From Parahoeflea alexandrii (GTDB lineage: Bacteria > Pseudomonadota > Alphaproteobacteria > Rhizobiales > Rhizobiaceae): 64,000 bases of DNA. The stretch is taken from assembly GCF_024105735.1 (NCBI RefSeq), contig NZ_JAAAML010000004.1, positions 310,001 to 374,000 of the forward strand, read 5' to 3'. The notes under the pieces were generated by a model. It saw only the letters and a program-made list of their open reading frames with translations, was not told the origin of the DNA and made no database searches. The position numbers were made by a program, and so were the translations under genes. Shown here one piece after another: positions 1-64,000 of this stretch. The first letter of the stretch is position 1; each line of letters opens with the position of its first letter.

Positions 1-262
1 GCCTGTTGGGCGCATCGGCCACCGCCTCGGTGACCATGGCGCGCGTCAGCTGCCCCATTTCCAGAACCAGTTCGCGGAAGACGTCTTCCTTGCTGGAAAA
101 GTAGATATAGAAGGTGCCGAGCGCCGTTTTTGCATGACGGGTGATGTCGGCGATCGAGGCCGCAGAGAAGCCCTGCGTGCCGATCATCACCTCGGCAGCG
201 CGCAGGATCTGCTCGCGCCGCTCGGCACCTCTCTTGGTTCTGGGATAGGGGTTCGTTGCCAT
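1..262 (-). CDS. TetR-family transcriptional regulator, N-terminal part (runs off the window)
   Basis: The visible 87 residues are a complete TetR DNA-binding domain: a helix-turn-helix (QGFSAASIADITRHAKTALG) followed by the family hallmark TFYIYFSSKEDVF. The ligand-binding C-terminal domain lies beyond base 1. I chose the ATG at 262; an in-frame ATG at 283 exists but lies inside a perfect palindrome and would be upstream of the predicted transcription start. It is downstream of, and on the same strand as, the aldolase gene, but has its own promoter-like sequence. Its ligand and targets cannot be told from this fragment; the adjacent palindrome suggests autoregulation. Confidence 0.9.
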   Translation of the reverse strand, partial: MATNPYPRTKRGAERREQILRAAEVMIGTQGFSAASIADITRHAKTALGTFYIYFSSKEDVFRELVLEMGQLTRAMVTEAVADAPNR

Positions 263-267
263 AAAAC

Positions 268-297
268 ATGAATACTGATTCATATTTCAATTTGCAA
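268..297 (-). promoter_or_regulatory. Promoter with overlapping palindromic operator for the TetR gene
   Basis: On the minus strand TTGCAA (292-297) and TATTCA (269-274) are separated by exactly 17 bases and resemble -35 and -10 boxes. The -10 box lies inside a perfect inverted repeat, ATGAAT-ACTG-ATTCAT (268-283). Transcription would begin close to the ATG at 262, so the message may be leaderless. Palindromes of this size overlapping the promoter are typical autoregulatory TetR operators; this is inference from position and symmetry. Confidence 0.55.
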
Positions 298-382
298 GCG
301 TGTTCGTCCCGGCTGAATGGCCTGGGCGGTTACCCGATCAACGCCGAACGCTCCACGCCAACCAGGCGCACCGGGGCTGAAC

Positions 383-2455
383 TCAGCGCAGCGCCGCTTC
401 GATGTTGCCGCCGTCCACGGTGACGACATGAGCCGTTGTCCGCTCGGACTTCGCGAGCGCCACAAATGCATCGCCGACATGATGCGCCTCGACCTCGGCC
501 TTCAGCAGGTTGCCCGCCATGTAGTCGGAAGCGGAAACGCCCCTCGCCTCGGCGCGGGACCTGATGAAATCATCAGTCAGCAGGCCGGAGCGGATCCTGT
601 CGGCATTGACGCCGTTGACCCTGACACCGGATCCACCAAGCTCCAGCGCCAGTTGCCGGACCAGGAAAAAGGTCGCGGCCTTGGGGAGCCCGTAGGCGCC
701 AAAACCCTTGCCCGGATTGACCGCCTGCTTGGAGACGTTGAACAGCATCTGCCCGCCATGGCCTTGCGCGGCGAACACACTCGCAGCAGCCTTTGCCATG
801 GCCAGGTGGGAGAAGAAATTGAGCTCGAAACTCGAGCGAAGTGTTTCGTCATCAAGGTCGAGAAGCATGCCCTGAATGGCGGCGCCGGCGTTGGAGACGA
901 GCACGTCGAGGCCGCCGAAACGCCGCACGATCTCGCTGATTGCCTGCTCGGCTGCGCCTTTCTGTGTCAGGTCCGCAACCACAGCAAGACAGTTCGAACC
1001 GATGGAGGCCGCGGCGGCCTTGCAGGCTTCCGGGTTGAAATCGATCAGGGCAATCGCAGCCCCCTCGCGGGCGAAGGCTTTCGCGGCGGCGAGACCTATA
1101 GCGCCTGCCCCGCCGGTCACCGCAACGATCTGTCCGGCGAAGGGCTTGGCCGCGGCCTTTGACAGCTTGGCCTGCTCCAGCGACCAGTATTCCATGTCGA
1201 ACAGATCATCCGGGCCGATCGGGCGAAAGCCGCCGGCTGCCTCGCCCTGGCTCATCACCTCGACGGTCTGTTCGGCGATATCTGCCGCGGCCGATGCGGC
1301 TGATGCATCCTTGCCGATGCCGGCAATGCCGACGCCCTCTATCCAGGCCACGCAGGGATGCGGCTCGAGCATGACCTTGCCGCCGCCGACGCGTTTGAAT
1401 TGCGCGTCGAACATGGCGCGGTAGGCCTCGGCAAACTCCGCCACCTTCGCCTCGATGCCTTCACGTCCCCCGGCAAGATCATCCTTGCCAAGAACCAGCA
1501 TGCGGCCCTTGGTGCGGATCACGTGATCGGGCGAGGCAACGCCGCGCTGCGCCAGATCTCCAAGATCGGTGCGGTGCAGAAATGCGTTTATTGCCTCGCC
1601 ACCCCGAACGTCCATCACCACCGGTCGTGGTGATGTATTGTGGTGCTGGCCACGCAAATTTGCGATCGCACCACGCAGCACCGGAAGGTTGGAGGCCGCC
1701 GATACGGGGTCGGCAACCTGGCGGATCTTCTTGACGGTGCAATCGAACCTGCGGCCCTGGTTCTTCGCAGCAAACCACTCCTCGACCATGTTGGTGTGCT
1801 CGATCACCTTGTCATAGCTCTCCTTCGCCGTCGCACCGAAGGTGAAATGGCCGTGCTTGAGCAGGATCAGCCCTTCGCAGTCGGGATGGGCGTCGAAGGC
1901 TTCGGCGGCCTTCTTGGCGAGGGCAAAGCCGGGCATGATGTAGGGCACGACGGCCAACCGGTCGCCAAATATCTCGCGGATCGCCGCTTCGGCGTCCGGC
2001 AGGTTTGCCAGCGCCAGGAAGGCCGTGGCATGGGTATGATCGACAAAGGTGTGCGGCAGGAAGGCGTGCAGCAGGGTCTCGACCGACGGGTTGGGCGCAG
2101 CCGAGTCAAGCAGGTTGGAGCGCTGCATGTTGACCATGTCCTCATCGGACAGGGCATCGAGCTTGCGCATCTCAAGCAATGGCTCGAGCCGGACCCCGGG
2201 CAGGCCCGCCGCCTCGAGCGTGTCGAGATCCCAACCGCTGCCCTTGACGTGCAGCACTTTCTGCATCGCGCCGAACAGGTCCCGGCGCCCGGTCTTGACC
2301 GAGGTGTTGCCCCCGCCATGCATGACAAGATCGGGATCGGCGCCTATGATGCGGGAGGAATAGACCCTGAGCGCCAGCGTGCGGTCAGCCGGATCGGCGC
2401 CCGCCGCATCGACCCGCGCCTGGGCTTCCTTGTCATTCCACCTGTTTTGCCGCAT
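383..2455 (-). CDS. Bifunctional class II aldolase / short-chain dehydrogenase (RhaD-like fusion)
   Basis: A 690-residue fusion. The N-terminal half (about 1-420) is a zinc-dependent class II aldolase: HGGGNTSVK near residue 46, VDHTHATAF near 138 and HGHFTFG near 201 supply the metal-binding histidines. The C-terminal half is an SDR with the nucleotide motif TGGAGAIG near 447 and a YGLPK active site. Rhizobial RhaD has the same layout and length and splits rhamnulose 1-phosphate to dihydroxyacetone phosphate and lactaldehyde, then oxidises the aldehyde. Here no rhaI or rhaK is present; instead mtnK and mtnA share its operator motif, so the likely substrate is 5-methylthio- or 5-deoxyribulose 1-phosphate, with the SDR acting on the released aldehyde (inference). 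Start: ATG at 2455 follows a clear GGAGA ribosome site; an upstream TTG at 2494 lies inside the operator. Confidence 0.85.
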   Translation of the reverse strand: MRQNRWNDKEAQARVDAAGADPADRTLALRVYSSRIIGADPDLVMHGGGNTSVKTGRRDLFGAMQKVLHVKGSGWDLDTLEAAGLPGVRLEPLLEMRKLDALSDEDMVNMQRSNLLDSAAPNPSVETLLHAFLPHTFVDHTHATAFLALANLPDAEAAIREIFGDRLAVVPYIMPGFALAKKAAEAFDAHPDCEGLILLKHGHFTFGATAKESYDKVIEHTNMVEEWFAAKNQGRRFDCTVKKIRQVADPVSAASNLPVLRGAIANLRGQHHNTSPRPVVMDVRGGEAINAFLHRTDLGDLAQRGVASPDHVIRTKGRMLVLGKDDLAGGREGIEAKVAEFAEAYRAMFDAQFKRVGGGKVMLEPHPCVAWIEGVGIAGIGKDASAASAAADIAEQTVEVMSQGEAAGGFRPIGPDDLFDMEYWSLEQAKLSKAAAKPFAGQIVAVTGGAGAIGLAAAKAFAREGAAIALIDFNPEACKAAAASIGSNCLAVVADLTQKGAAEQAISEIVRRFGGLDVLVSNAGAAIQGMLLDLDDETLRSSFELNFFSHLAMAKAAASVFAAQGHGGQMLFNVSKQAVNPGKGFGAYGLPKAATFFLVRQLALELGGSGVRVNGVNADRIRSGLLTDDFIRSRAEARGVSASDYMAGNLLKAEVEAHHVGDAFVALAKSERTTAHVVTVDGGNIEAALR

Positions 2456-2484
2456 TACCGTCTCCTGCCCATGTGAACGTGTCG

Positions 2485-2517
2485 CATTTGACAAAAGTCA
2501 TTCTCTGTTGTCAAATG
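2485..2517. promoter_or_regulatory. Palindromic operator with face-to-face divergent promoters (site 1 of 3)
   Basis: A perfect 10-base inverted repeat, CATTTGACAA (2485-2494) and TTGTCAAATG (2508-2517), with a 13-base centre. It lies between the aldolase start (2455, minus) and the SorC regulator start (2540, plus). Each strand carries TTGACA, a 17-base spacer and TCAAAT, so two oppositely directed promoters occupy the same palindrome. Related sequence occurs at 5984-6012 and 13051-13077. The adjacent SorC regulator is the obvious candidate binder. Confidence 0.7.
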
Positions 2518-2539
2518 TATATATTGGTGATGGATCGAA

Positions 2540-3511
2540 ATGCCTCAGAACTCAACCAGGCGCTCTACCAAACAGATCAGCGGCGAGGATATCGTCGTTG
2601 AAACCGCATGGCTTTACTATCATGACGGGCTCAACCAGAGCGAAATTGCCAACCGGCTCTTGGTCTCGCGCGCCACGGTGGTCAACTATCTGCAGGAAGC
2701 CCGCGAACGCGGTTACATCCACACCAAGCTCGCGCCCGAGGCTTTCAACACCCATCGCGCCGCGCTGGAATTGCGCGACCGGTTCGGTCTCAAGGCCGCC
2801 TATATCCTGCCCGACGGCACCGGCGGCCAGGACGATCACGCGAGCCGCATCATCCGCGGCGCTGCCGACTGGCTGCCAAGCCTGCTTGAACCGGGCGACC
2901 GGCTCGGCGTTGCCTGGGGCAAGACGATCTACGATGTCGCCGAGCGCTTGGAACAAACCACCATCGCCGACCTGACGGTGCTGCAGCTGGTCGGCTCGAT
3001 GGCCACGCCTTATGGCTTTTCCGCCGATGTCTGTTCGTCCAACGTGGCGCGCAAATTCTCCGCCAAATGCATCAACCTGCATGTGCCCGCAATCCTGAGC
3101 ACCGCTGAAATTGCCGCCACCCTCCGGGCGGAATCGCTCATCTCAAAGCAGCTCGACGCGATCAGCGACTGCAACAAGACGCTGTTCGCCGTGGGATCCT
3201 GCAAACCCGACAGCCATGTTGCGTCGAGCGGCGTCGCCACCCAGCAAGAGCTCGAAGACTATATCGCCAACGGCGCGGTCGGCGTGCTCTGCGGCCGGTT
3301 CATCGATGCCAAGGGCGACCCGGTCTCCGGCCCGCTCGATGACCGGATGATGGGGATCGAGCTCGAGGAGCTTCGGCACCGTGACATGGGAATCCTGGTC
3401 TCGGTCGGCGAAGAGCGGGTGCCGGCGGCCGTTGCCGCCATCAGGGGCGGATACGCCACCCACGTGGTCACCAACCAGAGCTGCGCCGCTGCGATGATGG
3501 AACTCGCCTGA
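2540..3511 (+). CDS. SorC-family sugar-responsive transcriptional regulator
   Basis: 323 residues. Residues about 20-65 form a helix-turn-helix (LNQSEIANRLLVSRATVVNY) and the rest is a SorC/DeoR-type sugar-phosphate-binding domain of isomerase-like fold, with the segment GDRLGVAWGKTIYDVA characteristic of the family. Such proteins bind phosphorylated sugars and control the operon that makes or uses them. It is divergent from the aldolase fusion and shares its intergenic palindrome; the same motif precedes the mtnKA/ABC and transketolase genes, which makes this the likely regulator of the whole island. The probable effector is a pathway intermediate such as the methylthioribulose or deoxyribulose phosphate (inference). 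The ribosome site is weak (GGTGA). Confidence 0.85.
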   Translation: MPQNSTRRSTKQISGEDIVVETAWLYYHDGLNQSEIANRLLVSRATVVNYLQEARERGYIHTKLAPEAFNTHRAALELRDRFGLKAAYILPDGTGGQDDHASRIIRGAADWLPSLLEPGDRLGVAWGKTIYDVAERLEQTTIADLTVLQLVGSMATPYGFSADVCSSNVARKFSAKCINLHVPAILSTAEIAATLRAESLISKQLDAISDCNKTLFAVGSCKPDSHVASSGVATQQELEDYIANGAVGVLCGRFIDAKGDPVSGPLDDRMMGIELEELRHRDMGILVSVGEERVPAAVAAIRGGYATHVVTNQSCAAAMMELA

Positions 3512-3553
3512 GACGGCGGTCGCTAGATCCAGCAAACCTCAGGCGATCCCCAA

Positions 3554-4657
3554 TCAGGCGGCGCTGCGGCGTTCGGGAAACAGACCCAGCAGTCCCTCGC
3601 GGCTGGCCTCAGTGACACCGCGCTCGGTGATCAGGCCGGTGACCAAGCGTGCCGGCGTCACGTCGAAGGCGGGATTGCCGCCGGGCGTGCCGTCCGGAGA
3701 AATCTGCACCGAGGTGACGCTGCCATCTTCCAGACGGCCAAAGACATGGGTGACCTCGCGGTCATCGCGTTCCTCGATCGGGATTTCGCGAACGCCGTCA
3801 TCCACCGTCCAGTCGATGGTGCTCGAGGGAAGCGCGACATAGAACGGCACGTTGTTGTCATGGGCGGCGAGCGCCTTGAGATAGGTGCCGATCTTGTTGC
3901 AGACATCGCCGGAGGCCGTCGTCCGGTCTGTGCCGACGATGACCATGTCGACCTGGCCATGCTGCATCAGGTGCCCGCCGGCATTGTCGACAATGAGATG
4001 ATGCGGGATGCCGTGGCTGTTCATTTCCCAGCTGGTGAGCTGGGCGCCCTGGTTGCGCGGACGGGTCTCGTCGACCCAGACATGGATCGGAATGCCTGCG
4101 GTTGCCGCGTGATACATCGGCGAGGTGGCCGTGCCCCAGTCCACCGTCGCCAGCCATCCGGCATTGCAGTGGGTGAGGATATTGACCGGCATGCCGGGTT
4201 TCTTGGTGGCGGCGATCTTCCGGACGATCTCCAGACCATGAACCCCGATCATGCGGTTGGTCTCGACATCGGCGTTGCAGATCTCTTCGGCTTTGCGGAA
4301 GGCGGCGGCCGGACGCTCGCTTTCGGGAAGAGACGAAAGAACACCGCGCATTTCATCGAGCGCCCAGCGCAGGTTGACCGCCGTCGGCCGGGTCTCGTGC
4401 AGCCGCTCCCAGGCATTGTCGAGTGCTTCATCTGAAGCGTTGCGCTGCGTCTCGATGGCGACGCCGTAGGCGGCGGTGGCGCCGATCAGCGGCGCACCGC
4501 GCACCCACATGTCCCGGATCGCGGTGGCGAATTCATCAAGCGTGTCGAGTGCGACCACCCGGAATTCGTGCGGCAGCCAGCGCTGATCGATGATCATGAC
4601 CCTGGACTTTTCTCCATCGAACCAGATCGACCGGTAATGCGTATCGCCAACCTTCAT
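3554..4657 (-). CDS. mtnA: S-methyl-5-thioribose-1-phosphate isomerase
   Basis: 367 residues, the usual MtnA length. It converts 5-methylthioribose 1-phosphate (or 5-deoxyribose 1-phosphate) to the ribulose 1-phosphate. Family hallmarks are present: [17 protein letters not shown] near 53, [19 protein letters not shown] with the catalytic cysteine at about 164, the loop [18 protein letters not shown], and [11 protein letters not shown] with the catalytic aspartate at about 244. It follows mtnK by two bases on the same strand and has a good ribosome site (AGGA). The pairing with MtnK, rather than with an MTA phosphorylase, means free methylthioribose or deoxyribose is the entry point. Confidence 0.95.
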
Positions 4658-4659
4658 TC

Positions 4660-5928
4660 CTATGCTCCCGTTTCAGCGCGCCGCGCCGCTGCCAGCACGG
4701 CATCCATGCCGGTCAGGCGGTTTCTGTTGATGACCAGGAATTGCCCCAGCTTGAGACACTTGGCCTCGCAGCGGGCCTTCAGATCCTCGTCCTCGATGGT
4801 GTCGAGTTCGGCCACATGGGCGAGGCCCAAGATACGGCGGTGCATCTCGATGCCGGCGAAGCCAACCAAATCACGGAAGATCTCGCCCAGCAGCTGCTCG
4901 GCAGCGCTCTCCGAGGCGAAATGATGTCCCTGGTCCTCGTAGAGCGCCTTCGGGTAGAGGATGCCGGTCCGTTCCGTACGCCACAGGCGCAGGAACTCCT
5001 CGCGGAACACCGACCAGGTTTCGTCAATGACCGAGAGGATCCAGTCCTGGAAATCGCGGCAGGCATCGGCGTCGGAGATATGGGCCGGCATGGCGTGGTA
5101 GGCCATCAGGTAATTGCCGATCAGCATGCCGATGTCGAAGCCGAACGGCCCGTAGAAGGCAAACTCGGGATCGATGATGCGCGACTGCTCGCCGGTGACC
5201 ATGATCGAGCCGGCATGAAGATCGCCATGGCACATGGTTTCACCGCGCGAGGTGAATGCGCGCTTCATGTGCTGAACCTCGACCTTCAGCGCCTCGTCCC
5301 GGCGCAGGTCGGCGACAATGCCGTCAAGCTGCGGTGTGGTGTGCCGGTTCATCTCAGCATCGTAATAGGGATCGGTGAAGACCAACGACTCGGTAATATC
5401 GCACAGCTCGACATTTCCGGCGAAGAGAGCCGCGTCGGCTTTCTTGTCGCCCGCCGTCATTGACAAATCCGACCCGCGAAAGGCGGTGCGCGCAGCAAAC
5501 AATCCCAAGGTCTGGCCCAACCCCGCAACCTTGCGCCCTTCCATGGTCTGCTGGCGCAAAATAATATGTGGCTGCAGGCGCTCCATGACGATGAGCGCCT
5601 GGCTTTCATCAAAATGCAGGACCTGGGGCACGCTGCCTGGATCCCGCGCCTCCTGGCGGATCAATGCATGATACTCGAAGAACGCGCGCTTGAGCGGCAG
5701 CGGCCAGCTGTCACCCACCAGGCGCACATAGGGAAGCGCCTGCTTGACGATGACACTGCCAGCGTCACCTTCCACGATGAAGACGAGATTGAGGTTGCCG
5801 TCGCCGACTTCCCGCACCGTCCAGGCATCGGCATTGCCGCCGACAGCCTGCTTCATGACGTCGAGTCCACCCAGGCGCTGGCCCAGGGTTTCCGGCGATA
5901 AAGGTTTGTAGTCGTTGCTCAAAACCAT
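4660..5928 (-). CDS. mtnK: S-methyl-5-thioribose kinase
   Basis: 422 residues of the choline-kinase-like fold. MtnK phosphorylates 5-methylthioribose (and in some bacteria 5-deoxyribose) at C1 using ATP. Visible hallmarks are [13 protein letters not shown] with the catalytic aspartate, [15 protein letters not shown] for metal binding, and [12 protein letters not shown] with the ATP-binding lysine. It is the first gene of the mtnK-mtnA operon and is divergent from the sugar ABC transporter, with operator site 2 in between. The GGGAGG ribosome site abuts the ATG at 5928 with no spacer, so an in-frame TTG at 5922 (six bases from the site) may be the true start. Confidence 0.93.
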
Positions 5929-5983
5929 CCTCCCAAATGACAGTCAAGGCTGCGTATCGTGCAAGCCTAGTGCCCATTTCAAT

Positions 5984-6012
5984 CATTTGTCAATACGTAT
6001 TGACTTTTGTCA
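5984..6012. promoter_or_regulatory. Operator site 2 of 3, between mtnK and the sugar ABC operon
   Basis: The plus strand reads CATTTGTCAA, then a short centre, then TTGACTTTTGTCA. Inside it GTCAATACGTATTGAC (5989-6004) is a perfect 16-base palindrome. Aligned with site 1 read on the minus strand, both begin CATTTGnCAA and end TGACTTTTGTCA with a one-base difference in spacing. It serves the divergent mtnK (start 5928) and ABC (start 6046) operons. Confidence 0.68.
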
Positions 6013-6045
6013 TCGCTGCTGTTTTCATCATAGCGGGAGGACAGC

Positions 6046-7578
6046 ATGAACGGAACTCTTTGCGATCTGCGGGGCGTGGACAAGTCGTTCGGGGACAACC
6101 GTGTCCTCAAGCAGCTTAACCTGTCGCTGCCCGCCGGATCGGTCACCGTGCTGATGGGCGCGAACGGCGCGGGCAAGTCCACCCTGGTCAAGATTCTGAG
6201 CGGCGTACACGCGCTCGATGCCGGCTCGATCACGCTGCTGGGCAAGGATTTCCGCCCGTCAACACCTTCAGAAGCCATCCGCGCCGGCGTCGTTACCGTG
6301 CACCAGAACATCAATGACGGGGTGATTCCTGATCTCGATGTCGCCTCCAACCTGCTGATCGACCAGCTCGCCGAGCCGGGCTACGGCTTCTTTCTCAAGC
6401 GCCGGCAGAATTATGCCGATGCCGAACGCATAGCCAGCCAGATGGGGCTTGCGCTCAATGTGCGCCAGTCGGTGGCAGAACTCGGCGTCGCCGACCGGCA
6501 GCTGATCGCCATTGCGCGGGCCATGGCGCATGATCCGCAGCTGCTCATTCTCGACGAGCCGACATCATCGCTCTCAGCCTCCGAAGCCGAACGCCTGTTC
6601 CTTCTCATCGAACGTCTTTCGGCCAAGGGCGTTGCCGTTCTCTACATTTCGCACCGGATGTCGGACATCCGCCGCATCGCCAACCGCATCGTGTCGATGC
6701 GCGACGGCGAGATTTCCGGGGTCTTCGAGGGCGAAGAGCTCGACTATGAAGGCGCGGTCAACGCCATGCTCGGCCACCGCATGACCGATGCCGACATCAG
6801 CATCGGCGCCCCCGGCAGACGGGTGCTGGAAATCACCGATCTCCGGCTGCTCTCCGGCAGCAAGCCGTTCGATTTCAACCTGAGCGAAAACGAGGTGGTT
6901 GCCGTTACCGGCCTGCTCGGCAGCGGCAAGAGCGCCTTCGCCCAGAGCCTGTTCGGACTTGGCCGCCCTGCCGGTGGACAGATCCGGATTGACGGCAAGG
7001 ATTATGCGCCGGCGAATCCCAAGGCTGCGATAGCGCGGGGTGTGTTCATGTCAGCCAAGGACCGGGCCAACAATGCCGTGGTTGCCGATTTCGACATCAC
7101 CCGCAACATCACCCTGCCCTTCCTGGCGCGCTACTCGAACCTGTCCTTCATCAAGCGCTCGGACGAGCGTAGCACCGCCAACGAGATGATCGAGGCGCTG
7201 TCGATCGTTTGCCAGGGCGAGACCGATTCGATCGGCACGCTGTCGGGCGGCAACCAGCAGAAGGTGATGCTGGCCAGGTGGCTTGCCGAGCAATGCCGGC
7301 TGCTGCTGCTCGACGAGCCTTTTCAGGGTGTCGACATTCGCGCCCGCCGCGATATCGGCCGCAAGATCCGCGAAACCGCGAAGAACCGGGCGACACTGGT
7401 GTTTGTCTCGGAACTCGACGAGGCGCTGGAAGTCGCCGACCGCATCATCGTCATGACCGAGCATTCGGTCGCGGCGGAATTCAGAAACGAGAACGTGGAT
7501 CTCAACGAGATTCTCACCGCAGTAACCGGGGCCATGCCGTCAGATGCCGGCAGCGCCGCAAGGACAGCACACGCATGA
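6046..7578 (+). CDS. Ribose-type ABC transporter, double ATPase subunit (RbsA/MglA family)
   Basis: 510 residues with two ABC cassettes in tandem, the layout of carbohydrate-uptake-transporter-2 ATPases. The first cassette has a Walker A GANGAGKST and Walker B LLILDEP but, as in RbsA, a degenerate signature. The second has a non-standard Walker A (GLLGSGKSAF) and a proper signature LSGGNQQK followed by LLLLDEP. It energises import by the permease and binding protein encoded next. Start: ATG preceded by GGGAGG. Since this operon faces mtnKA across a shared operator, the imported sugar is probably 5-methylthioribose, 5-deoxyribose or similar (inference). Confidence 0.93.
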   Translation: MNGTLCDLRGVDKSFGDNRVLKQLNLSLPAGSVTVLMGANGAGKSTLVKILSGVHALDAGSITLLGKDFRPSTPSEAIRAGVVTVHQNINDGVIPDLDVASNLLIDQLAEPGYGFFLKRRQNYADAERIASQMGLALNVRQSVAELGVADRQLIAIARAMAHDPQLLILDEPTSSLSASEAERLFLLIERLSAKGVAVLYISHRMSDIRRIANRIVSMRDGEISGVFEGEELDYEGAVNAMLGHRMTDADISIGAPGRRVLEITDLRLLSGSKPFDFNLSENEVVAVTGLLGSGKSAFAQSLFGLGRPAGGQIRIDGKDYAPANPKAAIARGVFMSAKDRANNAVVADFDITRNITLPFLARYSNLSFIKRSDERSTANEMIEALSIVCQGETDSIGTLSGGNQQKVMLARWLAEQCRLLLLDEPFQGVDIRARRDIGRKIRETAKNRATLVFVSELDEALEVADRIIVMTEHSVAAEFRNENVDLNEILTAVTGAMPSDAGSAARTAHA

Positions 7579-8642
7579 GCATGAACCAGACCGAGACCTC
7601 AAGCGCGGGTTCGCGCGCGCCAAAACCGCAGCCCGGCTCCGGCGGGCTGATCGACATCGCCATCCGTTACGGCTTCCTGGCGCTTCTGGTCGGCCTGGTG
7701 ATCTTCTTTTCGGTCTTCGCCAACGGTTTCGCCGGACCGCGCAGCGCGGTGTTCATCTTCCAGTCGGTGGCGATCACCGGCATCCTGGCGCTCGGCGTCA
7801 CCTGCACGCTGGTGGTCGGCGGCTTCGACCTGTCGATCGGCTCAGTCGCCACCTCATCAATGATGCTGGCGGCCTACATGATGGTGGTGCTCGAACAGCC
7901 AGCCTTTGTCGCCATCATCGCCTGCCTGGCGATGGGTGCCTTCATTGGCCTGATCAACGGCCTGCTGATCGTCAAGACCAAGGTTCCGGATCTGCTGGCG
8001 ACGCTCGGCATGATGTTCCTGCTGGTCGGCCTGCAGCGCATTCCGACCGAAGGCCGCTCGATTGCCATGGGTATGACACTGCCCGACGGCTCGACAGCGG
8101 AAGGCACGTTCTCGCCGCTGTTCCTGCAGCTTGGACGTCACCGGTTCGATTTTATGCTGGAAAACCTTTTGCCGGCTCCGGTGATATTCCTGGTGGTCAT
8201 CGGCATCCTGGTCTGGGTGTTCCTCGAGCTCACCCGGCACGGCCGGCTGATGTATGCCATCGGATCGAACGAGCGGGCGGCGAGCCTGACGGGCACCAAT
8301 GTCAACAACTACAAGATCCTTGCCTACATGATCTCGGGCGTTCTGGCATCGATCGGCGGCATGCTGCTTGCAGCCCGTCTCGGGCGTGGCGACATCGCCT
8401 CGGGCACCAATCTGCTGCTCGATGCGGTTGCCGCAGCCCTGATCGGCTTTGCGGTGCTGGGTGCTGCCAAGCCCAATGCCTTCGGCACCGCCATGGGCGC
8501 GCTGTTTGTGGGCATCCTGCTGCAGGGCCTGACGATGATGAACGCGCCCTACTACACGCAGGATTTCATCAAGGGCCTGGTGCTGGTCATCGCCCTTGTC
8601 TTCACCTTCTCGCTTTCGGCCCGGAAGGCCGGCGGCCACTAA
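7575..8642 (+). CDS. Ribose-type ABC transporter permease (RbsC family)
   Basis: 355 residues with about nine to ten hydrophobic segments and the family's conserved loops: GGFDLSIGSVATSS, LNGLLIVKTKVPDLLATLG-like region and AIGSNERAASLTGTN followed by ISGVLASIGGML. It forms the membrane channel, presumably as a dimer. Its ATG at 7575 overlaps the stop of the ATPase gene (ATGA), indicating translational coupling. The N-terminal 25 residues are polar and low in complexity, as is common in this family. Confidence 0.92.
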   Translation: MSMNQTETSSAGSRAPKPQPGSGGLIDIAIRYGFLALLVGLVIFFSVFANGFAGPRSAVFIFQSVAITGILALGVTCTLVVGGFDLSIGSVATSSMMLAAYMMVVLEQPAFVAIIACLAMGAFIGLINGLLIVKTKVPDLLATLGMMFLLVGLQRIPTEGRSIAMGMTLPDGSTAEGTFSPLFLQLGRHRFDFMLENLLPAPVIFLVVIGILVWVFLELTRHGRLMYAIGSNERAASLTGTNVNNYKILAYMISGVLASIGGMLLAARLGRGDIASGTNLLLDAVAAALIGFAVLGAAKPNAFGTAMGALFVGILLQGLTMMNAPYYTQDFIKGLVLVIALVFTFSLSARKAGGH

Positions 8643-8674
8643 GCAAGACCAATCATTTAACGGAGGAAAACAGC

Positions 8675-9730
8675 ATGAAAATCATACGCAGAAAAGCCCT
8701 GGCCCTCTTTGCGGGCCTCGCCGCTGCAGCCGTCACCCTGCCCGCGAGCCTTGCAACGGCTGCAGACATGCCGGCGCCGCTCGACAACCCCGGCGATGTG
8801 AAGATCGCGCTGGTGCGCTATCTCTCCACCGGTGACTTCTTTCAGGCCTATCTGTCGGGCGTGGAAAAGCAGGCCGAAGCACTTGGCGTCGATCTCCGGG
8901 TCCTCGACAGCCGTCAGGACGCGGCCCTTCAGGCCGACATGGTCGACCAGGCAATTGCATTGGGCGTCGACGGGATCATCATCCAGCACGGCCTGACGGA
9001 ATCGATGAAGGAAGCCGCCCAGCGCGCGGTGGACGCCGGCATCAAGGTCGTGGCCTTCGACGTCAATGTCGAAAACGACGCGATCCCGCAGATCGAGCAG
9101 TCGGATTACCTGCTCGGCAAGCTGGCGCTGGAACAGGCGATCAAGGACAACGGCACCGAATGGAAGGCCGGCTATGTCTACGTGCCCGGCATCGCTCCGC
9201 TCGACCGCCGTCACGTCGCATGGGAAGAGGTCAAGGCCGCCAATCCGGGTATCGTGGAAGCCGCCCAGATCGGCACGCTCGACAACCCGATCGCCAACTC
9301 GAACGCCAACCAGGCACGCTCGGTGCTGCAGGCAAACCCGGACATCTCGGTGTTCTTCGCTCCCTATGACGAATTCGCCAAGGGCGTGAAGATCGCGGTG
9401 GACGAAGCCGGCATGTCGCAGGACATCAAGATCTATTCCGCCGACGTCTCGACCGCCGACATCTCGGCGATGCGCGAGCCTGACAGCGCCTGGGCGGCAA
9501 CCGTTGCGACCAACCCGGCAGTTGTCGGCGAAGTCTCGGTACGGGCTCTCGCCATCATGCTGACCGGCGGCGAACCCGGTGCCCAGGTGGTGGTGCCGCC
9601 AACCCTGATCACGCAGGACTTCCTCATCGAGAACGACATCAAGAACATGGAAGAACTCTCGGCCAAGATGCCGCAATTTGCCCATGCCGATGTCGCGATG
9701 ACCGACTGGATGCCGCTGCCGGCACGCTGA
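8675..9730 (+). CDS. Periplasmic sugar-binding protein of the ribose-type ABC transporter
   Basis: 351 residues. A classical signal peptide (MKIIRRKALALFAGLAAAAV, cleavage after ATA or AAD) precedes a periplasmic binding protein 1 domain: KIALVRYLSTGDFFQAYLSG at the start, IIIQHGLTESMKEAAQRAVD and VVAFDVNVEND in the middle, FFAPYDEFAKGVKIAVDEAG towards the end. Start chosen for its strong GGAGG ribosome site. It delivers the sugar to the permease and is the last gene of the operon, followed by a strong terminator. The ligand cannot be read from sequence alone. Confidence 0.92.
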   Translation: MKIIRRKALALFAGLAAAAVTLPASLATAADMPAPLDNPGDVKIALVRYLSTGDFFQAYLSGVEKQAEALGVDLRVLDSRQDAALQADMVDQAIALGVDGIIIQHGLTESMKEAAQRAVDAGIKVVAFDVNVENDAIPQIEQSDYLLGKLALEQAIKDNGTEWKAGYVYVPGIAPLDRRHVAWEEVKAANPGIVEAAQIGTLDNPIANSNANQARSVLQANPDISVFFAPYDEFAKGVKIAVDEAGMSQDIKIYSADVSTADISAMREPDSAWAATVATNPAVVGEVSVRALAIMLTGGEPGAQVVVPPTLITQDFLIENDIKNMEELSAKMPQFAHADVAMTDWMPLPAR

Positions 9731-9752
9731 TCCAACATCCCTCCCAGGATGG

Positions 9753-9783
9753 AAAGGCCGCATCTCCGGATGCGGCCTTTTTT
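9753..9783 (+). terminator. Rho-independent terminator of the sugar ABC operon
   Basis: A perfect 12-base-pair stem, AAAGGCCGCATC and GATGCGGCCTTT, with a TCCG loop, followed by a T run. It lies 22 bases after the binding-protein stop. Confidence 0.9.
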
Positions 9784-9878
9784 CTGCGCTCACATCGCTT
9801 CTTCAAGCCCTCGCCAAACCACACAGGTCAGCGGCTTTCGGCAAGGCCAAAGCCATTTCAGCAGGCTCTCCTTGCGGC

Positions 9879-9911
9879 AAAAAAATGGGGCCGGTCTTTC
9901 AACCGCGCCCC
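9879..9911 (-). terminator. Rho-independent terminator of the transketolase/RuBisCO-like operon
   Basis: Read on the minus strand: GGGGC, a bulged G, CGGT, a six-base loop, ACCG, GCCCC, then A and seven T. It lies 33 bases after the stop of the RuBisCO-like gene and faces the ABC operon terminator. Confidence 0.75.
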
Positions 9912-9943
9912 ACAGTTTCCAGGACAGACCCCGGTTGTTTCAA

Positions 9944-11074
9944 TCAGGCCGCTATGCTGTCGACGGCGTCGCGCATGGCGCGCACCGCCTCCCCGATCGC
10001 CTCGCCGGCGCGCAGCAGGCTGCCGCCGAGCAGGAAGACCACGTCCTCGCCATACATCGAGACCATGTCGCCTGCGCGCTCCACGCTCATGCCGCCGCCG
10101 GGGCTCGGCATCATCGGCCGGCCGATGCCGTCGGACGCGCGGCAGGCCTCTGCAATCGACAGGCATTCCTCGACGCTGAAGCCGAAGCGGCCGCCGACAT
10201 TGGGGAACACCGAAATGTCGGATCCGGCCAGACGCTGGAACACGCCGTACATGATGGCGTGGGAAACACCGGTTTCAGGCGTCAGCACAAAGGGGCCGGT
10301 GAAACTCGGATGGGTCATGATCGGCAGATCGAAGGACGGATCGCGCGACAGCGCCTGCACCACGCCAAAGCCCATCAGGCCGGGCATCAGCAGCAGGCCA
10401 CCGGCGCCCGCCTCCCTGGCCTGGAACGCCTCGTCCACAGGCGAACCGGTGTGGCCGGTCACGTTGACGAAATAGAGCGCCGAGCCGCCGGACCTGGCGT
10501 TGGCCTCGGCCACCGCGGCGCTCACCGCCTTCACACGTTCACCGAACGGGGCCATTGTCTGGTTGGCGAGGCCATGGTCGTCCTTGATGATGTCGGCGCC
10601 GCCGAGCGTGCAACGGTAGGCGATGTCGGCGAGTTGTCTGACGCTCGAACCCTGCGGCTTGATCACCGGCGAAATCAAGCCTCCCCTTCCGCGTCCCGAT
10701 CGCGCGCGAACACCTTCGATGCCAAAGCGCGGGCCGGCAAAACGCTCGCGGATCACCCGGCCGGGCTCGAAGCCCGTCACGCGAATATTCTGCTGGATCG
10801 AGGAATTGCCGAAGATCACGTTGATCAGCTGGATGATCTCGTCGCCGGCGCTGTCGGGACTGTAGGAGATCTCCGCCTCATAGGTATTGCCGCCAAGATG
10901 CCTGACGCTTTCAATCTGGCCGACGATCTCGTCGCTTATGTAGCCCTTAGGCACGATGTCGCCAGGGATCTCGACCGTCTGCTCGAGCGCGATGCCAAGC
11001 GCCCGCTGGTCGGCATCCTGCGGATTGTCCGCCAGAAGCCGGTAGCGGACGCGGAAACGGCTGTCGTCCGCCAT
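9944..11074 (-). CDS. RuBisCO-like protein (form IV), probable sugar-phosphate isomerase/enolase
   Basis: 376 residues of RuBisCO large-subunit fold, without carboxylase activity by residue comparison. The lysine of the KPKxG motif is kept (IKPQG, K139) but the second lysine is Q. The metal/carbamate site reads GGADIIKDDHGL (K164, D166), with histidine where RuBisCO has glutamate. The catalytic histidine remains (MTHPS, H255) but the loop-6 lysine is absent. The phosphate-binding glycines are kept (SPGGGM; LLGGSL). Form IV proteins act in methionine salvage as enolases or as 1,3-isomerases of 5-methylthioribulose 1-phosphate, and others act on apiose-derived acids. It follows the split transketolase by two bases, in the same regulon as mtnKA. 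I infer isomerisation of MtnA's product to a 5-phosphate, the kind of substrate a transketolase could use. Confidence 0.88.
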   Translation of the reverse strand: MADDSRFRVRYRLLADNPQDADQRALGIALEQTVEIPGDIVPKGYISDEIVGQIESVRHLGGNTYEAEISYSPDSAGDEIIQLINVIFGNSSIQQNIRVTGFEPGRVIRERFAGPRFGIEGVRARSGRGRGGLISPVIKPQGSSVRQLADIAYRCTLGGADIIKDDHGLANQTMAPFGERVKAVSAAVAEANARSGGSALYFVNVTGHTGSPVDEAFQAREAGAGGLLLMPGLMGFGVVQALSRDPSFDLPIMTHPSFTGPFVLTPETGVSHAIMYGVFQRLAGSDISVFPNVGGRFGFSVEECLSIAEACRASDGIGRPMMPSPGGGMSVERAGDMVSMYGEDVVFLLGGSLLRAGEAIGEAVRAMRDAVDSIAA

Positions 11075-11076
11075 CC

Positions 11077-12081
11077 CTACAGCGCCTCCGCCTTGACGGC
11101 GGAATGAACCGCGTCGACCCGGGCGCTAGCAAGCGCTTCCTCGTCGATGCCGGTCGAGGCGCCGATGATGCGCTCGATGCCGCGCACCAGCGCACCGGCA
11201 TCAAGCCCGTAATGCTTCATCAGGTAGGGCTTCGAGCCGCCATGGGCATAGGTGTCGTTGAGACCAAGCCGCACCAGCGGCTTGCCGACGCCGTTGTCGG
11301 CCATGATCTCGGCAACCAGAGAGCCGACTCCGCCGGTGATGACGTGGTTTTCGAGCACCACGACGCCCTTGGAGACCGAGCCGATATGATCGAGCAGCGC
11401 CTGCTCGTTGAACGGCTTGATGGTGTGGATGTGCAGATGCCGGATCGAGACACCGGCCCTGGACAGCGCGTCGCGGGCACGGAGTGCTTCTTCCGTGGCA
11501 ATGCCGGAGGTGACCACCAGAACATCGGCGCCCAAGGAAAGTTCGCGCATTTCGCCGACCTTGATCGGGCTGTCGAACAGGCGCGGAACCGAGCCGCGCA
11601 GGACGCGGCAATAGACCGGACCGTCGATGGAATCGGCTGCCTCGCAGATGCTCTCGACCTCGGTGGCGTCGCCGGTTTCGAGGATCGACATGTTTGGGAT
11701 CGACCGCATCACGGCAACATCCTCGATCGCCTGGTGGGTCATGCCGCCGGGCGTGGTTATGCCGGGCAGGAAGCCCATCAGGCGCACCTTGCGGCGCGGA
11801 TAGGCGACCGAGGCCATGAGCTGGTCGTAGGGCCTGCGGTAGAGGAAGACGCCAAAGGAATGCAGGAACGGGCGGTAGCCAGCAAGGCCTAGCCCTCCGG
11901 CAAAGCTCATCATGTTCTGCTCGGCCATGCCCAGCGACAGGAACTGGCCCGGGTGGCGGTCGCGGAAGCCGTCGATCTCGCAGGACGAAGTCAGGTCGGC
12001 GGACAGGCACAGCACATCGGGATGCTTGACGGCGTAGGCCTCGAAGGCCGACGCATAGGGGCGATTGACCATCTCAACCAT
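11077..12081 (-). CDS. Transketolase-like protein, C-terminal half (pyrimidine-binding and C-terminal domains)
   Basis: 334 residues corresponding to the second half of transketolase. The thiamine-activating glutamate is present (LSLGMAEQNM, E54), followed by the typical GLGLAGYRPFLHSFGVFLYRR region and a C-terminal transketolase domain. It would form an alpha2beta2 enzyme with the gene product of 12081-13025, whose stop codon overlaps this start by one base. Split transketolases are used in apiose and other unusual sugar pathways and are usually not the housekeeping enzyme. Position between the N-half and the RuBisCO-like gene suggests it cleaves a ketose 5-phosphate made by that protein (inference). 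Confidence 0.88.
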   Translation of the reverse strand: MVEMVNRPYASAFEAYAVKHPDVLCLSADLTSSCEIDGFRDRHPGQFLSLGMAEQNMMSFAGGLGLAGYRPFLHSFGVFLYRRPYDQLMASVAYPRRKVRLMGFLPGITTPGGMTHQAIEDVAVMRSIPNMSILETGDATEVESICEAADSIDGPVYCRVLRGSVPRLFDSPIKVGEMRELSLGADVLVVTSGIATEEALRARDALSRAGVSIRHLHIHTIKPFNEQALLDHIGSVSKGVVVLENHVITGGVGSLVAEIMADNGVGKPLVRLGLNDTYAHGGSKPYLMKHYGLDAGALVRGIERIIGASTGIDEEALASARVDAVHSAVKAEAL

Positions 12082-13025
12082 CAGTGCGTCTCCAGTTCAA
12101 TCGGGTCGATACCAAGCTCGGCGGCGATGGAAGCATTCATTTCGGCGCGCTCCTCCTCGGACTTGAACCGCACATAATGCAGCCGCGGGAAGCGTTTCTG
12201 CAGGAAGCTCATGCCCTGTGTGGGCGAGGAGCGGGCCAGGATGATCAGCGGCTGGCCTTCGTGCGGCTCGTTCCTGGCCTGGCGCATGGCGTCGAGATCA
12301 TGCGCATCGATCTCGACACAGACGGCACCAAAGGCGCGGAACTTGGCGGCGATGTCGCGGACTTCCATCACCGAATCCATGGCGCCGTCGCACTGCTGGT
12401 CGTTGACGTCCATCAGCGCCCAGAGATTGTCGATGCCGTGGTGGGCGGCTGCCTGCACCGCTTCCCAGGTCTGGCCCTCCTGGACCTCGCCATCGGACAT
12501 GAAGACGCAGACCCCACCGCTTTCGCCGCGCCGCTTGCGGCCAAAGGCCAGGCCCGCGCCGGTCGACAGGCCGATGCCGAGGGTTCCGTTGTGGACCTCC
12601 ATGCCGGGCGAATGCTCGGCGCCGATCATCTCGACCGACGAGCCGTCCTTGTTGAACATCTCAAGCCCTTCGGCATCCATCCGGCCGGTCTCGATCAAAG
12701 TCGCATAGGCCACCAGCGCGTAATGCGCGGGCGCAATGAACAGCCGGTCATACTGTGGCTCGAACGGGCCATTGTAGCCGGCGCCGGTGACATAATCCGG
12801 ATTGTCGGCGGAGGGGACGCCGGCGAAAGGTCTGGGCACTGCCGGCAACACCGGCTCGCCCAGATTCAGGGCCTCGTTATAGAGGAACGCCAGTTGCTCG
12901 GCTGCCGAACAGGCCTGGCTGAGATAGCCGCCATTGTTACGCATCGAATGTTCGAACACCCGTCTGCGGATTCCCATGGCTATGTCTTCGGTCGAACGTT
13001 TGTTGCGCACATCTGCCTCCCTCAT
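12081..13025 (-). CDS. Transketolase-like protein, N-terminal half (thiamine diphosphate-binding domain)
   Basis: 314 residues. The thiamine diphosphate/magnesium motif is SDGEVQEG with a downstream VND (D178 and N208), a GDG motif whose first glycine is serine. The conserved GMEVHNGTLG segment is present near 141, but the early GHPG-type segment of transketolase reads GGYLSQ (32-37), so the donor-site histidine there is replaced by tyrosine. The next conserved histidine may be H101 (PAHYAL). These changes near the sugar site suggest an unusual donor sugar. First gene of the transketolase/RuBisCO-like operon, with operator site 3 starting 26 bases upstream. Confidence 0.87.
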   Translation of the reverse strand: MREADVRNKRSTEDIAMGIRRRVFEHSMRNNGGYLSQACSAAEQLAFLYNEALNLGEPVLPAVPRPFAGVPSADNPDYVTGAGYNGPFEPQYDRLFIAPAHYALVAYATLIETGRMDAEGLEMFNKDGSSVEMIGAEHSPGMEVHNGTLGIGLSTGAGLAFGRKRRGESGGVCVFMSDGEVQEGQTWEAVQAAAHHGIDNLWALMDVNDQQCDGAMDSVMEVRDIAAKFRAFGAVCVEIDAHDLDAMRQARNEPHEGQPLIILARSSPTQGMSFLQKRFPRLHYVRFKSEEERAEMNASIAAELGIDPIELETH

Positions 13026-13050
13026 TCATGGCGACAATGTCGCGATAATA

Positions 13051-13077
13051 GACAAATGTCAACATTGATGGCAAATG
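13051..13077 (-). promoter_or_regulatory. Operator site 3 of 3, upstream of the split transketolase operon
   Basis: Read on the minus strand the site begins CATTTGCCA and ends TTGACATTTGTC, matching the CATTTGnCA ... TTGACTTTTGTC pattern of sites 1 and 2. TTGCCA, a 19-base gap and TATTAT form a possible promoter overlapping it. The plus-strand run GCAAATGTATA (13071-13081) also matches the run next to site 1 (TCAAATGTATA at 2511). Confidence 0.62.
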
Positions 13078-13115
13078 TATAAATGGTGCGGTTCCGAGGG
13101 CGAAACCCAGAAATG

Positions 13116-13149
13116 GAAACGCCGGACACCACAGGGTGCCCGGCGTTTC
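13116..13149 (-). terminator. Probable terminator of the livKMHFG operon
   Basis: A stem of about 15 base pairs with one mismatch (GAAACGCCGGACACC and GGTGCCCGGCGTTTC, separated by a short loop). It lies 24 bases after the livK stop. The T run on the minus strand is short (ATTTCT), so termination strength is uncertain. Confidence 0.6.
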
Positions 13150-13173
13150 GATCTTGCTCAGAAGAGCCTTGTA

Positions 13174-14400
13174 TCAGCCGCCGACTTCGCCGGAGATGAT
13201 GTCACCGAAGGTTTCCCAGCGCTCGCCGTTGAACTTCATCAACTGCATCTGCTCGATCGGGAAGTAGTCGGTCTCGGTCGTGTTCATCGTCATGCCGGGC
13301 AGGAACAGCGGCAGGGTGACGTCCTTCATGCTGGCAGCCTGCTTGAGCACGTTCTCGCGCGTCAGGTCATCACCCGCCTGATCAAGGATGTGCACCATGG
13401 TCTGCGCCACCGAATATCCGTAGGTGGTGAAGCTCGAGAGCTTGTCACCGTCCGGATAATACTTGTCCATGAAGGCGTTCCAGTCCTTGGCGCCCTGGTC
13501 GTCCGCCCACTGGGGATCCTGCATGTCCTTGAGATAGGCGGTGGAGATGAGACCGGTGGAAGCTTCCAGTCCGGCAGGCGTGAGAACCGCGCCCACCGAG
13601 TTGGAAACGTTGGCGACGATCTGGGTTGCATCCCAGCCAATCTCGTGGGCCTTCTTGATGCCCTGAGCGGCGAATTTCGGCGTCGCGAAACTGACAAAGA
13701 CATTGGCGCCGGAAGCCTTCAACTTGACAACCTGCGAGTCCACGACCGGCTCGGCAACTTCGTAGGAAGCTTCGGCGACGACCATGTCGGCCTTGTCACC
13801 AAGCCCGGTCTTCAGACCATTGAGCAAGTCCTTGCCGAAATCGTCGTTCTGGAACATCACGGCGATCTTCGCATCGGGCATTTCGGAAGCGATCCAGCGA
13901 CCATAGATGATGCCCTCGCTCTGGTAGTTGGGCTGCCAGCCCATCGTCCACGGGGCTTCTCCCGGATTGCCGAACTTGGTGGCTCCGGTGGCAACGAGAA
14001 GCTGCGGCACCTTCTTCATGTTCATGTACTTCTCGATCGCCGAGTTCGACGGCGTTCCGAGCGACTGGAAGATCAGCAGAACCTCGTCGCTCTCGACGAG
14101 CTTGCGTGCCTGCTCCACCGCCTTGGGCGGCGAGTAGCCATCATCATAGGACAGGAAATTGACCGTGCGTCCGTTGATGCCGCCTTCTTCATTGACCTTG
14201 TCGAAATAGGCGGAAATCGTCTTGGCGATGGTCGAGTAGGCCGAAGCCGGCCCGCTGTAGGGCGCAATGTTGCCGATCGTGATTTCCGTATCGGTCACGC
14301 CAGGCATGTCTGCCGCCTGGCTGAGTGCCGGAAGTGACAGCCCGGCGCTCAAGACAAGCCCCGCGCCCACAAATTTGAGCATGTTACGTCGTTTGTGCAT
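13174..14400 (-). CDS. livK: Branched-chain-amino-acid-type ABC transporter, periplasmic binding protein
   Basis: 408 residues, LivK/HAAT family. The twin signal region (RRNMLKFVGAGLVLSAGLSL then ALSQAAD) is followed by ITIGNIAPYSGPASAYSTIAK, the usual start of the mature domain, and by INGRTVNFLSYDDGYSPPKA. Members bind branched-chain amino acids, but also aromatic and alicyclic acids. It is the distal gene of the operon and is preceded by a strong GGAGG site. Divergent neighbours encode acyl-CoA degradation, so the ligand is more likely a hydrophobic or dicarboxylic acid than leucine (inference). Confidence 0.88.
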   Translation of the reverse strand: MHKRRNMLKFVGAGLVLSAGLSLPALSQAADMPGVTDTEITIGNIAPYSGPASAYSTIAKTISAYFDKVNEEGGINGRTVNFLSYDDGYSPPKAVEQARKLVESDEVLLIFQSLGTPSNSAIEKYMNMKKVPQLLVATGATKFGNPGEAPWTMGWQPNYQSEGIIYGRWIASEMPDAKIAVMFQNDDFGKDLLNGLKTGLGDKADMVVAEASYEVAEPVVDSQVVKLKASGANVFVSFATPKFAAQGIKKAHEIGWDATQIVANVSNSVGAVLTPAGLEASTGLISTAYLKDMQDPQWADDQGAKDWNAFMDKYYPDGDKLSSFTTYGYSVAQTMVHILDQAGDDLTRENVLKQAASMKDVTLPLFLPGMTMNTTETDYFPIEQMQLMKFNGERWETFGDIISGEVGG

Positions 14401-14423
14401 GGTTTCCTCCCTTTAAGGTTGCA

Positions 14424-15470
14424 CTACCTATTCATACTCCGCTTGGACAACGCTGTCAGCGCCGCCTTCAACAGGCCTCCCAGCCCGGTTGGTATTGCGT
14501 ACATCATGAGGATCATGATGAGGCCGTAGACGGCGCCTGACAGGCCCTTGGACAGTTCCTCGGCGATATTGGGCACGAACATGATGAAGGCCCCGCCGAA
14601 CAGCGCGCCGGGCAGCCAGCCGACGCCGCCGACCACAAGCCCAACGACAAGGGCCACGGAGAGCGTGAATGTAAATGAATCAGGCGAGATGTACTGGACA
14701 ACGATGGCGCCGAGCGCACCGGCGACACCGGTGTAAAGCGCACTGACACCGAAGGCCAGGGATTTGAAAAGCGGCGTGTTCACGCCCATCGATCCCGCCG
14801 CAATCGGATTGTCGCGGATCGCCATCAGGGCGCGACCGGTCCGGCTGCCGACAAGATTCCTGGCGCAGACATAGGCCAGCAGACCGATGGCGAAAGTCAG
14901 GAAGTAAAGCCACTGATCAGGGTTGAGGGGCAACCCGAACGGCGCGTCAGGCTTGGAGATCACGATCCCCATGACACCGCTTGTCCAGTGCTCGAAAGGC
15001 GACAGCTTGAAGAGTTGCGGGGTGACGACGGCAAGCGCAAATGTCGCCAGCGCCAGATAGACACCTTCCAGACGCAACGCAGGCAGCCCGAACAGGAAGC
15101 CGACAACGAAGCAGATGATGCCGGCCACCGGCAGGGTCCACAGGTAGCCGATACCGAACTGGTCCATCATGATGGCGGCAGTATAGGCCCCGACGGCATA
15201 GAATGCGCCATGGCCCAGCGAGAACTGGCCGTTGATGCCGGTGAGGATATTGAGCCCGAGGATCGCGATCGCGTAGATCATCATCATCGTCAGCTGGAAG
15301 ATCAGGAAGTTTCCGGACAGGAAGGGCGCGGCAATTCCGATCGCGAGCAGGATGACGCCGGCCGTCCGCATGATCTTCGCGTTGCTTGTGGCCGCGGCGG
15401 GTTGAGGCAGGCTCACACCCTGCTTGGCCGGAGCCTGGCCGTCGGCGGTGGTCGTGGTGTTTGCGGACAT
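14424..15470 (-). CDS. livM: Liv-type ABC transporter permease
   Basis: 348 residues, LivM family: about nine membrane segments, with the conserved GLNILTGINGQFSLGHGAF near residue 75 and the cytoplasmic coupling loop ALMAIRDNPIAAGSMG near 215. A 30-residue polar, proline- and glutamine-containing N-terminus precedes the first membrane helix. It sits three bases after livH and 23 bases before livK, and pairs with LivH to form the channel. Confidence 0.9.
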   Translation of the reverse strand: MSANTTTTADGQAPAKQGVSLPQPAAATSNAKIMRTAGVILLAIGIAAPFLSGNFLIFQLTMMMIYAIAILGLNILTGINGQFSLGHGAFYAVGAYTAAIMMDQFGIGYLWTLPVAGIICFVVGFLFGLPALRLEGVYLALATFALAVVTPQLFKLSPFEHWTSGVMGIVISKPDAPFGLPLNPDQWLYFLTFAIGLLAYVCARNLVGSRTGRALMAIRDNPIAAGSMGVNTPLFKSLAFGVSALYTGVAGALGAIVVQYISPDSFTFTLSVALVVGLVVGGVGWLPGALFGGAFIMFVPNIAEELSKGLSGAVYGLIMILMMYAIPTGLGGLLKAALTALSKRSMNR

Positions 15471-15473
15471 CTA

Positions 15474-16349
15474 TCAGACCCTCTGTACGACGGTGCGGCC
15501 AAACAGGCCTGTGGGCTTGAACACCAGAACGGTGACGATCAGGAACAGCGCGATCGGCAATTTCAGTTCGCCACCGATCTCCGGGATGTAGGTGCCGGCG
15601 AGGTTCTCGATGATACCGACCATGAAGCCGCCAAAAACAGCACCGGTCGGGCTGGTCAACCCGCCAAGCACCGCGCCTGCAAAGCCGTAGAGCAGGATCG
15701 ACAGCATCATGTTGGGTTCAAGAAAGACGATGGGCGCTATCAGAATGCCGGCGACAGCGCCAATCGCCGCCGCCATGCCCCAGCCGAGCGCGATCATCCA
15801 GCCGACCCGGATACCGACCAGGCGGGCCGATGCGGGATTTTCGGCGGCGGCGCGCATGGCGAGGCCGACCCGTGTGTACTGGAAAAACAGGAACAGCATC
15901 ACAAGCACTGTCATGGTGACCGCGATCATGCCGATCTGGTGATTGCTGATCAGGCCGCCGAACTGCGAGCCTTCCCCGAAGGGGCTCGGGAACGGCTTGA
16001 TGGTGAAGTCCCAGATGAACCCGGCAAGGCTGTTGATGATGGCAAAGAGGCCGATGAAGACGACGATGTGGCTGAGCACCGGGGCGTCTCCGAGAGGCCG
16101 GATCACGAGCCGCTCGATGGCGACGCCGCCAGCAAAGGAAACGACCACTGTCAGCGGAATCACCAGCCAGTAGGGCACGCCCCAGGCCAGCATCTGCCAG
16201 GCGATGAAGGTGGAGAACATCGCCATTTCGCCCTGGGCAAAATTGAGGTGGTGAATGGCCTGATAGATCATTACCACGGCGAGTGCCATGCAGGCATAGA
16301 TTCCGCCGGTGGCGATGCCGGTGATCAGTTGCTGTGCGAGAAGCTCCAT
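15474..16349 (-). CDS. livH: Liv-type ABC transporter permease
   Basis: 291 residues, LivH family, about eight membrane segments. The conserved HHLNFAQGEMAMFSTFIAW near residue 32 and the coupling region MRAAAENPASARLVGIRV near 180 are clear. Its partner is the LivM protein encoded next. The glycine-rich stretch GFAGAVLGGLTSPTGAVFGG near the end is also typical. Housed in a five-gene transporter operon behind the IclR regulator. Confidence 0.92.
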   Translation of the reverse strand: MELLAQQLITGIATGGIYACMALAVVMIYQAIHHLNFAQGEMAMFSTFIAWQMLAWGVPYWLVIPLTVVVSFAGGVAIERLVIRPLGDAPVLSHIVVFIGLFAIINSLAGFIWDFTIKPFPSPFGEGSQFGGLISNHQIGMIAVTMTVLVMLFLFFQYTRVGLAMRAAAENPASARLVGIRVGWMIALGWGMAAAIGAVAGILIAPIVFLEPNMMLSILLYGFAGAVLGGLTSPTGAVFGGFMVGIIENLAGTYIPEIGGELKLPIALFLIVTVLVFKPTGLFGRTVVQRV

Positions 16350-16359
16350 CGTTTCCCCC

Positions 16360-17073
16360 TCAATAGCCGAGATAGGCGGCGCGGATTGTTTCGTTGTCGC
16401 GGATTTCCGCGGCGGTACCCGACATCACGATGCCGCCGGTTTCAAGGACGAAGGCGGTGTCGGCCAGTTCGAGAACCACACCGGCGTTCTGCTCGACGAT
16501 CAGCATGGCGACATCCTCCTCCTCGTTGACCTTGCGCAGGATCGAGAACATTTCCTGGACGATCATCGGGGCCAGACCAAAGGAGGGCTCGTCCAGAAGC
16601 ATCAGGCGCGGCCGGAGCATCAGCGCCCGGGCGATAGCCAGCATCTGCTGCTCGCCGCCTGACAGGGTGCCTGCCTGCTGGGCGCGGCGTTCGCGAAGCC
16701 GCGGAAACCAGTGATAGACCTGCTCCATGTCACGCGCGATCTCGGCCCGGGAGCTGCGCGTCATGGCCCCGCATTCGAGGTTTTCTTCGGTGGTCAGGCC
16801 GGTAAAGGTGCCGCGGCCCTCGGGAACATGCGCCACACCCATGCGGACGATTTCCTCGGTCGCCTTGCTGCCGATATCATTGCCGTCATAGCGGATGGTG
16901 CCGGATCGCTTGATCATGCCACACAGGGCACGGAGCGTCGTGGTCTTGCCGGCGCCATTGGCACCCAGAAGCGTCGAGATACCGCCCTTCTCGACGGAGA
17001 AATCAAGACCGTGCAAGACCCGGAAATCGCCATAGGAGGCGTGAAGGCCGGTGACTTCGAGTAACTTGCTCAT
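16360..17073 (-). CDS. livF: Liv-type ABC transporter ATPase
   Basis: 237 residues, a single ABC cassette: Walker A LLGANGAGKTT near 35, signature LSGGEQQML near 137 and Walker B LMLLDEPSFGLAP near 157. The LivF-specific FPRLRERRAQQAGTLSGGEQ run separates it from LivG. The ATG overlaps the livG stop (ATGA), so the two ATPase subunits are coupled and should be made in equal amounts. Confidence 0.92.
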   Translation of the reverse strand: MSKLLEVTGLHASYGDFRVLHGLDFSVEKGGISTLLGANGAGKTTTLRALCGMIKRSGTIRYDGNDIGSKATEEIVRMGVAHVPEGRGTFTGLTTEENLECGAMTRSSRAEIARDMEQVYHWFPRLRERRAQQAGTLSGGEQQMLAIARALMLRPRLMLLDEPSFGLAPMIVQEMFSILRKVNEEEDVAMLIVEQNAGVVLELADTAFVLETGGIVMSGTAAEIRDNETIRAAYLGY

Positions 17074-17861
17074 TCGGACTGGCCTCCCAGATATGCGGCA
17101 ATCACGTCAGGATTTTGCTGAACCTCGGCCGGCGTGCCCTCGGCAATCTTGCGGCCGAAGCTGAGGACAACGACCTTGTCCGATATCGACATCACCAGGC
17201 CCATGTGATGTTCGACCAGCAGGACGGTGACACCGCGATCATCGCGGATGTGCTGGATGAGGCGGCCAAGCTCGCCCACCTCGTCATGATTGAGACCGCC
17301 GGCCGGTTCGTCGAGCAACAGCACGCCGGGACGGGCGGCAAGCGCGCGGGCAATCTCAACCCGCTTGCGGGTTCCGAACGGCAAGCCGTCCACCGGAAGA
17401 TCTGCGACGCTGCCCAGTTCGAGATACTCGATCAGTTCGCTGACAGTGGCGTCGACCTCGGCCTCCTGGCGGCGAACCCAAGGCAGGCGCAGCGCATCGG
17501 AGAAGAAATCGCTGCGGCTGTTGGCATGGGCGCCGACGCGGATATTGTCACGCACGGACATGCGCTGGAACAGCGCCACATTCTGGAACGAGCGGCCGAT
17601 GCCGACCGCTGGCATCTCGTGCGCTTTCTTTGCCAAGACCGATTTGCCATCATAGAGAATGTCACCCGATGCCGGGGTGTAAAGCCGGCTGAGGCAGTTG
17701 AACAGCGTGGTCTTGCCCGCTCCATTGGGGCCGATCAGACCCAGAATCTGCCCCTTGTGCAGCTCGAAGGCGATGCCGTCCAGCGCCACGATTCCGCCAA
17801 ATCGCACGACGACGTCGCGCACGGCAAGTTGGGGTGGCGAACTGACGGGTTGAGCTTGCAT
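17070..17861 (-). CDS. livG: Liv-type ABC transporter ATPase
   Basis: 263 residues. Walker A LIGPNGAGKTTLFNCLSRL near 37 and Walker B LLLDEPAGGLNHDE near 165 match LivG, and GIGRSFQNVALFQRMSV near 87 is the LivG Q-loop region. The usual LSGG signature reads LPFGTRKRVEIARAL, as in many LivG proteins. Start overlaps the IclR gene's stop (TGATG), so regulator and transporter are one transcription unit. Confidence 0.92.
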   Translation of the reverse strand: MQAQPVSSPPQLAVRDVVVRFGGIVALDGIAFELHKGQILGLIGPNGAGKTTLFNCLSRLYTPASGDILYDGKSVLAKKAHEMPAVGIGRSFQNVALFQRMSVRDNIRVGAHANSRSDFFSDALRLPWVRRQEAEVDATVSELIEYLELGSVADLPVDGLPFGTRKRVEIARALAARPGVLLLDEPAGGLNHDEVGELGRLIQHIRDDRGVTVLLVEHHMGLVMSISDKVVVLSFGRKIAEGTPAEVQQNPDVIAAYLGGQSE

Positions 17862-18772
17862 CAGGGACCTCCATGCTCCGGTCTGTTTTCATGCATGCCA
17901 GCAGTTCGTGCCGCGGGCATCCAGTTGTGATCCGGCCGAAGCGGCCGTTTTCCGTTCAGGGCATCATCGACAACGCGGACGAGTGACGCCATCACCGGAC
18001 CGACCTCGTTGTAGAGGCGTTCAGGCGGGAAATGATGGGGTGGCGCACCGCAATTGAAGGCGTAGGTTCCCGATCCGTCGGCAGCGACCAGGGGCGCGCC
18101 TGCGGCGTAGATGTCGGGCCGCCACTCACCGGTGGAAACGACAAAGCCGAACTGCTCGTAATCAGCCATGGCCTTGTCCATGGTCTTGCGCATCAGCATG
18201 CCCTTTTCGGGATGCTTCTCGACGGCGGCGAGCACATGCTCCTCGCGTTCCGCTTCGGGCAAGGTGACGAGCAGCGCGCGGCCCATGGCGGTTTCGACCA
18301 GCGGGATGCGCGAACCGATTTCGAGCTGCACGGTAAATGTCGCGGAGCCGCGAGAAATTCCGACGTAAAGTGCCTTGTTGCGATCGAGCACACCAAGCGC
18401 AACCGGCGCCGCAAGCACTTCCGCGGCCTGGTCCATGAAGTCGCGGGCGACGTGACGAATGCCGAGATTGGCGAGCGCCGCATAACCCAGCGTGATGGTG
18501 CCGGGAGCAAGCTGGTATTTGCCGAGCCTCGGGATCTGCATCAGATAGCCGAGTTCGCACAGCGTATAAGTAAGGCGGGTCACGGTCGGCTTGGGCAGTC
18601 CGGTGCGCTCCGCAATCTCCTGATTGCTCAGAAATCCGTCGCGTGGATGGAAGCAGCGCAGCACTTCAAGCCCCCGCGCAAGCGCGGTCACGAACTTGCG
18701 GTTGCCGTCGTGGCCAAGGCTCGATTTTTCAGCGACAACGCCGTCAGCGTTGCCACGTGCATTGGCTGTCAT
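17861..18772 (-). CDS. IclR-family transcriptional regulator
   Basis: 303 residues. An N-terminal winged helix (LSNQEIAERTGLPKPTVTRL, about 55-75) is followed by the IclR effector domain with ALGVLDRNKALYVGISRGSA and IPLVETAMGRALL. The ATG at 18772 has GGGAGGAG upstream; a longer reading frame upstream lacks a ribosome site. The gene leads the liv operon and is divergent from the pim-like operon, so it likely controls both. In PcaR/PobR-type relatives the effector is an aromatic or carboxylic acid; here it is presumably the imported acid or its CoA thioester. Confidence 0.9.
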   Translation of the reverse strand: MTANARGNADGVVAEKSSLGHDGNRKFVTALARGLEVLRCFHPRDGFLSNQEIAERTGLPKPTVTRLTYTLCELGYLMQIPRLGKYQLAPGTITLGYAALANLGIRHVARDFMDQAAEVLAAPVALGVLDRNKALYVGISRGSATFTVQLEIGSRIPLVETAMGRALLVTLPEAEREEHVLAAVEKHPEKGMLMRKTMDKAMADYEQFGFVVSTGEWRPDIYAAGAPLVAADGSGTYAFNCGAPPHHFPPERLYNEVGPVMASLVRVVDDALNGKRPLRPDHNWMPAARTAGMHENRPEHGGP

Positions 18773-18843
18773 GCAGCCGCTCCTCCCTTTGTTGACAAAC
18801 AATCCATCACATTCTAGCAGAGAGGTCAAATAATAAAATTGAA

Positions 18844-18858
18844 TTTCGCACTGCGAAA
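18844..18858. promoter_or_regulatory. Perfect palindrome, probable IclR operator between the divergent liv and pim-like operons
   Basis: TTTCGCA and TGCGAAA flank a single central C (15 bases). It lies in the 107-base divergent intergenic region, 22 bases before the hydrolase start. On the minus strand TTGACA-like and AT-rich sequence (18790-18840) is available for the liv promoter. IclR boxes are commonly short palindromes with TTC/GAA arms, so assignment to the adjacent IclR is reasonable but unproven. Confidence 0.55.
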
Positions 18859-18879
18859 CTGGGAGGTTGTTTGCGGACG

Positions 18880-19800
18880 ATGGAGGAGGCCAGATCCGTA
18901 CATGAAACGACCGGCGGGAGCCCTGAAACGGCCCTGCCCGAGTGGTCGAGCCATGCCGCCTTCAGGCCGGTGGCCGAGCTGGACCGCGCTGCACGCCGGA
19001 CAGAGGTCGCAACCGACGAAGGCTTTGCGGTCTGGCGCGAATGGGGCTCGGGCCCGGCGCTGGTGATGCTGCATGGCGGCGCCGGATCGTGGAGCCATTT
19101 CTTCCGTCAGATCAGCTTCCTTGCACAGGATTACCGGGTGATTGTGCCAGACCTTCCGGGTTTTGGCGATTCGGCCGATTGCAACCGCGACGCTGATCCG
19201 CACCGGATGGCCCGCATTCTTGTCGCCGGGATCGACCGGCTGATCGGGGCCGAGCGGTTCTACCAGGTCGGGTTCTCCTATGGCGGCATCATCGGCAGCT
19301 TCGTGTCACGCCTGGTCGGGCCGAGGATTGGCGGCTTCGTGATCGTCGGCGGTGTCGGCTTCGAGGCGCGGCGGCATGATGTGACGCTGTCGAGCTGGCG
19401 TCACATTCCGGATGCCGGGCAGCGCCGCGCCATCCACAGGGACAATTTGCTGGCAATCATGATCGCCGACCCGGCGCGGATCGATGATACGGCCATCCTG
19501 ATCCAGCAATCCAATGCCGAGCGTTCGCGTCACGACACCCGCCCGACAGCCCGGACCAAGCCGCTGACCGCAAATCTCGATGCAAGCCGGGTCCCGCTGG
19601 CGACCATCTGGGGCGGCCACGACCAGCTCGCCGCGCCCTATTTTGAGGAACGTCGCGCATGGCTTCTGGTGCGCGATCCGGAAGCATCGTTCAAGCTTGT
19701 TGACGATGCCGGTCACTGGGTTCAGTACGAAGCCGCAGACGCGTTCAATGCGGCATTGACAGATTGCCTCCGCTCGTTTGCACAACGGGCGGACAAATGA
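18880..19800 (+). CDS. Alpha/beta hydrolase
   Basis: About 306 residues. The fold is shown by the oxyanion segment LHGGAGSWSHFFRQ near 65, the nucleophile elbow GFSYGG with serine near 130, an aspartate in TIWGGHD and the catalytic histidine in DDAGHWVQYE near 285. Such enzymes hydrolyse esters or C-C bonds of ring-cleavage products. As first gene ahead of a beta-oxidation operon it may open a cyclic or activated substrate before CoA ligation (inference). Start is uncertain: a TTG at 18871 lies four bases after GGGAGG, whereas the ATG used here lies thirteen bases after it. Confidence 0.8.
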   Translation: MEEARSVHETTGGSPETALPEWSSHAAFRPVAELDRAARRTEVATDEGFAVWREWGSGPALVMLHGGAGSWSHFFRQISFLAQDYRVIVPDLPGFGDSADCNRDADPHRMARILVAGIDRLIGAERFYQVGFSYGGIIGSFVSRLVGPRIGGFVIVGGVGFEARRHDVTLSSWRHIPDAGQRRAIHRDNLLAIMIADPARIDDTAILIQQSNAERSRHDTRPTARTKPLTANLDASRVPLATIWGGHDQLAAPYFEERRAWLLVRDPEASFKLVDDAGHWVQYEAADAFNAALTDCLRSFAQRADK

Positions 19801-19821
19801 ATTCATTTCTGGGAGGAAAAC

Positions 19822-21924
19822 ATGGCTGGTGATGTAACTTACTCGGTGGACGGGGCTGTCGCGGTGGTCACGATCAACAATCCACCGGTGAATGCCTTCG
19901 GCTTTGATGTCAGGCACGGCGTGATCGAGGCCATGAACCGGGCCGAGGCCGATCCGGACGTCACCTGCGTCGTGCTGACCGGCGGCGGCCGGACCTTCAG
20001 CGGCGGCGCCGACATCACCGAGTTCGGCAAGACGCCGCGCGAACCGTCGCTGCCCGACGTCAACACGCGCTGCGAAACCATGAGCAAGCCGGTGGTCGCG
20101 GCGATCCACGGCTTTGCCTTCGGCGGCGGGCTTGAGGTCTCCTTGTCCTGCCATGGCCGGATCGCCACCGCGGACGCCAAGCTGGCGCTTCCCGAAGTCA
20201 AGCTCGGCCTGATCCCCGGCGCCGGCGGGACCCAGCGGCTGCCGCGGCTGATCGGGCCCGAAGCAGCTCTCGACGTGATTGTGCCGGGCAACCCGGTTGG
20301 CGCCAAGAAGGCGCTTGAGGTCGGCATTCTCGACCGCGTCGCGGGCGAAGACCTTCTGGCCGATGCCAAGGCCTTTGCGCTTGAACTTGCGGCAGCGGAC
20401 GAAAAACCCTCGGCGCTGCGCGACCGCGAAGACAGGCTTGAAGCCGCGCGCCGCGACCCTTCGGCGCTTGATGCTCACGCCGCGACCCTGACCAAGAAAG
20501 CCCGCGGGCTCGAAGCTCCGCTTGCCTGTGTCCGCGCCGTGCGCATGGCGCTCGACACGCCGTTCGACGAGGCGCTGGCCAAGGAACGCGAAATCTTCAT
20601 CGAGCTGATGAACGGCGACCAGTCGAAGGCGCAGCGGCACCTGTTCTTTGCAGAGCGGGAGGCCAACAAGATCCCGGGCATCGACCGCGACGTGCGGCCG
20701 CGCAAGGTCAGCAAGGCCGCGGTGATAGGCGCCGGCACGATGGGCGGCGGCATCGCCATGGCGCTTGCCAATGGCGGCGTCCCGGTGACCATCCTGGAAA
20801 TGAACCAGGAAGCGATCGACCGCGGCATGGCGGTGATCCAGCGCAATTACGACACCTCGGTCAAGCGCGGCTCGATCTCCGCCGAGGAGCGCGACCGGCG
20901 GCTGGGGCGGCTGAGCACTACGACGGACTACAACGACATTGCCGATGCCGATCTGGTCATCGAGGCGGTGTTCGAGGAGATGTCGGTCAAGAAGGTGGTG
21001 TTCGGCAAGCTTGACGAGGTGATGAAGCCCGGCGCCATCCTCGCGTCCAACACCTCTTATCTCGATGTCGACGACATTGCCCAGATGACCAAGCGTCCGG
21101 CGGACGTGCTGGGGATGCATTTCTTCTCCCCGGCCAACGTGATGAAACTGCTCGAGATCGTGCGTGGCAAGGAGACTTCGCCGGACGTGATCGCCACCGC
21201 GCTGGCGCTGGGCAAGCAGATCGGCAAGGTGCCGGTGGTCGTCGGCGTCTGCCACGGCTTTGTCGGCAACCGCATGCTGTCGTCACGCTCGGCGGAGAAC
21301 GAATCGCTGCTGCTGGAAGGCGCCTCGCCGGCCGACGTCGACAAGGCGTTCCTCGATTTCGGCTTCTCGATGGGGCCGTTCGCGATGGGCGATCTCGCAG
21401 GTCTCGATATCGGCTGGCGGACCCGCAAGTCGCTTGGCCAGACCGCTGCGATCGGTGACGCGCTCTGCGAAGCGGGACGTTTCGGCCAGAAGACCGGCAA
21501 GGGATTTTACAGCTACGAGGACGGGCCGCGCGATGCGAAGCCCGATCCCTGGGTCGACGCGCTGATTGCGGAAAAGGCCAAGGAACTCGGCGTCAACCGG
21601 CGCAACATCAGCGCAGACGAGATCGTTGAGCGGACGATCTACCCGATGATCAACGAGGGCGCCAGGATCCTCGAAGAAGGTATCGCGCTCCGGCCGTCCG
21701 ACATCGACATCGTCTGGATCAACGGCTACGCCTTCCCGATCGGCAAGGGCGGGCCGATGTTCTGGGCGGAGCAGGCTGGCCTTGAGCACATCGTCGAGCG
21801 GCTTGAATTCTGGCATGGCAAGACCGGCAATCCGGTGTTCGAACCTGCGGCACTGTTGCGCAAGGCGGCGAAGGAAGGCAGTTCGCTGGCATCCGCGATG
21901 GCCGGCAAGGACGATGTCGCATGA
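19822..21924 (+). CDS. pimF: Trifunctional-type enoyl-CoA hydratase / 3-hydroxyacyl-CoA dehydrogenase (PimF/FadJ-like)
   Basis: 700 residues. The N-terminal crotonase domain (1-280) has the oxyanion and acid residues in AFGGGLEVSLSC and LPEVKLGLIPGAGGTQR. The dehydrogenase half begins with the NAD motif AVIGAGTMGGGIAMALANGG near 298 and has the catalytic His-Glu pair in GMHFFSPANVMKLLEIV near 432. Together they hydrate enoyl-CoA and oxidise the hydroxyacyl-CoA. Size and position (followed by ligase, thiolase and two acyl-CoA dehydrogenases) match PimF of the Rhodopseudomonas pimFABCDE dicarboxylate operon. Start has a strong GGGAGG site. Confidence 0.88.
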   Translation: MAGDVTYSVDGAVAVVTINNPPVNAFGFDVRHGVIEAMNRAEADPDVTCVVLTGGGRTFSGGADITEFGKTPREPSLPDVNTRCETMSKPVVAAIHGFAFGGGLEVSLSCHGRIATADAKLALPEVKLGLIPGAGGTQRLPRLIGPEAALDVIVPGNPVGAKKALEVGILDRVAGEDLLADAKAFALELAAADEKPSALRDREDRLEAARRDPSALDAHAATLTKKARGLEAPLACVRAVRMALDTPFDEALAKEREIFIELMNGDQSKAQRHLFFAEREANKIPGIDRDVRPRKVSKAAVIGAGTMGGGIAMALANGGVPVTILEMNQEAIDRGMAVIQRNYDTSVKRGSISAEERDRRLGRLSTTTDYNDIADADLVIEAVFEEMSVKKVVFGKLDEVMKPGAILASNTSYLDVDDIAQMTKRPADVLGMHFFSPANVMKLLEIVRGKETSPDVIATALALGKQIGKVPVVVGVCHGFVGNRMLSSRSAENESLLLEGASPADVDKAFLDFGFSMGPFAMGDLAGLDIGWRTRKSLGQTAAIGDALCEAGRFGQKTGKGFYSYEDGPRDAKPDPWVDALIAEKAKELGVNRRNISADEIVERTIYPMINEGARILEEGIALRPSDIDIVWINGYAFPIGKGGPMFWAEQAGLEHIVERLEFWHGKTGNPVFEPAALLRKAAKEGSSLASAMAGKDDVA

Positions 21925-23618
21925 CCGCCGGGCGGCATGCCTGGGAGGCTTCCTACCCGGACAACATGCGGTGGAATGCCCCGATCGTGACAGGCAGCCT
22001 TCCGGCGCTGCTTGAAGCCGCCGTTGCGGAATGTCCCGAGCGGAGCCTGCTGGAGTTTCGCGGCTGGTCGATGAGCTACAGCCAACTGCGCGATGAAGCG
22101 GAAGCCTTCGCCGCGGCGCTGCTGGCGGCGGGCCTTGCTAAGGACCAGACCGTGGCGCTGTTCCTGCCGAACACGCCCTGGCATCCGGTTGCCTTTTTCG
22201 GAACGTTGAAATCCTGCGCGCGGCTGGCGCATCTGTCGCCGCTGGATGCGCCGCGCGAACTGGCGCACAAGCTCACTGATTCAGGCGCGCGCACCATCGT
22301 GACGACCAATATCGGGGGCATGCTCGCAGGCGCGATCAAGTTGATGGAGGCGGGTCTCGCCGACCGGGTCATCGTTGGAGACGACAGCCGATTCGGGGGC
22401 GACAATCCGGCGCGGGAAGAGATCCCCGCGCGCGATGACGTGATCCGGTTCGACGCATTCTGCGCGAGCGGAGCAGCGCCCGGCGCATGGCCGGCAATCC
22501 GCGAAGACGATATCGCCTTGCTACAGTACACGGGCGGGACGACCGGACCGGCAAAGGGGGCGATGCTGACCCATGCCAACCTGACCGCGGCGGTCTCGAG
22601 CTACGACATCTGGTTCGAAGCACTCTACGGCGATCCGGAAGAGGGTGAGAAGGTTCTTTGCGTTCTGCCGCTGTTTCATATCTACGCGCTGACCACGATC
22701 CTGCTTCTGGGGATCAGGCGACGGGCCGAGATCGTGCTGCACATGCGGTTCGATGCGACCCAGGTGCTCAACGACATCCAGGCCAAGAAGATCACCACGT
22801 TCCCCGGCGTGCCGACGATGTGGATCGCGCTGGCCAATCACCCGGACCTGATGAAGACCGACCTCTCCTCGCTTGTGCGCTGCTCTTCCGGTGGCGCGCC
22901 GCTGCCGGTGGAAGTCGGTCAGCGGTTCGAAGGCCTGACCGGCCAGCGGCTCGCCGGCGGATGGGGCATGACCGAAACCTCGCCGGCAGGCACCAACCTG
23001 CTGCCGTTCGGCGAAGCCAAGCCCGGATCAATCGGCATGCCCTTGCCCGGCGTCGAATTGCAAGTGGTCGATCTCGACGATCCGCACCGGATCTTGGCCG
23101 TCGGCGAAGTCGGCGAACTCCGGGTGCGCGGCAAGAACGTGACGGCGGGCTACTGGAACAAGCCGGAAGAAAACAAGGTCGCGTTTGCCGACGGTTTCTT
23201 CCTCACCGGCGATGTTGGCTACATGGCGCCAGACGGCTATTTCTATATCGTCGACCGCAAGAAGGACATGATCATCTCGGGCGGCTTCAACGTCTATCCG
23301 CAGATGATCGAACAGGCGATCTACGAGCACCCGGCGGTGGGCGAATGCATCGTGCTGGGCATTGCGGACGAGTATCGCGGCGAGGCTGCGAAGGCTTTCG
23401 TCACGCTCAAACCGGGTGCCGAGCCGTTCTCGCTCGAAGAGCTGGTCACGTTTCTGCAGGACCGCCTCGGACGTCACGAACTGCCCGCGGCGCTGGAATT
23501 CCGGGACGAACTTCCCAAGACATCGGTCGGCAAGCTGTCGCGCAAGGAACTGCGCGACCTCGAAAGAGAAAAAGCCACACCCGGCCAGGCAGCCAAATCA
23601 TCAGACACTCCAAAGTGA
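21921..23618 (+). CDS. pimA: Acyl-CoA synthetase (AMP-forming; PimA-like dicarboxylate/fatty acid CoA ligase)
   Basis: 565 residues of the ANL superfamily. The AMP motif [13 protein letters not shown] near 196, the A5 motif [13 protein letters not shown] near 350, [16 protein letters not shown] near 450 and the catalytic lysine in [12 protein letters not shown] near 540 are all intact. It activates an organic acid to its CoA thioester at the cost of ATP to AMP. Its start overlaps the preceding stop (ATGA). Which acid it activates is not visible; operon order points to a medium-chain dicarboxylate. Confidence 0.88.
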
Positions 23619-23629
23619 AGGAAACCGCA

Positions 23630-24814
<1,185 letters not shown>

Positions 24815-24826
24815 GGACGTTGAACC

Positions 24827-26029
24827 ATGGATCTGAGATTCACAGAAGACGAGCTGGCTTTCCGCGACGAGGTTAGGACATTTTTCCGGGAAGCCCTGCC
24901 GCCAAGCATCCGCGAGAACATTGTCGCGGGCCATCACACCAGCAAGGAAGAACTGGTCACCTGGACCCGGATCCTGCACGACAAGGGCTGGGCCGTGCCG
25001 CATTGGCCGGTCGAGCATGGCGGCACCGGCTGGAGCCCGATCAAGCAGTACATCTATCTTGAGGAAATGAGCCAGACACCGGCGCCGGCGCCGCTTGCCT
25101 TCGGCGTCAACATGGTGGGTCCGGTGATCTACACCTTCGGCAACGAGGCGCAGAAGAGCCGCTTCCTGCCTAGGATCGCATCACTTGAGGACTGGTGGTG
25201 TCAGGGCTTCTCCGAGCCGGGCTCGGGCTCGGACCTGGCCTCGCTGAAGACACGCGCCGTGCGTGACGGTGACGAGTATGTCGTCAACGGCCAGAAGACG
25301 TGGACGACGCTCGCCCAGTATGCCGACTGGATCTTCTGCCTGGTGCGGACCGATCCGGATGCGCGCAAACAGTCCGGCATCTCGTTCCTGCTGATCGACA
25401 TGAAGAGCCCGGGCATCACAGTACGTCCGATCCAGACGATCGATGGCGGCGTTGAGGTCAACGAGGTGTTCTTCGACGATGTCCGGGTTCCGGTCGAAAA
25501 TCTCGTCGGGGAAGAGAACAAGGGCTGGAACTATGCCAAGTTCCTGCTTGGCAACGAGCGTGTCAACATCGCCCGCGTCGGTGTCTCCAAGGAACGTATC
25601 CGCAGGATCAAGGAACTCGCCGCCCAACAGCGGGTCGGCGGCGAACGGATGATCGACCAGGCAGAGTTCCGCGAGAAGGTGGCCGCGGTTGAAGTGCGGC
25701 TGAAGGCGCTGGAGATGACCCAGCTTCGGGTGCTTGCCGGCGAGGCAAAGCGCGAGAAAGGTACGCAGGATCCGGCCAGTTCGATCCTGAAGATCAAGGG
25801 ATCGGAGATCCAGCAGGCAACGACGGAGTTGCTGATGGACGTCGTTGGCCCCTACGCCATGCCCTACATTCCGGAAGACGAGATCGACGGGCGCAACGAG
25901 CCGTCGATCGGACCTGACTGGGCTTCGACGATCGCGCCTGCCTATTTCAACACGCGCAAGGTGTCGATCTACGGCGGCTCCAACGAGATCCAGAAGAACA
26001 TCATCGCCAAGGCCATTCTCGGCCTCTAG
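24827..26029 (+). CDS. pimC: Acyl-CoA dehydrogenase, large subunit type (PimC-like)
   Basis: 400 residues. FAD-binding acyl-CoA dehydrogenase signatures include WWCQGFSEPGSGSDLASLKT near 126, the TWTTLAQYADWIFCLVRT segment and the C-terminal YGGSNEIQKNIIAKAI. The next gene encodes a second, 384-residue member; in the pim system PimC and PimD form a heteromeric dehydrogenase, whereas generic family members are homotetramers. It introduces the 2,3-double bond of the CoA thioester and passes electrons to ETF. Confidence 0.87.
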   Translation: MDLRFTEDELAFRDEVRTFFREALPPSIRENIVAGHHTSKEELVTWTRILHDKGWAVPHWPVEHGGTGWSPIKQYIYLEEMSQTPAPAPLAFGVNMVGPVIYTFGNEAQKSRFLPRIASLEDWWCQGFSEPGSGSDLASLKTRAVRDGDEYVVNGQKTWTTLAQYADWIFCLVRTDPDARKQSGISFLLIDMKSPGITVRPIQTIDGGVEVNEVFFDDVRVPVENLVGEENKGWNYAKFLLGNERVNIARVGVSKERIRRIKELAAQQRVGGERMIDQAEFREKVAAVEVRLKALEMTQLRVLAGEAKREKGTQDPASSILKIKGSEIQQATTELLMDVVGPYAMPYIPEDEIDGRNEPSIGPDWASTIAPAYFNTRKVSIYGGSNEIQKNIIAKAILGL

Positions 26030-26107
26030 CACGGGACAGCATTCAGGGCCTGGAAACGGGCCCGCAATTCGGCGCCGGCGCGACCGGCCTGTCGGGAGAA
26101 CACCAAG

Positions 26108-27262
26108 ATGGATTTTGACCTTTCCGAAGAACAGACCATGCTGAAGGACAGCGTGGAGCGCCTGCTCAAGGACCAGTACGGTTTCGAGGCGCGCGGCAAG
26201 TATCGCGCCGGTGACACCGGCTTCAGCGAGAAGATGTGGAACCAGTATGCCGAACTGGGGCTGCTGGCGCTGCCGTTCGCGGAGGAAGACGGTGGTATCG
26301 GCGGCGGCGCCACCGAAACCATGATCGTCATGGAGGCGTTCGGAAAGGCGCTGATCCTGGAGCCGTTCTTTGCCAGCGTGATCCTCGCCGGCGGGGTGCT
26401 GCGCCACGCCGGTAATGGCGAGCAGAAATCGGCGCTCATCCCGGGCATTGCCGACGGCAGCCTCACGATGGCGCTGGCCTGCGCAGAGCCCCAGGGGCGC
26501 TATGATTTGTTCGACGTCGAAACATCTGCGAGGAAGAATGGCGACGGCTGGGTGATCGACGGCAAGAAGGCGCTGGTGCTGCATGGCGACAGCGTCGGCA
26601 AGCTCATCGTCTCGGCGCGGACGTCGGGGGGGGCACGCGATGAAGACGGGATCTCGCTGTTCATCGTCGATGCGGGTGCCGACGGGGTCTCGCGCCATGG
26701 CTATCCGACCCAGGACGGGCTGCGCGCCGCCGAAATCACGCTGCAATCGGTCAAGGTTGGCGCGGATGCGCTGATCGGCAGCGAGGGCAGCGCCTGGCCG
26801 GTAATTTCGCGTGTCGCCGACGAAGCCGTTGCAGCACTCTGCGCCGAGGCCGTGGGATGCTTCGAGAAGATGCACGAGCTGACGCTCGAGTACCTGAAGA
26901 CCCGCAGCCAGTTCGGCACCACCATCGGCTCTTTCCAGGCGTTGCAGCACCGCGCGGTCGACATGTTCGTCGAACTCGAACAGTCACGCTCGATGACCAT
27001 GTATGCCAGCATGCTGGCGACCGGCGACGACGCGGTGGAACGGGCCAGGGCGGTTTCGGCGGCCAAGGTGCAGATCGGCGAATCCGCCAAGATCATCGGC
27101 CGCGAGGCGATCCAGCTGCATGGCGGTGTCGGCATGACGATGGAATATGCGATCGGCCACTACTTCAAGCGGACCACGATGATCGACATCCTGTTCGGGG
27201 ACGCCAACCATCACCTCAAGCGCCTCGCCCAGATGGATGGCCTGATCCGCGAAGATGCCTGA
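26108..27262 (+). CDS. pimD: Acyl-CoA dehydrogenase, small subunit type (PimD-like)
   Basis: 384 residues. The N-terminal DFDLSEEQTMLKDSVERLLK, the LACAEPQGRYDLFDVET segment in place of the usual SEPGxGSD loop, and LHGGVGMTMEYAIGHYFKR near the end mark it as the divergent partner subunit. Lack of the standard substrate loop supports a heteromer with the preceding gene product. A GGGAGAA site precedes the ATG. The 78-base gap before it holds no other gene. Confidence 0.85.
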   Translation: MDFDLSEEQTMLKDSVERLLKDQYGFEARGKYRAGDTGFSEKMWNQYAELGLLALPFAEEDGGIGGGATETMIVMEAFGKALILEPFFASVILAGGVLRHAGNGEQKSALIPGIADGSLTMALACAEPQGRYDLFDVETSARKNGDGWVIDGKKALVLHGDSVGKLIVSARTSGGARDEDGISLFIVDAGADGVSRHGYPTQDGLRAAEITLQSVKVGADALIGSEGSAWPVISRVADEAVAALCAEAVGCFEKMHELTLEYLKTRSQFGTTIGSFQALQHRAVDMFVELEQSRSMTMYASMLATGDDAVERARAVSAAKVQIGESAKIIGREAIQLHGGVGMTMEYAIGHYFKRTTMIDILFGDANHHLKRLAQMDGLIREDA

Positions 27263-27283
27263 CCCCTTGGAGAGAACCGCGCC

Positions 27284-28054
27284 ATGACCCCTGCACTGCC
27301 CTACTCGCTTGACGGCAAGGTTGCCGTCATCACCGGATCGAGCCGCGGCATCGGTCGCGCCACGGCCGAAACCATGGCCGGGCTCGGTGCAAAGGTGGTG
27401 ATCTCCAGCCGGACGGCAGATGCCTGCGAACCGGTGGCCGAAGCCATCCGCGCCGAAGGCGGCGAAGCGGCGGTGATCGCCTGCAACATTTCGCGAAAGG
27501 ACGAGGTCGAAGGCCTGATAGCCGGCACGGAGAAACTCTATGGCGCGCCGGACATCCTGGTCTGCAACGCCGCGGTGAACCCGGCCTACGGGCCGCTTGC
27601 GGACCTTTCGGACGAGGCCTTCGACAAGATCATGGGCTCGAACGTCAAGAGCAACCTGTGGCTCTGCAACCGCGTGATCCCGGCGATGAAGGAAAAAGGC
27701 GGCGGCGCCATTGTCATCATCTCGTCGATCGCAGGGATGCAGGGCAACGCGGTGATCGGCGGCTACGGAATATCCAAGGCCGCGGACTTTGCGCTGGCGC
27801 GCAATCTTGCCGTCGAGCACGGCGGCGACAATGTTCGCGTCAATTGCATCGCCCCCGGCCTGGTGAAGACCGATTTTGCCCGCGCGCTATGGGAGGACGA
27901 AGAGATGCTCAAGAAGCGCACCAGAACCACGCCGCTCAGGCGGATCGGCCTGCCCGAGGAAATCGGCCCGGTGGCAGCCTTTCTCGCCTCTCCGGCGGCA
28001 AGCTTCATCACCGGGCAGGTCATCGTCGCCGATGGCGGCGTGACCATCGCCTGA
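27284..28054 (+). CDS. Short-chain dehydrogenase/reductase
   Basis: 256 residues, classical SDR: TGSSRGIGRATAETMAG near 17, NAAVN near 95, catalytic serine in IISSIAGMQGN near 146 and YGISKAADFALARN near 160, with IAPGLVKTDFA and the C-terminal ITGQVIVADGGVTIA. It stands where pimE (an enoyl-CoA hydratase) would be expected. It may oxidise a hydroxyacyl-CoA or a hydroxylated ring substrate, with NAD(P) as cofactor. Similar DHRS4-type SDRs occur in many beta-oxidation operons. Substrate unknown. Confidence 0.87.
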   Translation: MTPALPYSLDGKVAVITGSSRGIGRATAETMAGLGAKVVISSRTADACEPVAEAIRAEGGEAAVIACNISRKDEVEGLIAGTEKLYGAPDILVCNAAVNPAYGPLADLSDEAFDKIMGSNVKSNLWLCNRVIPAMKEKGGGAIVIISSIAGMQGNAVIGGYGISKAADFALARNLAVEHGGDNVRVNCIAPGLVKTDFARALWEDEEMLKKRTRTTPLRRIGLPEEIGPVAAFLASPAASFITGQVIVADGGVTIA

Positions 28055-28182
28055 TTGAGGCCAAGGTGATCTGTTTGTTTCGATCCGGACCACACCATCA
28101 ATCACACATTCACGGCATCGCCGCAGCTGGTCATCATTGACCCGGCGTGCTGCAGCAAGGCCCATCAAAATGGAGAAATACC

Positions 28183-29223
28183 ATGTCTGACCAAATGCAG
28201 AGGATTGTCCTGGCCAAGCGCCCGGAAGGCCAGCCAGGACCGGACAATTTCCGTCTGGAAACAGTGGCTGTTCCATCGCCGGGTGACGGCGAGGTGCTGC
28301 TCAGGGTGCTCTACATGTCGCTCGATCCCTACATGCGCGGGCGCATGGACGATGCGAAGTCCTACTCCACGCCGGTGGCAATCGACGAGCAGATGGGTGG
28401 CGGCGCGGTTGGCGAAGTCATCGAAAGCCGCTCTCCGCACTTCAAGTCAGGCGACATCGCCATGGGCATGTTCGGCTGGGGGACACACGGCATCGTCAAG
28501 GCCAGAGAACTGCGCAAGATCGATCCCGATGTTGCACCTGACTCGACATCGCTCGGGGTGCTCGGCATGCCGGGATTTACCGGCTGGTACGGTTTCAACG
28601 TGATCGGCCAACCCAAGGCGGGCGAAACGCTGGTCGTCGGTGCCGCCACCGGCCCGGTCGGCTCGATGGTCGGGCAACTGGCGAAACAGAAGGGCCTGCG
28701 CGCCATCGGCGTTGCCGGCGGGGCGGACAAATGCGCCTATGCGGTGGAAGAACTGGGATTCGACGCCTGTATCGACCACCGCGCGGCGAGCGACGCCAAG
28801 GGTCTGCGCAAGTCGCTTTCAGAGGCCTGTCCTGATGGTATCGACATCTATTTCGAGAACGTCGCCGGGATGACACTGGAGGCGGTGCTGCCAATGATGA
28901 ATGTCGGCGGACGGATCCCGCTTTGCGGCATGATCGCCTGGTACAATGCAGGCGCCCTTGGCGCCGGAGAAACGGCGGGGCCGGACCGGCTGCCGAAGGC
29001 CTGGCGGACGATCCTCGTCAACCGGCTGACCGTGGGCGGTTTCATCATCTCGGATCATTTCGACCGCTTCGGCGACTTCCTCGCCGAGGTCGGACCACTC
29101 GTTGGCAGCGGCAAGATCGTCTATCGCGAAGATGTCTCCGAAGGGCTGGAGAACGCACCAGCGGCCTTCATCCGCATGCTCGGGGGCAAGAATTTCGGCA
29201 AGACGCTGGTCAAGGTCGCCTGA
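28183..29223 (+). CDS. NADP-dependent oxidoreductase, leukotriene B4 dehydrogenase / CurA type
   Basis: 346 residues of the zinc-free medium-chain reductase family: LYMSLDPYMRGRM near 45, GMPGFTGWYGFNVIGQPKAG near 125, the NADPH fold VGAATGPVGSMVGQLAKQKG near 150 and IDIYFENVAGMTLEAVLP near 225. Members reduce alpha,beta-unsaturated ketones and aldehydes. The ATG at 28183 has a GGAGAA site; the 128-base gap after the SDR may hold a separate promoter. A terminator follows. Its role in the acid pathway is unproven. Confidence 0.9.
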   Translation: MSDQMQRIVLAKRPEGQPGPDNFRLETVAVPSPGDGEVLLRVLYMSLDPYMRGRMDDAKSYSTPVAIDEQMGGGAVGEVIESRSPHFKSGDIAMGMFGWGTHGIVKARELRKIDPDVAPDSTSLGVLGMPGFTGWYGFNVIGQPKAGETLVVGAATGPVGSMVGQLAKQKGLRAIGVAGGADKCAYAVEELGFDACIDHRAASDAKGLRKSLSEACPDGIDIYFENVAGMTLEAVLPMMNVGGRIPLCGMIAWYNAGALGAGETAGPDRLPKAWRTILVNRLTVGGFIISDHFDRFGDFLAEVGPLVGSGKIVYREDVSEGLENAPAAFIRMLGGKNFGKTLVKVA

Positions 29224-29255
29224 CCGGTGCGGGGTCCTCCCTTCACACGAAAACC

Positions 29256-29288
29256 CCGCCCGGATGTGCACCAGCCTCCGGGCGGTTT
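29256..29288 (+). terminator. Rho-independent terminator after the acyl-CoA degradation genes
   Basis: A perfect nine-base-pair stem (CCGCCCGGA and TCCGGGCGG) with a twelve-base loop, followed by TTT. It runs up to the stop codon of the convergent SMR gene. Confidence 0.7.
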
Positions 29289-29617
29289 CAATGTGGGGCC
29301 GAAGCTGAAAGCAGGTTGAGCACAAGCACACCGGCAACGATCAGGGCAATGCCGAGATAGGCGAACAGGTCCAGTTTCTGGCCAAACAGCACGATGCCGA
29401 TGAGCGTGACCATCGCCACTCCGGCGCCGGCCCAAACGGCATAGGCAATGCCGACCGGAATGGTCTTGAGAACGATCGCCAGGAAATAGAACGAAATGGC
29501 GTAACCGACCACGGAGATGCCGCCATATCCCCACCTGGTAAACCCTTCGGAGGCTTTGAGCGCCGTGGTGGCGATGACCTCGCCGGTGATCGCGATGCCG
29601 AGAAACAGCCATGGCAT
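29288..29617 (-). CDS. Small multidrug resistance (SMR) family membrane transporter
   Basis: 109 residues in four hydrophobic helices. The essential membrane glutamate is E13 (AITGEVIATTALKASEGF), and the family motif GIAYAVWAGAGVAMVTLIG spans about 56-74. Such proteins are proton antiporters for cationic drugs, quaternary amines or guanidinium. The preceding TetR gene ends one base before this start, so the two form an operon, which argues for an inducible efflux system. The EmrE/QacE branch is more likely than the guanidinium exporter branch, but I cannot separate them firmly. Confidence 0.92.
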   Translation of the reverse strand: MPWLFLGIAITGEVIATTALKASEGFTRWGYGGISVVGYAISFYFLAIVLKTIPVGIAYAVWAGAGVAMVTLIGIVLFGQKLDLFAYLGIALIVAGVLVLNLLSASAPH

Positions 29618-29618
29618 G

Positions 29619-30221
29619 TCACTGCCCTCCTTCGTGGGGACGAGAGGACGTCCTCGCCCCGGTTGCATCAAGTGTTTCAAGAAAGGCCAGGATCTCCCGG
29701 CGCACCGGTGTATGTGAATCCGGTCCACCGCCAAGGTCGGACAACCAGAGGCCATCGGCCGCCAGACGCAGGGTACGGGCGATCGGTGTCAGGTCGGTTT
29801 CAGCGTGCCGCTGAAGGCGCGCCTCCACCCATTGGTTCCAGCGGGCGCAATAATGCGGGTCGGAGCTGAGCATGAGCATCAACACAGCCAGACGCTTTTC
29901 CTCGGGCACGGACATGTCGATTGCGGCGACGACCCGCAGATAGGCTCTAGAGAACCGTGCCTGCCGGTTTTCATCGCTTTCAAGCACATCTTCCACCCGG
30001 GCGTCGAACCAGTCGACAACCTCTTCAAACAACCCGTCGATCAGCGCTGTCTTGCCGGGGTAGTGGTGCAGCAAACCGCCCTTGCTGACGCCTGCCTCAC
30101 GCGCCACATTTTCCAGGGTCAGAGCCGGCAGACCATGATCGACGATCAGCCGTGCTGCGCATTCAAGCAGTCTGGCCCGCACGGCGTCCGGATTGTTCTT
30201 GCGTTGAGGTTTCGTCATCAT
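29619..30221 (-). CDS. TetR-family repressor of the SMR gene
   Basis: About 200 residues. The helix-turn-helix is LTLENVAREAGVSKGGLLHHY near 35-55, followed by PGKTALIDGLFEEVV, the family signature. The C-terminal domain is TetR_C-like with several methionines (LAVLMLMLSSDPHY). Start is one of two adjacent ATGs (30221 or 30218); a perfect palindrome sits just upstream. Coupling with the efflux gene suggests it binds the exported compound and releases the promoter. Confidence 0.9.
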   Translation of the reverse strand: MMTKPQRKNNPDAVRARLLECAARLIVDHGLPALTLENVAREAGVSKGGLLHHYPGKTALIDGLFEEVVDWFDARVEDVLESDENRQARFSRAYLRVVAAIDMSVPEEKRLAVLMLMLSSDPHYCARWNQWVEARLQRHAETDLTPIARTLRLAADGLWLSDLGGGPDSHTPVRREILAFLETLDATGARTSSRPHEGGQ

Positions 30222-30231
30222 GGTAAAACAT

Positions 30232-30245
30232 ACCGTCTGGACGGT
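30232..30245. promoter_or_regulatory. Palindromic operator for the TetR-SMR operon
   Basis: ACCGTC and GACGGT flank a TG centre (14 bases), extended by A/T-rich flanks AAAACAT and TTTTTAT. It lies 10 bases upstream of the TetR start, a normal place for a TetR autoregulatory operator. Arms of ACCGTC are common for TetR efflux repressors. Confidence 0.6.
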
Positions 30246-30573
30246 TTTTATGCAACCGATATTCAAGTCGTTTGCTTCGCATCAGAACACGGGGCGATCA
30301 TGGAACGGACGCTTCCGATCCAAGCGGTCGAAAGCGAGGCGATCAGCAGCGGTCGCAAAAGGCTGCGATGCACGAGCAGGCTACACCCGCCTCCGCAGGC
30401 TCAGCCCGGAATGAGCTGATGATTTATGTGCGGACATTGTGCAAACCGATTTATGTCAGGTGCAGGGGCTGCTAAAACTGCCCATCGAATGGCGATGATG
30501 GCCGGCAACTGACCGCCACCTTTCGCATCATCATTCATTGCGACGCGCAAGCGAAACGGGATTGGAGACCAAG
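30246..30573. other. Intergenic stretch with no recognised gene
   Basis: 328 bases between the TetR operator and the dehydratase start. I see no coding signature on either strand. The last part carries the GGAG ribosome site of the dehydratase. The dehydratase promoter must lie here, but I could not identify a convincing operator matching the downstream GntR-like site. Confidence 0.5.
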
Positions 30574-32373
30574 ATGTCAGACGAGACGAAAAAGACGCCG
30601 CTGCGGTCACAGCTCTGGTTTGACAATCCCGAGAACCGGGAAATGACGGCGCTCTATATCGAACGCTACGTCAATTACGGCCTGACGCGCGACGAGTTGC
30701 AATCCGGAAAGCCGATCATCGCGATTGCGCAGACGGGATCGGACCTGTCTCCGTGCAACCGCCATCACATCGAACTCGCCAAGCGCGTCCGCGACGGCAT
30801 CATCGCCAATGGCGGGGTGCCGCTCGAAGTGCCGGTGCATCCTATCCAGGAAACCGGGAAACGGCCCACGGCCATGCTCGACCGCAACCTCGCCTATCTG
30901 GGGCTGGTGGAATCGCTGTTCGGCTATCCGCTCGACGGCGTGGTGCTGACGATCGGCTGCGACAAGACAACACCGGCGCTCTTGATGGCGGCCGCCACCG
31001 TCAACATTCCGGCGATCGCGTTCTCGGTCGGTCCGATGCTCAACGGCTATTTCCGTGGCGAGCGCACCGGATCCGGCACGATCATCTGGAAAGCCCGCGA
31101 GCTGCATGCGGAAGGCAAGATCGACGACGAGCAGTTCGCCGAACTGGTGACGTCGTCGGCGCCGTCGGTGGGCTACTGCAATACCATGGGTACGGCCTCG
31201 ACGATGAATTCGCTGGCCGAAGCGCTCGGCATGCAGTTGCCCGGATCGGCGGCGATCCCGGCGCCTTACCGCGAGCGCGGGCAGATGGCCTATGCCACCG
31301 GCAAGCGCATCGTCGACATGGTCCGTGAGGACCTCAAGCCATCCGACATCATGACCCGTCAAGCCTTCGAGAATGCCATCGTCACCAACTCGGCTCTCGG
31401 CGGATCGACCAACGCGCCGATCCATGTGGTGGCGATTGCCAGGCACATCGGCGTCGAGCTTACAAACGACGACTGGCAGACACTGGGGCACCATGTGCCG
31501 CTGCTGACCAATCTCCAGCCCGCAGGGACCTATCTGGGCGAGGACTTTCACCGGGCCGGCGGCGTTCCCGCCGTCGTGGCCGAACTGTTGAAGGCCAATC
31601 TGCTGCCGCATCCGGGCGCGCTGACCGTCAACGGCCGCAGCATCGGAGAAAACTGCGCCGATCGCGAGACCGAGAACCCGGATGTGATCCGTCCGATCAC
31701 CAATGCGCTGATGCAGGACGCGGGCTTCCTCAATCTCAAGGGTTCGCTGTTTGACAGCGCCATCATGAAGACCTCGGTGATCTCGCAGGAATTCCGGGAC
31801 CGGTACCTCTCCAATCCCGACGACAAGGACGCGTTCGAAGGTGTCGCGGTGGTGTTCGACGGACCCGAGCACTACAACCGGATGATCGACGATCCGGATC
31901 TCGCCATCGATGAAAACTCGATCCTGGTGATGCGCGGCGCAGGCCCACTCTGCTATCCGGGTGGTGCGGAAGTGGTCAACATGCGGCCGCCGAGCTACCT
32001 GCTCAAGAAAGGCATCACCGCCCTGCCCTGCATCGGCGACGGCCGGCAGTCGGGGACGTCGGCCTCACCCTCGATCCTCAATGCCTCGCCGGAGGCCGCA
32101 GCCGGCGGTGGGCTCGCACTGCTGCGCAACGGCGACAGGATCCGCATCGACCTCGGCAAGAGCCGGGTCGACGCTCTCGTGCCGCAAGAGGAATGGGAGC
32201 AGCGCGCCCGGGATCTCGCCGCCTCTGGCGGCTACCAGATCCCGCCAAGCCAGACCCCCTGGCAGAAATACTTCCGCGAGCTGGCGGAGCCGTTCTCGGA
32301 AGGCATGGTGCTGCGCGGGGCGGACGAATTCCAGCGCGTCGCCCAGAAGTCGGTTCCCCGCGACAATCATTGA
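30574..32373 (+). CDS. IlvD/Edd-family sugar-acid dehydratase (D-xylonate or L-arabonate dehydratase type)
   Basis: 599 residues. Three iron-sulfur cysteines are in SPCNRHH near 55, IGCDKTTPA near 128 and [12 protein letters not shown] near 200, as in pentonate dehydratases. The magnesium-binding and C-terminal segments ([35 protein letters not shown]) are intact. It removes water from an aldonic acid to give 2-keto-3-deoxy acid. Length is close to D-xylonate dehydratase (about 590). It is followed by a DapA-family enzyme and a GntR regulator, the usual companions. Start chosen for GGAG spacing; an earlier non-ATG start is unlikely. Confidence 0.88.
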
Positions 32374-32441
32374 CGCCGCAACTGGCTGACACGCGCGATC
32401 CGGGCTTTACCGCCCGGGGCAGATCCTGTACTGACATCGTA

Positions 32442-32453
32442 CTAACATGTTAG
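32442..32453. promoter_or_regulatory. Palindrome upstream of the DapA-family gene, possible GntR site
   Basis: CTAACATGTTAG is a perfect 12-base palindrome 24 bases before the start at 32478. FadR-subfamily GntR proteins bind short palindromes, and such a regulator is encoded two genes downstream (33369). A CCGGGC/GCCCGG hairpin without a T run precedes it (32400-32417). Confidence 0.4.
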
Positions 32454-32477
32454 CTCCAACAGACTGGCTTATCCTTG

Positions 32478-33359
32478 ATGTCCAAACCTATCTTCGGCCT
32501 TTCGGCCGCCCTGGTGACTCCTTACACCGCCTCAGGCGCGGTCGATCTTCCCAAGCTTGCACGACATGCCAGCGCCATGCTGGCGCGCGGCTGCGACAGC
32601 GTCACCCTGTGCGGCACCACCGGCGAGGGCTACGGTCTGTCGCTGGAGGAGCGCAAGGCCATGCATCACGCGGTGGCGCAGAGCCTGCCTGCGGATACAC
32701 GCATCCAGGTCGGCATCATGGCGTCGGCCATCGATGACGCGGTCGCGCAGTCAAGGGCCGCACTCGACGCCGGCGCGAGCGGGCTGCTGATGGCGCCCCC
32801 TTTCTATCTCAAGGGCGTCGATGACGAGGGGGTTTTCAACTGGTTCAACCAGGTGTTCGAACGCATTGGCGGGGGACTGCGCGGCGTCATCATGTATCAT
32901 ATTCCCGGACAGACCGCGGTGGCGCTGTCACCGGAACTGATCGCCCGGCTGCGCAAGGCCTGGCCCGGCGTGATCACCGGCATCAAGGATTCCTCCGGCG
33001 ACTGGGAGACGGCCGAGCGCTATATCGCGAGCCATGGCGACATCTCGGTGCTGGTCGGCGACGAGCGGCTGCTGCCGCGCGCCATGGCCAAAGGCGCCGA
33101 GGGATCAATCTGCGGGGTGGCCAACATCACGCCGGAACTGCTGGCGCCGGTGATCCATTCGGGCGGCGACGGGCGGCTGGTGAGCGAGATCGTCGACCTG
33201 ATTGTCGCCAACCCGGTGATGCCCGCGGTCAAGGTGCTGGTCGGGCACCTGGCGCGCGATGCCGGTTTCGATGCCGTACGGGCGCCGCTCACGGAACTGA
33301 GCCCGGAGCGGAAGTCGAAACTGATCCAATCCTTTGACGCCATCATGGCCATGGACTGA
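32478..33359 (+). CDS. Dihydrodipicolinate synthase (DapA) family lyase/dehydratase for a keto-deoxy sugar acid
   Basis: 293 residues of the DapA fold. The GTTGEG motif near 45, the catalytic tyrosine in IMYHIPGQ near 135 and the Schiff-base lysine in GITGIKDSSGD near 165 are intact. Family members in this setting either dehydrate 2-keto-3-deoxypentonate to ketoglutarate semialdehyde or split it by retro-aldol to pyruvate and an aldehyde; sequence alone does not separate these. A ketoglutarate-semialdehyde-type dehydrogenase is encoded at 41840, which could receive the product. Confidence 0.85.
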   Translation: MSKPIFGLSAALVTPYTASGAVDLPKLARHASAMLARGCDSVTLCGTTGEGYGLSLEERKAMHHAVAQSLPADTRIQVGIMASAIDDAVAQSRAALDAGASGLLMAPPFYLKGVDDEGVFNWFNQVFERIGGGLRGVIMYHIPGQTAVALSPELIARLRKAWPGVITGIKDSSGDWETAERYIASHGDISVLVGDERLLPRAMAKGAEGSICGVANITPELLAPVIHSGGDGRLVSEIVDLIVANPVMPAVKVLVGHLARDAGFDAVRAPLTELSPERKSKLIQSFDAIMAMD

Positions 33360-33368
33360 GGAGAACCG

Positions 33369-34052
33369 ATGATCGCGCCCCAGACGCCGCACAACAAGGA
33401 TGGTGAACCGCTCAAGCTGCGCGAGCAGGCCTATGAGGAATACACACGCAGCCTGTTGTCACAGCAGATCAGGCCGGGGCAGTTCATCACCCAGCGGCAA
33501 CTGGTGGAGATCACCGGATATCCGCTCGGCGCGATCCGGGAACTGGTACCGCGGCTCGAGGCCGAAGGCCTGATCCGCACCGTGCCGCAGCGTGGCATGC
33601 AGGTTCCGCAGGTCGATCTCAACCTGGTGCGCAACGCCTACCAGTTCCGCGAATTCATCGAGGTGGCGGCCGTCAGGCTGTTTGCCACCAATGCCGATGC
33701 CGGCCTGATCGCAAGGCTGCGCGCCCACCATGAGCAGATCATCGAACGGTTCGAACGGGGCGAGGAAGACGGGCTGATGCAGGACGCGGAAGCCGTCGAT
33801 CTTGAACTGCACGAGGCGATCATCGACGGGCTCGGCAATGACATCATTGCCCACGCCTACCGGGTCAACTGGATCAAGATCAGGCTGATCCGCCTGGCCG
33901 AGACACGGCTTTACGTGCCGATGATCCCCTCGGTGATCGGCGACCATTTGCGCATCATCGAGGCGCTCGAGGCGCGCGATCCCGACGCCGCTGCCGCGGC
34001 TATGCAAAGGCATATCGAGATCGCGCGGCGGCGCGCGGTCAACATGGGGTAA
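33369..34052 (+). CDS. GntR-family transcriptional regulator (FadR/FCD type)
   Basis: 227 residues. The winged helix is FITQRQLVEITGYPLGAIRELVPRL at about 38-62, and the helical FCD domain follows with metal-ligand-like residues (DLELHEAIIDGL; HLRIIEALEARD; MQRHIEIARRR). It starts nine bases after the DapA-family stop with a GAGGAGA site and likely represses the dehydratase/lyase genes in the absence of the sugar acid. Confidence 0.88.
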   Translation: MIAPQTPHNKDGEPLKLREQAYEEYTRSLLSQQIRPGQFITQRQLVEITGYPLGAIRELVPRLEAEGLIRTVPQRGMQVPQVDLNLVRNAYQFREFIEVAAVRLFATNADAGLIARLRAHHEQIIERFERGEEDGLMQDAEAVDLELHEAIIDGLGNDIIAHAYRVNWIKIRLIRLAETRLYVPMIPSVIGDHLRIIEALEARDPDAAAAAMQRHIEIARRRAVNMG

Positions 34053-34076
34053 GAGCGGCCGCGGCGCCGGGCCTCG

Positions 34077-34772
34077 TCAGTCCGCCCGGCGGTCATTCTC
34101 AAGACGCATCAGTTCGGCCTGGGCCCGTTCCAGATCGGCAGCGGTGGTGATCTTGAAATTTTCTTCCGCGCCTTGAACGATCCTGACATCCATGCCGGCT
34201 GCGCGGGCAACGGCGACATCGTCATGGGCCTCGCCATCGTGCCCCCGATGGGCGGCTAAAATGGCATCGAATGCAAAACCCTGCGGGGTCTGCGCCCGCC
34301 AGAGCCCGTCGCGCGAAACAGGTGCAAGGGCGTGGTCGCCGTCGGCATTCCACAACGCGTCAACCACAGGAAGCGCGGCAAACGCGCCTTCGGCCTGATC
34401 GAGCGCGGAAAGCACTGCCACGATCACGCGCGCGGGGATGAACGGGCGCGCCGCATCATGGATGAGGATCTTGCCGGTGCCTGTGTCGCGGAAGGATTCG
34501 AGACCCAGGCGCACAGACTGCGCCCGCGTCGCGCCGCCATGCACCGGGGCAAGCAGCCGCCTGTCATCGATCCCGGCCAGGGCCGCTTCGCACAGGGCCT
34601 GGTCGTCGGGATGAATGACCACGCGCAAAAGATCGATCGCATCGAGCGCCAGGAACGCGTCGACCGCCCGGCGGAGCGAACAGATGCCGCCGACGGGGAG
34701 GAACTGTTTCGGGATCTCGCCGCCGAGGCGATGGCCGCGGCCGGCCGCGACTATAAGCACGGAATTCAACAT
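34077..34772 (-). CDS. ispD: 2-C-methyl-D-erythritol 4-phosphate cytidylyltransferase, stand-alone
   Basis: 231 residues. Family motifs: VAAGRGHRLGGEIPKQF at the start, IHDAARPFIP near 103, RAQTPQGFAFD near 155, AHDDVAVARAAGMDV near 180 and EENFKITTAADLERA near 205. It couples methylerythritol phosphate to CTP in isoprenoid synthesis. Many alphaproteobacteria make a fused IspDF, so a lone IspD of this kind may be a second copy or a related CTP:sugar-phosphate transferase. The motif usually ending in glutamate (TDEASALE) here ends in alanine. The gene stands alone between a GntR and a LuxR gene. Confidence 0.75.
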   Translation of the reverse strand: MLNSVLIVAAGRGHRLGGEIPKQFLPVGGICSLRRAVDAFLALDAIDLLRVVIHPDDQALCEAALAGIDDRRLLAPVHGGATRAQSVRLGLESFRDTGTGKILIHDAARPFIPARVIVAVLSALDQAEGAFAALPVVDALWNADGDHALAPVSRDGLWRAQTPQGFAFDAILAAHRGHDGEAHDDVAVARAAGMDVRIVQGAEENFKITTAADLERAQAELMRLENDRRAD

Positions 34773-35020
34773 GGATTTCGACTAGCCGTTCTTCCAGTAA
34801 ACTTCAATCCGCGTTTCCGGCTGGCGGATGCCGAAGGGGCTGGCTGCTTGCGGGCGGCTCTGTCTCGGCGGCCCGATCCCGGAGATTGCGCCGGCGACAG
34901 GAACTGTCGGCACAGCGCCGTAATGGCTCAGTTTCCTATCCGTCATCGAGCCGGATTGAAAGAAACCGGCCTTGTGTGTATCGTCGAGCTTCGATTGCGC
35001 ACCAACCGGCGGGCCCGTCC

Positions 35021-35782
35021 TTGAACCTGACGACAAAGGAAACCGATCTCGTCTTCAGCATCATGGCTGACCTTTCCTACGGCTACGGCTCGAACGAGTT
35101 GCGCCGCCGGGTCGGGCTCAAGCTGCTGGACCTGCTTGGCGCGCAGTATTTCGCCTCCTATGTCTGGAACAATTCCCAGAACGCGTTTTGCGATCGTGTG
35201 TCGATCAACATGAGCGACGACAATCTGGGCGCCTATGAGCAGTACTTCCAGTATTGCGATCCGATCACGCCGGTGCTGCAGCGGCGGCGCAAGGCCACTA
35301 GCGTCAGCGAGATCATGCCGCGCAGCCGGTTCGAGCGCACCGAGTTCTTCAACGATTTCCTTGCCAATGACGGTCTCCACTTCGGCGTGAACTTCTACGC
35401 CTATTCCGGCGGAACCAATATCGGCGACCTCAGGATCTGGCGCGGCAAGAACAAGGAGGATTTCAGCCACCGCGAGCTTGAGATCCTCGACGCCATCGGC
35501 CCGGGTTTCACCAATGCGATGCGCAGTGCCCTGGCGCGGGAGACGAGCGCGCAAGGCAAGGTCGACCTTGTCTCCGCGCTCGAGCAGGCCGCCACCGGCG
35601 CGATGCTCACCGCACGCGAGAAGGAAATCTGCGCAGCCGTGCTGGCGGGCCTGTCAGATCAGCAGATTGCCGCAAGATACGGGATCTCCTTCACGACGGT
35701 CCGGTCCCACCTCAAGCACATCTATGGCAAGCTCGGGATCAGCGGGCGCACCCAGCTTCTCTCCAGGGTGATCACGCACTGA
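35021..35782 (+). CDS. LuxR-family transcriptional regulator
   Basis: About 253 residues. A C-terminal LuxR helix-turn-helix (LSDQQIAARYGISFTTVRSH) is clear. The N-terminal domain has YEQYFQYCDPITPVL and a run of aromatic residues, but I do not see the tryptophan/aspartate set of acyl-homoserine-lactone receptors, so it is probably a solo sensor for another small molecule. Start is uncertain: TTG at 35021, or ATG at 35063; neither has a strong ribosome site. The amidase operon follows on the same strand, with a 20-base palindrome between. Confidence 0.8.
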   Translation: MNLTTKETDLVFSIMADLSYGYGSNELRRRVGLKLLDLLGAQYFASYVWNNSQNAFCDRVSINMSDDNLGAYEQYFQYCDPITPVLQRRRKATSVSEIMPRSRFERTEFFNDFLANDGLHFGVNFYAYSGGTNIGDLRIWRGKNKEDFSHRELEILDAIGPGFTNAMRSALARETSAQGKVDLVSALEQAATGAMLTAREKEICAAVLAGLSDQQIAARYGISFTTVRSHLKHIYGKLGISGRTQLLSRVITH

Positions 35783-35789
35783 ACTGAAA

Positions 35790-35809
35790 TATCCTCATTA
35801 CTGAGGATA
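35790..35809. promoter_or_regulatory. Perfect 20-base palindrome (lux-box-like) before the amidase operon
   Basis: TATCCTCA, TTAC, TGAGGATA: perfect eight-base arms around a four-base centre. Length and symmetry equal those of lux/tra boxes, though the sequence differs from the classical consensus. It lies eight bases after the LuxR stop and 61 bases before the amidase start, a sensible activator position. Confidence 0.6.
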
Positions 35810-35870
35810 GAAATCGCGGCTCCGCCATACGCATCATGTCCCTCGGTCCGAAACCACAGGCGGAGGGAAA

Positions 35871-37289
35871 ATGCCACATCACGATCTCGACCTTTTCGAC
35901 CTCACGATCACGCAGGCTCTCGAAGGGCTTACGGCACGGCGCTTCTCCGCCCGCGAATACGCCGAGGCTCTGATCGCGCGCTCGGAAGAGCAGAAATCGC
36001 TCAACGCTCTGGTGTCGCACGACTGGGACAAGCTGTTGGAAGCCGCCGGCAAGGTGGATGCTTCCGGCAAGGCCGGGCAGAAGCTCGGCGGCATCCCGCT
36101 GTGCATCAAGGACAACATCAACACAGGCATCCTGCCTGCGGGCGCCGCCACCGGGGCGCTGGCAAGCCATGTCGCCAAGGCGCCCGCGCCGGTGGCAAAG
36201 GCGCTGTTCGATGCAGGCGCGCTGCTCGGCGCCAACGGCAACATGCACGAGCTTGCCTTCGGCATCAGCTCCAACAACGGCGTTACCGGCGCGGTCCACA
36301 ATCCCTGGAACCCGGCCATGATCCCCGGTGGATCGAGCGGCGGGGTCGCAGCTGCCGTCGCGGCGCGGATGATGCCCGGCGGCGTCGGCACGGATACCGG
36401 CGCATCGGTCCGGCTTCCGGCATCGCTCTGCGGTCTCGTCGGCTTCCGTCCCACCGTCGGGCGCTATCCGGGCGAAGGCATCGTTCCGATCAGCCACACC
36501 CGCGACACCGCAGGGCCGCTGACCCGATCGGTCGCCGACGCACAGCTGCTCGACCGGGTGATGGCGGGCGGCGTGCCCGCGACAGCTCCAGCAACACTGA
36601 AGGGACTGCGGCTCGGTGTGCCGCGCACCTATTTCTACGAGACCCTCGACCCGGCCGTGGCCGCCAACGCGGAAGCCGCGCTCGACGCGCTGCGGAAAGC
36701 CGGCGTCGTGCTGATCGAGGCGGACATTCCGGATATTGGCGCGCTCGATGCGGCGGTCAGCTTCCCGGTCGTGCTCTACGAATTCATGCAGGACCTGCCG
36801 GCCTATCTTCGCGACCAGGGACTGGACCTGACCATGCAGGATATTCTCGACGGCATCGGCAGCCCGGACGTCAAGGGGCTGGTTGCCTCACAGCTTGGCG
36901 CGGATGCCATGCCCGAAGCCGTCTACCGCAAGGCGATCGACGAGGATCGGCCGAAGCTGCTGGCGGCCTATGCCGACTATTTCAGGTCGCACGACGTCGA
37001 GGCGGTGATCTTCCCGACCGCGGCCCTTCCGGCCAGGCCGATCGGCGACGACGAGACCGTGGAGTTGAACGGCGAACGGGTTCCGACCTTCCCGACCTTC
37101 ATCCGCAACACCGATCCGGGCAGCAATGCCGCGATTCCCGGCATCAGCCTGCCGTCCGGTCTCAGCCCCGGCGGCCTGCCGCTGGGCATGGAGCTCGACG
37201 GCCCCGCGCTCTCGGACGACCGGCTGCTCGCCATCGCCGCCGCCATCGAAACCGTCTTCGCCTTCGATGCGAAACCACCAGTCCGTTGA
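35871..37289 (+). CDS. Amidase signature family enzyme
   Basis: 472 residues. The Ser-cisSer-Lys triad is visible: lysine in [11 protein letters not shown] near 82, the cis-serine region in [16 protein letters not shown] near 152 and the nucleophile in [16 protein letters not shown] near 176. It hydrolyses a carboxamide to acid and ammonia. Strong CGGAGGG site. It heads an operon with a Liv/Urt-type importer, so the amide is probably imported and then hydrolysed in the cytoplasm. Relatives include indoleacetamide, mandelamide and short-chain amide hydrolases; the substrate is unknown. Confidence 0.88.
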
Positions 37290-37312
37290 AACCTAACAAC
37301 CGGGGAACAAAC

Positions 37313-38476
37313 ATGAAAAGACGCGACTTCATCAAATCATCGCTCACCGTGGCCGTTGCCGGCGCGCTCTCGGGCACTGCCCTCACCTCGGCCTTCGCCG
37401 CAGGCCCGATCAAGGTCGGCATCCTGATCCCGCTGTCGGGCCCTGCAGGTCTGTTCGGCCCTTCCTCGCAGAACTGCGCCCAGATGGCCGTTGACGAGAT
37501 CAACGCCAGCGGCGGCATTCTCGGCCGCCAGATCGAACCGGTGTTCGCCGATGTCGGAGGGCCGCCCGCCGACGCCACCCAGGCGGCGCTGAAACTGTGG
37601 AAGGGCGAAAAGGCCGAAGCCTTCATCGGCATGCATGACAGTGCCGTGCGCGGCGCGCTGACCAACCTGTTCAAGGGCCAGGTGCCCTATATCTACACCC
37701 CCGTCTACGAGGGCGGCGAGTGCGCCGCCGGCACCTATGTCATCGGTGAGACCCCGGACCAGCAGCTGGCCCCCGTCATTCCGTGGCTGGCCAAGGAAAA
37801 GGGTGCGAGCAAATGGTACCTGATCGGCAATGACTACAACTGGCCGCGCGACACCAATGCAGCCGCAAAGGGCTATATCGAGGCGTCGGGCGGCGAAGTC
37901 GTCGGCGAGGAATACCTGCCCTTCACCGCTGATAATTTCGATTCCAACCTCGCCAAGATCAAGGACACCGGCGCCAACGCGGTGCTGATCACGCTGGTCG
38001 GCGGCGCGTCGGTCGGCTTCAACCGGGCCTTTGCCAGCTTCGGCCTCTCCGACAGCGCCATCCGTCTTGGTACGCTGATCGAGGAGAACACCCTGGCCGG
38101 CATCGGCGCGGAGAACTCCAAGGGGCTCTACTCCTCGGCCGGCTACTTCGCCTCCATCGACACGCCAGCCGCCAAGGCCTTCGCGGAAGCCTATGCCGCC
38201 AAGTTCGGAGCGGACGCGGCAGCGCTCAATTCGCTGGGTCAATCCTGCTACGAGGGCGTGCTGCTTCTGAGCGCGCTGGCCGGCAAGGCGCAGTCGCTGT
38301 CAGCCAGCGATATCGACACCATCGCAGAAGGCACAACCTATGAGGGGCCGCGCGGTGCGGCGACGATGTCGAACCGTCATGTCGCCAAGGACATCTACCT
38401 GGCCCAAGCCGACGGCACCGCCTTTACGGTGGTGCAGACCTTTGCCGATGTCGATCCCGGCAACAATTGCGGCTGA
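37313..38476 (+). CDS. ABC transporter periplasmic binding protein (urea/short-chain amide type)
   Basis: 387 residues. A Tat-like signal (MKRRDFIKSSLTVAVAGALS, cleavage after AFA) is followed by the periplasmic binding protein fold: IKVGILIPLSGPAGLFGPSS and IGNDYNWPRDTNAAAKGYIE, which resemble UrtA/FmdD and AmiC rather than LivK. AmiC-type proteins bind amides, and this fits the amidase just upstream. A GGGGAA site precedes the ATG at 37313. Confidence 0.87.
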   Translation: MKRRDFIKSSLTVAVAGALSGTALTSAFAAGPIKVGILIPLSGPAGLFGPSSQNCAQMAVDEINASGGILGRQIEPVFADVGGPPADATQAALKLWKGEKAEAFIGMHDSAVRGALTNLFKGQVPYIYTPVYEGGECAAGTYVIGETPDQQLAPVIPWLAKEKGASKWYLIGNDYNWPRDTNAAAKGYIEASGGEVVGEEYLPFTADNFDSNLAKIKDTGANAVLITLVGGASVGFNRAFASFGLSDSAIRLGTLIEENTLAGIGAENSKGLYSSAGYFASIDTPAAKAFAEAYAAKFGADAAALNSLGQSCYEGVLLLSALAGKAQSLSASDIDTIAEGTTYEGPRGAATMSNRHVAKDIYLAQADGTAFTVVQTFADVDPGNNCG

Positions 38477-38491
38477 GGATCGGCAAGGGCG

Positions 38492-39343
38492 ATGGATCTC
38501 GTTGTCACCTACGGGCTTAATTTCGCCTATTCCACCGCAACCCTGGGACTGATCGTCCTGGGGCTTGCGGTGGTGTTCGGCCTGCTCGGCGTCATGAACA
38601 TGGCACATGGCGAGTTCGTCATGCTTGGCGCCTACAGCGCGCTGATGGTGCAGCAGGCCGGATTGCCGTTCGTGCTGGCCATCCCACTCGCCGTGATCGT
38701 CTGCGGCGCGCTGGGCTGGCTGATGGAATGGTCGGTGATCCGGCATCTCTACCGGCGGCCGTTCGACACGTTCCTGGCCACCTGGGGGATCGCGATCCTG
38801 ATGCGCAAGGGCGTCGAGGTGAGTTTCGGTCGCGAATACCAGAGCGTCGACCAGTCGCTGCCCGGCACGGTCAGCCTGATGGGCATCGATTATCCCGCCT
38901 ACCGGCTGGTGCTGATGGCGGTGATCGTCACGATGTTTGCCTTACTGTTTGTCTGGTACCAGCGCTCCAACACCGGCGCCCGGATCAAGGCGATGGTGCA
39001 GAACCCCGATCTTGCCGCAGCCGTCGGCATCAATACGGCGCGGCTTTCGCGCGCGACCTTCGTCACCGGCGTCGCCATCGCGGGGCTCGCGGGCGTGTTG
39101 CTGGCGCCGCTGGTGCGGGTCGAACCCTATATGGGCCTCGATTACCTGCTCTCCTCCTTCTTCATCCTGGTGGTCGGCGGGCTCGGTACGCTTGAGGGCC
39201 TCATCATTGGCTCGAGCATCATCGGCGGCGCCGATGTCGTCATCTCCGCCATTTTCGACAAGACCGCCGGCTATCTCGGCGTGCTTGCGATCTCCATCCT
39301 GTTTTTATGGTTGAGGCCCGATGGCATTTTCTCGCGCCGCTAA
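38492..39343 (+). CDS. ABC transporter permease, LivH/UrtB type
   Basis: 283 residues, about eight membrane segments. VMNMAHGEFVMLGAYSALMV near 38 and the coupling segment RIKAMVQNPDLAAAVGIN near 170 identify the family; the phrase ATWGIAILMRKGVEVSFGRE resembles UrtB. Its 3' end overlaps the next gene by 23 bases. Confidence 0.9.
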   Translation: MDLVVTYGLNFAYSTATLGLIVLGLAVVFGLLGVMNMAHGEFVMLGAYSALMVQQAGLPFVLAIPLAVIVCGALGWLMEWSVIRHLYRRPFDTFLATWGIAILMRKGVEVSFGREYQSVDQSLPGTVSLMGIDYPAYRLVLMAVIVTMFALLFVWYQRSNTGARIKAMVQNPDLAAAVGINTARLSRATFVTGVAIAGLAGVLLAPLVRVEPYMGLDYLLSSFFILVVGGLGTLEGLIIGSSIIGGADVVISAIFDKTAGYLGVLAISILFLWLRPDGIFSRR

Positions 39344-41063
39344 ACTCACGCTCGCAGCCCTGCTTCTGGCGTTTCCGTTGCTCTCGGACAGCTTCACCGC
39401 CTACCAGCTCGGGCTCTACCTGCTCTACGGCATGGTGGCGCAGGGCATAGCGCTGTGCTGGGGTCGAGCCGGCTTCCTGCCGCTCGGGCAGGCGCTGTTC
39501 TTCGGCATCGGCGCCTATCTCTCGGGCGCTGCGCTGAAGGCGGATCTGGGCTGGGCGCTGCTCATTCCGGCCTTCGCCGTCGCCTGCCTGGTGCCCGCAC
39601 TTCTGGCCGGGCTTGTCGGTGCGCTGGTGTTCAACCGGCAGACCGGCTCGGGTCCCTACTTCTCGCTGATCACGCTGGCGCTGTCGATGCTCGGATTCCA
39701 GCTTGCCAATTCGCTCAGCGGCATTACCGGCGGGTTCAACGGCATGACCGCAATTCCCGGACTGCCCGGGATCGATACCTACGAGACGCTCTATTTCGTC
39801 ATCGTTGGAGTGCTGGTCGTCTCCACCCTGGTGCTGGCGCATGTGATGCGCGCGCCGTTCGGGCAACTGCTGATCGCCATCCGCGAGAACGAGGAGCGGC
39901 TGCAGTTCTTCGGTTTCCGCACATCGATGCTCAAGGCTGCGGCCTTTGGCATCAGCGGCGGCATCGCCGGTCTCGCAGGCGCGCTTTACGCGCCGCATCA
40001 GGGCATCGTCACGCCCCAGGCGGTGGGCTTCGTGCTCTCGGCGGAACTCCTGATCTGGACGGCCGTCGGCGGCCGCTTCGGCCTCATCGGCCCGGTCGCC
40101 GGCGCGGTGCTGATCGGTTTCATGGCAGCAGGCCTGCGGGACTCGTTCCGCTATTGGGAAGTGGCCGTCGCGCTGGTGTTCATCCTCGTCGTGCTGAAGA
40201 TGCCGGGCGGTATCAGCGGGCTGTTTTCGGCGGCACTCTCACGGTTCGGCGGCGGGAGCTCAACCCGCCATGAAGCCCCCACACCGCAATTGCTTGCAAG
40301 CAAGGACCAACGCGCTGCGCCCGACCTGCGGTTCGACACTGTCGGCGTCAGCATGGGCCCGGTGCGGATCCTCAACGGCTTGAGCTTTTCCATATCCCGC
40401 ACCGGAATCCACTGCATCATCGGACCGAACGGCGCCGGCAAGACCTCGGCGCTCAACGTGCTCACCGGCCGGCTTCCGCTCGGGGCCGGCGAGATCAGCT
40501 GGCGCGGCGTGTCGCTCGGCAACACCCGGCCCTTCATTGCCGCGCGCAACGGCATCGGCCGGAAGTTCCAGGTTCCGTCGATCTTTCCGGAACTCAGCGT
40601 CCGCCAGAACATCGAGATCGCGCTCTGGGCGAACCGCATCGGCACGACGGAAATGTTCTCGATGCGGCCCTATGGCTGGACGACGCAGATGCTTGGCGAA
40701 CTCAAGATTCGCTTTCCCTTCCTCATGCAAAGCGACAAAATGGCGGGCTCGCTGTCGGTGGGCCAGCGGCAGATGCTGGATTTCTCGATGACAGTTCTGG
40801 CCGAACCGGACCTGGTGCTGCTCGACGAGCCCTGCGCCGGATTGTCCGCCGACGAGACCCGGCAGATGATCGAGGCGATCGCCGCGATCGCCGGGGAGAC
40901 AAAGGCCACCTTCATCATCATCGAGCACGACATGCAGGTGGTGGAGCGGCTCTCCGACCATGTTCTCGTGATGCACCAGGGGGCACTGCTTGCCAACGGC
41001 ACCATGACCGAGATCCGCGCCAACGCCGATGTCGCACGCGTCTATTCGGGAGGCAGCAAATGA
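39321..41063 (+). CDS. Fused ABC transporter permease-ATPase (LivM/UrtC permease joined to LivG/UrtD ATPase)
   Basis: 580 residues. Residues 1-305 are a LivM-type permease with about nine membrane segments and the coupling loop LLIAIRENEERLQFFG near 180. After a polar linker (about 305-340) comes a complete ATPase: Walker A CIIGPNGAGKTSALNVLTG near 365, Q-loop region GIGRKFQVPSIF, signature LSVGQRQMLDF near 475 and Walker B LVLLDEPCAGLSADE near 493. The two are usually separate genes; some families do carry the fusion. It would simplify assembly of the importer. Start inside livH-like end; no frameshift evidence. Confidence 0.9.
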   Translation: MAFSRAAKLTLAALLLAFPLLSDSFTAYQLGLYLLYGMVAQGIALCWGRAGFLPLGQALFFGIGAYLSGAALKADLGWALLIPAFAVACLVPALLAGLVGALVFNRQTGSGPYFSLITLALSMLGFQLANSLSGITGGFNGMTAIPGLPGIDTYETLYFVIVGVLVVSTLVLAHVMRAPFGQLLIAIRENEERLQFFGFRTSMLKAAAFGISGGIAGLAGALYAPHQGIVTPQAVGFVLSAELLIWTAVGGRFGLIGPVAGAVLIGFMAAGLRDSFRYWEVAVALVFILVVLKMPGGISGLFSAALSRFGGGSSTRHEAPTPQLLASKDQRAAPDLRFDTVGVSMGPVRILNGLSFSISRTGIHCIIGPNGAGKTSALNVLTGRLPLGAGEISWRGVSLGNTRPFIAARNGIGRKFQVPSIFPELSVRQNIEIALWANRIGTTEMFSMRPYGWTTQMLGELKIRFPFLMQSDKMAGSLSVGQRQMLDFSMTVLAEPDLVLLDEPCAGLSADETRQMIEAIAAIAGETKATFIIIEHDMQVVERLSDHVLVMHQGALLANGTMTEIRANADVARVYSGGSK

Positions 41064-41758
41064 AAGCCGCGCCTCTTCTCTCGATCGATAATCTCACCGG
41101 CGGATATGGCGAGATCGTCATCGTCACCGATCTGTCGCTCGCCTTGTCGCAAGGCCAGGCGCTGTGCGTGACCGGACGCAACGGCGTCGGCAAATCGACG
41201 CTCGCGCGACTTGTCACCGGGTCGCTCATGCCGGCATCAGGCCAGGTGGTATTTTTGGGAGAGGATCTCACCTTCGCACCGGCGCATGGCCGCGCCAGGC
41301 AGGGCATGGGCTATGCGCCGCAGGAAGGCGTGGTGTTCGATACGTTGAGCGTTGCCGAGAACCTGACGCTGCATCACCGCGACCGCTCGCTGGAACGCTA
41401 CAAGGAGCTTTTCGCCATGTTCCCGCGGCTGCCGGACCGGCTCGGCCAGCGCGCCGGAACCCTTTCGGGCGGCGAAAAAAAGATCCTGTCCTTCTGCCGG
41501 GCGCTGGCGGAGGACACGAAGCTGGTGATCCTGGACGAGCCGACCGAAGGCGTGCAGCCGGAAAACATCGCGCTGATGGCCGAAGCGATCAACCGGGCGA
41601 AAGATGCGGGTCGCGGCTTCCTGATCATTGAGCAGAATTTGAGCCTGGTCGAGGCGGTGGCGGATCAGGCGGCCCTGATGGATCACGGCGAATGCATCTA
41701 CACCCATTCCGGCACGATCAATCTTCGCGCGGAACTGGCGGAACGGCTCAAGATCTGA
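41060..41758 (+). CDS. ABC transporter ATPase, LivF/UrtE type
   Basis: 232 residues. Walker A TGRNGVGKSTLARLVTG near 38, signature GTLSGGEKKILSFCRAL near 134 and Walker B LVILDEPTEGVQPENIAL near 155; the TEGVQP phrase is typical of UrtE/LivF. Start overlaps the fused gene's stop (ATGA). Last gene of the amidase-transporter operon; terminator follows. Confidence 0.92.
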   Translation: MKAAPLLSIDNLTGGYGEIVIVTDLSLALSQGQALCVTGRNGVGKSTLARLVTGSLMPASGQVVFLGEDLTFAPAHGRARQGMGYAPQEGVVFDTLSVAENLTLHHRDRSLERYKELFAMFPRLPDRLGQRAGTLSGGEKKILSFCRALAEDTKLVILDEPTEGVQPENIALMAEAINRAKDAGRGFLIIEQNLSLVEAVADQAALMDHGECIYTHSGTINLRAELAERLKI

Positions 41759-41776
41759 ACCGGGATCTACAGAATG

Positions 41777-41816
41777 AAAAACCGGCCCCGTCCGTGAGGA
41801 CGAGGCCGGCCTGTTT
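41777..41816. terminator. Bidirectional rho-independent terminator
   Basis: Stem CCGGCC-C-CGTCC and GGACG-A-GGCCGG with a GTGA loop, flanked by AAAA on the left and TTTT on the right, so it works for both convergent operons (amidase importer and the aldehyde dehydrogenase operon). Confidence 0.8.
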
Positions 41817-41839
41817 TCAACAACGCTGAGACGTGACGA

Positions 41840-43345
41840 TCAGTTGAAGTCGTCGGGCAGCAATTCGGCAGGCATGTTCTGGTAGCAGACCGGACGCAGG
41901 AAGCGGCGGATCGACAGCGTGCCGACCGAGGTCGCGCCGAAATTGGTCGAGGCCGGATAGGGGCCGCCATGCACCATGGAATCGGCTACCTCGACGCCGG
42001 TCGGGAAGCCGTTGGCCAGCACCCGGCCCGCCTTGCGCTCGAGCACCGGCATCAGCGCGCGGCCGTTTTCCGTGTCGCCTGCATCGAGATGCAGGGTGCA
42101 GGTGAGCTGGCCGTGGAGGCTTTTCGCGACCTGCATCATCTCGTCGAAGCCGGAGACCCGGACGATCAGGCCGAGCGGCCCGAAGACTTCCTCACCGAGG
42201 ATCTCGTTGTCGAGCCATTCCTTGCCGGTGGTGGCGAACAGATAGGGCGTGGCGTTGCGCAGATCGCAGGTCGAGGTCAGCAGTTGCTGGATGCCGGTGA
42301 CGCCGGCAACCCGGTCACGACCGGCGCGATAGGCCTGGGCGATGCCGTCGGTCAGCATGGTCTGCGCGCCGACCGGCGAGAGTGCCGCCGTCGACGCTTC
42401 GACAAAGGTGTCGGCCTCGGGGCTGTCAATGATGACGGCAATTCCGGGATTGGTGCAGAACTGGCCCGCGCCCATGGTCAGCGATCCGGCCCAGCCCTTG
42501 GCGATCGCCTCACCGCGTGCCTTGACGGCTTCGGGCAGCAGGAACATGGGGTTGACCGAACCCAGTTCGCCAAAGAACGGGATCGGCTCGGGGCGCTGGG
42601 CGCAGAGGTCGAACAGGGCACGGCCGCCGGCGAGCGAGCCGGTGAAGCCGACAGCCTTGATCAGCGGGTGCTGGACCAGGCTCTGGCCGACGTCACGCTT
42701 GCCGCCCTGGATCAGCGAGAAGATGCCGGGATGCATGCCGAGCTTCTTCAGCGCCGCGTCGATCGCCTGGGCGACGATTTCGCCGGTGCCGGGGTGTGCG
42801 GAATGGCCCTTGACCACGACCGGGCAACCAGCGGCAAGTGCTGCCGCCGTGTCGCCGCCGGCGGTGGAGAAGGCGAGCGGGAAGTTCGACGCGCCGAAGA
42901 CGGCAACAGGGCCGATCGGGCGCTGGATCATGCGCAGATCAGGACGCGGCAAGGGCGCGCGGTCAGGCAGAGCCTCATCGTGGCGGCGGTCTAGATAATC
43001 ACCCTTTTCGATGTGGCTGGCAAACAGACGCAACTGGCCGGTGGTGCGGCCGCGCTCGCCCTGCAGGCGGGCTTCGGGCAGACCCGATTCCGATGTGCCG
43101 ATGGCAGTGATCTCTTCGCCACGCGCCTCGATCTCGTCGGCAATGGCATTGAGAAGAGCAGCGCGCTCGGCGCGGCTGGAATAACCGAAGCTCCAGAAAG
43201 CTTCTTCCGCAGCCTTCACCGCCGCATCGACGTGGGCAGGCGTGCCGACCGAGAATTCATGGACATCGCCATGCGCCGGTTCACTCTTGAACGTTGTCTC
43301 ACCAGCAACCCAGTTTCCGGCAATCAGATGTTTTCCAGTCAGCAT
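41840..43345 (-). CDS. Aldehyde dehydrogenase, alpha-ketoglutaric semialdehyde dehydrogenase type
   Basis: 501 residues. The family core is intact: PVAVFGASNFPLAFSTAGGD near 150, catalytic glutamate in FFGELGSVNPMF near 265, and catalytic cysteine in GAGQFCTNPGIAV near 300. This sub-branch (QLRLFASHIEKGDYLDRRHD segment) is the NADP-linked ketoglutarate-semialdehyde dehydrogenase of pentose and sugar-acid oxidation. It completes 2-keto-3-deoxypentonate catabolism to 2-oxoglutarate. Following genes encode FAH-family dehydratases that would make its substrate. Confidence 0.85.
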   Translation of the reverse strand: MLTGKHLIAGNWVAGETTFKSEPAHGDVHEFSVGTPAHVDAAVKAAEEAFWSFGYSSRAERAALLNAIADEIEARGEEITAIGTSESGLPEARLQGERGRTTGQLRLFASHIEKGDYLDRRHDEALPDRAPLPRPDLRMIQRPIGPVAVFGASNFPLAFSTAGGDTAAALAAGCPVVVKGHSAHPGTGEIVAQAIDAALKKLGMHPGIFSLIQGGKRDVGQSLVQHPLIKAVGFTGSLAGGRALFDLCAQRPEPIPFFGELGSVNPMFLLPEAVKARGEAIAKGWAGSLTMGAGQFCTNPGIAVIIDSPEADTFVEASTAALSPVGAQTMLTDGIAQAYRAGRDRVAGVTGIQQLLTSTCDLRNATPYLFATTGKEWLDNEILGEEVFGPLGLIVRVSGFDEMMQVAKSLHGQLTCTLHLDAGDTENGRALMPVLERKAGRVLANGFPTGVEVADSMVHGGPYPASTNFGATSVGTLSIRRFLRPVCYQNMPAELLPDDFN

Positions 43346-43357
43346 GTCAGTCTCCAG

Positions 43358-44515
43358 TCAAATAAGATTTCGCGCGGCAAGGTTCCGCATAAAAGAGGCG
43401 ACCCCGAATGTCCATTCCGGGCACTCTGTCGACAGCCGGACCGTGTTGGTCAGATTGCCAAGCCGAGGCGACGAAATGGTGACGACATCGCCGATCTTGT
43501 GGGTAAATCCCTCGCCCGGCGTATCACGATCCTGAGTCGGTGCGAACAGCGTGCCGAGGAACAGCACAAGCCCGTCGGGGTACTGATGATGGCGACCCAA
43601 CGTCTGGGCAACCAGATCGGCCGGGTCGCGGCTGATCTGGTTCATGGAGGAATGGCCCTTGAGCACGTAGCCGTCCTCGCCGGTCACCGTCAGGTCGAGT
43701 TCGGCCTCGCGGACGTCATCAAGGGTGAAAGCGTCATCGAACAGACGGATCATCGGGCCGATGGCGCAGCTCGCATTGTTGTCCTTGGCCTTGCCCAGAA
43801 GCAGTGCCGAACGACCCTCAACATCGCGCAGATTGACATCGTTGCCAAGCGACGCGCCGACGATGCGTCCTTTCGACGACACCGCCAGAACGATCTCCGG
43901 CTCCGGATTGTTCCATTTCGAAACCGGATGGAGGCCGACCTCCGCGCCGGGGCCAACCGAGGACAGCACCTGCGCCTTGGTAAACACTTCGGCGTCCGGA
44001 CCGATGCCGACCTCGAGATACTGGCTCCACAGCCCCTCGGCGATCAGCGCCGCCTTGACCTGGGCGGCTTCGTCCGAACCGGCCTTGATGTTGCGCAGCG
44101 AGCCACCGATGATGTCGCCGACACGGGCTCGAATATCCTGCGCCTTCTTCGGGTCGCCGGCAGCCTTCTCCTCGATCACCCGCTCGACCATGGACGAGGC
44201 AAAGGTCACGCCGCAGGCCTTGACCGCCTGCAGATCGCAGGGCGCCAGGAAATGCGGCCTTGCCAGATCACCGGCCATGTCACCGGCCGGATTGGCGGCC
44301 AACGAAGCGAGATCGCCGATGGTCACGCCGCCAGCGCTGCGCACGTAGGCTGCGGGATCCTCCATCTCGCAGATGTCGCGCACGCTCGGGGCCTGTTTCG
44401 AGGTGATGTCAACGATCTTGCCGTCGCGAAGCGTCACCACCGACGGCCCCTGGACCTCCGGCGACCAGATGCGGCCGATGAAAACGCCATCGTCAGGCAG
44501 GTTGAAGTCGGTCAT
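43358..44515 (-). CDS. FAH-family protein, probable 2-keto-3-deoxypentonate dehydratase
   Basis: 385 residues with a fumarylacetoacetate-hydrolase fold, and a long N-terminal extension (about 1-190) before the catalytic domain PEPEIVLAVSSKGRIVGASLGND near 205, with metal ligand glutamates in NPEPEIV. Relatives of this length dehydrate 2-keto-3-deoxy-D-pentonate to ketoglutarate semialdehyde in oxidative D-arabinose/D-xylose pathways. The gene for a ketoglutarate-semialdehyde-type dehydrogenase lies directly downstream in the same operon, which fits. Assignment to this reaction is by family and context. Confidence 0.78.
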   Translation of the reverse strand: MTDFNLPDDGVFIGRIWSPEVQGPSVVTLRDGKIVDITSKQAPSVRDICEMEDPAAYVRSAGGVTIGDLASLAANPAGDMAGDLARPHFLAPCDLQAVKACGVTFASSMVERVIEEKAAGDPKKAQDIRARVGDIIGGSLRNIKAGSDEAAQVKAALIAEGLWSQYLEVGIGPDAEVFTKAQVLSSVGPGAEVGLHPVSKWNNPEPEIVLAVSSKGRIVGASLGNDVNLRDVEGRSALLLGKAKDNNASCAIGPMIRLFDDAFTLDDVREAELDLTVTGEDGYVLKGHSSMNQISRDPADLVAQTLGRHHQYPDGLVLFLGTLFAPTQDRDTPGEGFTHKIGDVVTISSPRLGNLTNTVRLSTECPEWTFGVASFMRNLAARNLI

Positions 44516-44647
44516 TTCGGTAATCCCCCCAGATGCAGAAAGCAGCGGTGATGTTTCGGGCAGTTTGGCTCGAGCCGCAAGCCTGTACCGACGAAAATGG
44601 CGCCGGAGATATCCCGGCGCCGCACATTCAGACGTTTTAGCTGTGCC

Positions 44648-45487
44648 TCAGGCCTTGCCGACCTTCTGGCGCTGCTGGCCCAGTCCCTCAATACCGAGCT
44701 CGATGATCTCGCCGCCCTTTAGATAGGTCTGCGGCTTCTGGCCCATGCCGACCCCGGGAGGCGTTCCGGTGGAGATAACGTCGCCGGGCTGCAGGCTCAT
44801 GAACTGGCTGACGTAGCTGACCAGATGCTGGACGCCGAAGACCATGGTCCTGGTGGAGCCGTCCTGGTAGCGGTGGCCGTCGACTTCGAGCCACATTTTG
44901 AGGTCCTGCGGATCGGCAACCTCGTCGCTTGTGACGAGCCAGGGGCCGATCGGTCCGAAGGTGTCGCAGCCCTTGCCCTTGTCCCAGGTTCCGCTGCGCT
45001 CGATCTGGAATTCGCGCTCGGAGACGTCATTGACGACGCAGTAGCCGGCGACATGATCAAGCGCGTCGGCCTCATCGATATAGACGCCGCCCTTGCCAAT
45101 GATGACGCCGAGTTCGACTTCCCAGTCGGTCTTGACCGATTTGCGCGGGATCAGGACCGTGTCGTTGGGGCCGCAGATGGCGCTGGTGGCCTTCATGAAG
45201 ATGACCGGCTCCTTGGGCACCTCGGCGCCGGTTTCGGCGGCGTGGTCGGAATAGTTCAACCCGATGCAGATGAACTTGCCGACCTGACCGACACAGGGAC
45301 CGATGCGGCCATCGTCCAGCACCGGAAGTGTCGACGGGTCGATTGCGGCGATCTTCGCCAGGTTATCGGGCAGCAGCGCGTCACCGGCAATATCACCCAC
45401 GACAGAAGAGAGATCGCGGGCCTTGCCATCGGCATCGAGAATGGCGGGCTTTTCCTGTCCGGGGGCGCCAACGCGAAGCAGTTTCAT
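44648..45487 (-). CDS. FAH-family hydrolase, probable 2,4-diketo-3-deoxy-L-fuconate hydrolase
   Basis: 279 residues. FICIGLNYSDHAAETGAEVP near 70, PNDTVLIPRKSVKTDWEVEL near 108 with the metal glutamates, and ISTGTPPGVGMGQKP near 240 are the FAH hydrolase hallmarks. It cleaves a 2,4-diketo acid to pyruvate and a hydroxyacid (L-lactate from fuconate). This family is often mislabelled ureidoglycolate lyase; neighbours (fuconate dehydratase, keto-deoxy-fuconate dehydrogenase) favour the sugar-acid role. Separated by 132 bases from the downstream FAH gene. Confidence 0.82.
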   Translation of the reverse strand: MKLLRVGAPGQEKPAILDADGKARDLSSVVGDIAGDALLPDNLAKIAAIDPSTLPVLDDGRIGPCVGQVGKFICIGLNYSDHAAETGAEVPKEPVIFMKATSAICGPNDTVLIPRKSVKTDWEVELGVIIGKGGVYIDEADALDHVAGYCVVNDVSEREFQIERSGTWDKGKGCDTFGPIGPWLVTSDEVADPQDLKMWLEVDGHRYQDGSTRTMVFGVQHLVSYVSQFMSLQPGDVISTGTPPGVGMGQKPQTYLKGGEIIELGIEGLGQQRQKVGKA

Positions 45488-45518
45488 GATGTTCGTTCCT
45501 TGTGTCTGTTGAAAGCGG

Positions 45519-46814
45519 TCAGGCGACCGCAGCCTTTGACGGCGTGAAGGTGTACTGGGTTATGGATCTGGCTTTCATCTCGATCGAGAAGCCGGGCGAT
45601 ACAGGCGGCATGTAAGCTGCATCGCGAATGACGCACGGGTGCAGGAAATGTTCGTGCAGATGGTCGACATATTCGATTACCCGCCCCTCCATTGTGCCGG
45701 ATATGGCGACAAAATCAATCATCGAGAGATGCTGGACATATTCACAAAGGCCAACGCCGCCGGCATGCGGCCATACTGGAAGTTCGTACTTCGCCGCCAT
45801 CAGCAACACCGCCAGCACCTCGTTGAGCCCACCCATACGGCAGGCGTCGATCTGCACCACGTCGATGGCGCCGCCGACGATCATCTGCTTGAAGATGATG
45901 CGGTTCTGGCACATCTCGCCGGTCGCCACCTTGACCGGCGCTATCGCCTCGCGAATGGCCTTGTGGCCGGCGATATCGTCCGGGCTGGTCGGCTCCTCGA
46001 TGAAGAACGGTTTTGCAAAAGCCAGTTCCTTCATCCAGTCGATGGCTTGGCCGACTTCCCAGACCTGGTTGGCATCGATCATCAGGAAACGGTCGGGACC
46101 GAGTTCCTCGCGCGCGATCCTGAGCCGGCGGATGTCGTCTTCAAGATCGCGGCCAACCTTGAGCTTGACGTGATCGTAGCCGGCCTCGACCGCCTCGCGG
46201 CACAGCCGCCGAAGCTTGTCGTCGGGGTAGCCGAGCCATCCCGCCGAAGTGGTGTAGCTGGGGTACCCGGTCGCTTCGAGGCTCGCGATCCGCTCCGCCT
46301 TGCCGGGCTCTGCGCGGCGGAGGATGTCGAGCGCCTCGTCGCGGGTGATCGCGTCGGTGAGATAGCGGAAATCAATGATGGAAACGATCTCCTCGGGGCT
46401 CATGTCGGCGACGAGCCGCCAGACCGGCTTGCCCGCCTGCTTGGCGAGCAGATCCCAGACCGCGTTGACCACGGCGCCGGTCGCCAGATGGATGGCGCCC
46501 TTGTCAGGACCGATCCAGCGCAACTGGCTGTCGGAGGTGACATGCCGCCAGAACCGGCCGGGGTTTTCGCTGATCCAGTCGAGATCCAGGCCGACGACGA
46601 GATGGCGCATGGCCCCGATCGCGGCGCAGCAGATGTCGTTGCCGCGGCCGATGGTGAAGGTCAGGCCGTGACCTTCCAGACCCGGAGTATCGGTCTTGAT
46701 CACCACATAGGCTGCCGAATAGTCCGGGTCCGGATTCATCGCATCGGAACCGTCGAGGCTCAGCGATGTCGGGAATCTGAGATCGTGGGTCTCTAGGCCG
46801 GTGATTGTGGTCAC
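45519..46814 (-). CDS. L-fuconate dehydratase (enolase superfamily)
   Basis: 431 residues, typical of the fuconate dehydratase subgroup. It dehydrates L-fuconate (or D-arabinonate, same configuration at C2-C4) to 2-keto-3-deoxy-acid. Key segments: [16 protein letters not shown] near 225 with the KxK base, [18 protein letters not shown] near 253 and [11 protein letters not shown] near 275 with metal ligands, TGEMCQNRI near 305, and [17 protein letters not shown] near 357 with the catalytic histidine. Start is GTG at 46814 after a GGGACAG site; a longer upstream frame is not supported. Confidence 0.88.
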
Positions 46815-46836
46815 GTGATCTGTCCCGGTTCTGCTC

Positions 46837-47571
46837 TCAGATGGTCCAGCCGCCATCGATGGCGTAGGCCTGACCCGAGGTGTAGGTGGCGTTTGCCAAG
46901 TAGACCGCGAGGTCGGCGATTTCCTCGGGCGTTCCGAGCCGGCCCATCGGCTGGCGGGCGATGAAAGCTGCGCGCGCGGTCTCGTAGTCGCCCTGCGCGC
47001 GCATGCGCTCCTGCAGCGACGGGCTTTCGACCGTGCCGGGGCAGATGGCGTTGCAGCGGATGCCCTGCCCGACATAATCGGCGGCCACCGACTTGGTCAG
47101 CCCGACCACGGCGGCCTTGGTGGTTGAATAGGCAAAGCGGTTGGGCACGCCCTTGATCGAGCTTGCCACCGAGGACATGTTGACGATCGCGCCGCCGCCG
47201 CGCTCGATCATCGCCGGCAGTACCGCGCGGATGGTGCGGATCATCGAGCGGACATTGAGATCAAGCGCGAAGTCGAAATCCGCGTCCGGCATCTCCAGGA
47301 TCGAGCCTGCGTGAACGAAGCCTGCGCCGTTGAACAGCACGTCGACCGGACCGACGGCGGCAACCGTGGCGACAATGTCGGCATTGTCCAACACGTCGAG
47401 CCGGCGGGTTTCGATCCCGGTCATGCCACCCATTTCGGCCAGCGTGGTTTCATTGATGTCGGTGGCGATGACGCGCGCACCGGCGGCGGCAAACGCGAGT
47501 GCGGTCGCGCGGCCGATGCCCTGGCCTGCGGCTGTCACCAATACCGTCTTGTCCTTGACCCAATCTGCCAT
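46837..47571 (-). CDS. SDR, probable 2-keto-3-deoxy-L-fuconate dehydrogenase
   Basis: 244 residues. [20 protein letters not shown] near 13, [12 protein letters not shown] near 82, [24 protein letters not shown] with catalytic serine, tyrosine and lysine near 132-152, and [17 protein letters not shown] near 175. The TVESPSL phrase marks the BDH2/keto-deoxy-fuconate dehydrogenase group. It oxidises C4 with NAD. Lies just upstream of the dehydratase on the same strand. Confidence 0.87.
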
Positions 47572-47592
47572 GTTGTCTCCCTAGGTTGCCGC

Positions 47593-48045
47593 TCAGTCGG
47601 GCTTTTTCTTGCGTTCAACGATATAGATGTGGTCGGCGACCAGCACCACCTCATCCTTCTGATTGATGACCTCGGTGCGCTCGAATACCCGGCCCATGTC
47701 CTGGCGCTTCGGATCATCCTCCTTGGAGGCAATCGTGGTGCGGGTGTGGATGGTGTCGCCGATGAAGACGGGCCTGACAAAGCGCAGCCGGTCATAACCA
47801 TAGGAAAACGCCACGGGGTTGATGACGCTCGCCGTCAGCCCGACGCCGATCGAAAAAACCATGGTGCCATGGGCGATGCGCTGGCCGAAGCCTTGGGTCT
47901 TCATGAACTCGGCGTCCATGTGATGCGGGAAAAAGTCGCCGGTATGCCCGGCATGGACGACGAAATCGGTCTCGGTGATTGTGCGCCCGTAAGTCACGCG
48001 CTGGCTGCCGATTTCGTAGTCCTCGAAATAGGTTGTCTGTTCCAT
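47593..48045 (-). CDS. MaoC-fold dehydratase/hydratase (paralogue 1)
   Basis: 150 residues, single hot-dog domain. The catalytic aspartate and histidine of (R)-specific enoyl-CoA hydratases are both present ([11 protein letters not shown] then H five residues on), although the usual asparagine after the aspartate is [21 protein letters not shown] is shared almost word for word with the protein encoded at 58147. Function in sugar oxidation is not obvious; it may hydrate or dehydrate an acyl-CoA formed by the nearby CoA transferase. Confidence 0.82.
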
Positions 48046-48047
48046 AC

Positions 48048-49121
48048 TCAGGGTCTCTCTTGCAGCGGAGTCGCAGGCGTTGCGGATGACTGGTAGGCCG
48101 CCTCGACCAGTGCCATGGTGTTCCAGGCATCCTCGACGGAGCTTATGAGTTCGGCATCTTCTCCGGCGGCGAAGCGCTGCAGATTGGCCATGCGGCCGAC
48201 GAAGGCATCGGGGAACCACGAACCTTTCAGCGGCACGGCTATCCACTCGTCGGCGCCTTCGGGCCGGACTTCGAGTATGTCGGGTTCGCCGCGGGGGTAG
48301 TCGAGATTGACGCCCAATTGCAGATAGGCCGCGCCCTTGGTGCCGCAAATCCGGAATTCGCAGGCCTGGTGCCTGCGGCCGAAATCATGATCGTGGTTGA
48401 TCGACAGCGCGCACCGCACCCTGTCACCGTAATCGAGAATGGCGCTGGTGCGGGTCTGGGCGACATCATGGCTGGGGTGGCCGATGGATTTGGCGTGAAC
48501 GCCATCCGGGTCGCCGAGCAATTGCCGGATCAGGTCGAGATAATGGATCGAGTGCATGGCGATCTCGATGCGGGGCAGGCCCTTGAGGAACGGCCACAAT
48601 TGCCAGGGCGTCGCCAGTGCCAGCCAGGCGTCGAAATCGACGACCTCGCCGAGCCAGCCCTTAGCGATGGCGTCTTTCAATGCCAGCATCATCGGGGCAA
48701 AGCGCAGCTGGAAATTGACTGCGGCGCTGAGCTTCTTCTCGCGGCAGATCCGAAGGATCTCGGTCGCAGCCGGGAGGTCGCTGCCCATCGGTTTCTGGAT
48801 CAGCACGGCGGCGCCATCGGGCAGCATGCGCAGGACACCGGCATGAACGTTGGGCGGCGTTGCGAGATCGAACACCGCGCCAGGAACCGCAGCCGCTTCT
48901 TCCGCCGAAGCATAGGCCGTGATGCCCCACTCGGCCGCGAGCTTCTGCGCCTTTTCCGTATCGGGATCATAGAGGCCCGCAACCGGAAAACCCGCCTTGC
49001 GGTAGGCCGGAAAATGCGCGTCACCGACGATGGAGCCCGCGCCGAAAGTGACGATCGGACGAGGGTTGGATGGCGCGGGCCAGGACTGCTGCAGGATGGC
49101 GGGGTCGAAGCTGTCAGACAT
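48048..49121 (-). CDS. Gfo/Idh/MocA-family oxidoreductase
   Basis: 357 residues. N-terminal NAD(P) domain ([21 protein letters not shown] near 24) and the EKP-like motif IQKPMG near 106, then a sugar-binding domain with [19 protein letters not shown] near 190. EKP is here QKP. Members oxidise or isomerise sugars. In this cluster it could oxidise L-fucose or D-arabinose to the lactone (no other sugar dehydrogenase is seen), but this is only inference from absence. Starts 230 bases after the mutarotase, with a palindromic repeat in between. Confidence 0.82.
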
Positions 49122-49155
49122 GACGGAACTCCACGGCTGAACTGCTCCTACAACG

Positions 49156-49331
49156 CCCCCTCACCAACTTCGGCCAAGGGCTCGCCTTGCTCGCCCGGCC
49201 TTCGTATCCTCTCCCACAAGGGGAGAGGTCGGCCGAATGACGATCGCGCCACTCTGCCTCTCCCCTCGTGGGAGAGGATAGCAAGCCCGCATGAGACGCA
49301 GTCGAATGCCTGGGCACGCTTGGTGAGGGGG
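49156..49331. repeat. Nested inverted-repeat element, about 176 bases
   Basis: Terminal arms CCCCCTCACCAA (49156-49167) and TTGGTGAGGGGG (49320-49331) are perfect inverse copies. Inside are a second pair, TATCCTCTCCCAC (49205-49217) and GTGGGAGAGGATA (49268-49280), and a third, AGGGGAGAGG (49219-49228) and CCTCTCCCCT (49257-49266). No coding sequence fits. It resembles short non-autonomous palindromic repeats (MITE/REP-like) of rhizobial genomes. Transcript pairing could affect the operon it interrupts. Confidence 0.75.
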
Positions 49332-49351
49332 AAGGACCGTCGACAAAACTC

Positions 49352-49681
49352 TCAGTCATGATGGAACACCTCCTCCATCATCGCCCACCATTCCCCGTCC
49401 TTGCGTGTCTCCAACGGCGTCTGGCAGGGCATGCAGACATCCCACCACTCCTGCGTTTTCGGGTCGGCCGCCATCTTGGCCGCGTCGGCCTCGAAATCGG
49501 TGCCGTGATATTCCCAGTAGCCGAACAGCAGGTTCTCCGGCTCTTTGAGGAAGATCGAATAGTTGCGGATATGGCACTTTGAAATCATGTCGAGGATTTC
49601 GGGCCAGACCGCCGCGTGCAGGCGCTTGTACTCGGCGATGTTCTCCGGTTTCAGAGCTATGACCATTCCCATTCGCTGCAT
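49352..49681 (-). CDS. rhaM: L-rhamnose mutarotase-family protein
   Basis: 109 residues, the family's usual size. QRMGMVIALKPENIAEYKRLHAAVWPEIL at the start includes the catalytic histidine of the RhaM/RhaU family (KRLHAAVWP), and NYSIFLKEPENLLFGYWEY plus a tryptophan pair (EWWDVC) follow. It interconverts alpha and beta anomers of a 6-deoxyhexose. With fuconate dehydratase and lactonase nearby the sugar may be L-fucose rather than L-rhamnose. The enolase-superfamily gene precedes it by three bases. Confidence 0.85.
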   Translation of the reverse strand: MQRMGMVIALKPENIAEYKRLHAAVWPEILDMISKCHIRNYSIFLKEPENLLFGYWEYHGTDFEADAAKMAADPKTQEWWDVCMPCQTPLETRKDGEWWAMMEEVFHHD

Positions 49682-49684
49682 GGT

Positions 49685-50806
49685 TCAATCCCCGCTTTGT
49701 GTGATCACGGTGATAAATTCGGCGATGCTCCTGCCGCGCACCGCGTCCCAGTCCCAGTCGATGCCGATGCCCGGTTCGGATGGCGCATAGGCATGCCCGT
49801 TCTCGATGCGCATGCGACTTCCGGTCAGCTCATCAAGCTGCGGAATGTATTCGACATATTTGCCGTTCGGCACCGCGCAGGTAAGGCTGACATGCAGTTC
49901 CATCAGGAAATGCGGGCAGACCGGAATGTCAAAGGCCTCGGCGGCGTGTGCAACCTTCAGCCAGGGCGTGATGCCGCCGATGCGGCCGACATCGACCTGT
50001 ACGATCGAGCAGCCGCCCTTCTGCATGTATTCGCGGAAATGGCGGATCGAATAGAGCGATTCCCCGACTGCGATGGGCGTTGAGGTCGAACGCGACAGGC
50101 GGACATGGCCATCGATGTCATCGGCAGGCAGCGGTTCCTCGAACCAGGCCAGATCCAGCTCGCGTAGGCGGTCGGCCCGGCGGATTGCCTCATCGATGGC
50201 AAAACCCTGGTTGCAATCGGTCATGATCTCGTAGCCATCGCCGACGGCGGCGCGGACAGCGGAAAGCCGGGCATGGTCTTCAGATCCGTGCGGTCGTCCG
50301 ACCTTGACCTTGGAGCCGAGGAAGCCTTTCGCCTTGGCCTCGACGGCATCCTCGACAAGGGCTTGCGTTTCGATGTGCAGCCAGCCGCCCTCGGTGGTGT
50401 AGAGCGGGCATTTTTCCTTTGCGCCTCCCGCCAGCTTCCACAGCGGCAGGCCCTGCTTGCGCGCACGCAGATCCCACAGCGCGGTGTCGATGGCGGCAAG
50501 TGCAATCGCGGTGATGGCGCCGATGGTTGTGGCGTGGGTGGCGAATTCGAGATCGTGCCAGATCGCCTCGATCATGTCGGCATCGCGGCCGATCAGCCGC
50601 GGCGCCAGATGGTCGGCGATAAGGCGCATCACCGACGAGCCACCGGTGCCGATGGTGTAACTGTAACCGGTGCCGGTGGCGCCGTCTGAATCGGTGATGG
50701 TGACGATCGGGGTTTCCTGGCTGACGAAGCTCTGGATCGCATCGGTGCGCTTGACCTTGGGCACCAGGTCGACCATCCGCAGTTCGACTTTTTCGATACG
50801 GGCCAT
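49685..50806 (-). CDS. Enolase-superfamily (mandelate racemase group) sugar-acid dehydratase, substrate unknown
   Basis: 373 residues. SKVKVGRPHGSEDHARL near 170 holds the KxK base, IMTDCNQGFAIDEAIRR near 195 and FEEPLPADDIDGH near 221 hold metal ligands, VGESLYSIRHF near 247 the third, and VCPHFLMELHVSL near 297 the histidine base. Distinct from the fuconate dehydratase at 45519 (shorter, different motifs). Members dehydrate galactarate, glucarate, talarate or gluconate. The ATG at 50806 is used, since the preceding codon is TTG. Operon with the ABC importer upstream. Confidence 0.82.
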   Translation of the reverse strand: MARIEKVELRMVDLVPKVKRTDAIQSFVSQETPIVTITDSDGATGTGYSYTIGTGGSSVMRLIADHLAPRLIGRDADMIEAIWHDLEFATHATTIGAITAIALAAIDTALWDLRARKQGLPLWKLAGGAKEKCPLYTTEGGWLHIETQALVEDAVEAKAKGFLGSKVKVGRPHGSEDHARLSAVRAAVGDGYEIMTDCNQGFAIDEAIRRADRLRELDLAWFEEPLPADDIDGHVRLSRSTSTPIAVGESLYSIRHFREYMQKGGCSIVQVDVGRIGGITPWLKVAHAAEAFDIPVCPHFLMELHVSLTCAVPNGKYVEYIPQLDELTGSRMRIENGHAYAPSEPGIGIDWDWDAVRGRSIAEFITVITQSGD

Positions 50807-50810
50807 CAAC

Positions 50811-51908
50811 CTAGCCCCTCAGACTTTTTTCGGATTGCGCATCAAACAAATGCGACTGGCTGAGATCGAAGCTCAGTTCCACCTTGTCGCCCGACCTCAG
50901 CGTCTTCGGATTGAGCATACGCGAAATCCAGTCCTGGCCGGCGAACTCGGCAAAGACCAGCGTCTCGTTGCCGAGCGGTTCGGTCAGCGACACCGGCACT
51001 TCGACGGCGTGGACTTCCGCCGCCTCGCCTGAATGAATGCCGTGGCCGGTCGGGTAGAGGTCATCGGGCCTGAGGCCGAAGATTACCTTCTGGCCGGCGG
51101 TCACGCGGTCGCGGAACTGCGCGGGCAGAGGCAGGGTGTCGCCATTGCCAAAGATCAGCTTGCTATCGCCGACAACCGCGTCATGCAGGTTCATGGTCGG
51201 CGAGCCGATGAAACCGGCGACAAAGCGTGTGGCGGGCCGGCGGAATACCTCTTCCGGCGGTCCGACCTGCTCGATATGGCCGTCGCGCATGATGACGATC
51301 CGGTCGGCCAGTGTCATCGCCTCGACCTGGTCGTGGGTGACGTAGATCACAGTCGACTGGACCTTGGCGTGCAGCTTCTTGATCTCGGTGCGCATCTGCA
51401 TCCTGAGCTTGGCGTCGAGGTTGGATAGCGGTTCGTCGAACAGGAAGACATCCGGGTGGCGGACGATGGCGCGGCCCATGGCGACGCGCTGGCGCTGGCC
51501 GCCGGAAAGCTGCGACGGGCGGCGGTCGAGCAATTCCTCAAGTCCCAGGGTTTTCGCGGCATCGGCAACCGCGCTGGCGATCACGTCCTGCGACCGGCCG
51601 GCGATCTTCAATGAGAAGCCCATGTTCTCGGCCACGGTCATGTGTGGGTAGAGTGCGTAGGACTGGAACACCATCGAGATATTGCGCTGGCGCGGCGGCA
51701 GGTTGTTGACCTCGCGGTCGCCGATATGAATGTGGCCGCCGCTGATGGCCTCAAGCCCGGCAATCATCCTGAGCGTGGTCGACTTGCCGCAGCCCGACGG
51801 GCCGACAAGAGCGACGAACTCGCGGTCGGCGACATCGAGATTGATGGCATGGACAACCTCGAGGCTGCCATACTTCTTGACGAGGTTCTTGAGCGAAACG
51901 GTGGCCAT
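50811..51908 (-). CDS. Sugar ABC transporter ATPase (UgpC/MalK type)
   Basis: 365 residues. Walker A GPSGCGKSTTLRMIAGLE near 38, signature LSGGQRQRVAMGRAI near 134, Walker B VFLFDEPLSNLDAKLR near 154 and a C-terminal TOBE regulatory domain (about 240-365). Drives the MalFG-type permease encoded by the next two genes. The end overlaps almost directly with the enolase-family gene (four bases apart), so sugar uptake and catabolism are one operon. Confidence 0.93.
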   Translation of the reverse strand: MATVSLKNLVKKYGSLEVVHAINLDVADREFVALVGPSGCGKSTTLRMIAGLEAISGGHIHIGDREVNNLPPRQRNISMVFQSYALYPHMTVAENMGFSLKIAGRSQDVIASAVADAAKTLGLEELLDRRPSQLSGGQRQRVAMGRAIVRHPDVFLFDEPLSNLDAKLRMQMRTEIKKLHAKVQSTVIYVTHDQVEAMTLADRIVIMRDGHIEQVGPPEEVFRRPATRFVAGFIGSPTMNLHDAVVGDSKLIFGNGDTLPLPAQFRDRVTAGQKVIFGLRPDDLYPTGHGIHSGEAAEVHAVEVPVSLTEPLGNETLVFAEFAGQDWISRMLNPKTLRSGDKVELSFDLSQSHLFDAQSEKSLRG

Positions 51909-51910
51909 GA

Positions 51911-52777
51911 CTATCCCTTGACGGCGCCGGAGGTCAGGCCGGACACGAGGTGTTTCTGGACAATGAAGGTGAGGGTCAGCGCCGGGATGATCATCACCAC
52001 GGCGAGCGCGCACATGCCGCGCCAGTCGATGGTGAACTCGGCGGTGTAATCGAGCAGGCCGACCGGCAGCGTCTTGGAATTGGTCGACCGCGTCAGCTGC
52101 GAGGCCAGTGCGAACTCGTTCCAGGAGATCAGGAAGGCGAAGATGCCGGCCGAGGCGATGCCGGACCGGGCGAGCGGAAACTCGACCTGCCAGAACGCCT
52201 GCCAGCGGGTGCAGCCGTCGATCTGGGCGGCCTCGGCGAGATCGCGCGGCACCTGGCGGAAGAAGCCGTCGATCAACCAGACCGTGAACGGCACGTTGAG
52301 CGCGACATAGGCGATGATCAGGCCGAAATGGGTGTCGATGATGCCGAGCTTGGCATAGACGAAGAACAATGGCAGCGACAGGGCGATGCCCGGTACGGTG
52401 CGGGTCAGCATGAAGCCGAGGAAAATCGCGGTCTTGCCGCGAAACTGGTAGCGCGCAAACGCATATCCGCCGGCCATCCCGATGGCGAGTGCGATCACGG
52501 TCGAGGTCACCGAGATGATGATCGAATTGCGGAAATAGTCGAGCACCGGGATGCCACCCTGGCCGACGCCGGAGAACATCGCGACATAGGCGTCGAACGA
52601 CAGGCTCTGCGGGATCCAGACCGGCGGCTTGGCCATGATCTCGACGGTGGGCCGGAGCGAGGACAGCACGATCCACAAGCCCGGCAGGCAGATGATCGCC
52701 ATGGCGATGAACAGGCCGACAAGATGACCGATCTTGAGCGCCTGCTGCTTGAGACGGTTGGTCTGGTTCTCGTTCAT
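51911..52777 (-). CDS. Sugar ABC transporter permease (MalG type)
   Basis: 288 residues, six membrane segments. The EAA motif is VPRDLAEAAQIDGCTRWQAF near 184, which docks with the ATPase. The C-terminal SGLTSGAVKG is the usual end of this family. Start ATG at 52777 rather than an upstream non-ATG codon; it follows the next permease by two bases. Confidence 0.92.
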   Translation of the reverse strand: MNENQTNRLKQQALKIGHLVGLFIAMAIICLPGLWIVLSSLRPTVEIMAKPPVWIPQSLSFDAYVAMFSGVGQGGIPVLDYFRNSIIISVTSTVIALAIGMAGGYAFARYQFRGKTAIFLGFMLTRTVPGIALSLPLFFVYAKLGIIDTHFGLIIAYVALNVPFTVWLIDGFFRQVPRDLAEAAQIDGCTRWQAFWQVEFPLARSGIASAGIFAFLISWNEFALASQLTRSTNSKTLPVGLLDYTAEFTIDWRGMCALAVVMIIPALTLTFIVQKHLVSGLTSGAVKG

Positions 52778-52779
52778 GA

Positions 52780-53676
52780 CTACCACTCCGCCCCGATCTG
52801 CTGGCGGGCCTTGGCGAGCTGCCGGAAGAACATGACCGTGAACAAGATAGACAGGAAAATCGCGACATAGGCCATCGCGTTGGCGAGCCCCATCCGCGCG
52901 TCCGAATAGGCGGTGCGCGAAATCAGCGTCCAGAGGATCTCGGTGCGTTTGGCCGGGCCGCCGTCGGTCATGATCTTGACGATGTCATAGGCCCGGGCAA
53001 TGTCGAGCGAGCGGATGGTCATGGCGATGAAGGCGAACGGCATGATGAAAGGCCAGGTGACATAGCGGAAACTCTGCAGCGGCGTGCAGCCATCGACCTT
53101 GGCTGCTTCCAGCGGCTCCTTCGGCATCGCCATCAGGCCAGCCAGAATGAAGATCGCGAACACCGATGTGGAGGACCAGACCTCGGCGATCAGGATCGAG
53201 GTGAAGGCAAGCTTGCCGTCAATCAGCCAGGGGATCGCCTGATCGGTAAGACCCAGCGATTGCAGCGCGTTGTTCACAAGCCCGATATTGTCATTGAACA
53301 TGAATTTGAACTGGAAGCCGACCAGGATCGGCGAAAACATCATCGGAAACATCATGATGGTGCGCAGCAGGCGCTGCCCGCGCGTGGCCTTTTCGACAAG
53401 CAGCGCCAGAAATAGACCCAGCACCATTTCCAGGTTGAGCGCGATGGTCAGAAGCAGCACCGTGCGTCCGAATGCCGCCCAGAACTCCATGTCGGCAAAC
53501 AGCCGCTGGTAGTTGCGGAACCCGATGAAGGTGTAAATCGTATCCGGCCGGGTCAGCCGGAACGGCGTGAAACTCGAATAGAGTGACAGCAACAGCGGCA
53601 CCACCACAACAGCCGCAAGCACGACAAAGGCGGGCAAAAGCAGCAGAACATGCGGCGCAGGCTTCCAGCCTCTCAT
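52780..53676 (-). CDS. Sugar ABC transporter permease (MalF type)
   Basis: 298 residues, six membrane segments. The EAA motif is PLEAAKVDGCTPLQSFRYVT near 190. The first helix (HVLLLLPAFVVLAAVVVVPL) starts at residue 9, without the long MalF insertion. Partner of the MalG-type protein. Separated from the binding-protein gene by 113 bases containing a strong hairpin. Confidence 0.93.
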   Translation of the reverse strand: MRGWKPAPHVLLLLPAFVVLAAVVVVPLLLSLYSSFTPFRLTRPDTIYTFIGFRNYQRLFADMEFWAAFGRTVLLLTIALNLEMVLGLFLALLVEKATRGQRLLRTIMMFPMMFSPILVGFQFKFMFNDNIGLVNNALQSLGLTDQAIPWLIDGKLAFTSILIAEVWSSTSVFAIFILAGLMAMPKEPLEAAKVDGCTPLQSFRYVTWPFIMPFAFIAMTIRSLDIARAYDIVKIMTDGGPAKRTEILWTLISRTAYSDARMGLANAMAYVAIFLSILFTVMFFRQLAKARQQIGAEW

Positions 53677-53746
53677 CGTATCCTCGCATCACTTCGATTT
53701 GTGTAAGGTATCACGCGTCCGGCAGGCCGACACGATCCTGGTGGCG

Positions 53747-53778
53747 GAAAAGGGCGCGGAGCGGCCGCGCCCTTTCCG
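53747..53778 (-). other. Intra-operon RNA hairpin between binding-protein and permease genes
   Basis: GGAAAAGGGCGCGG and CCGCGCCCTTTCC form a stem of about 13 pairs with a bulged A and a five-base loop, 11 bases after the binding-protein stop. No T run follows on the minus strand. Such hairpins often protect the abundant binding-protein message from decay and lower downstream expression. Confidence 0.6.
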
Positions 53779-53789
53779 GGAGGAGGCTG

Positions 53790-55106
53790 TTACAGCTCTC
53801 CGGCATCCTCGAGAATGGCCGTGGCCTTGTCGGCGGCGGCATCGAGGGCTTCCTGGCTTGTCTTGTCGCCAAGAATGGCGGCCTGCAGTTCAGGATAGAC
53901 CGCGTTGGAGATCTCGATCCAGGACGGCGACTGGGGGACCGGATAGGCGCCATTGGCCGCTTCCTGGAAGGCTTCGAGCACTTCCTTGCGATAGGCATCG
54001 TCCTTGGCCTCTTCGATCACCCAGGTCCAGACCGCATCGCGGGTCGGCAGCGGGCCGGCTCCGGCTTCAAGCTTCTGGCTGTCCTCGTTGGTGAGGAACC
54101 AGACCAGGGATGCCGCGGCTTCCTTGTTCTCGCAGCTTTCGGTGACGGAGAAACCGTGATGACCGGACCAGCCGGTGCGTGCGCCCGACGAGCCCTTGGG
54201 CGGCGCCACGACGCCGACATTGCCCGCCACCTTGGATGCGCCCGGATCGTTGAAGAACCCGGCCCAGCCCGGCCAGTCAAGGTTGAGTGCGACGGTGCCC
54301 GAAGCGAAACCCTGGCCGAGGTCGTCCCAGAGATAGTTGGTGGTGCCGGCCGGAACCGCCTTGGCCTTGTAGAGTTCGACGAACCAGTTCAGAGCCCGCA
54401 CGCCGGCCTCCGAATTGATCGCCGGCTTGCCGTCGGCGTCGAGATATTCACCGCCCTCGGCGCGCAGCATTTCGTAGAAGCGGCCGTTGATCGCCTCTTC
54501 CTTGCCGGCATATTGCGTGCCGTAGAAATCCGGCGGATTGGCGAAGAATTCGGCCTGGTCTGTGACCTGCTCCCAGGTGTCCGGCGGGGTCAGATCGTAG
54601 CCGTATTTTTCCTTGAATTTCGCCTTGTTGTCTTCGTCAGCATACAGGCTCTTCTGGTAATACATGGCGGAGACGTCGAACTGGGCGCGCGGCAGCATGA
54701 CCAGTTTTCCATCCAGTGTGGATGCGCCGATATTGGCGTCGACGAAGGCGTCGATTTCCGACGCCGGCAGAAGTGCTGCCAGGTCGGTGTAGATGCCGGA
54801 ATACTGCGGCGCGAAGGACGAGTGGTTCGAGCCGACGCACCAGTTGATCGCGCCGACAGCGATGTCGGACTTGATTTCCTTGTCGAGCTCGAAGTGGTTC
54901 TTCTTCGAAATGACATTGACGGTCGCGCCGGTGGCGTTCTCCCATTCGCTGATGCGCGAATAGAGGTTCTCATACTGCTGACCGCCGATAAGCTTGGCAT
55001 CGATGGTCACGCCTTCGAACTTGCCGGGCAATTCCTGGGCAAGTGCAGTTCCGCCGACCATCAATAGGACAGCGCCGGCCGATACGCCGGTCAATAGCTT
55101 GTTCAT
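53790..55106 (-). CDS. Sugar ABC transporter periplasmic binding protein (family 1)
   Basis: 438 residues. Signal peptide (LLTGVSAGAVLLMVGGTALA, cleavage after ALA) and the family-1 binding fold: GGQQYENLYSRISEWENATG, YYQKSLYADEDNKAKFKEKYG and NLDWPGWAGFFNDPGASKVAG. The last phrase, with WSGHHGFSVTESCENKEAA, resembles binding proteins for fucosides or oligosaccharides, but the ligand cannot be read. First gene of the importer operon, facing the IclR gene. Confidence 0.9.
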   Translation of the reverse strand: MNKLLTGVSAGAVLLMVGGTALAQELPGKFEGVTIDAKLIGGQQYENLYSRISEWENATGATVNVISKKNHFELDKEIKSDIAVGAINWCVGSNHSSFAPQYSGIYTDLAALLPASEIDAFVDANIGASTLDGKLVMLPRAQFDVSAMYYQKSLYADEDNKAKFKEKYGYDLTPPDTWEQVTDQAEFFANPPDFYGTQYAGKEEAINGRFYEMLRAEGGEYLDADGKPAINSEAGVRALNWFVELYKAKAVPAGTTNYLWDDLGQGFASGTVALNLDWPGWAGFFNDPGASKVAGNVGVVAPPKGSSGARTGWSGHHGFSVTESCENKEAAASLVWFLTNEDSQKLEAGAGPLPTRDAVWTWVIEEAKDDAYRKEVLEAFQEAANGAYPVPQSPSWIEISNAVYPELQAAILGDKTSQEALDAAADKATAILEDAGEL

Positions 55107-55172
55107 GAGCCTCCTCCCGAGACGTTTAAACTTTGGGGCTTCCCCCTCGACCCCTCACTGATGAGAGGTTCA

Positions 55173-55262
55173 TTCATATACAAACATCATCTTCACCAGC
55201 GGTCAAGGCATTGTTTCGTTGTTATCTGAAACAATTCTGCGTATATGAATTGGACAATTCAT
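55173..55262. promoter_or_regulatory. Divergent control region with inverted repeats, probable IclR binding sites
   Basis: TTCATATAC (55173-55181) and GTATATGAA (55241-55249) are perfect inverse copies 59 bases apart. Overlapping the second is a perfect palindrome, ATGAATT-GGAC-AATTCAT (55245-55262). The latter covers the first possible ATG of the IclR gene. This layout (one site near each of the two divergent genes) fits repression by DNA looping or occlusion. Confidence 0.55.
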
Positions 55263-55272
55263 GGAGAAACAA

Positions 55273-56055
55273 ATGGATACGGAAGATGACCGCTACCGGG
55301 CGCCGGCGCTCGACAAGGGGCTCGACATTCTCGAGCTGCTGGCCGAAATCGACGGCGGGCTCACCCAGGCGGAGATCGCCAAGCGGCTGGGCCGAAGCCC
55401 GAACGAGTTCTACCGCATGCTCGACCGGCTGGTGCGCCGCGGCTATGTCACGCGGCTTGACGGCGACCGGTATTCGCTGACGCTGAAACTCTTCGGCCTG
55501 GCGCAGCTGCATGTCCCGGTGCGCCGGCTCGTGTCCTATGCCACCCCGTTCATGCGCGAGCTTGCCGAGGAAACCCGGCAGGCCAACCAGCTCGCCGTCT
55601 TCGACCGCGGCTCCGTCGTGGTGGTGGCGCAGCAGGAGGCGCCCGGCTACTGGGGCATCTCTATCCGTGTCGGGTCCCACATCAGCCTTTACGACACCGG
55701 CTCGGGCCATGTTCTGCTCGCCTTCCGTTCCCAGGACGAGCGGCTGATGATGATCAACGAGTACTCCGCCAGCGGCGAGCATCCGACGTTGGAAAACGAG
55801 TTCTTCGAGCGTCTCGACCAGATCCGGGAGCGCGGCTACGAGATCATGCCGAGCGCCCAGACCGCCGGCGTGTTCAACCTGTCGGCTCCGGTACTCGGCC
55901 CCGATGGGCGTGCCATTGCGGCGTTGACTATCCCCTATATCAGCCTGGTCAACGTGCCCCAGGCTCCCGAGATGGCCGAAACCGAGGCAATGCTGACGAG
56001 GACCTCACGGCAGCTGTCAAAACTGGCCGGAGCAGATTTCGAACTGCCAAGCTAA
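55273..56055 (+). CDS. IclR-family regulator of the L-fucose-type cluster
   Basis: About 260 residues. Helix-turn-helix LTQAEIAKRLGRSPNEFYRM near 30-50, then effector domain ANQLAVFDRGSVVVVAQQEA and the hallmark ISLYDTGSGHVLLAF near 140. The ATG at 55273 is preceded by GGAGA at a proper distance; the ATG at 55261 lies in the operator and has no ribosome site. Divergent from the sugar importer; operator-like motifs recur at 56054 and 58719, suggesting it controls the lactonase and MaoC/CoA-transferase genes too. Confidence 0.88.
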   Translation: MDTEDDRYRAPALDKGLDILELLAEIDGGLTQAEIAKRLGRSPNEFYRMLDRLVRRGYVTRLDGDRYSLTLKLFGLAQLHVPVRRLVSYATPFMRELAEETRQANQLAVFDRGSVVVVAQQEAPGYWGISIRVGSHISLYDTGSGHVLLAFRSQDERLMMINEYSASGEHPTLENEFFERLDQIRERGYEIMPSAQTAGVFNLSAPVLGPDGRAIAALTIPYISLVNVPQAPEMAETEAMLTRTSRQLSKLAGADFELPS

Positions 56056-56085
56056 TTCTTATTTGAATAATCTATTTCCCTATGG
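56054..56085. promoter_or_regulatory. Motif shared with 58719-58750 (copy 1), upstream of the lactonase
   Basis: Of 32 aligned bases 27 are identical with the copy at 58719. The core is TATTTGAATAATCTATT. It lies 57 bases before the lactonase start, just after the IclR stop. The half palindrome TGAAT matches the IclR-site arms. Confidence 0.5.
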
Positions 56086-56141
56086 GAGCATGTCTTTTCT
56101 GGCCGGACAGGGCAAGCCAACGCATTCGAGGAGGAAACCGG

Positions 56142-56978
56142 ATGATCATCGACACCCATCTGCACGTCGTCGACCCCTGGACGCTCGACTATCCCTGGCT
56201 GGCGACAGTGCCGGCGCTGAACCAGGCCTGGCCCTATGCGGCCTATGAGCTGGAGGCCCGCCGCGCCGGCATCTCGCGCACACTGCACATGGAGGTCGAT
56301 GTCGCGCCGGAGCGGATCGAGGACGAAACCAATTATATCGACACGCTTGCGCACCGTCCCGACAGCCTGATCGCCGGCGCGATCGCCTCCTGCCGGCCGG
56401 AAGAGCCGGAGTTCGCGGCCTATCTCGACCGCCAGCGCCGCAACCCGCTGGTCAAGGGCTTCCGACGGGTGCTGCACGTGATGCCGGATGAAGTGTCCGA
56501 ACAGCCGTTGTTCAGGGACAACATCAAGCGCATGTCCGGCTCCGGCCTGACCTTCGATCTGTGCATGCTGCCGCACCAGTTGCCCAACGCAATGGCGCTG
56601 GCGGATCTGGCGCCCGACGTCACCTTCATCCTCGACCATTGCGGCGTTCCCGACATCAAGGGCGACGCCCGTCAGCCGTGGCGCGACCACATCACCGAGC
56701 TTGCCAGACGCCCCAACGTGGTTGCCAAGATCTCCGGCGTTGTCGCCTATGCCGATCCCGACACCTGGATCGCCGACACGTTGCGGCCCTGGGTCGAGCA
56801 CACGATTTCGAGCTTCGGTTGGGACCGGGTGGTCTGGGGCAGCGACTGGCCGGTCTGCACGCTCGGCGGCGGGCTTCTGGCCTGGGTCGCGGCAACCCAT
56901 GCGCTGATCGACGGTGCCAGCGCGGAGGAGAAGCAGAAACTGCTTTCCGGCAACGCCCAGCGCATCTGGAGTCTCTGA
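56142..56978 (+). CDS. Amidohydrolase_2 family lactonase, probable L-fucono-1,5-lactonase
   Basis: 278 residues, TIM-barrel metal hydrolase: the starting IIDTHLHVVDPW supplies the HxH metal pair, LHMEVDVAPE and FILDHCGVPDIKGD near 165 supply further ligands, and VVWGSDWPVCTLGGG near 245 the catalytic aspartate. This group hydrolyses L-fucono/L-rhamnono lactones to the acids. It fills the lactonase step between sugar dehydrogenase and fuconate dehydratase. A strong GGAGG site selects the ATG. Confidence 0.86.
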   Translation: MIIDTHLHVVDPWTLDYPWLATVPALNQAWPYAAYELEARRAGISRTLHMEVDVAPERIEDETNYIDTLAHRPDSLIAGAIASCRPEEPEFAAYLDRQRRNPLVKGFRRVLHVMPDEVSEQPLFRDNIKRMSGSGLTFDLCMLPHQLPNAMALADLAPDVTFILDHCGVPDIKGDARQPWRDHITELARRPNVVAKISGVVAYADPDTWIADTLRPWVEHTISSFGWDRVVWGSDWPVCTLGGGLLAWVAATHALIDGASAEEKQKLLSGNAQRIWSL

Positions 56979-56989
56979 AAGCTGTCCGT

Positions 56990-58150
56990 CTAAAGCCCTA
57001 ATTCAGCCCTGATCGCCGCGCTGTGTTCGCCGACACGGGGCGCCGCGCGGGTCGATTTCGGCCGCTGCCCGTTGACGCGGATCGGCGAGCGGGTGGTCAG
57101 GATCGAGACATTGTCGTCGCGCTCGACCCGCTGCAGCATGTCGAGCACCTCGAAGCCCTCGCTCTGCATCAGGTCGTCCCAGTCAAGCACGCGGGAGCAC
57201 CAGATGTCGGCCGGCTCCAGGATTGCCAGCCATTCATCGACCGTTTTCGCCCTGATCCTGTCGGCAATCAGGCGCTTAATCTCGTCGCGGGCGGTGAACC
57301 AGGATTTCGGATCGGTGGCATAGGGCGCCAGTGCATCGAGTTGCAGCAACTCCTGAAGCCGCGGGATCGGCGTCATGGCGATAGCCAGAAAGCCGTCACT
57401 GGCTTCGTAGACACCGTAGGGTGCGGAGAGATAGGCGTGGGCGCTGCGAAAGCCGGAGCGTTTGGGCATGCGCCGCCCGTCGTTGAGATAGGTGGTGAGA
57501 ACCTCGAACTGGAAATCGACCAGCACTTCGAGCAGGCTGGTTTCGACATGGCTGCCGCGGCCGGAAATGCCGCGCTTGACCAGCGCCGCGAGGATGCCTT
57601 GCGCCGTGGCAGCGCCGGCGAGCATGTCGCCCACGGCAAGCCCCATCGGCACCGGGCCGTCGCCATCATTGCCGCTCAGCCACATCACGCCAGAGCGGGC
57701 CTGGGCGAGAAGATCCTGCCCCGGCCGTTTGACCCAGGGCCCCTCCTCGCCATAGCCGCTGATCGACGCGTAGACGATTTTCGGGTTTATGGCGCGGACG
57801 GTCTCGTAGTCGAGCCCGAGCCGTTCGATCACACCGGGACGGAAATTCTGCACCAGCACGTCGACCTTGCCGATCAGGGCGCGCAGCACCTCGAGGTCGG
57901 CCTCGTTCTTGAGATCGATGGCCAGGCTTTCCTTGCCGCGGTTGATGGCGTGAAAAATCGTCGAATCGCCGCCGATCTCGGTGTCGCTGAGATAGAGCGA
58001 ACGCGAGAGGTCGCCGGCTTCCGGGCGTTCGATCTTGATGACGCGGGCGCCGAGGTCCTGAAGCCGCAATGTTGCATAGGGGCCGGACAGGAACTGGCTC
58101 ATGTCGAGAATGACGAGGCCATCCAGGGGCAGGTCGGTATCTGTTGTCAT
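56990..58150 (-). CDS. Class III CoA transferase (CaiB/BaiF family)
   Basis: 386 residues. The N-terminal [25 protein letters not shown] segment binds CoA; the catalytic aspartate is in [14 protein letters not shown] near 145. [10 protein letters not shown] and [19 protein letters not shown] are family-typical. It moves CoA between organic acids. Its start overlaps the stop of the MaoC-like gene (coupled). In a fucose cluster its acid partner is not obvious; pyruvate/lactate-derived or C5 dicarboxylic acids are possible. Confidence 0.88.
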
Positions 58151-58707
58151 GATGTCTTTTCGGTGCTGCCGGCGAAATCCGCCGGGTTTTTGTACTTCAC
58201 GGTCTGGAGATGCTCGCAGTAGAGAACCAGTTCGCCCTCACCCTTGAACACTTCGTAGCTGGCGCGGATCAGCCCCATGTCCGGGTAGCGCGGTTTCTTG
58301 TCGAGGTTGCTGCGCACGGTGTAGATGGTCTCGCCGATGAACACCGGCTTGATGAAGCGCAGCTTGTCATAGCCATAGGAAAACGCGTTGACGCAATTGG
58401 TCGCGACCAGGCCGAGCCCGGCGGAAAAGACGAAGGCGCCGGCAACTAGGCGGCGGCCGAACATGCCTTCGCTCTCGGCAAACATCTGATCCTGCACGTA
58501 AGGATGGATGTCGACCACGAGCGAGTTGAACATGTGGCTTTCGCCCTCGGCGATGGTCCGGCGCAGCGACCGGATCCGGTGGCCAGGCTGCCAGTCCTCA
58601 TAAAACCAGTTCTCGGCGTTCCAGACCGGCAGCTCCGCATGCTCCTGGGGCATGTTGCGCGGATGCGTGCTGGCAATGCCCACCGTGGGCTCGAACGAAG
58701 ATCCCAT
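58147..58707 (-). CDS. MaoC-fold protein (paralogue 2), catalytic histidine missing
   Basis: 186 residues with an N-terminal extension of about 40 relative to paralogue 1. [21 protein letters not shown] matches the paralogue at 47593 closely. At the catalytic loop it reads [10 protein letters not shown]: the aspartate and proline are kept but the histidine is V. It may need a partner subunit or have lost hydratase activity. ATG at 58707 follows GGGAGGAG. Operon with the CoA transferase; operator-like motif copy 2 lies immediately upstream. Confidence 0.82.
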
Positions 58708-58718
58708 GACTCCTCCCA

Positions 58719-58750
58719 AATTCCTATTTGAATAATATATTCACATATGG
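58719..58750. promoter_or_regulatory. Motif shared with 56054-56085 (copy 2), upstream of the MaoC/CoA-transferase operon
   Basis: Contains TGAAT-AATAT-ATTCA (58729-58743), a five-base-arm palindrome. Flanks on both sides match copy 1 (27 of 32). It begins 12 bases before the MaoC start on the minus strand. The arms match the ATGAAT/ATTCAT arms next to the IclR gene. Confidence 0.5.
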
Positions 58751-58949
58751 ATTAGACTGACAAGGGGCTGGAATTGAAGCGCTGCGACTGATCCGGGTGG
58801 AGCCTTTTGGCGTAGGTTGGGATGGAATACGGCGGCAGGCGTCGGGCGATCGCGAAACGGGACGGTATCTATGCCGGAATGCGGGGTTGTTAACTCTCGC
58901 CGACTATGCTGACTGATAATCTAAAAAGTAACTCGTCGGGAATCGACCA

Positions 58950-59720
58950 ATGATCAGAAAACTTCGCTTCGCCGCTGCCCCGCTTGTCGCACTTGCAGTC
59001 ATTGCACCCCAGGCACAGGCGCAGGATGCCAGCGGACCGGGCATCTCCTTCGAACTGGGAGCGGCAGGCAAACTGACGCCGCGCTATTTTGGCGCCAGCA
59101 AGCTGGTGCTTTCACCGGTTCCGCTGTTCCGCCTCAAGCGTCTGGAATTTCCCAACGGGTTTGCAATCGGCGGCGGTTCCGACGAAGGCTTTTCGCTGAG
59201 CCCGTCAATCGACGTGATCGGCAAGCGTTCGACCAAGGATTCGCCTGAACTGACCGGTCTCAACACGATCAACACCGCGGTCGAACTGGGAGTGGCTGCC
59301 AAGTACCAGATGGGCAATTTCCGGGTGCTGGGCGCCGTCAGGCAGGGGCTCGGGGGACACAAGGGTGTGCGCGCCGAACTGGGCGCCGACCTTATCGTCA
59401 AGCCCGATGAGCAGTGGACGTTCCACGGCGGTCCGCGCCTGAACTTCGGCAACTCGAAGTTCACCAACACCTATTTCGGCGTCACCGCCGCGGAAGCGTC
59501 GGCACTCTACCCGGCCACGACAGCATCGGGCGGCCTGTACAGCGCAGGTTTGGAAGCGGGTGTGCGGTTCCAGGTTGATGACTACTGGGCCGTGGAAGCA
59601 AGTGCAGGCTGGTCGCGGCTGACCGGCGACGCGGCAAGGTCACCGATCACCGCTCAGGGCTCGAAAAACCAGTACAGCGCCTCCTTTGGCGTCGTCCGCC
59701 GTTTCGATATCGGCTTTTGA
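58950..59720 (+). CDS. MipA/OmpV-family outer-membrane protein
   Basis: 256 residues with a signal peptide (FAAAPLVALAVIAPQAQAQ) and alternating hydrophobic/polar residues, ending in an aromatic (RRFDIGF) as outer-membrane beta barrels do. GAAGKLTPRYFGASKLVLSP near 38 and EGFSLSPSIDVIG match MipA/OmpV. Proteins of this family scaffold murein enzymes or act as porin-like channels; function is loosely known. It lies outside the fucose regulon by orientation, with 200 bases of plain intergenic sequence before it. Confidence 0.85.
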   Translation: MIRKLRFAAAPLVALAVIAPQAQAQDASGPGISFELGAAGKLTPRYFGASKLVLSPVPLFRLKRLEFPNGFAIGGGSDEGFSLSPSIDVIGKRSTKDSPELTGLNTINTAVELGVAAKYQMGNFRVLGAVRQGLGGHKGVRAELGADLIVKPDEQWTFHGGPRLNFGNSKFTNTYFGVTAAEASALYPATTASGGLYSAGLEAGVRFQVDDYWAVEASAGWSRLTGDAARSPITAQGSKNQYSASFGVVRRFDIGF

Positions 59721-59811
59721 GATCATGCCGGTCTCGTTCAGGGACCGGCAGATCACCTGACAGGTCGTGCAATAACCGCTGCATCCGGATCCCGATCAAC
59801 GGCATGGCATA

Positions 59812-60060
59812 TTAGAGAGTTGCCCCGCCGCCATCCTCGGGCGAAACCGGATCTGCAGACAACCGTGCGAGCGCTTCATCAAGATGTTTGAGATCGTCTC
59901 CAACATCATCGTCACCGACCATCGCACTCTCGGTTGCAGCACGCATTTCGGCCCGGGCCGCTTCGCGCATACGCTCAAGCCGGTCGATCTTTTCGGCATT
60001 TCCCAAATCCGGATCTTCGAGAATGGTCCTGATATCCGCCTTGACGTCCTGATGGGGCAT
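59812..60060 (-). CDS. Small acidic hypothetical protein
   Basis: 82 residues with many acidic and alanine residues, predicted mostly helical (IDRLERMREAARAEMRAATE), no signal peptide. A heptad-like run suggests a short coiled coil. I do not recognise the family. It converges with the MipA-type gene, 91 bases away; a 7-9 bp GC hairpin without T run lies between (59726-59750). Confidence 0.6.
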   Translation of the reverse strand: MPHQDVKADIRTILEDPDLGNAEKIDRLERMREAARAEMRAATESAMVGDDDVGDDLKHLDEALARLSADPVSPEDGGGATL

Positions 60061-60363
60061 GGCACTGATCCTTTCACTGACAGTGGATCTTATGATTAAC
60101 GGATTGCTCCGCCTGTCGGGCCAACGCGGCAGCATCCGCATGGTTCCGGCCGATTTTACACACTTGACCCAAGGCACGGCGCAGACTGCGTCCGATTGCT
60201 ACGCGCAAGTCTTGCGCGGTAATCATTTCGAAAAGACGTTATGATTCGGGATCGAACCCTGCTGCGCTCTGAACCTCGTATGGCTCCGCAGCAGAGCAAT
60301 GCCAGACATGTAGTCAAGCTGACGCATTGCCGTTTGGGTCCCTCAGACAAACAGCGAGTCGAC
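60061..60363. other. Intergenic stretch before the dioxygenase operon
   Basis: About 300 bases. The frame of the dioxygenase stays open upstream to 60241, so part may be its true N-terminus; the extra 41 residues look poorly conserved. No other gene, repeat or clear promoter was seen. Confidence 0.45.
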
Positions 60364-61209
60364 ATGATACTCAGTCCCGATGACCATGATTTTTTCAAAA
60401 GCGAAGGGTATCTGCTGATCAAGGGGTTTCATGATCACAGTTCTGAGATCATGCCCATCCAGCGTGACATTCACGAGATCATCGGCCTTGTCGCGCAACG
60501 GCACGGGATCAAGCTGCCGGAGCGTGCGTTCACCCCCGAAAGTTTCGATGAGGACTATTACACCCTGCTGGCCGAAGACCGCCGCTATGCCAGCGAGGTC
60601 TACGATCTCACCAAGCAGATCCCGTCATTCCTTCGCCTGATCTCGAACGAACGCTCGGAAGCCCTGTTCCGCGAACTGCGCCAGACTGAACATGCAGGGA
60701 TTGGTGCCGCTTCCTACGGCATCCGGATCGACAATCCGAACGAGGACAAGTTCCGCTCGCACTGGCATCAGGAATTCCTGTTCCAGCCGCAAAGCATTGA
60801 CGGCATCGTCTTCTGGACGCCGCTCACGCCGGTACGCGCCGACATGGGACCAGTGATCATTCTTCCCAAGTCGCACAAGGACGGCCTTTGTACCTACAGC
60901 AAGGCCACCACCTATGCGAACAAGCAGGGCGCCTATCAGATCGGCATTCACGACGAGGATGCGGTGGTCTCCCGCTATGAGCATATCGCGCCGCTGACTG
61001 AACCGGGCGACCTGCTGCTGATGGATTTCCTGACCATCCACGGGTCGGGCGAAAACCGCTCGAAACGTTCCAGATGGTCGATTCAGAGCCGATTCTTCAA
61101 CTACCGGGATCCGGTCGGCATGAAGCTTGGCTGGAAAGCCTCGATCACCACCGGCACCGAGGTGGAAAAGCTTTTCCCGGAAAATTTTGTCAGCAGCGAG
61201 CAGCCATGA
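60364..61209 (+). CDS. PhyH-type (phytanoyl-CoA dioxygenase) Fe(II)/2-oxoglutarate enzyme
   Basis: About 281 residues. The iron facial triad is SHWHQEFLF near 140 (His-x-Glu-type placement) and IHGSGENRSKRSRWS near 225 (distal His plus the 2-oxoglutarate arginine). It hydroxylates a small molecule or a sugar/lipid acceptor. First gene of an operon with two methyltransferases and an ATP-grasp ligase; its last codon overlaps the next start. The N-terminus is uncertain (ATG at 60241 is also in frame). Confidence 0.8.
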   Translation: MILSPDDHDFFKSEGYLLIKGFHDHSSEIMPIQRDIHEIIGLVAQRHGIKLPERAFTPESFDEDYYTLLAEDRRYASEVYDLTKQIPSFLRLISNERSEALFRELRQTEHAGIGAASYGIRIDNPNEDKFRSHWHQEFLFQPQSIDGIVFWTPLTPVRADMGPVIILPKSHKDGLCTYSKATTYANKQGAYQIGIHDEDAVVSRYEHIAPLTEPGDLLLMDFLTIHGSGENRSKRSRWSIQSRFFNYRDPVGMKLGWKASITTGTEVEKLFPENFVSSEQP

Positions 61210-62354
61210 TGCTTTGCAACGTCTGTCACACCGAACTGGCGGATCCGGTTTACCGCGGAGGCGCAAACACCTCGATCACCACCATGAACAAGGTGGTGTC
61301 GGGGCAGACGCGAATATTCCATTGCCGGACCTGCGATCACGTCCAGACCGAGGAACTGCCGGATCTCGCGCGCTATTATGCCGAGGAGTATTCCATCAAT
61401 GAAGATGGCGTGGATGACGACCAGCTGTACGAGATAAGAGACGGCAGGGAGATCTACCGCTCCGAGCATCAGGCAGCAGTTCTGCTGTCCAAGATCGACC
61501 TGCACAACAATCCCAAGGTTCTCGATTATGGCTGCGCGAAGGGGGCAACCCTGAGGCGGGTTGTCGAGGCCAACCAGTCGGTCGAGCCTTACCTGTTCGA
61601 CGTCACCGACAAGTATCAGCGCTACTGGCGCGACTTCCCAAAGCCGGCGCGTTGGGCCTCGCACACTCCCGATCCGGCATGGTCGGGCACGCTGGACGTG
61701 GTGCTTTCGTTCTACGCGCTCGAACACATTCCCCATCTCGGCAGCGTCCTTGGGGACGTCAGGGCGCTGCTGCGTCCGGGCGGGCTGTTCTATTTCATCG
61801 TGCCCAACCTCTACGCCAACTGGGCCGACTTCATCGTGGCCGACCACGTCAACCATTTCAGCCGCGGCTCCCTTGCCATGATGCTGGCGAGAGCAGGTTT
61901 CGACGATATTGAAATCGATGACAGCTCCCATGCGTCAGCCTTCGTCGTCAGTTGCCGCAGGGCCGAGACTGCTCCCCAGGCGATTTGGGGTGCTCCGGCA
62001 TCGAGCGAGGCTGTCGAGGAACTGGCGAGGTTCTGGTCCACCGCAAGGCAACGCATCAGCGAGCAGGAGGGCGGAGTGGCGCCAGATGCGAGATTCGCGA
62101 TCTATGGCGCCGGCATCTATGGCAATTTCATTCTTTCGTGTCTTGCCAACCCGGACCGGGTTGCCTGTTTTCTGGATCAGAACCGGTTTCTGCAAGGCAA
62201 GCAGTTGAACGGGGTCCCGATCGTTCACCCGGCCGATCTCCCCGACGATGTCGCCGCGGTTTTCGTCGGCCTGAATCCGCTCAATGCGCGACGGATCATC
62301 TCCTCCGTGGAGAGCCTGCAATCGCGCAGTGTTCCCTGTTACTTTCTGAATTGA
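61206..62354 (+). CDS. Class I SAM methyltransferase with zinc-binding N-terminus and C-terminal Rossmann domain
   Basis: 382 residues. CNVC near 3 and CRTC near 39 form an N-terminal zinc knuckle; VLDYGCAKGATL near 102 is the SAM-binding motif and FYALEHIPHLGSVLGD near 165 follows. The C-terminal part (about 290-380) has RFAIYGAGIYGNFILSC, a Rossmann-like fold. This three-domain layout is that of sugar C-methyltransferases of the TylC3/NovU/YqaB-like group acting on nucleotide-activated keto-sugars. The start overlaps the preceding stop (ATGA). Confidence 0.82.
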   Translation: MMLCNVCHTELADPVYRGGANTSITTMNKVVSGQTRIFHCRTCDHVQTEELPDLARYYAEEYSINEDGVDDDQLYEIRDGREIYRSEHQAAVLLSKIDLHNNPKVLDYGCAKGATLRRVVEANQSVEPYLFDVTDKYQRYWRDFPKPARWASHTPDPAWSGTLDVVLSFYALEHIPHLGSVLGDVRALLRPGGLFYFIVPNLYANWADFIVADHVNHFSRGSLAMMLARAGFDDIEIDDSSHASAFVVSCRRAETAPQAIWGAPASSEAVEELARFWSTARQRISEQEGGVAPDARFAIYGAGIYGNFILSCLANPDRVACFLDQNRFLQGKQLNGVPIVHPADLPDDVAAVFVGLNPLNARRIISSVESLQSRSVPCYFLN

Positions 62355-62379
62355 GGCCTTGCTTCCGGAGTTGACGCCA

Positions 62380-63105
62380 ATGGAAAATCTGGACGCCGTC
62401 GCGGACAAATATCTCGCCGAGCCAGCCGTGGAGATCGAGAACGATCTGATCATGAACTGGTATCCGGAACGGATCGCCAACCGCACAGGCCATGTCGGCT
62501 CTGTTCTGGAACTTGGCCTGGGACATGGCTACACGGTTCCCTATTTCGTCAAGATGGCCGACCATCACGAGGTTGTCGAAGGGTCACAAAGGGTCATCGA
62601 TCATTTCCGCGCCAAGAATGCCTGGTACCAGGGCCGGCTCGTCCAGGACTATTTCGAGACCTACACGCCCGACCGCCTGTTCGATGTGATCGTCATGGGT
62701 TTCGTGCTCGAACATGTCGATGATCCGAAACTGCTGCTTGAACGCTACCGGTCGTTTCTCGCCCCCGGTGGCAAGATCTATGTCGCCGTGCCCAACGCCA
62801 AATCGCTCAACCGCAGGCTCGGGCTGGAGATGGGCATGATCGACAACATCTACGATCTCAACGCCACCGATCACCAGTTGGGCCACAAGCGCAACTACTG
62901 CCGCGACAGCTTGCGCACCGATGTCGAGGCAGCGGGCTATCGCACGACCCTTGAAGAGGGCATCTATCTCAAGCCGCTGCCATTGGGGGTCCTGAAAACG
63001 CTCGACGACATGGACGCCAATCTGCAGGCGATGCTGAAGGTCGGCGTCGATTTTCCCGATCTCTGCGTGGCGTTGCTGTTTGAGCTTGAGGCCACAGGTG
63101 GCTGA
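62380..63105 (+). CDS. Class I SAM-dependent methyltransferase
   Basis: 241 residues. SAM motif VLELGLGHGYTVPYF near 42 and IVMGFVLEHVDDPKLLLERY near 103, then FLAPGGKIYVAVPNAKSLNR, all of the Methyltransf_11/23 type. A C-terminal segment (about 160-240) with YCRDSLRTDVEAAGY probably closes over the acceptor. It starts 25 bases after the preceding stop and its end overlaps the next gene by eight bases. Acceptor unknown. Confidence 0.85.
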   Translation: MENLDAVADKYLAEPAVEIENDLIMNWYPERIANRTGHVGSVLELGLGHGYTVPYFVKMADHHEVVEGSQRVIDHFRAKNAWYQGRLVQDYFETYTPDRLFDVIVMGFVLEHVDDPKLLLERYRSFLAPGGKIYVAVPNAKSLNRRLGLEMGMIDNIYDLNATDHQLGHKRNYCRDSLRTDVEAAGYRTTLEEGIYLKPLPLGVLKTLDDMDANLQAMLKVGVDFPDLCVALLFELEATGG

Positions 63106-64000
63106 GCATTCGCCGGATCGCCATACCATCGCGGTGACCGGTGTCGGCGCGCTGATCGGCCAGGGCATCGCCCGGTCGCTGCGTCCGGCAGGCCGGGCCC
63201 GGATCGTCGGCATTGACCGACGCATCACGCCTTTCTCGCAGAGCTTCTGTGACATCTGCTTACAGAAGCCCGAGGCAGACGAGGCTTCCGAAGCCTATCT
63301 CGATTTCTGGCGAAACCTGGTACGCACTCACTCCGTCGACCTGATCCTGCCCGGGCTCAGCGTCGACATGGAATTCTTCAACACACATCGTGCAGCCTTT
63401 GACGAGATGGGCGTGCCGGTTGCCCTGAACCGGGCGGAACTGATCGAGCTGTGCGCCGACAAGTTCGATTTCTACACCACCTACCGAGCGGCCGGCTTTC
63501 CGGCCATTCCATCGGCAAGGCCGGAAAGCTGGGTAAGCGCGGTGTCGGAACTCGGACCGGCTCCGCTGCTGCTCAAACCGCGTCGCGGCGAAGGATCGTC
63601 CGGTATTGTAAAGCTTCACGATGAAGTGGACTTCGCGTACTGGACCCGGCGCAACGGCGACAACTGGCTGCTGCAGACAATCATCGGGACAGATGCCGAC
63701 GAATACACCGTGGGGCTCTACGGGCTGGGCGATGGCACCTACGCCGGACCGATCATCATGCGCCGGCGGCTGACGCGCTCGGGGCACACCGGCGAAACGG
63801 AGGTCATGGATCACCCGGCCATCGCCGAGCTGACCGGCAGGATCGCTCGCCATTTCAAACCCGTCGGGCCGACAAATCTGCAGTTCCGGGTTCAGGACGA
63901 CATACCGTACCTGCTCGAAATCAATCCCCGGTTTTCAAGCAGTTGCTCGCTCCGTGCCGCCTTCGGCTTTGTCGAGGCAGAAATGTGCATCGACGATCTG
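63098..64000 (+). CDS. ATP-grasp family ligase, N-terminal 301 residues (runs off the window)
   Basis: The frame is open from a GTG at 63098 to the end. It starts with a Rossmann-like pre-ATP-grasp domain (TIAVTGVGALIGQGIARSL), then ATP-grasp features: LLKPRRGEGSSGIVKLHD near 167 with the ATP-binding lysine, and LLEINPRFSSSCSLRAAFGF near 278 with metal-binding glutamate and asparagine. Such enzymes join a carboxylate to an amine or other nucleophile, as in carbamoyl-phosphate-synthase-like surface polysaccharide proteins. GTG start overlaps the previous gene by eight bases. The acceptor is unknown. Confidence 0.8.
   Translation, partial: MAEHSPDRHTIAVTGVGALIGQGIARSLRPAGRARIVGIDRRITPFSQSFCDICLQKPEADEASEAYLDFWRNLVRTHSVDLILPGLSVDMEFFNTHRAAFDEMGVPVALNRAELIELCADKFDFYTTYRAAGFPAIPSARPESWVSAVSELGPAPLLLKPRRGEGSSGIVKLHDEVDFAYWTRRNGDNWLLQTIIGTDADEYTVGLYGLGDGTYAGPIIMRRRLTRSGHTGETEVMDHPAIAELTGRIARHFKPVGPTNLQFRVQDDIPYLLEINPRFSSSCSLRAAFGFVEAEMCIDDL

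Follow-up and report, generated by a model that had tools for sequence, protein, structure and literature searches.

A candidate methylthioribose salvage island pairing a RuBisCO-like protein with a split transketolase

Gene content and operator-like motif

The window, i.e., the whole 64,000-nucleotide stretch of Parahoeflea alexandrii DNA that was analysed, carries a gene island at positions 383-13077 (Table 1). Its protein families were assigned by Pfam and NCBIfam profiles, which bear out the original prediction that six activities are encoded there side by side. The C-terminal and N-terminal halves of the transketolase (TK) are encoded by separate genes, and Pfam RuBisCO_large covers part of the catalytic domain of the RuBisCO-like protein (RLP). 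A 728-aa open reading frame (7544-9730) considered as a fusion of permease and sugar-binding protein was dropped as a frame artefact, because the permease is translated in a different frame that opens at the ATGA overlap with the ATPase gene; the sole family match of the long frame is the binding protein.

Table 1. Features of the island, with positions in the window
Feature	Position	Strand	Evidence
aldSDR, bifunctional class II aldolase/short-chain dehydrogenase fusion	383..2494	-	NF006192 882.6 bits (cut-off 639); Pfam Aldolase_II and adh_short
Operator-like inverted repeat 1, between aldSDR and regulator	2488..2517	.	
SorC/DeoR-type regulator, YjhU (MtnR) homologue	2540..3511	+	Pfam Sugar-bind 193.7 bits; 37% identity to E. 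coli YjhU over 318 aligned positions
MtnA, methylthioribose-1-phosphate isomerase	3554..4657	-	TIGR00512 429.6 bits (cut-off 279)
MtnK, methylthioribose kinase	4660..5928	-	TIGR01767 485.5 bits (cut-off 275)
Operator-like inverted repeat 2, between mtnK and importer	5984..6013	.	
Ribose-type (CUT2) ABC importer ATPase	6046..7578	+	ABC_tran, two stretches; AraG/YtfR/RbsA models below cut-off
ABC importer permease	7575..8642	+	Read from sequence; ATGA overlap with ATPase gene; relatives in 63/80 loci
Periplasmic sugar-binding protein of importer	8675..9730	+	Peripla_BP_4 in same frame; relatives in 63/80 loci
RLP (RuBisCO-like protein)	9944..11074	-	PDB 3qfw 234.6 bits, MtnW 2zvi 136.9 bits; tree
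tktC, split transketolase C-terminal half	11077..12081	-	Transket_pyr and Transketolase_C; closest PDB 6yaj
tktN, split transketolase N-terminal half	12081..13025	-	Transketolase_N; closest PDB 6yak
Operator-like inverted repeat 3, upstream of tktN-tktC-RLP	13049..13077	.	

Three copies of an operator-like inverted repeat are found in the promoter regions of five transcription units, which therefore have one motif in common, as had been claimed. A matrix made from these copies served to scan 90 loci, with 87 distinct RLP sequences and with the window and near-copies included. The top-scoring site in the entire locus fell within the promoter window of tktN, mtnK, the regulator gene or aldSDR in 65 loci and outside those windows in 25; the windows make up 3.7% of the scanned sequence, and the placement of the motif is beyond chance. 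In sequence, the island regulator resembles MtnR, which the available sections of PMC12632272 describe as repressing the DHAP shunt of E. coli.

Linkage and phylogeny of the RuBisCO-like protein

Of 152 relatives, 80 named loci with this RLP were kept. The linkage of the RLP with both transketolase halves, MtnK and MtnA, a survey of which had been proposed, is strong among them: tktC is present in 76, tktN in 75, mtnA in 66 and mtnK in 63, along with importer genes (63), the regulator (61) and aldSDR (50), and the RLP lies at most 400 bp from tktC in 74. A survey of 297 genomes of the order, with presence set at an identity of at least 47% for the RLP and at least 66% for TK, found both in 16, TK only in one, RLP only in none and neither in 280. 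Furthermore, a single 656-aa open reading frame in one genome (G496) joins MtnA to TktN and is followed by tktC and the RLP; a second genome (G586) carries the same frame (residues 1-656, 84%). Mirror-tree correlations over 65 loci were discarded as evidence for the RLP-TK pair, being non-specific, with RLP-mtnA (0.84) above RLP-tktC (0.80).

The two genes are not always neighbours. Three loci (L061-L063) hold an RLP cluster without TK, which is found elsewhere in those genomes. A purine nucleoside phosphorylase lies near mtnA/RLP in L061, L063, L077 and L119, and a deaminase-like amidohydrolase in L061, L063 and L119. Conversely, TK has no adjacent RLP in L173, L176, L178 and L206, where its partners are a reductase of the BisC type and either a sugar kinase or a dehydrogenase, and in L174 and L175 it has neither an adjacent RLP nor a recognised partner. 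In view of these loci, the product of the RLP may not be the sole donor of TK. Other sugars may also reach TK, since it is found in another setting too, among xylulokinase-like, AraD-like and dehydrogenase genes. This setting, and the ribose-like character of the importer, would suit a system in which RLP and TK handle another 5-substituted or unsubstituted pentose (ribose, or a thio- or arseno-sugar), MtnK and MtnA being paralogues of matching specificity. We regard this as unlikely, as MtnK and MtnA score far over their equivalog cut-offs (though paralogues could too), the nucleoside phosphorylase and deaminase-like partners speak against it, the BisC-type reductase partners fit a thioether, and TktN has an Ile in place of the histidine on the C1 side of the sugar.

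The tree places the RLP as sister to, not within, the group of PDB 3qfw, which we take to be R. palustris RLP1, and separate from MtnW (99/97). Scores against the two MtnW equivalog models (149.9 and 189.1 bits) fall below the cut-offs of 513.6 and 409. Two rows labelled 'other' sit inside the TK-linked RLP group, namely L014, whose genome carries TK approximately 20 kb away, and L032, a fast-evolving RLP paralogue. A split transketolase also acts in apiose catabolism, in which RLPs have a part too. The latter are reported in the portion of PMC6302742 available, and an apionate-type pathway would combine an OiaX-like decarboxylase with an apulose-type split transketolase. It is highly improbable here: the RLP reaches 57.7 bits against the OiaX cut-off of 700 and groups with 3qfw, and no other apionate-pathway model is among the listed matches of the island proteins. 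Profile score and tree led us to reject an apiose/OiaX identity for the RLP itself, and apiose-type acids, named originally as the substrates that would speak against methylthioribose, are not favoured. For R. palustris RLP1, the accessible text of PMC5893883 reports 1,3-isomerase activity. An R. etli RLP is reported near ribose-transport genes (PMC8914248, in part), from which we draw no relation to the present clade.

The RLPs linked to TK are sisters of those linked to a cupin (DeepYkr type). In the sister group (RLP set at 34-41% identity), the gene immediately after the RLP encodes a CupA-type cupin in 11 of 12 loci, one locus being without it. The cupin was found in 0/95 TK-clade loci at the thresholds used, several of these loci being the same genome twice, and in 0/17 TK genomes, the window's own included, at E<=1e-15. 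The closest solved chain to the sister-group cupin is Rru_A2000 (3jzv, 195.2 bits), described as an MTXu-5P sulfurylase in the part of PMC4958253 available. From these neighbourhoods, the split TK appears to take the position held in purple bacteria by another enzyme, the cupin.

The MTA-isoprenoid shunt of R. rubrum and R. palustris (MtnP, MtnA, DeepYkr RLP and CupA cupin) resembles the island in MtnA and the sister RLP, and the expected RLP product, 1-methylthio-xylulose 5-phosphate, is the same. However, that shunt has a cupin, whereas in the island no cupin was found and a split transketolase stands instead; it is entered by MtnP, the island by MtnK and some relatives by a nucleoside phosphorylase; and the island has its own importer, regulator and operator. 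The sister position of the RLP would allow an ordinary MTA-isoprenoid shunt, with another enzyme taking the RLP product to DXP and the split TK serving only as a pentose-phosphate helper. The lack of a CupA-type cupin across the 17 searched TK genomes, and a TK that is linked, under the common operator and fused to MtnA in one genus, make this improbable.

Active site of the transketolase and proposed route

The split TK retains its cofactor machinery, with the ThDP/Mg motif (D178 and N208) in 90/90 TktN rows and the catalytic Glu (E54) in 91/91 TktC rows. The C1-side His (yeast 103, human 110) is replaced by Ile (Ile134) in 90/90 TktN rows (87 distinct), and 11 of 12 other split TKs carry Ser there. 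Three of the four changed contacts (H30, H469 and D477 in yeast numbering) differ likewise in every one of the 12 control split TKs and so do not distinguish this TK; the argument that four lost ligands point to a new donor was cut back for this reason. The surroundings of four controls (L185-L188) gave no clue to their substrates. In human TK, His110 is a ligand of sugar hydroxyls, and TKTL1 is without such a ligand at C1 (PMC6334435, sections available). The Carboxydothermus split transketolase (6yaj/6yak; PMC7661550, in part) has the two-gene layout, cofactor motifs and catalytic Glu in common with the island, but keeps the His where the island TktN has Ile.

The predicted absence of MTA phosphorylase was confirmed, none of the genome's four PF01048 members being an MTAP equivalog. 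One of the four is an MTA/SAH nucleosidase (TIGR01705, 322.1 against a cut-off of 152.2), and methylthioribose can therefore also form inside the cell. The suggested use of external sugar is in keeping with the importer and the lack of MTA phosphorylase, but the nucleosidase counts against an external source only.

We consider the island to be, with good probability, a substrate-induced system for the catabolism and salvage of 5-methylthioribose, with 5-deoxyribose as a probable further substrate and an RLP-TK exit beside an aldolase exit. We infer each reaction from the genes above. The sugar would be supplied by the importer or by the MTA/SAH nucleosidase encoded elsewhere in the genome, MtnK would phosphorylate its C1, and MtnA would convert the product to the ribulose 1-phosphate, from which two exits would lead. 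By the first, the aldolase-SDR fusion would yield DHAP and an aldehyde, the latter converted by the dehydrogenase part, as in the DHAP shunt; the class II aldolase domain is present, and its action on 5-deoxy- or methylthio-ribulose 1-phosphate is putative. By the second, the RLP would act as a 1,3-isomerase to form 1-methylthio-xylulose 5-phosphate or 1-deoxy-xylulose 5-phosphate, which TktN-TktC would cut between C2 and C3 to glyceraldehyde 3-phosphate and a ThDP-held two-carbon unit. That unit might be transferred to an acceptor aldehyde, released as an aldehyde, or lose methanethiol to leave an acetyl unit. The plain methylthio or methyl unit of the original prediction is a candidate product. 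Linkage, the cupin/TK swap, the MtnA-TktN fusion and the MtnR-like regulator lend independent support to the central idea of the original prediction, in which a 1-substituted xylulose 5-phosphate would be formed by the RLP and consumed by the split TK; the two reactions stay at the level of prediction. The sister position of the RLP to the 3qfw group, the nucleoside phosphorylase and deaminase-like neighbours in some loci, and the Ile of TktN also count in favour of this route.

The E. coli DHAP shunt (mtnK-mtnA-ald2-transporter, MtnR) has MtnK, MtnA, a class II aldolase, a transporter and an MtnR-like regulator in common with the island, which differs in its SDR-fused aldolase, ABC importer and extra RLP-TK exit. 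The gene content of the E. coli system, i.e., mtnK, mtnA, aldolase, transporter and MtnR (PMC12632272, available sections), would fit a pure DHAP-shunt island in which the pathway runs through mtnK, mtnA and aldSDR, and RLP-TK lies beside them without a link to it. This we hold to be very improbable, since RLP-TK is under the common operator and, in one genus, fused to MtnA, and 5/16 RLP/TK genomes are without aldSDR at E<=1e-100 (the fusion, not a lone aldolase, was searched for). The presence of the aldolase exit in 50/80 loci is a point against our preferred reading, as it leaves the second exit without an evident need. The TK genes without an adjacent RLP, the RLP clusters without TK in L061-L063, the sister locus without a cupin and the two 'other' rows in the TK-linked group also count against it. 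In R. palustris, the MTA-isoprenoid shunt coexists with an aldolase exit (PMC5893883, accessible text).

For the fate of the two-carbon unit, phosphoketolase and sulfoacetaldehyde acetyltransferase are examples of ThDP chemistry that expels a leaving group beside a ThDP-bound carbon; they serve as an analogy only, for one possible fate. By this analogy, TktN-TktC could tentatively be a ThDP-dependent demethylthiolase, a rather doubtful possibility, converting 1-methylthio-xylulose 5-phosphate to glyceraldehyde 3-phosphate, methanethiol and acetate or acetyl phosphate. Methanethiol would be expelled from the bound unit as water is by phosphoketolase, and the natural substrate may be a sulfoxide or other 5-deoxy-5-substituted ribose.

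Literature and biological meaning

No paper describing the pair of RLP and split TK was found in searches of an open-licence library (no preprints, few subscription papers), and 'methylthioxylulose' did not occur in the best 15 of 4,070 matches. A few papers, PMC8307300 among them, contain both an RLP term and the word transketolase. The word 'transketolase' is absent from the available parts of PMC6302742 and PMC5893883, and the available part of PMC7895386 holds nothing on the pair, and that of PMC11356281 nothing of use.

Methylthioribose and 5-deoxyribose are by-products of SAM use. If the proposed system is real, the RLP product would have one more fate in sulfur-sugar salvage, a function would be suggested for a RuBisCO-like clade that has none in the literature searched, and transketolase chemistry would gain a new donor. 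Should the demethylthiolase reading hold, the enzyme would release sulfur as CupA does but need no reductant, and it would supply methionine recycling as well as central carbon. Since this set of genes is found again in many records of Rhizobiales and Rhodobacterales, the system would have a bearing on the recycling of methylthioribose and 5-deoxyribose, and on methanethiol release, in these bacteria.

Co-occurrence of the RuBisCO-like protein and the split transketolase

The host genome measures 4.9 Mb, and the closest named relatives at the island are Hoeflea, the top three identities of the RuBisCO-like protein (RLP) being 91, 89 and 87%. The original prediction placed the RLP, both halves of the split transketolase (TK; tktN and tktC), mtnK and mtnA in one system, and the neighbourhood survey bore out their co-occurrence. 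Among the 80 loci kept from 152 relatives in the named-genome scan, tktC was found in 76, tktN in 75, mtnA in 66 and mtnK in 63, with importer genes in 63, the regulator in 61 and the aldolase-SDR fusion in 50, the last three counted only at a minimum of 40% identity and some loci being clipped by contig ends. Three loci (L061, L062 and L063) lack the TK, which is encoded elsewhere in the same genomes at 81-82% identity.

Across 297 genomes of the order, an RLP was found in 29 (E<=1e-30), 16 at 47% identity or more and the others at 41% or less; these others are 12 genomes of a sister set (34-41%) and G205, whose RLP groups with MtnW in the tree. TktN was found in 27 of the same 297 (E<=1e-40), with identities of at least 66% in 17 and no higher than 42% in 10. 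The high-identity sets share 16 genomes, G273 having the TK only (Fisher p ~1e-25, with kinship ignored and the identity cut set after the gap was visible). When 398 genomes were drawn separately from across the phylum, TktC (E<=1e-90) was found in six, all within the same class; besides that of the window, the RLP adjoins in four, and G866 belongs to a second setting considered below.

In one genus mtnA and tktN are also physically joined: in G496 a single 656-aa ORF comprises MtnA (TIGR00512, 425.5 bits) followed by TktN, with tktC and the RLP next, and G586, of the same genus, matches at 84% across fusion residues 1-656 with no stop. A FucA-like aldolase adjoins mtnA in two other genomes of this family, and lone FucA-like aldolases, under the cut-off, occur in L118, L123 and L129. 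Purine nucleoside phosphorylase genes lie close to mtnA or the RLP in L061, L063, L077 and L119, accompanied in L061, L063 and L119 by a deaminase-like amidohydrolase (under curated cut-offs); no mtnK was found within the L077 and L119 loci, where the phosphorylase could yield the sugar 1-phosphate directly. Eleven of the 80 loci hold a mutarotase-like gene, under the cut-off.

Features of the island (in gene order) and of other loci
Feature	Position	Strand
Aldolase-SDR fusion	within 383-13077	-
SorC/DeoR-type regulator	within 383-13077	+
mtnA, mtnK	within 383-13077	-
ABC importer ATPase, permease, binding protein	within 383-13077	+
RLP, tktC, tktN	within 383-13077	-
Branched-chain-type (Liv) ABC importer and IclR regulator, immediately downstream of the island	13174-18829	
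Acyl-CoA-type genes, after the Liv importer	18871-23618	
Second RuBisCO-family gene of the host genome, outside the window	G000 C1:1341644-1342567	
MtnA-TktN fusion, two genomes of one genus	L179:7149-9119; L194	
Second, fast-evolving RLP copy (L032)	G067:C3:195424-196500	

The Liv importer and its regulator are apparently a system separate from the island. The second RuBisCO-family gene, matched full-length by PF00016 (467.2 bits), is apparently a true RuBisCO large subunit.

The cupin swap and the transketolase residues

The top PDB match of the RLP was 3qfw (234.6 bits), which we take to be R. palustris RLP1, with MtnW 2zvi at 136.9 bits. In the tree, where long branches were flagged, the 3qfw group is the sister of the TK-linked RLPs, and MtnW stands apart from the two (99/97). 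The TK-linked group also takes in L014 and a fast-evolving paralogue, L032. PMC5893883 describes RLP1 as a 5-methylthioribulose-1-phosphate 1,3-isomerase partnered by a cupin; according to the same study, the organism has another exit through the aldolase Ald2. In 11 of the 12 sister-set loci (seven of the 12 were in the RLP tree), the gene immediately after the RLP encodes a cupin. The nearest solved chain to this cupin is Rru_A2000 (3jzv, 195.2 bits), named 1-methylthio-xylulose 5-phosphate sulfurylase in PMC4958253. Such a cupin was not found in 95 TK-clade loci at E<=1e-6 (several being one genome fetched twice), nor in 17 TK genomes at E<=1e-15 (16 with the RLP, plus G273). Among the 28 RLP genomes it is thus present in 0/16 with the TK versus 11/12 of the sister set (p ~6e-7). 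On the simplest view, the TK would take over the RLP product. One divergent sister-set RLP (L028, in G203) has neither cupin nor TK family and adjoins a PfkB kinase resembling that of L104. The L032 copy has lost the KDDH motif and adjoins a phosphotransferase-like gene (L048; judged by eye).

We located 91 TktN and 92 TktC genes, of which 90 and 91 (87 distinct sequences in either case) passed the filter of 40% identity and a length above 250 aa. The residues for cofactor binding and catalysis are present throughout, D178, N208 and H101 of TktN each in 90/90 and E54 and H116 of TktC each in 91/91. According to PMC6334435, H37, H258 and H110 of human TK bond the hydroxyls at C1, C3 and C4, and TKTL1, without H110, has no partner for C1. 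The H110 position aligns with Ile134 of TktN, Ile in 90/90; 12 other alphaproteobacterial split TKs have Ser in 11 and Ile in one (L161), the control closest to the family in the tree. A hydrophobic C1-side residue would fit a methyl or methylthio group, short of proof. Changes at yeast H30 (Tyr in 88/90), H469 (Leu in 91/91; Met in L161) and D477 (gone in 91/91) were dropped as evidence because the control split TKs have the same kind of change. The nearest outgroup split TK (L185, in G017; tktC 47%) has the C1-side Ile, and an amidohydrolase-like gene adjoins it.

Proposed pathway, exits and a second setting

The steps up to ribulose 1-phosphate are predicted from equivalog-level families, the RLP step from phylogeny and motifs common to 3qfw, and the TK step from linkage, swap and fusion. 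The TK would cut between C2 and C3, giving glyceraldehyde 3-phosphate and a two-carbon unit bound to ThDP. Elimination of methanethiol from this unit seems rather unlikely, transfer to an acceptor slightly less so, and release as an aldehyde more unlikely than either; the yeast H103A variant, in which acceptor-free release is favoured (PMC6334435), would fit plain aldehyde release.

The aldolase fusion is an optional part of the system, because only 11 of the 16 RLP/TK genomes have a match at E<=1e-100; in three of these (G040, G080 and G115) it is matched only at 46-47% identity and distant from the island. Our guess is that 5-deoxyribose would leave by the aldolase and methylthioribose by the RLP and TK.

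Four loci (L173, L176, L178 and L206) contain the TK pair with no RLP next to it; its companions there are a BisC-type molybdenum S/N-oxide reductase plus a sugar kinase or dehydrogenase. The set is most complete in L176, where a xylulokinase-like kinase, a dehydrogenase, an AraD-like epimerase and a regulator accompany the reductase; the genome of L176 carries the RLP ~20 kb from the TK. Scores for the kinase, epimerase and reductase do not reach curated cut-offs, and the L206 dehydrogenase and the L178 kinase are identifications made by eye. In 5/80 loci (L077, L100, L104, L108 and L114) BisC-like genes stand beside TK and RLP together, and in L174 and L175 the TK has no recognised partner. 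These enzymes could reach a D-xylulose-5-phosphate-type ketose by another route, and the reductase would suit a thioether substrate; a second pathway using the same TK pair is possible.

Regulation, sugar supply and place among salvage systems

The island promoters carry three copies of an inverted repeat with ATTTG and CAAAT arms. The locus-wide top operator score lay inside promoter windows, 3.7% of the scanned sequence, in 65 of 90 loci and outside them in 25 (87 distinct RLP sequences, the window and near-copies included); these placements are not independent trials because the loci are kin. The island regulator is 37% identical to E. coli YjhU, which PMC12632272 names MtnR, the repressor of the DHAP shunt; the same paper indicates a CAAAT-N9-ATTTG element. 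Use of external sugar had been proposed; since an MTA/SAH nucleosidase is encoded elsewhere in the host genome, the sugar may come from inside the cell as well as by import.

No description of an RLP of this type paired with a transketolase was found in the part of the open-licence literature covered. We call the putative RLP-TK system a new form of RLP-based 5'-deoxynucleoside salvage.
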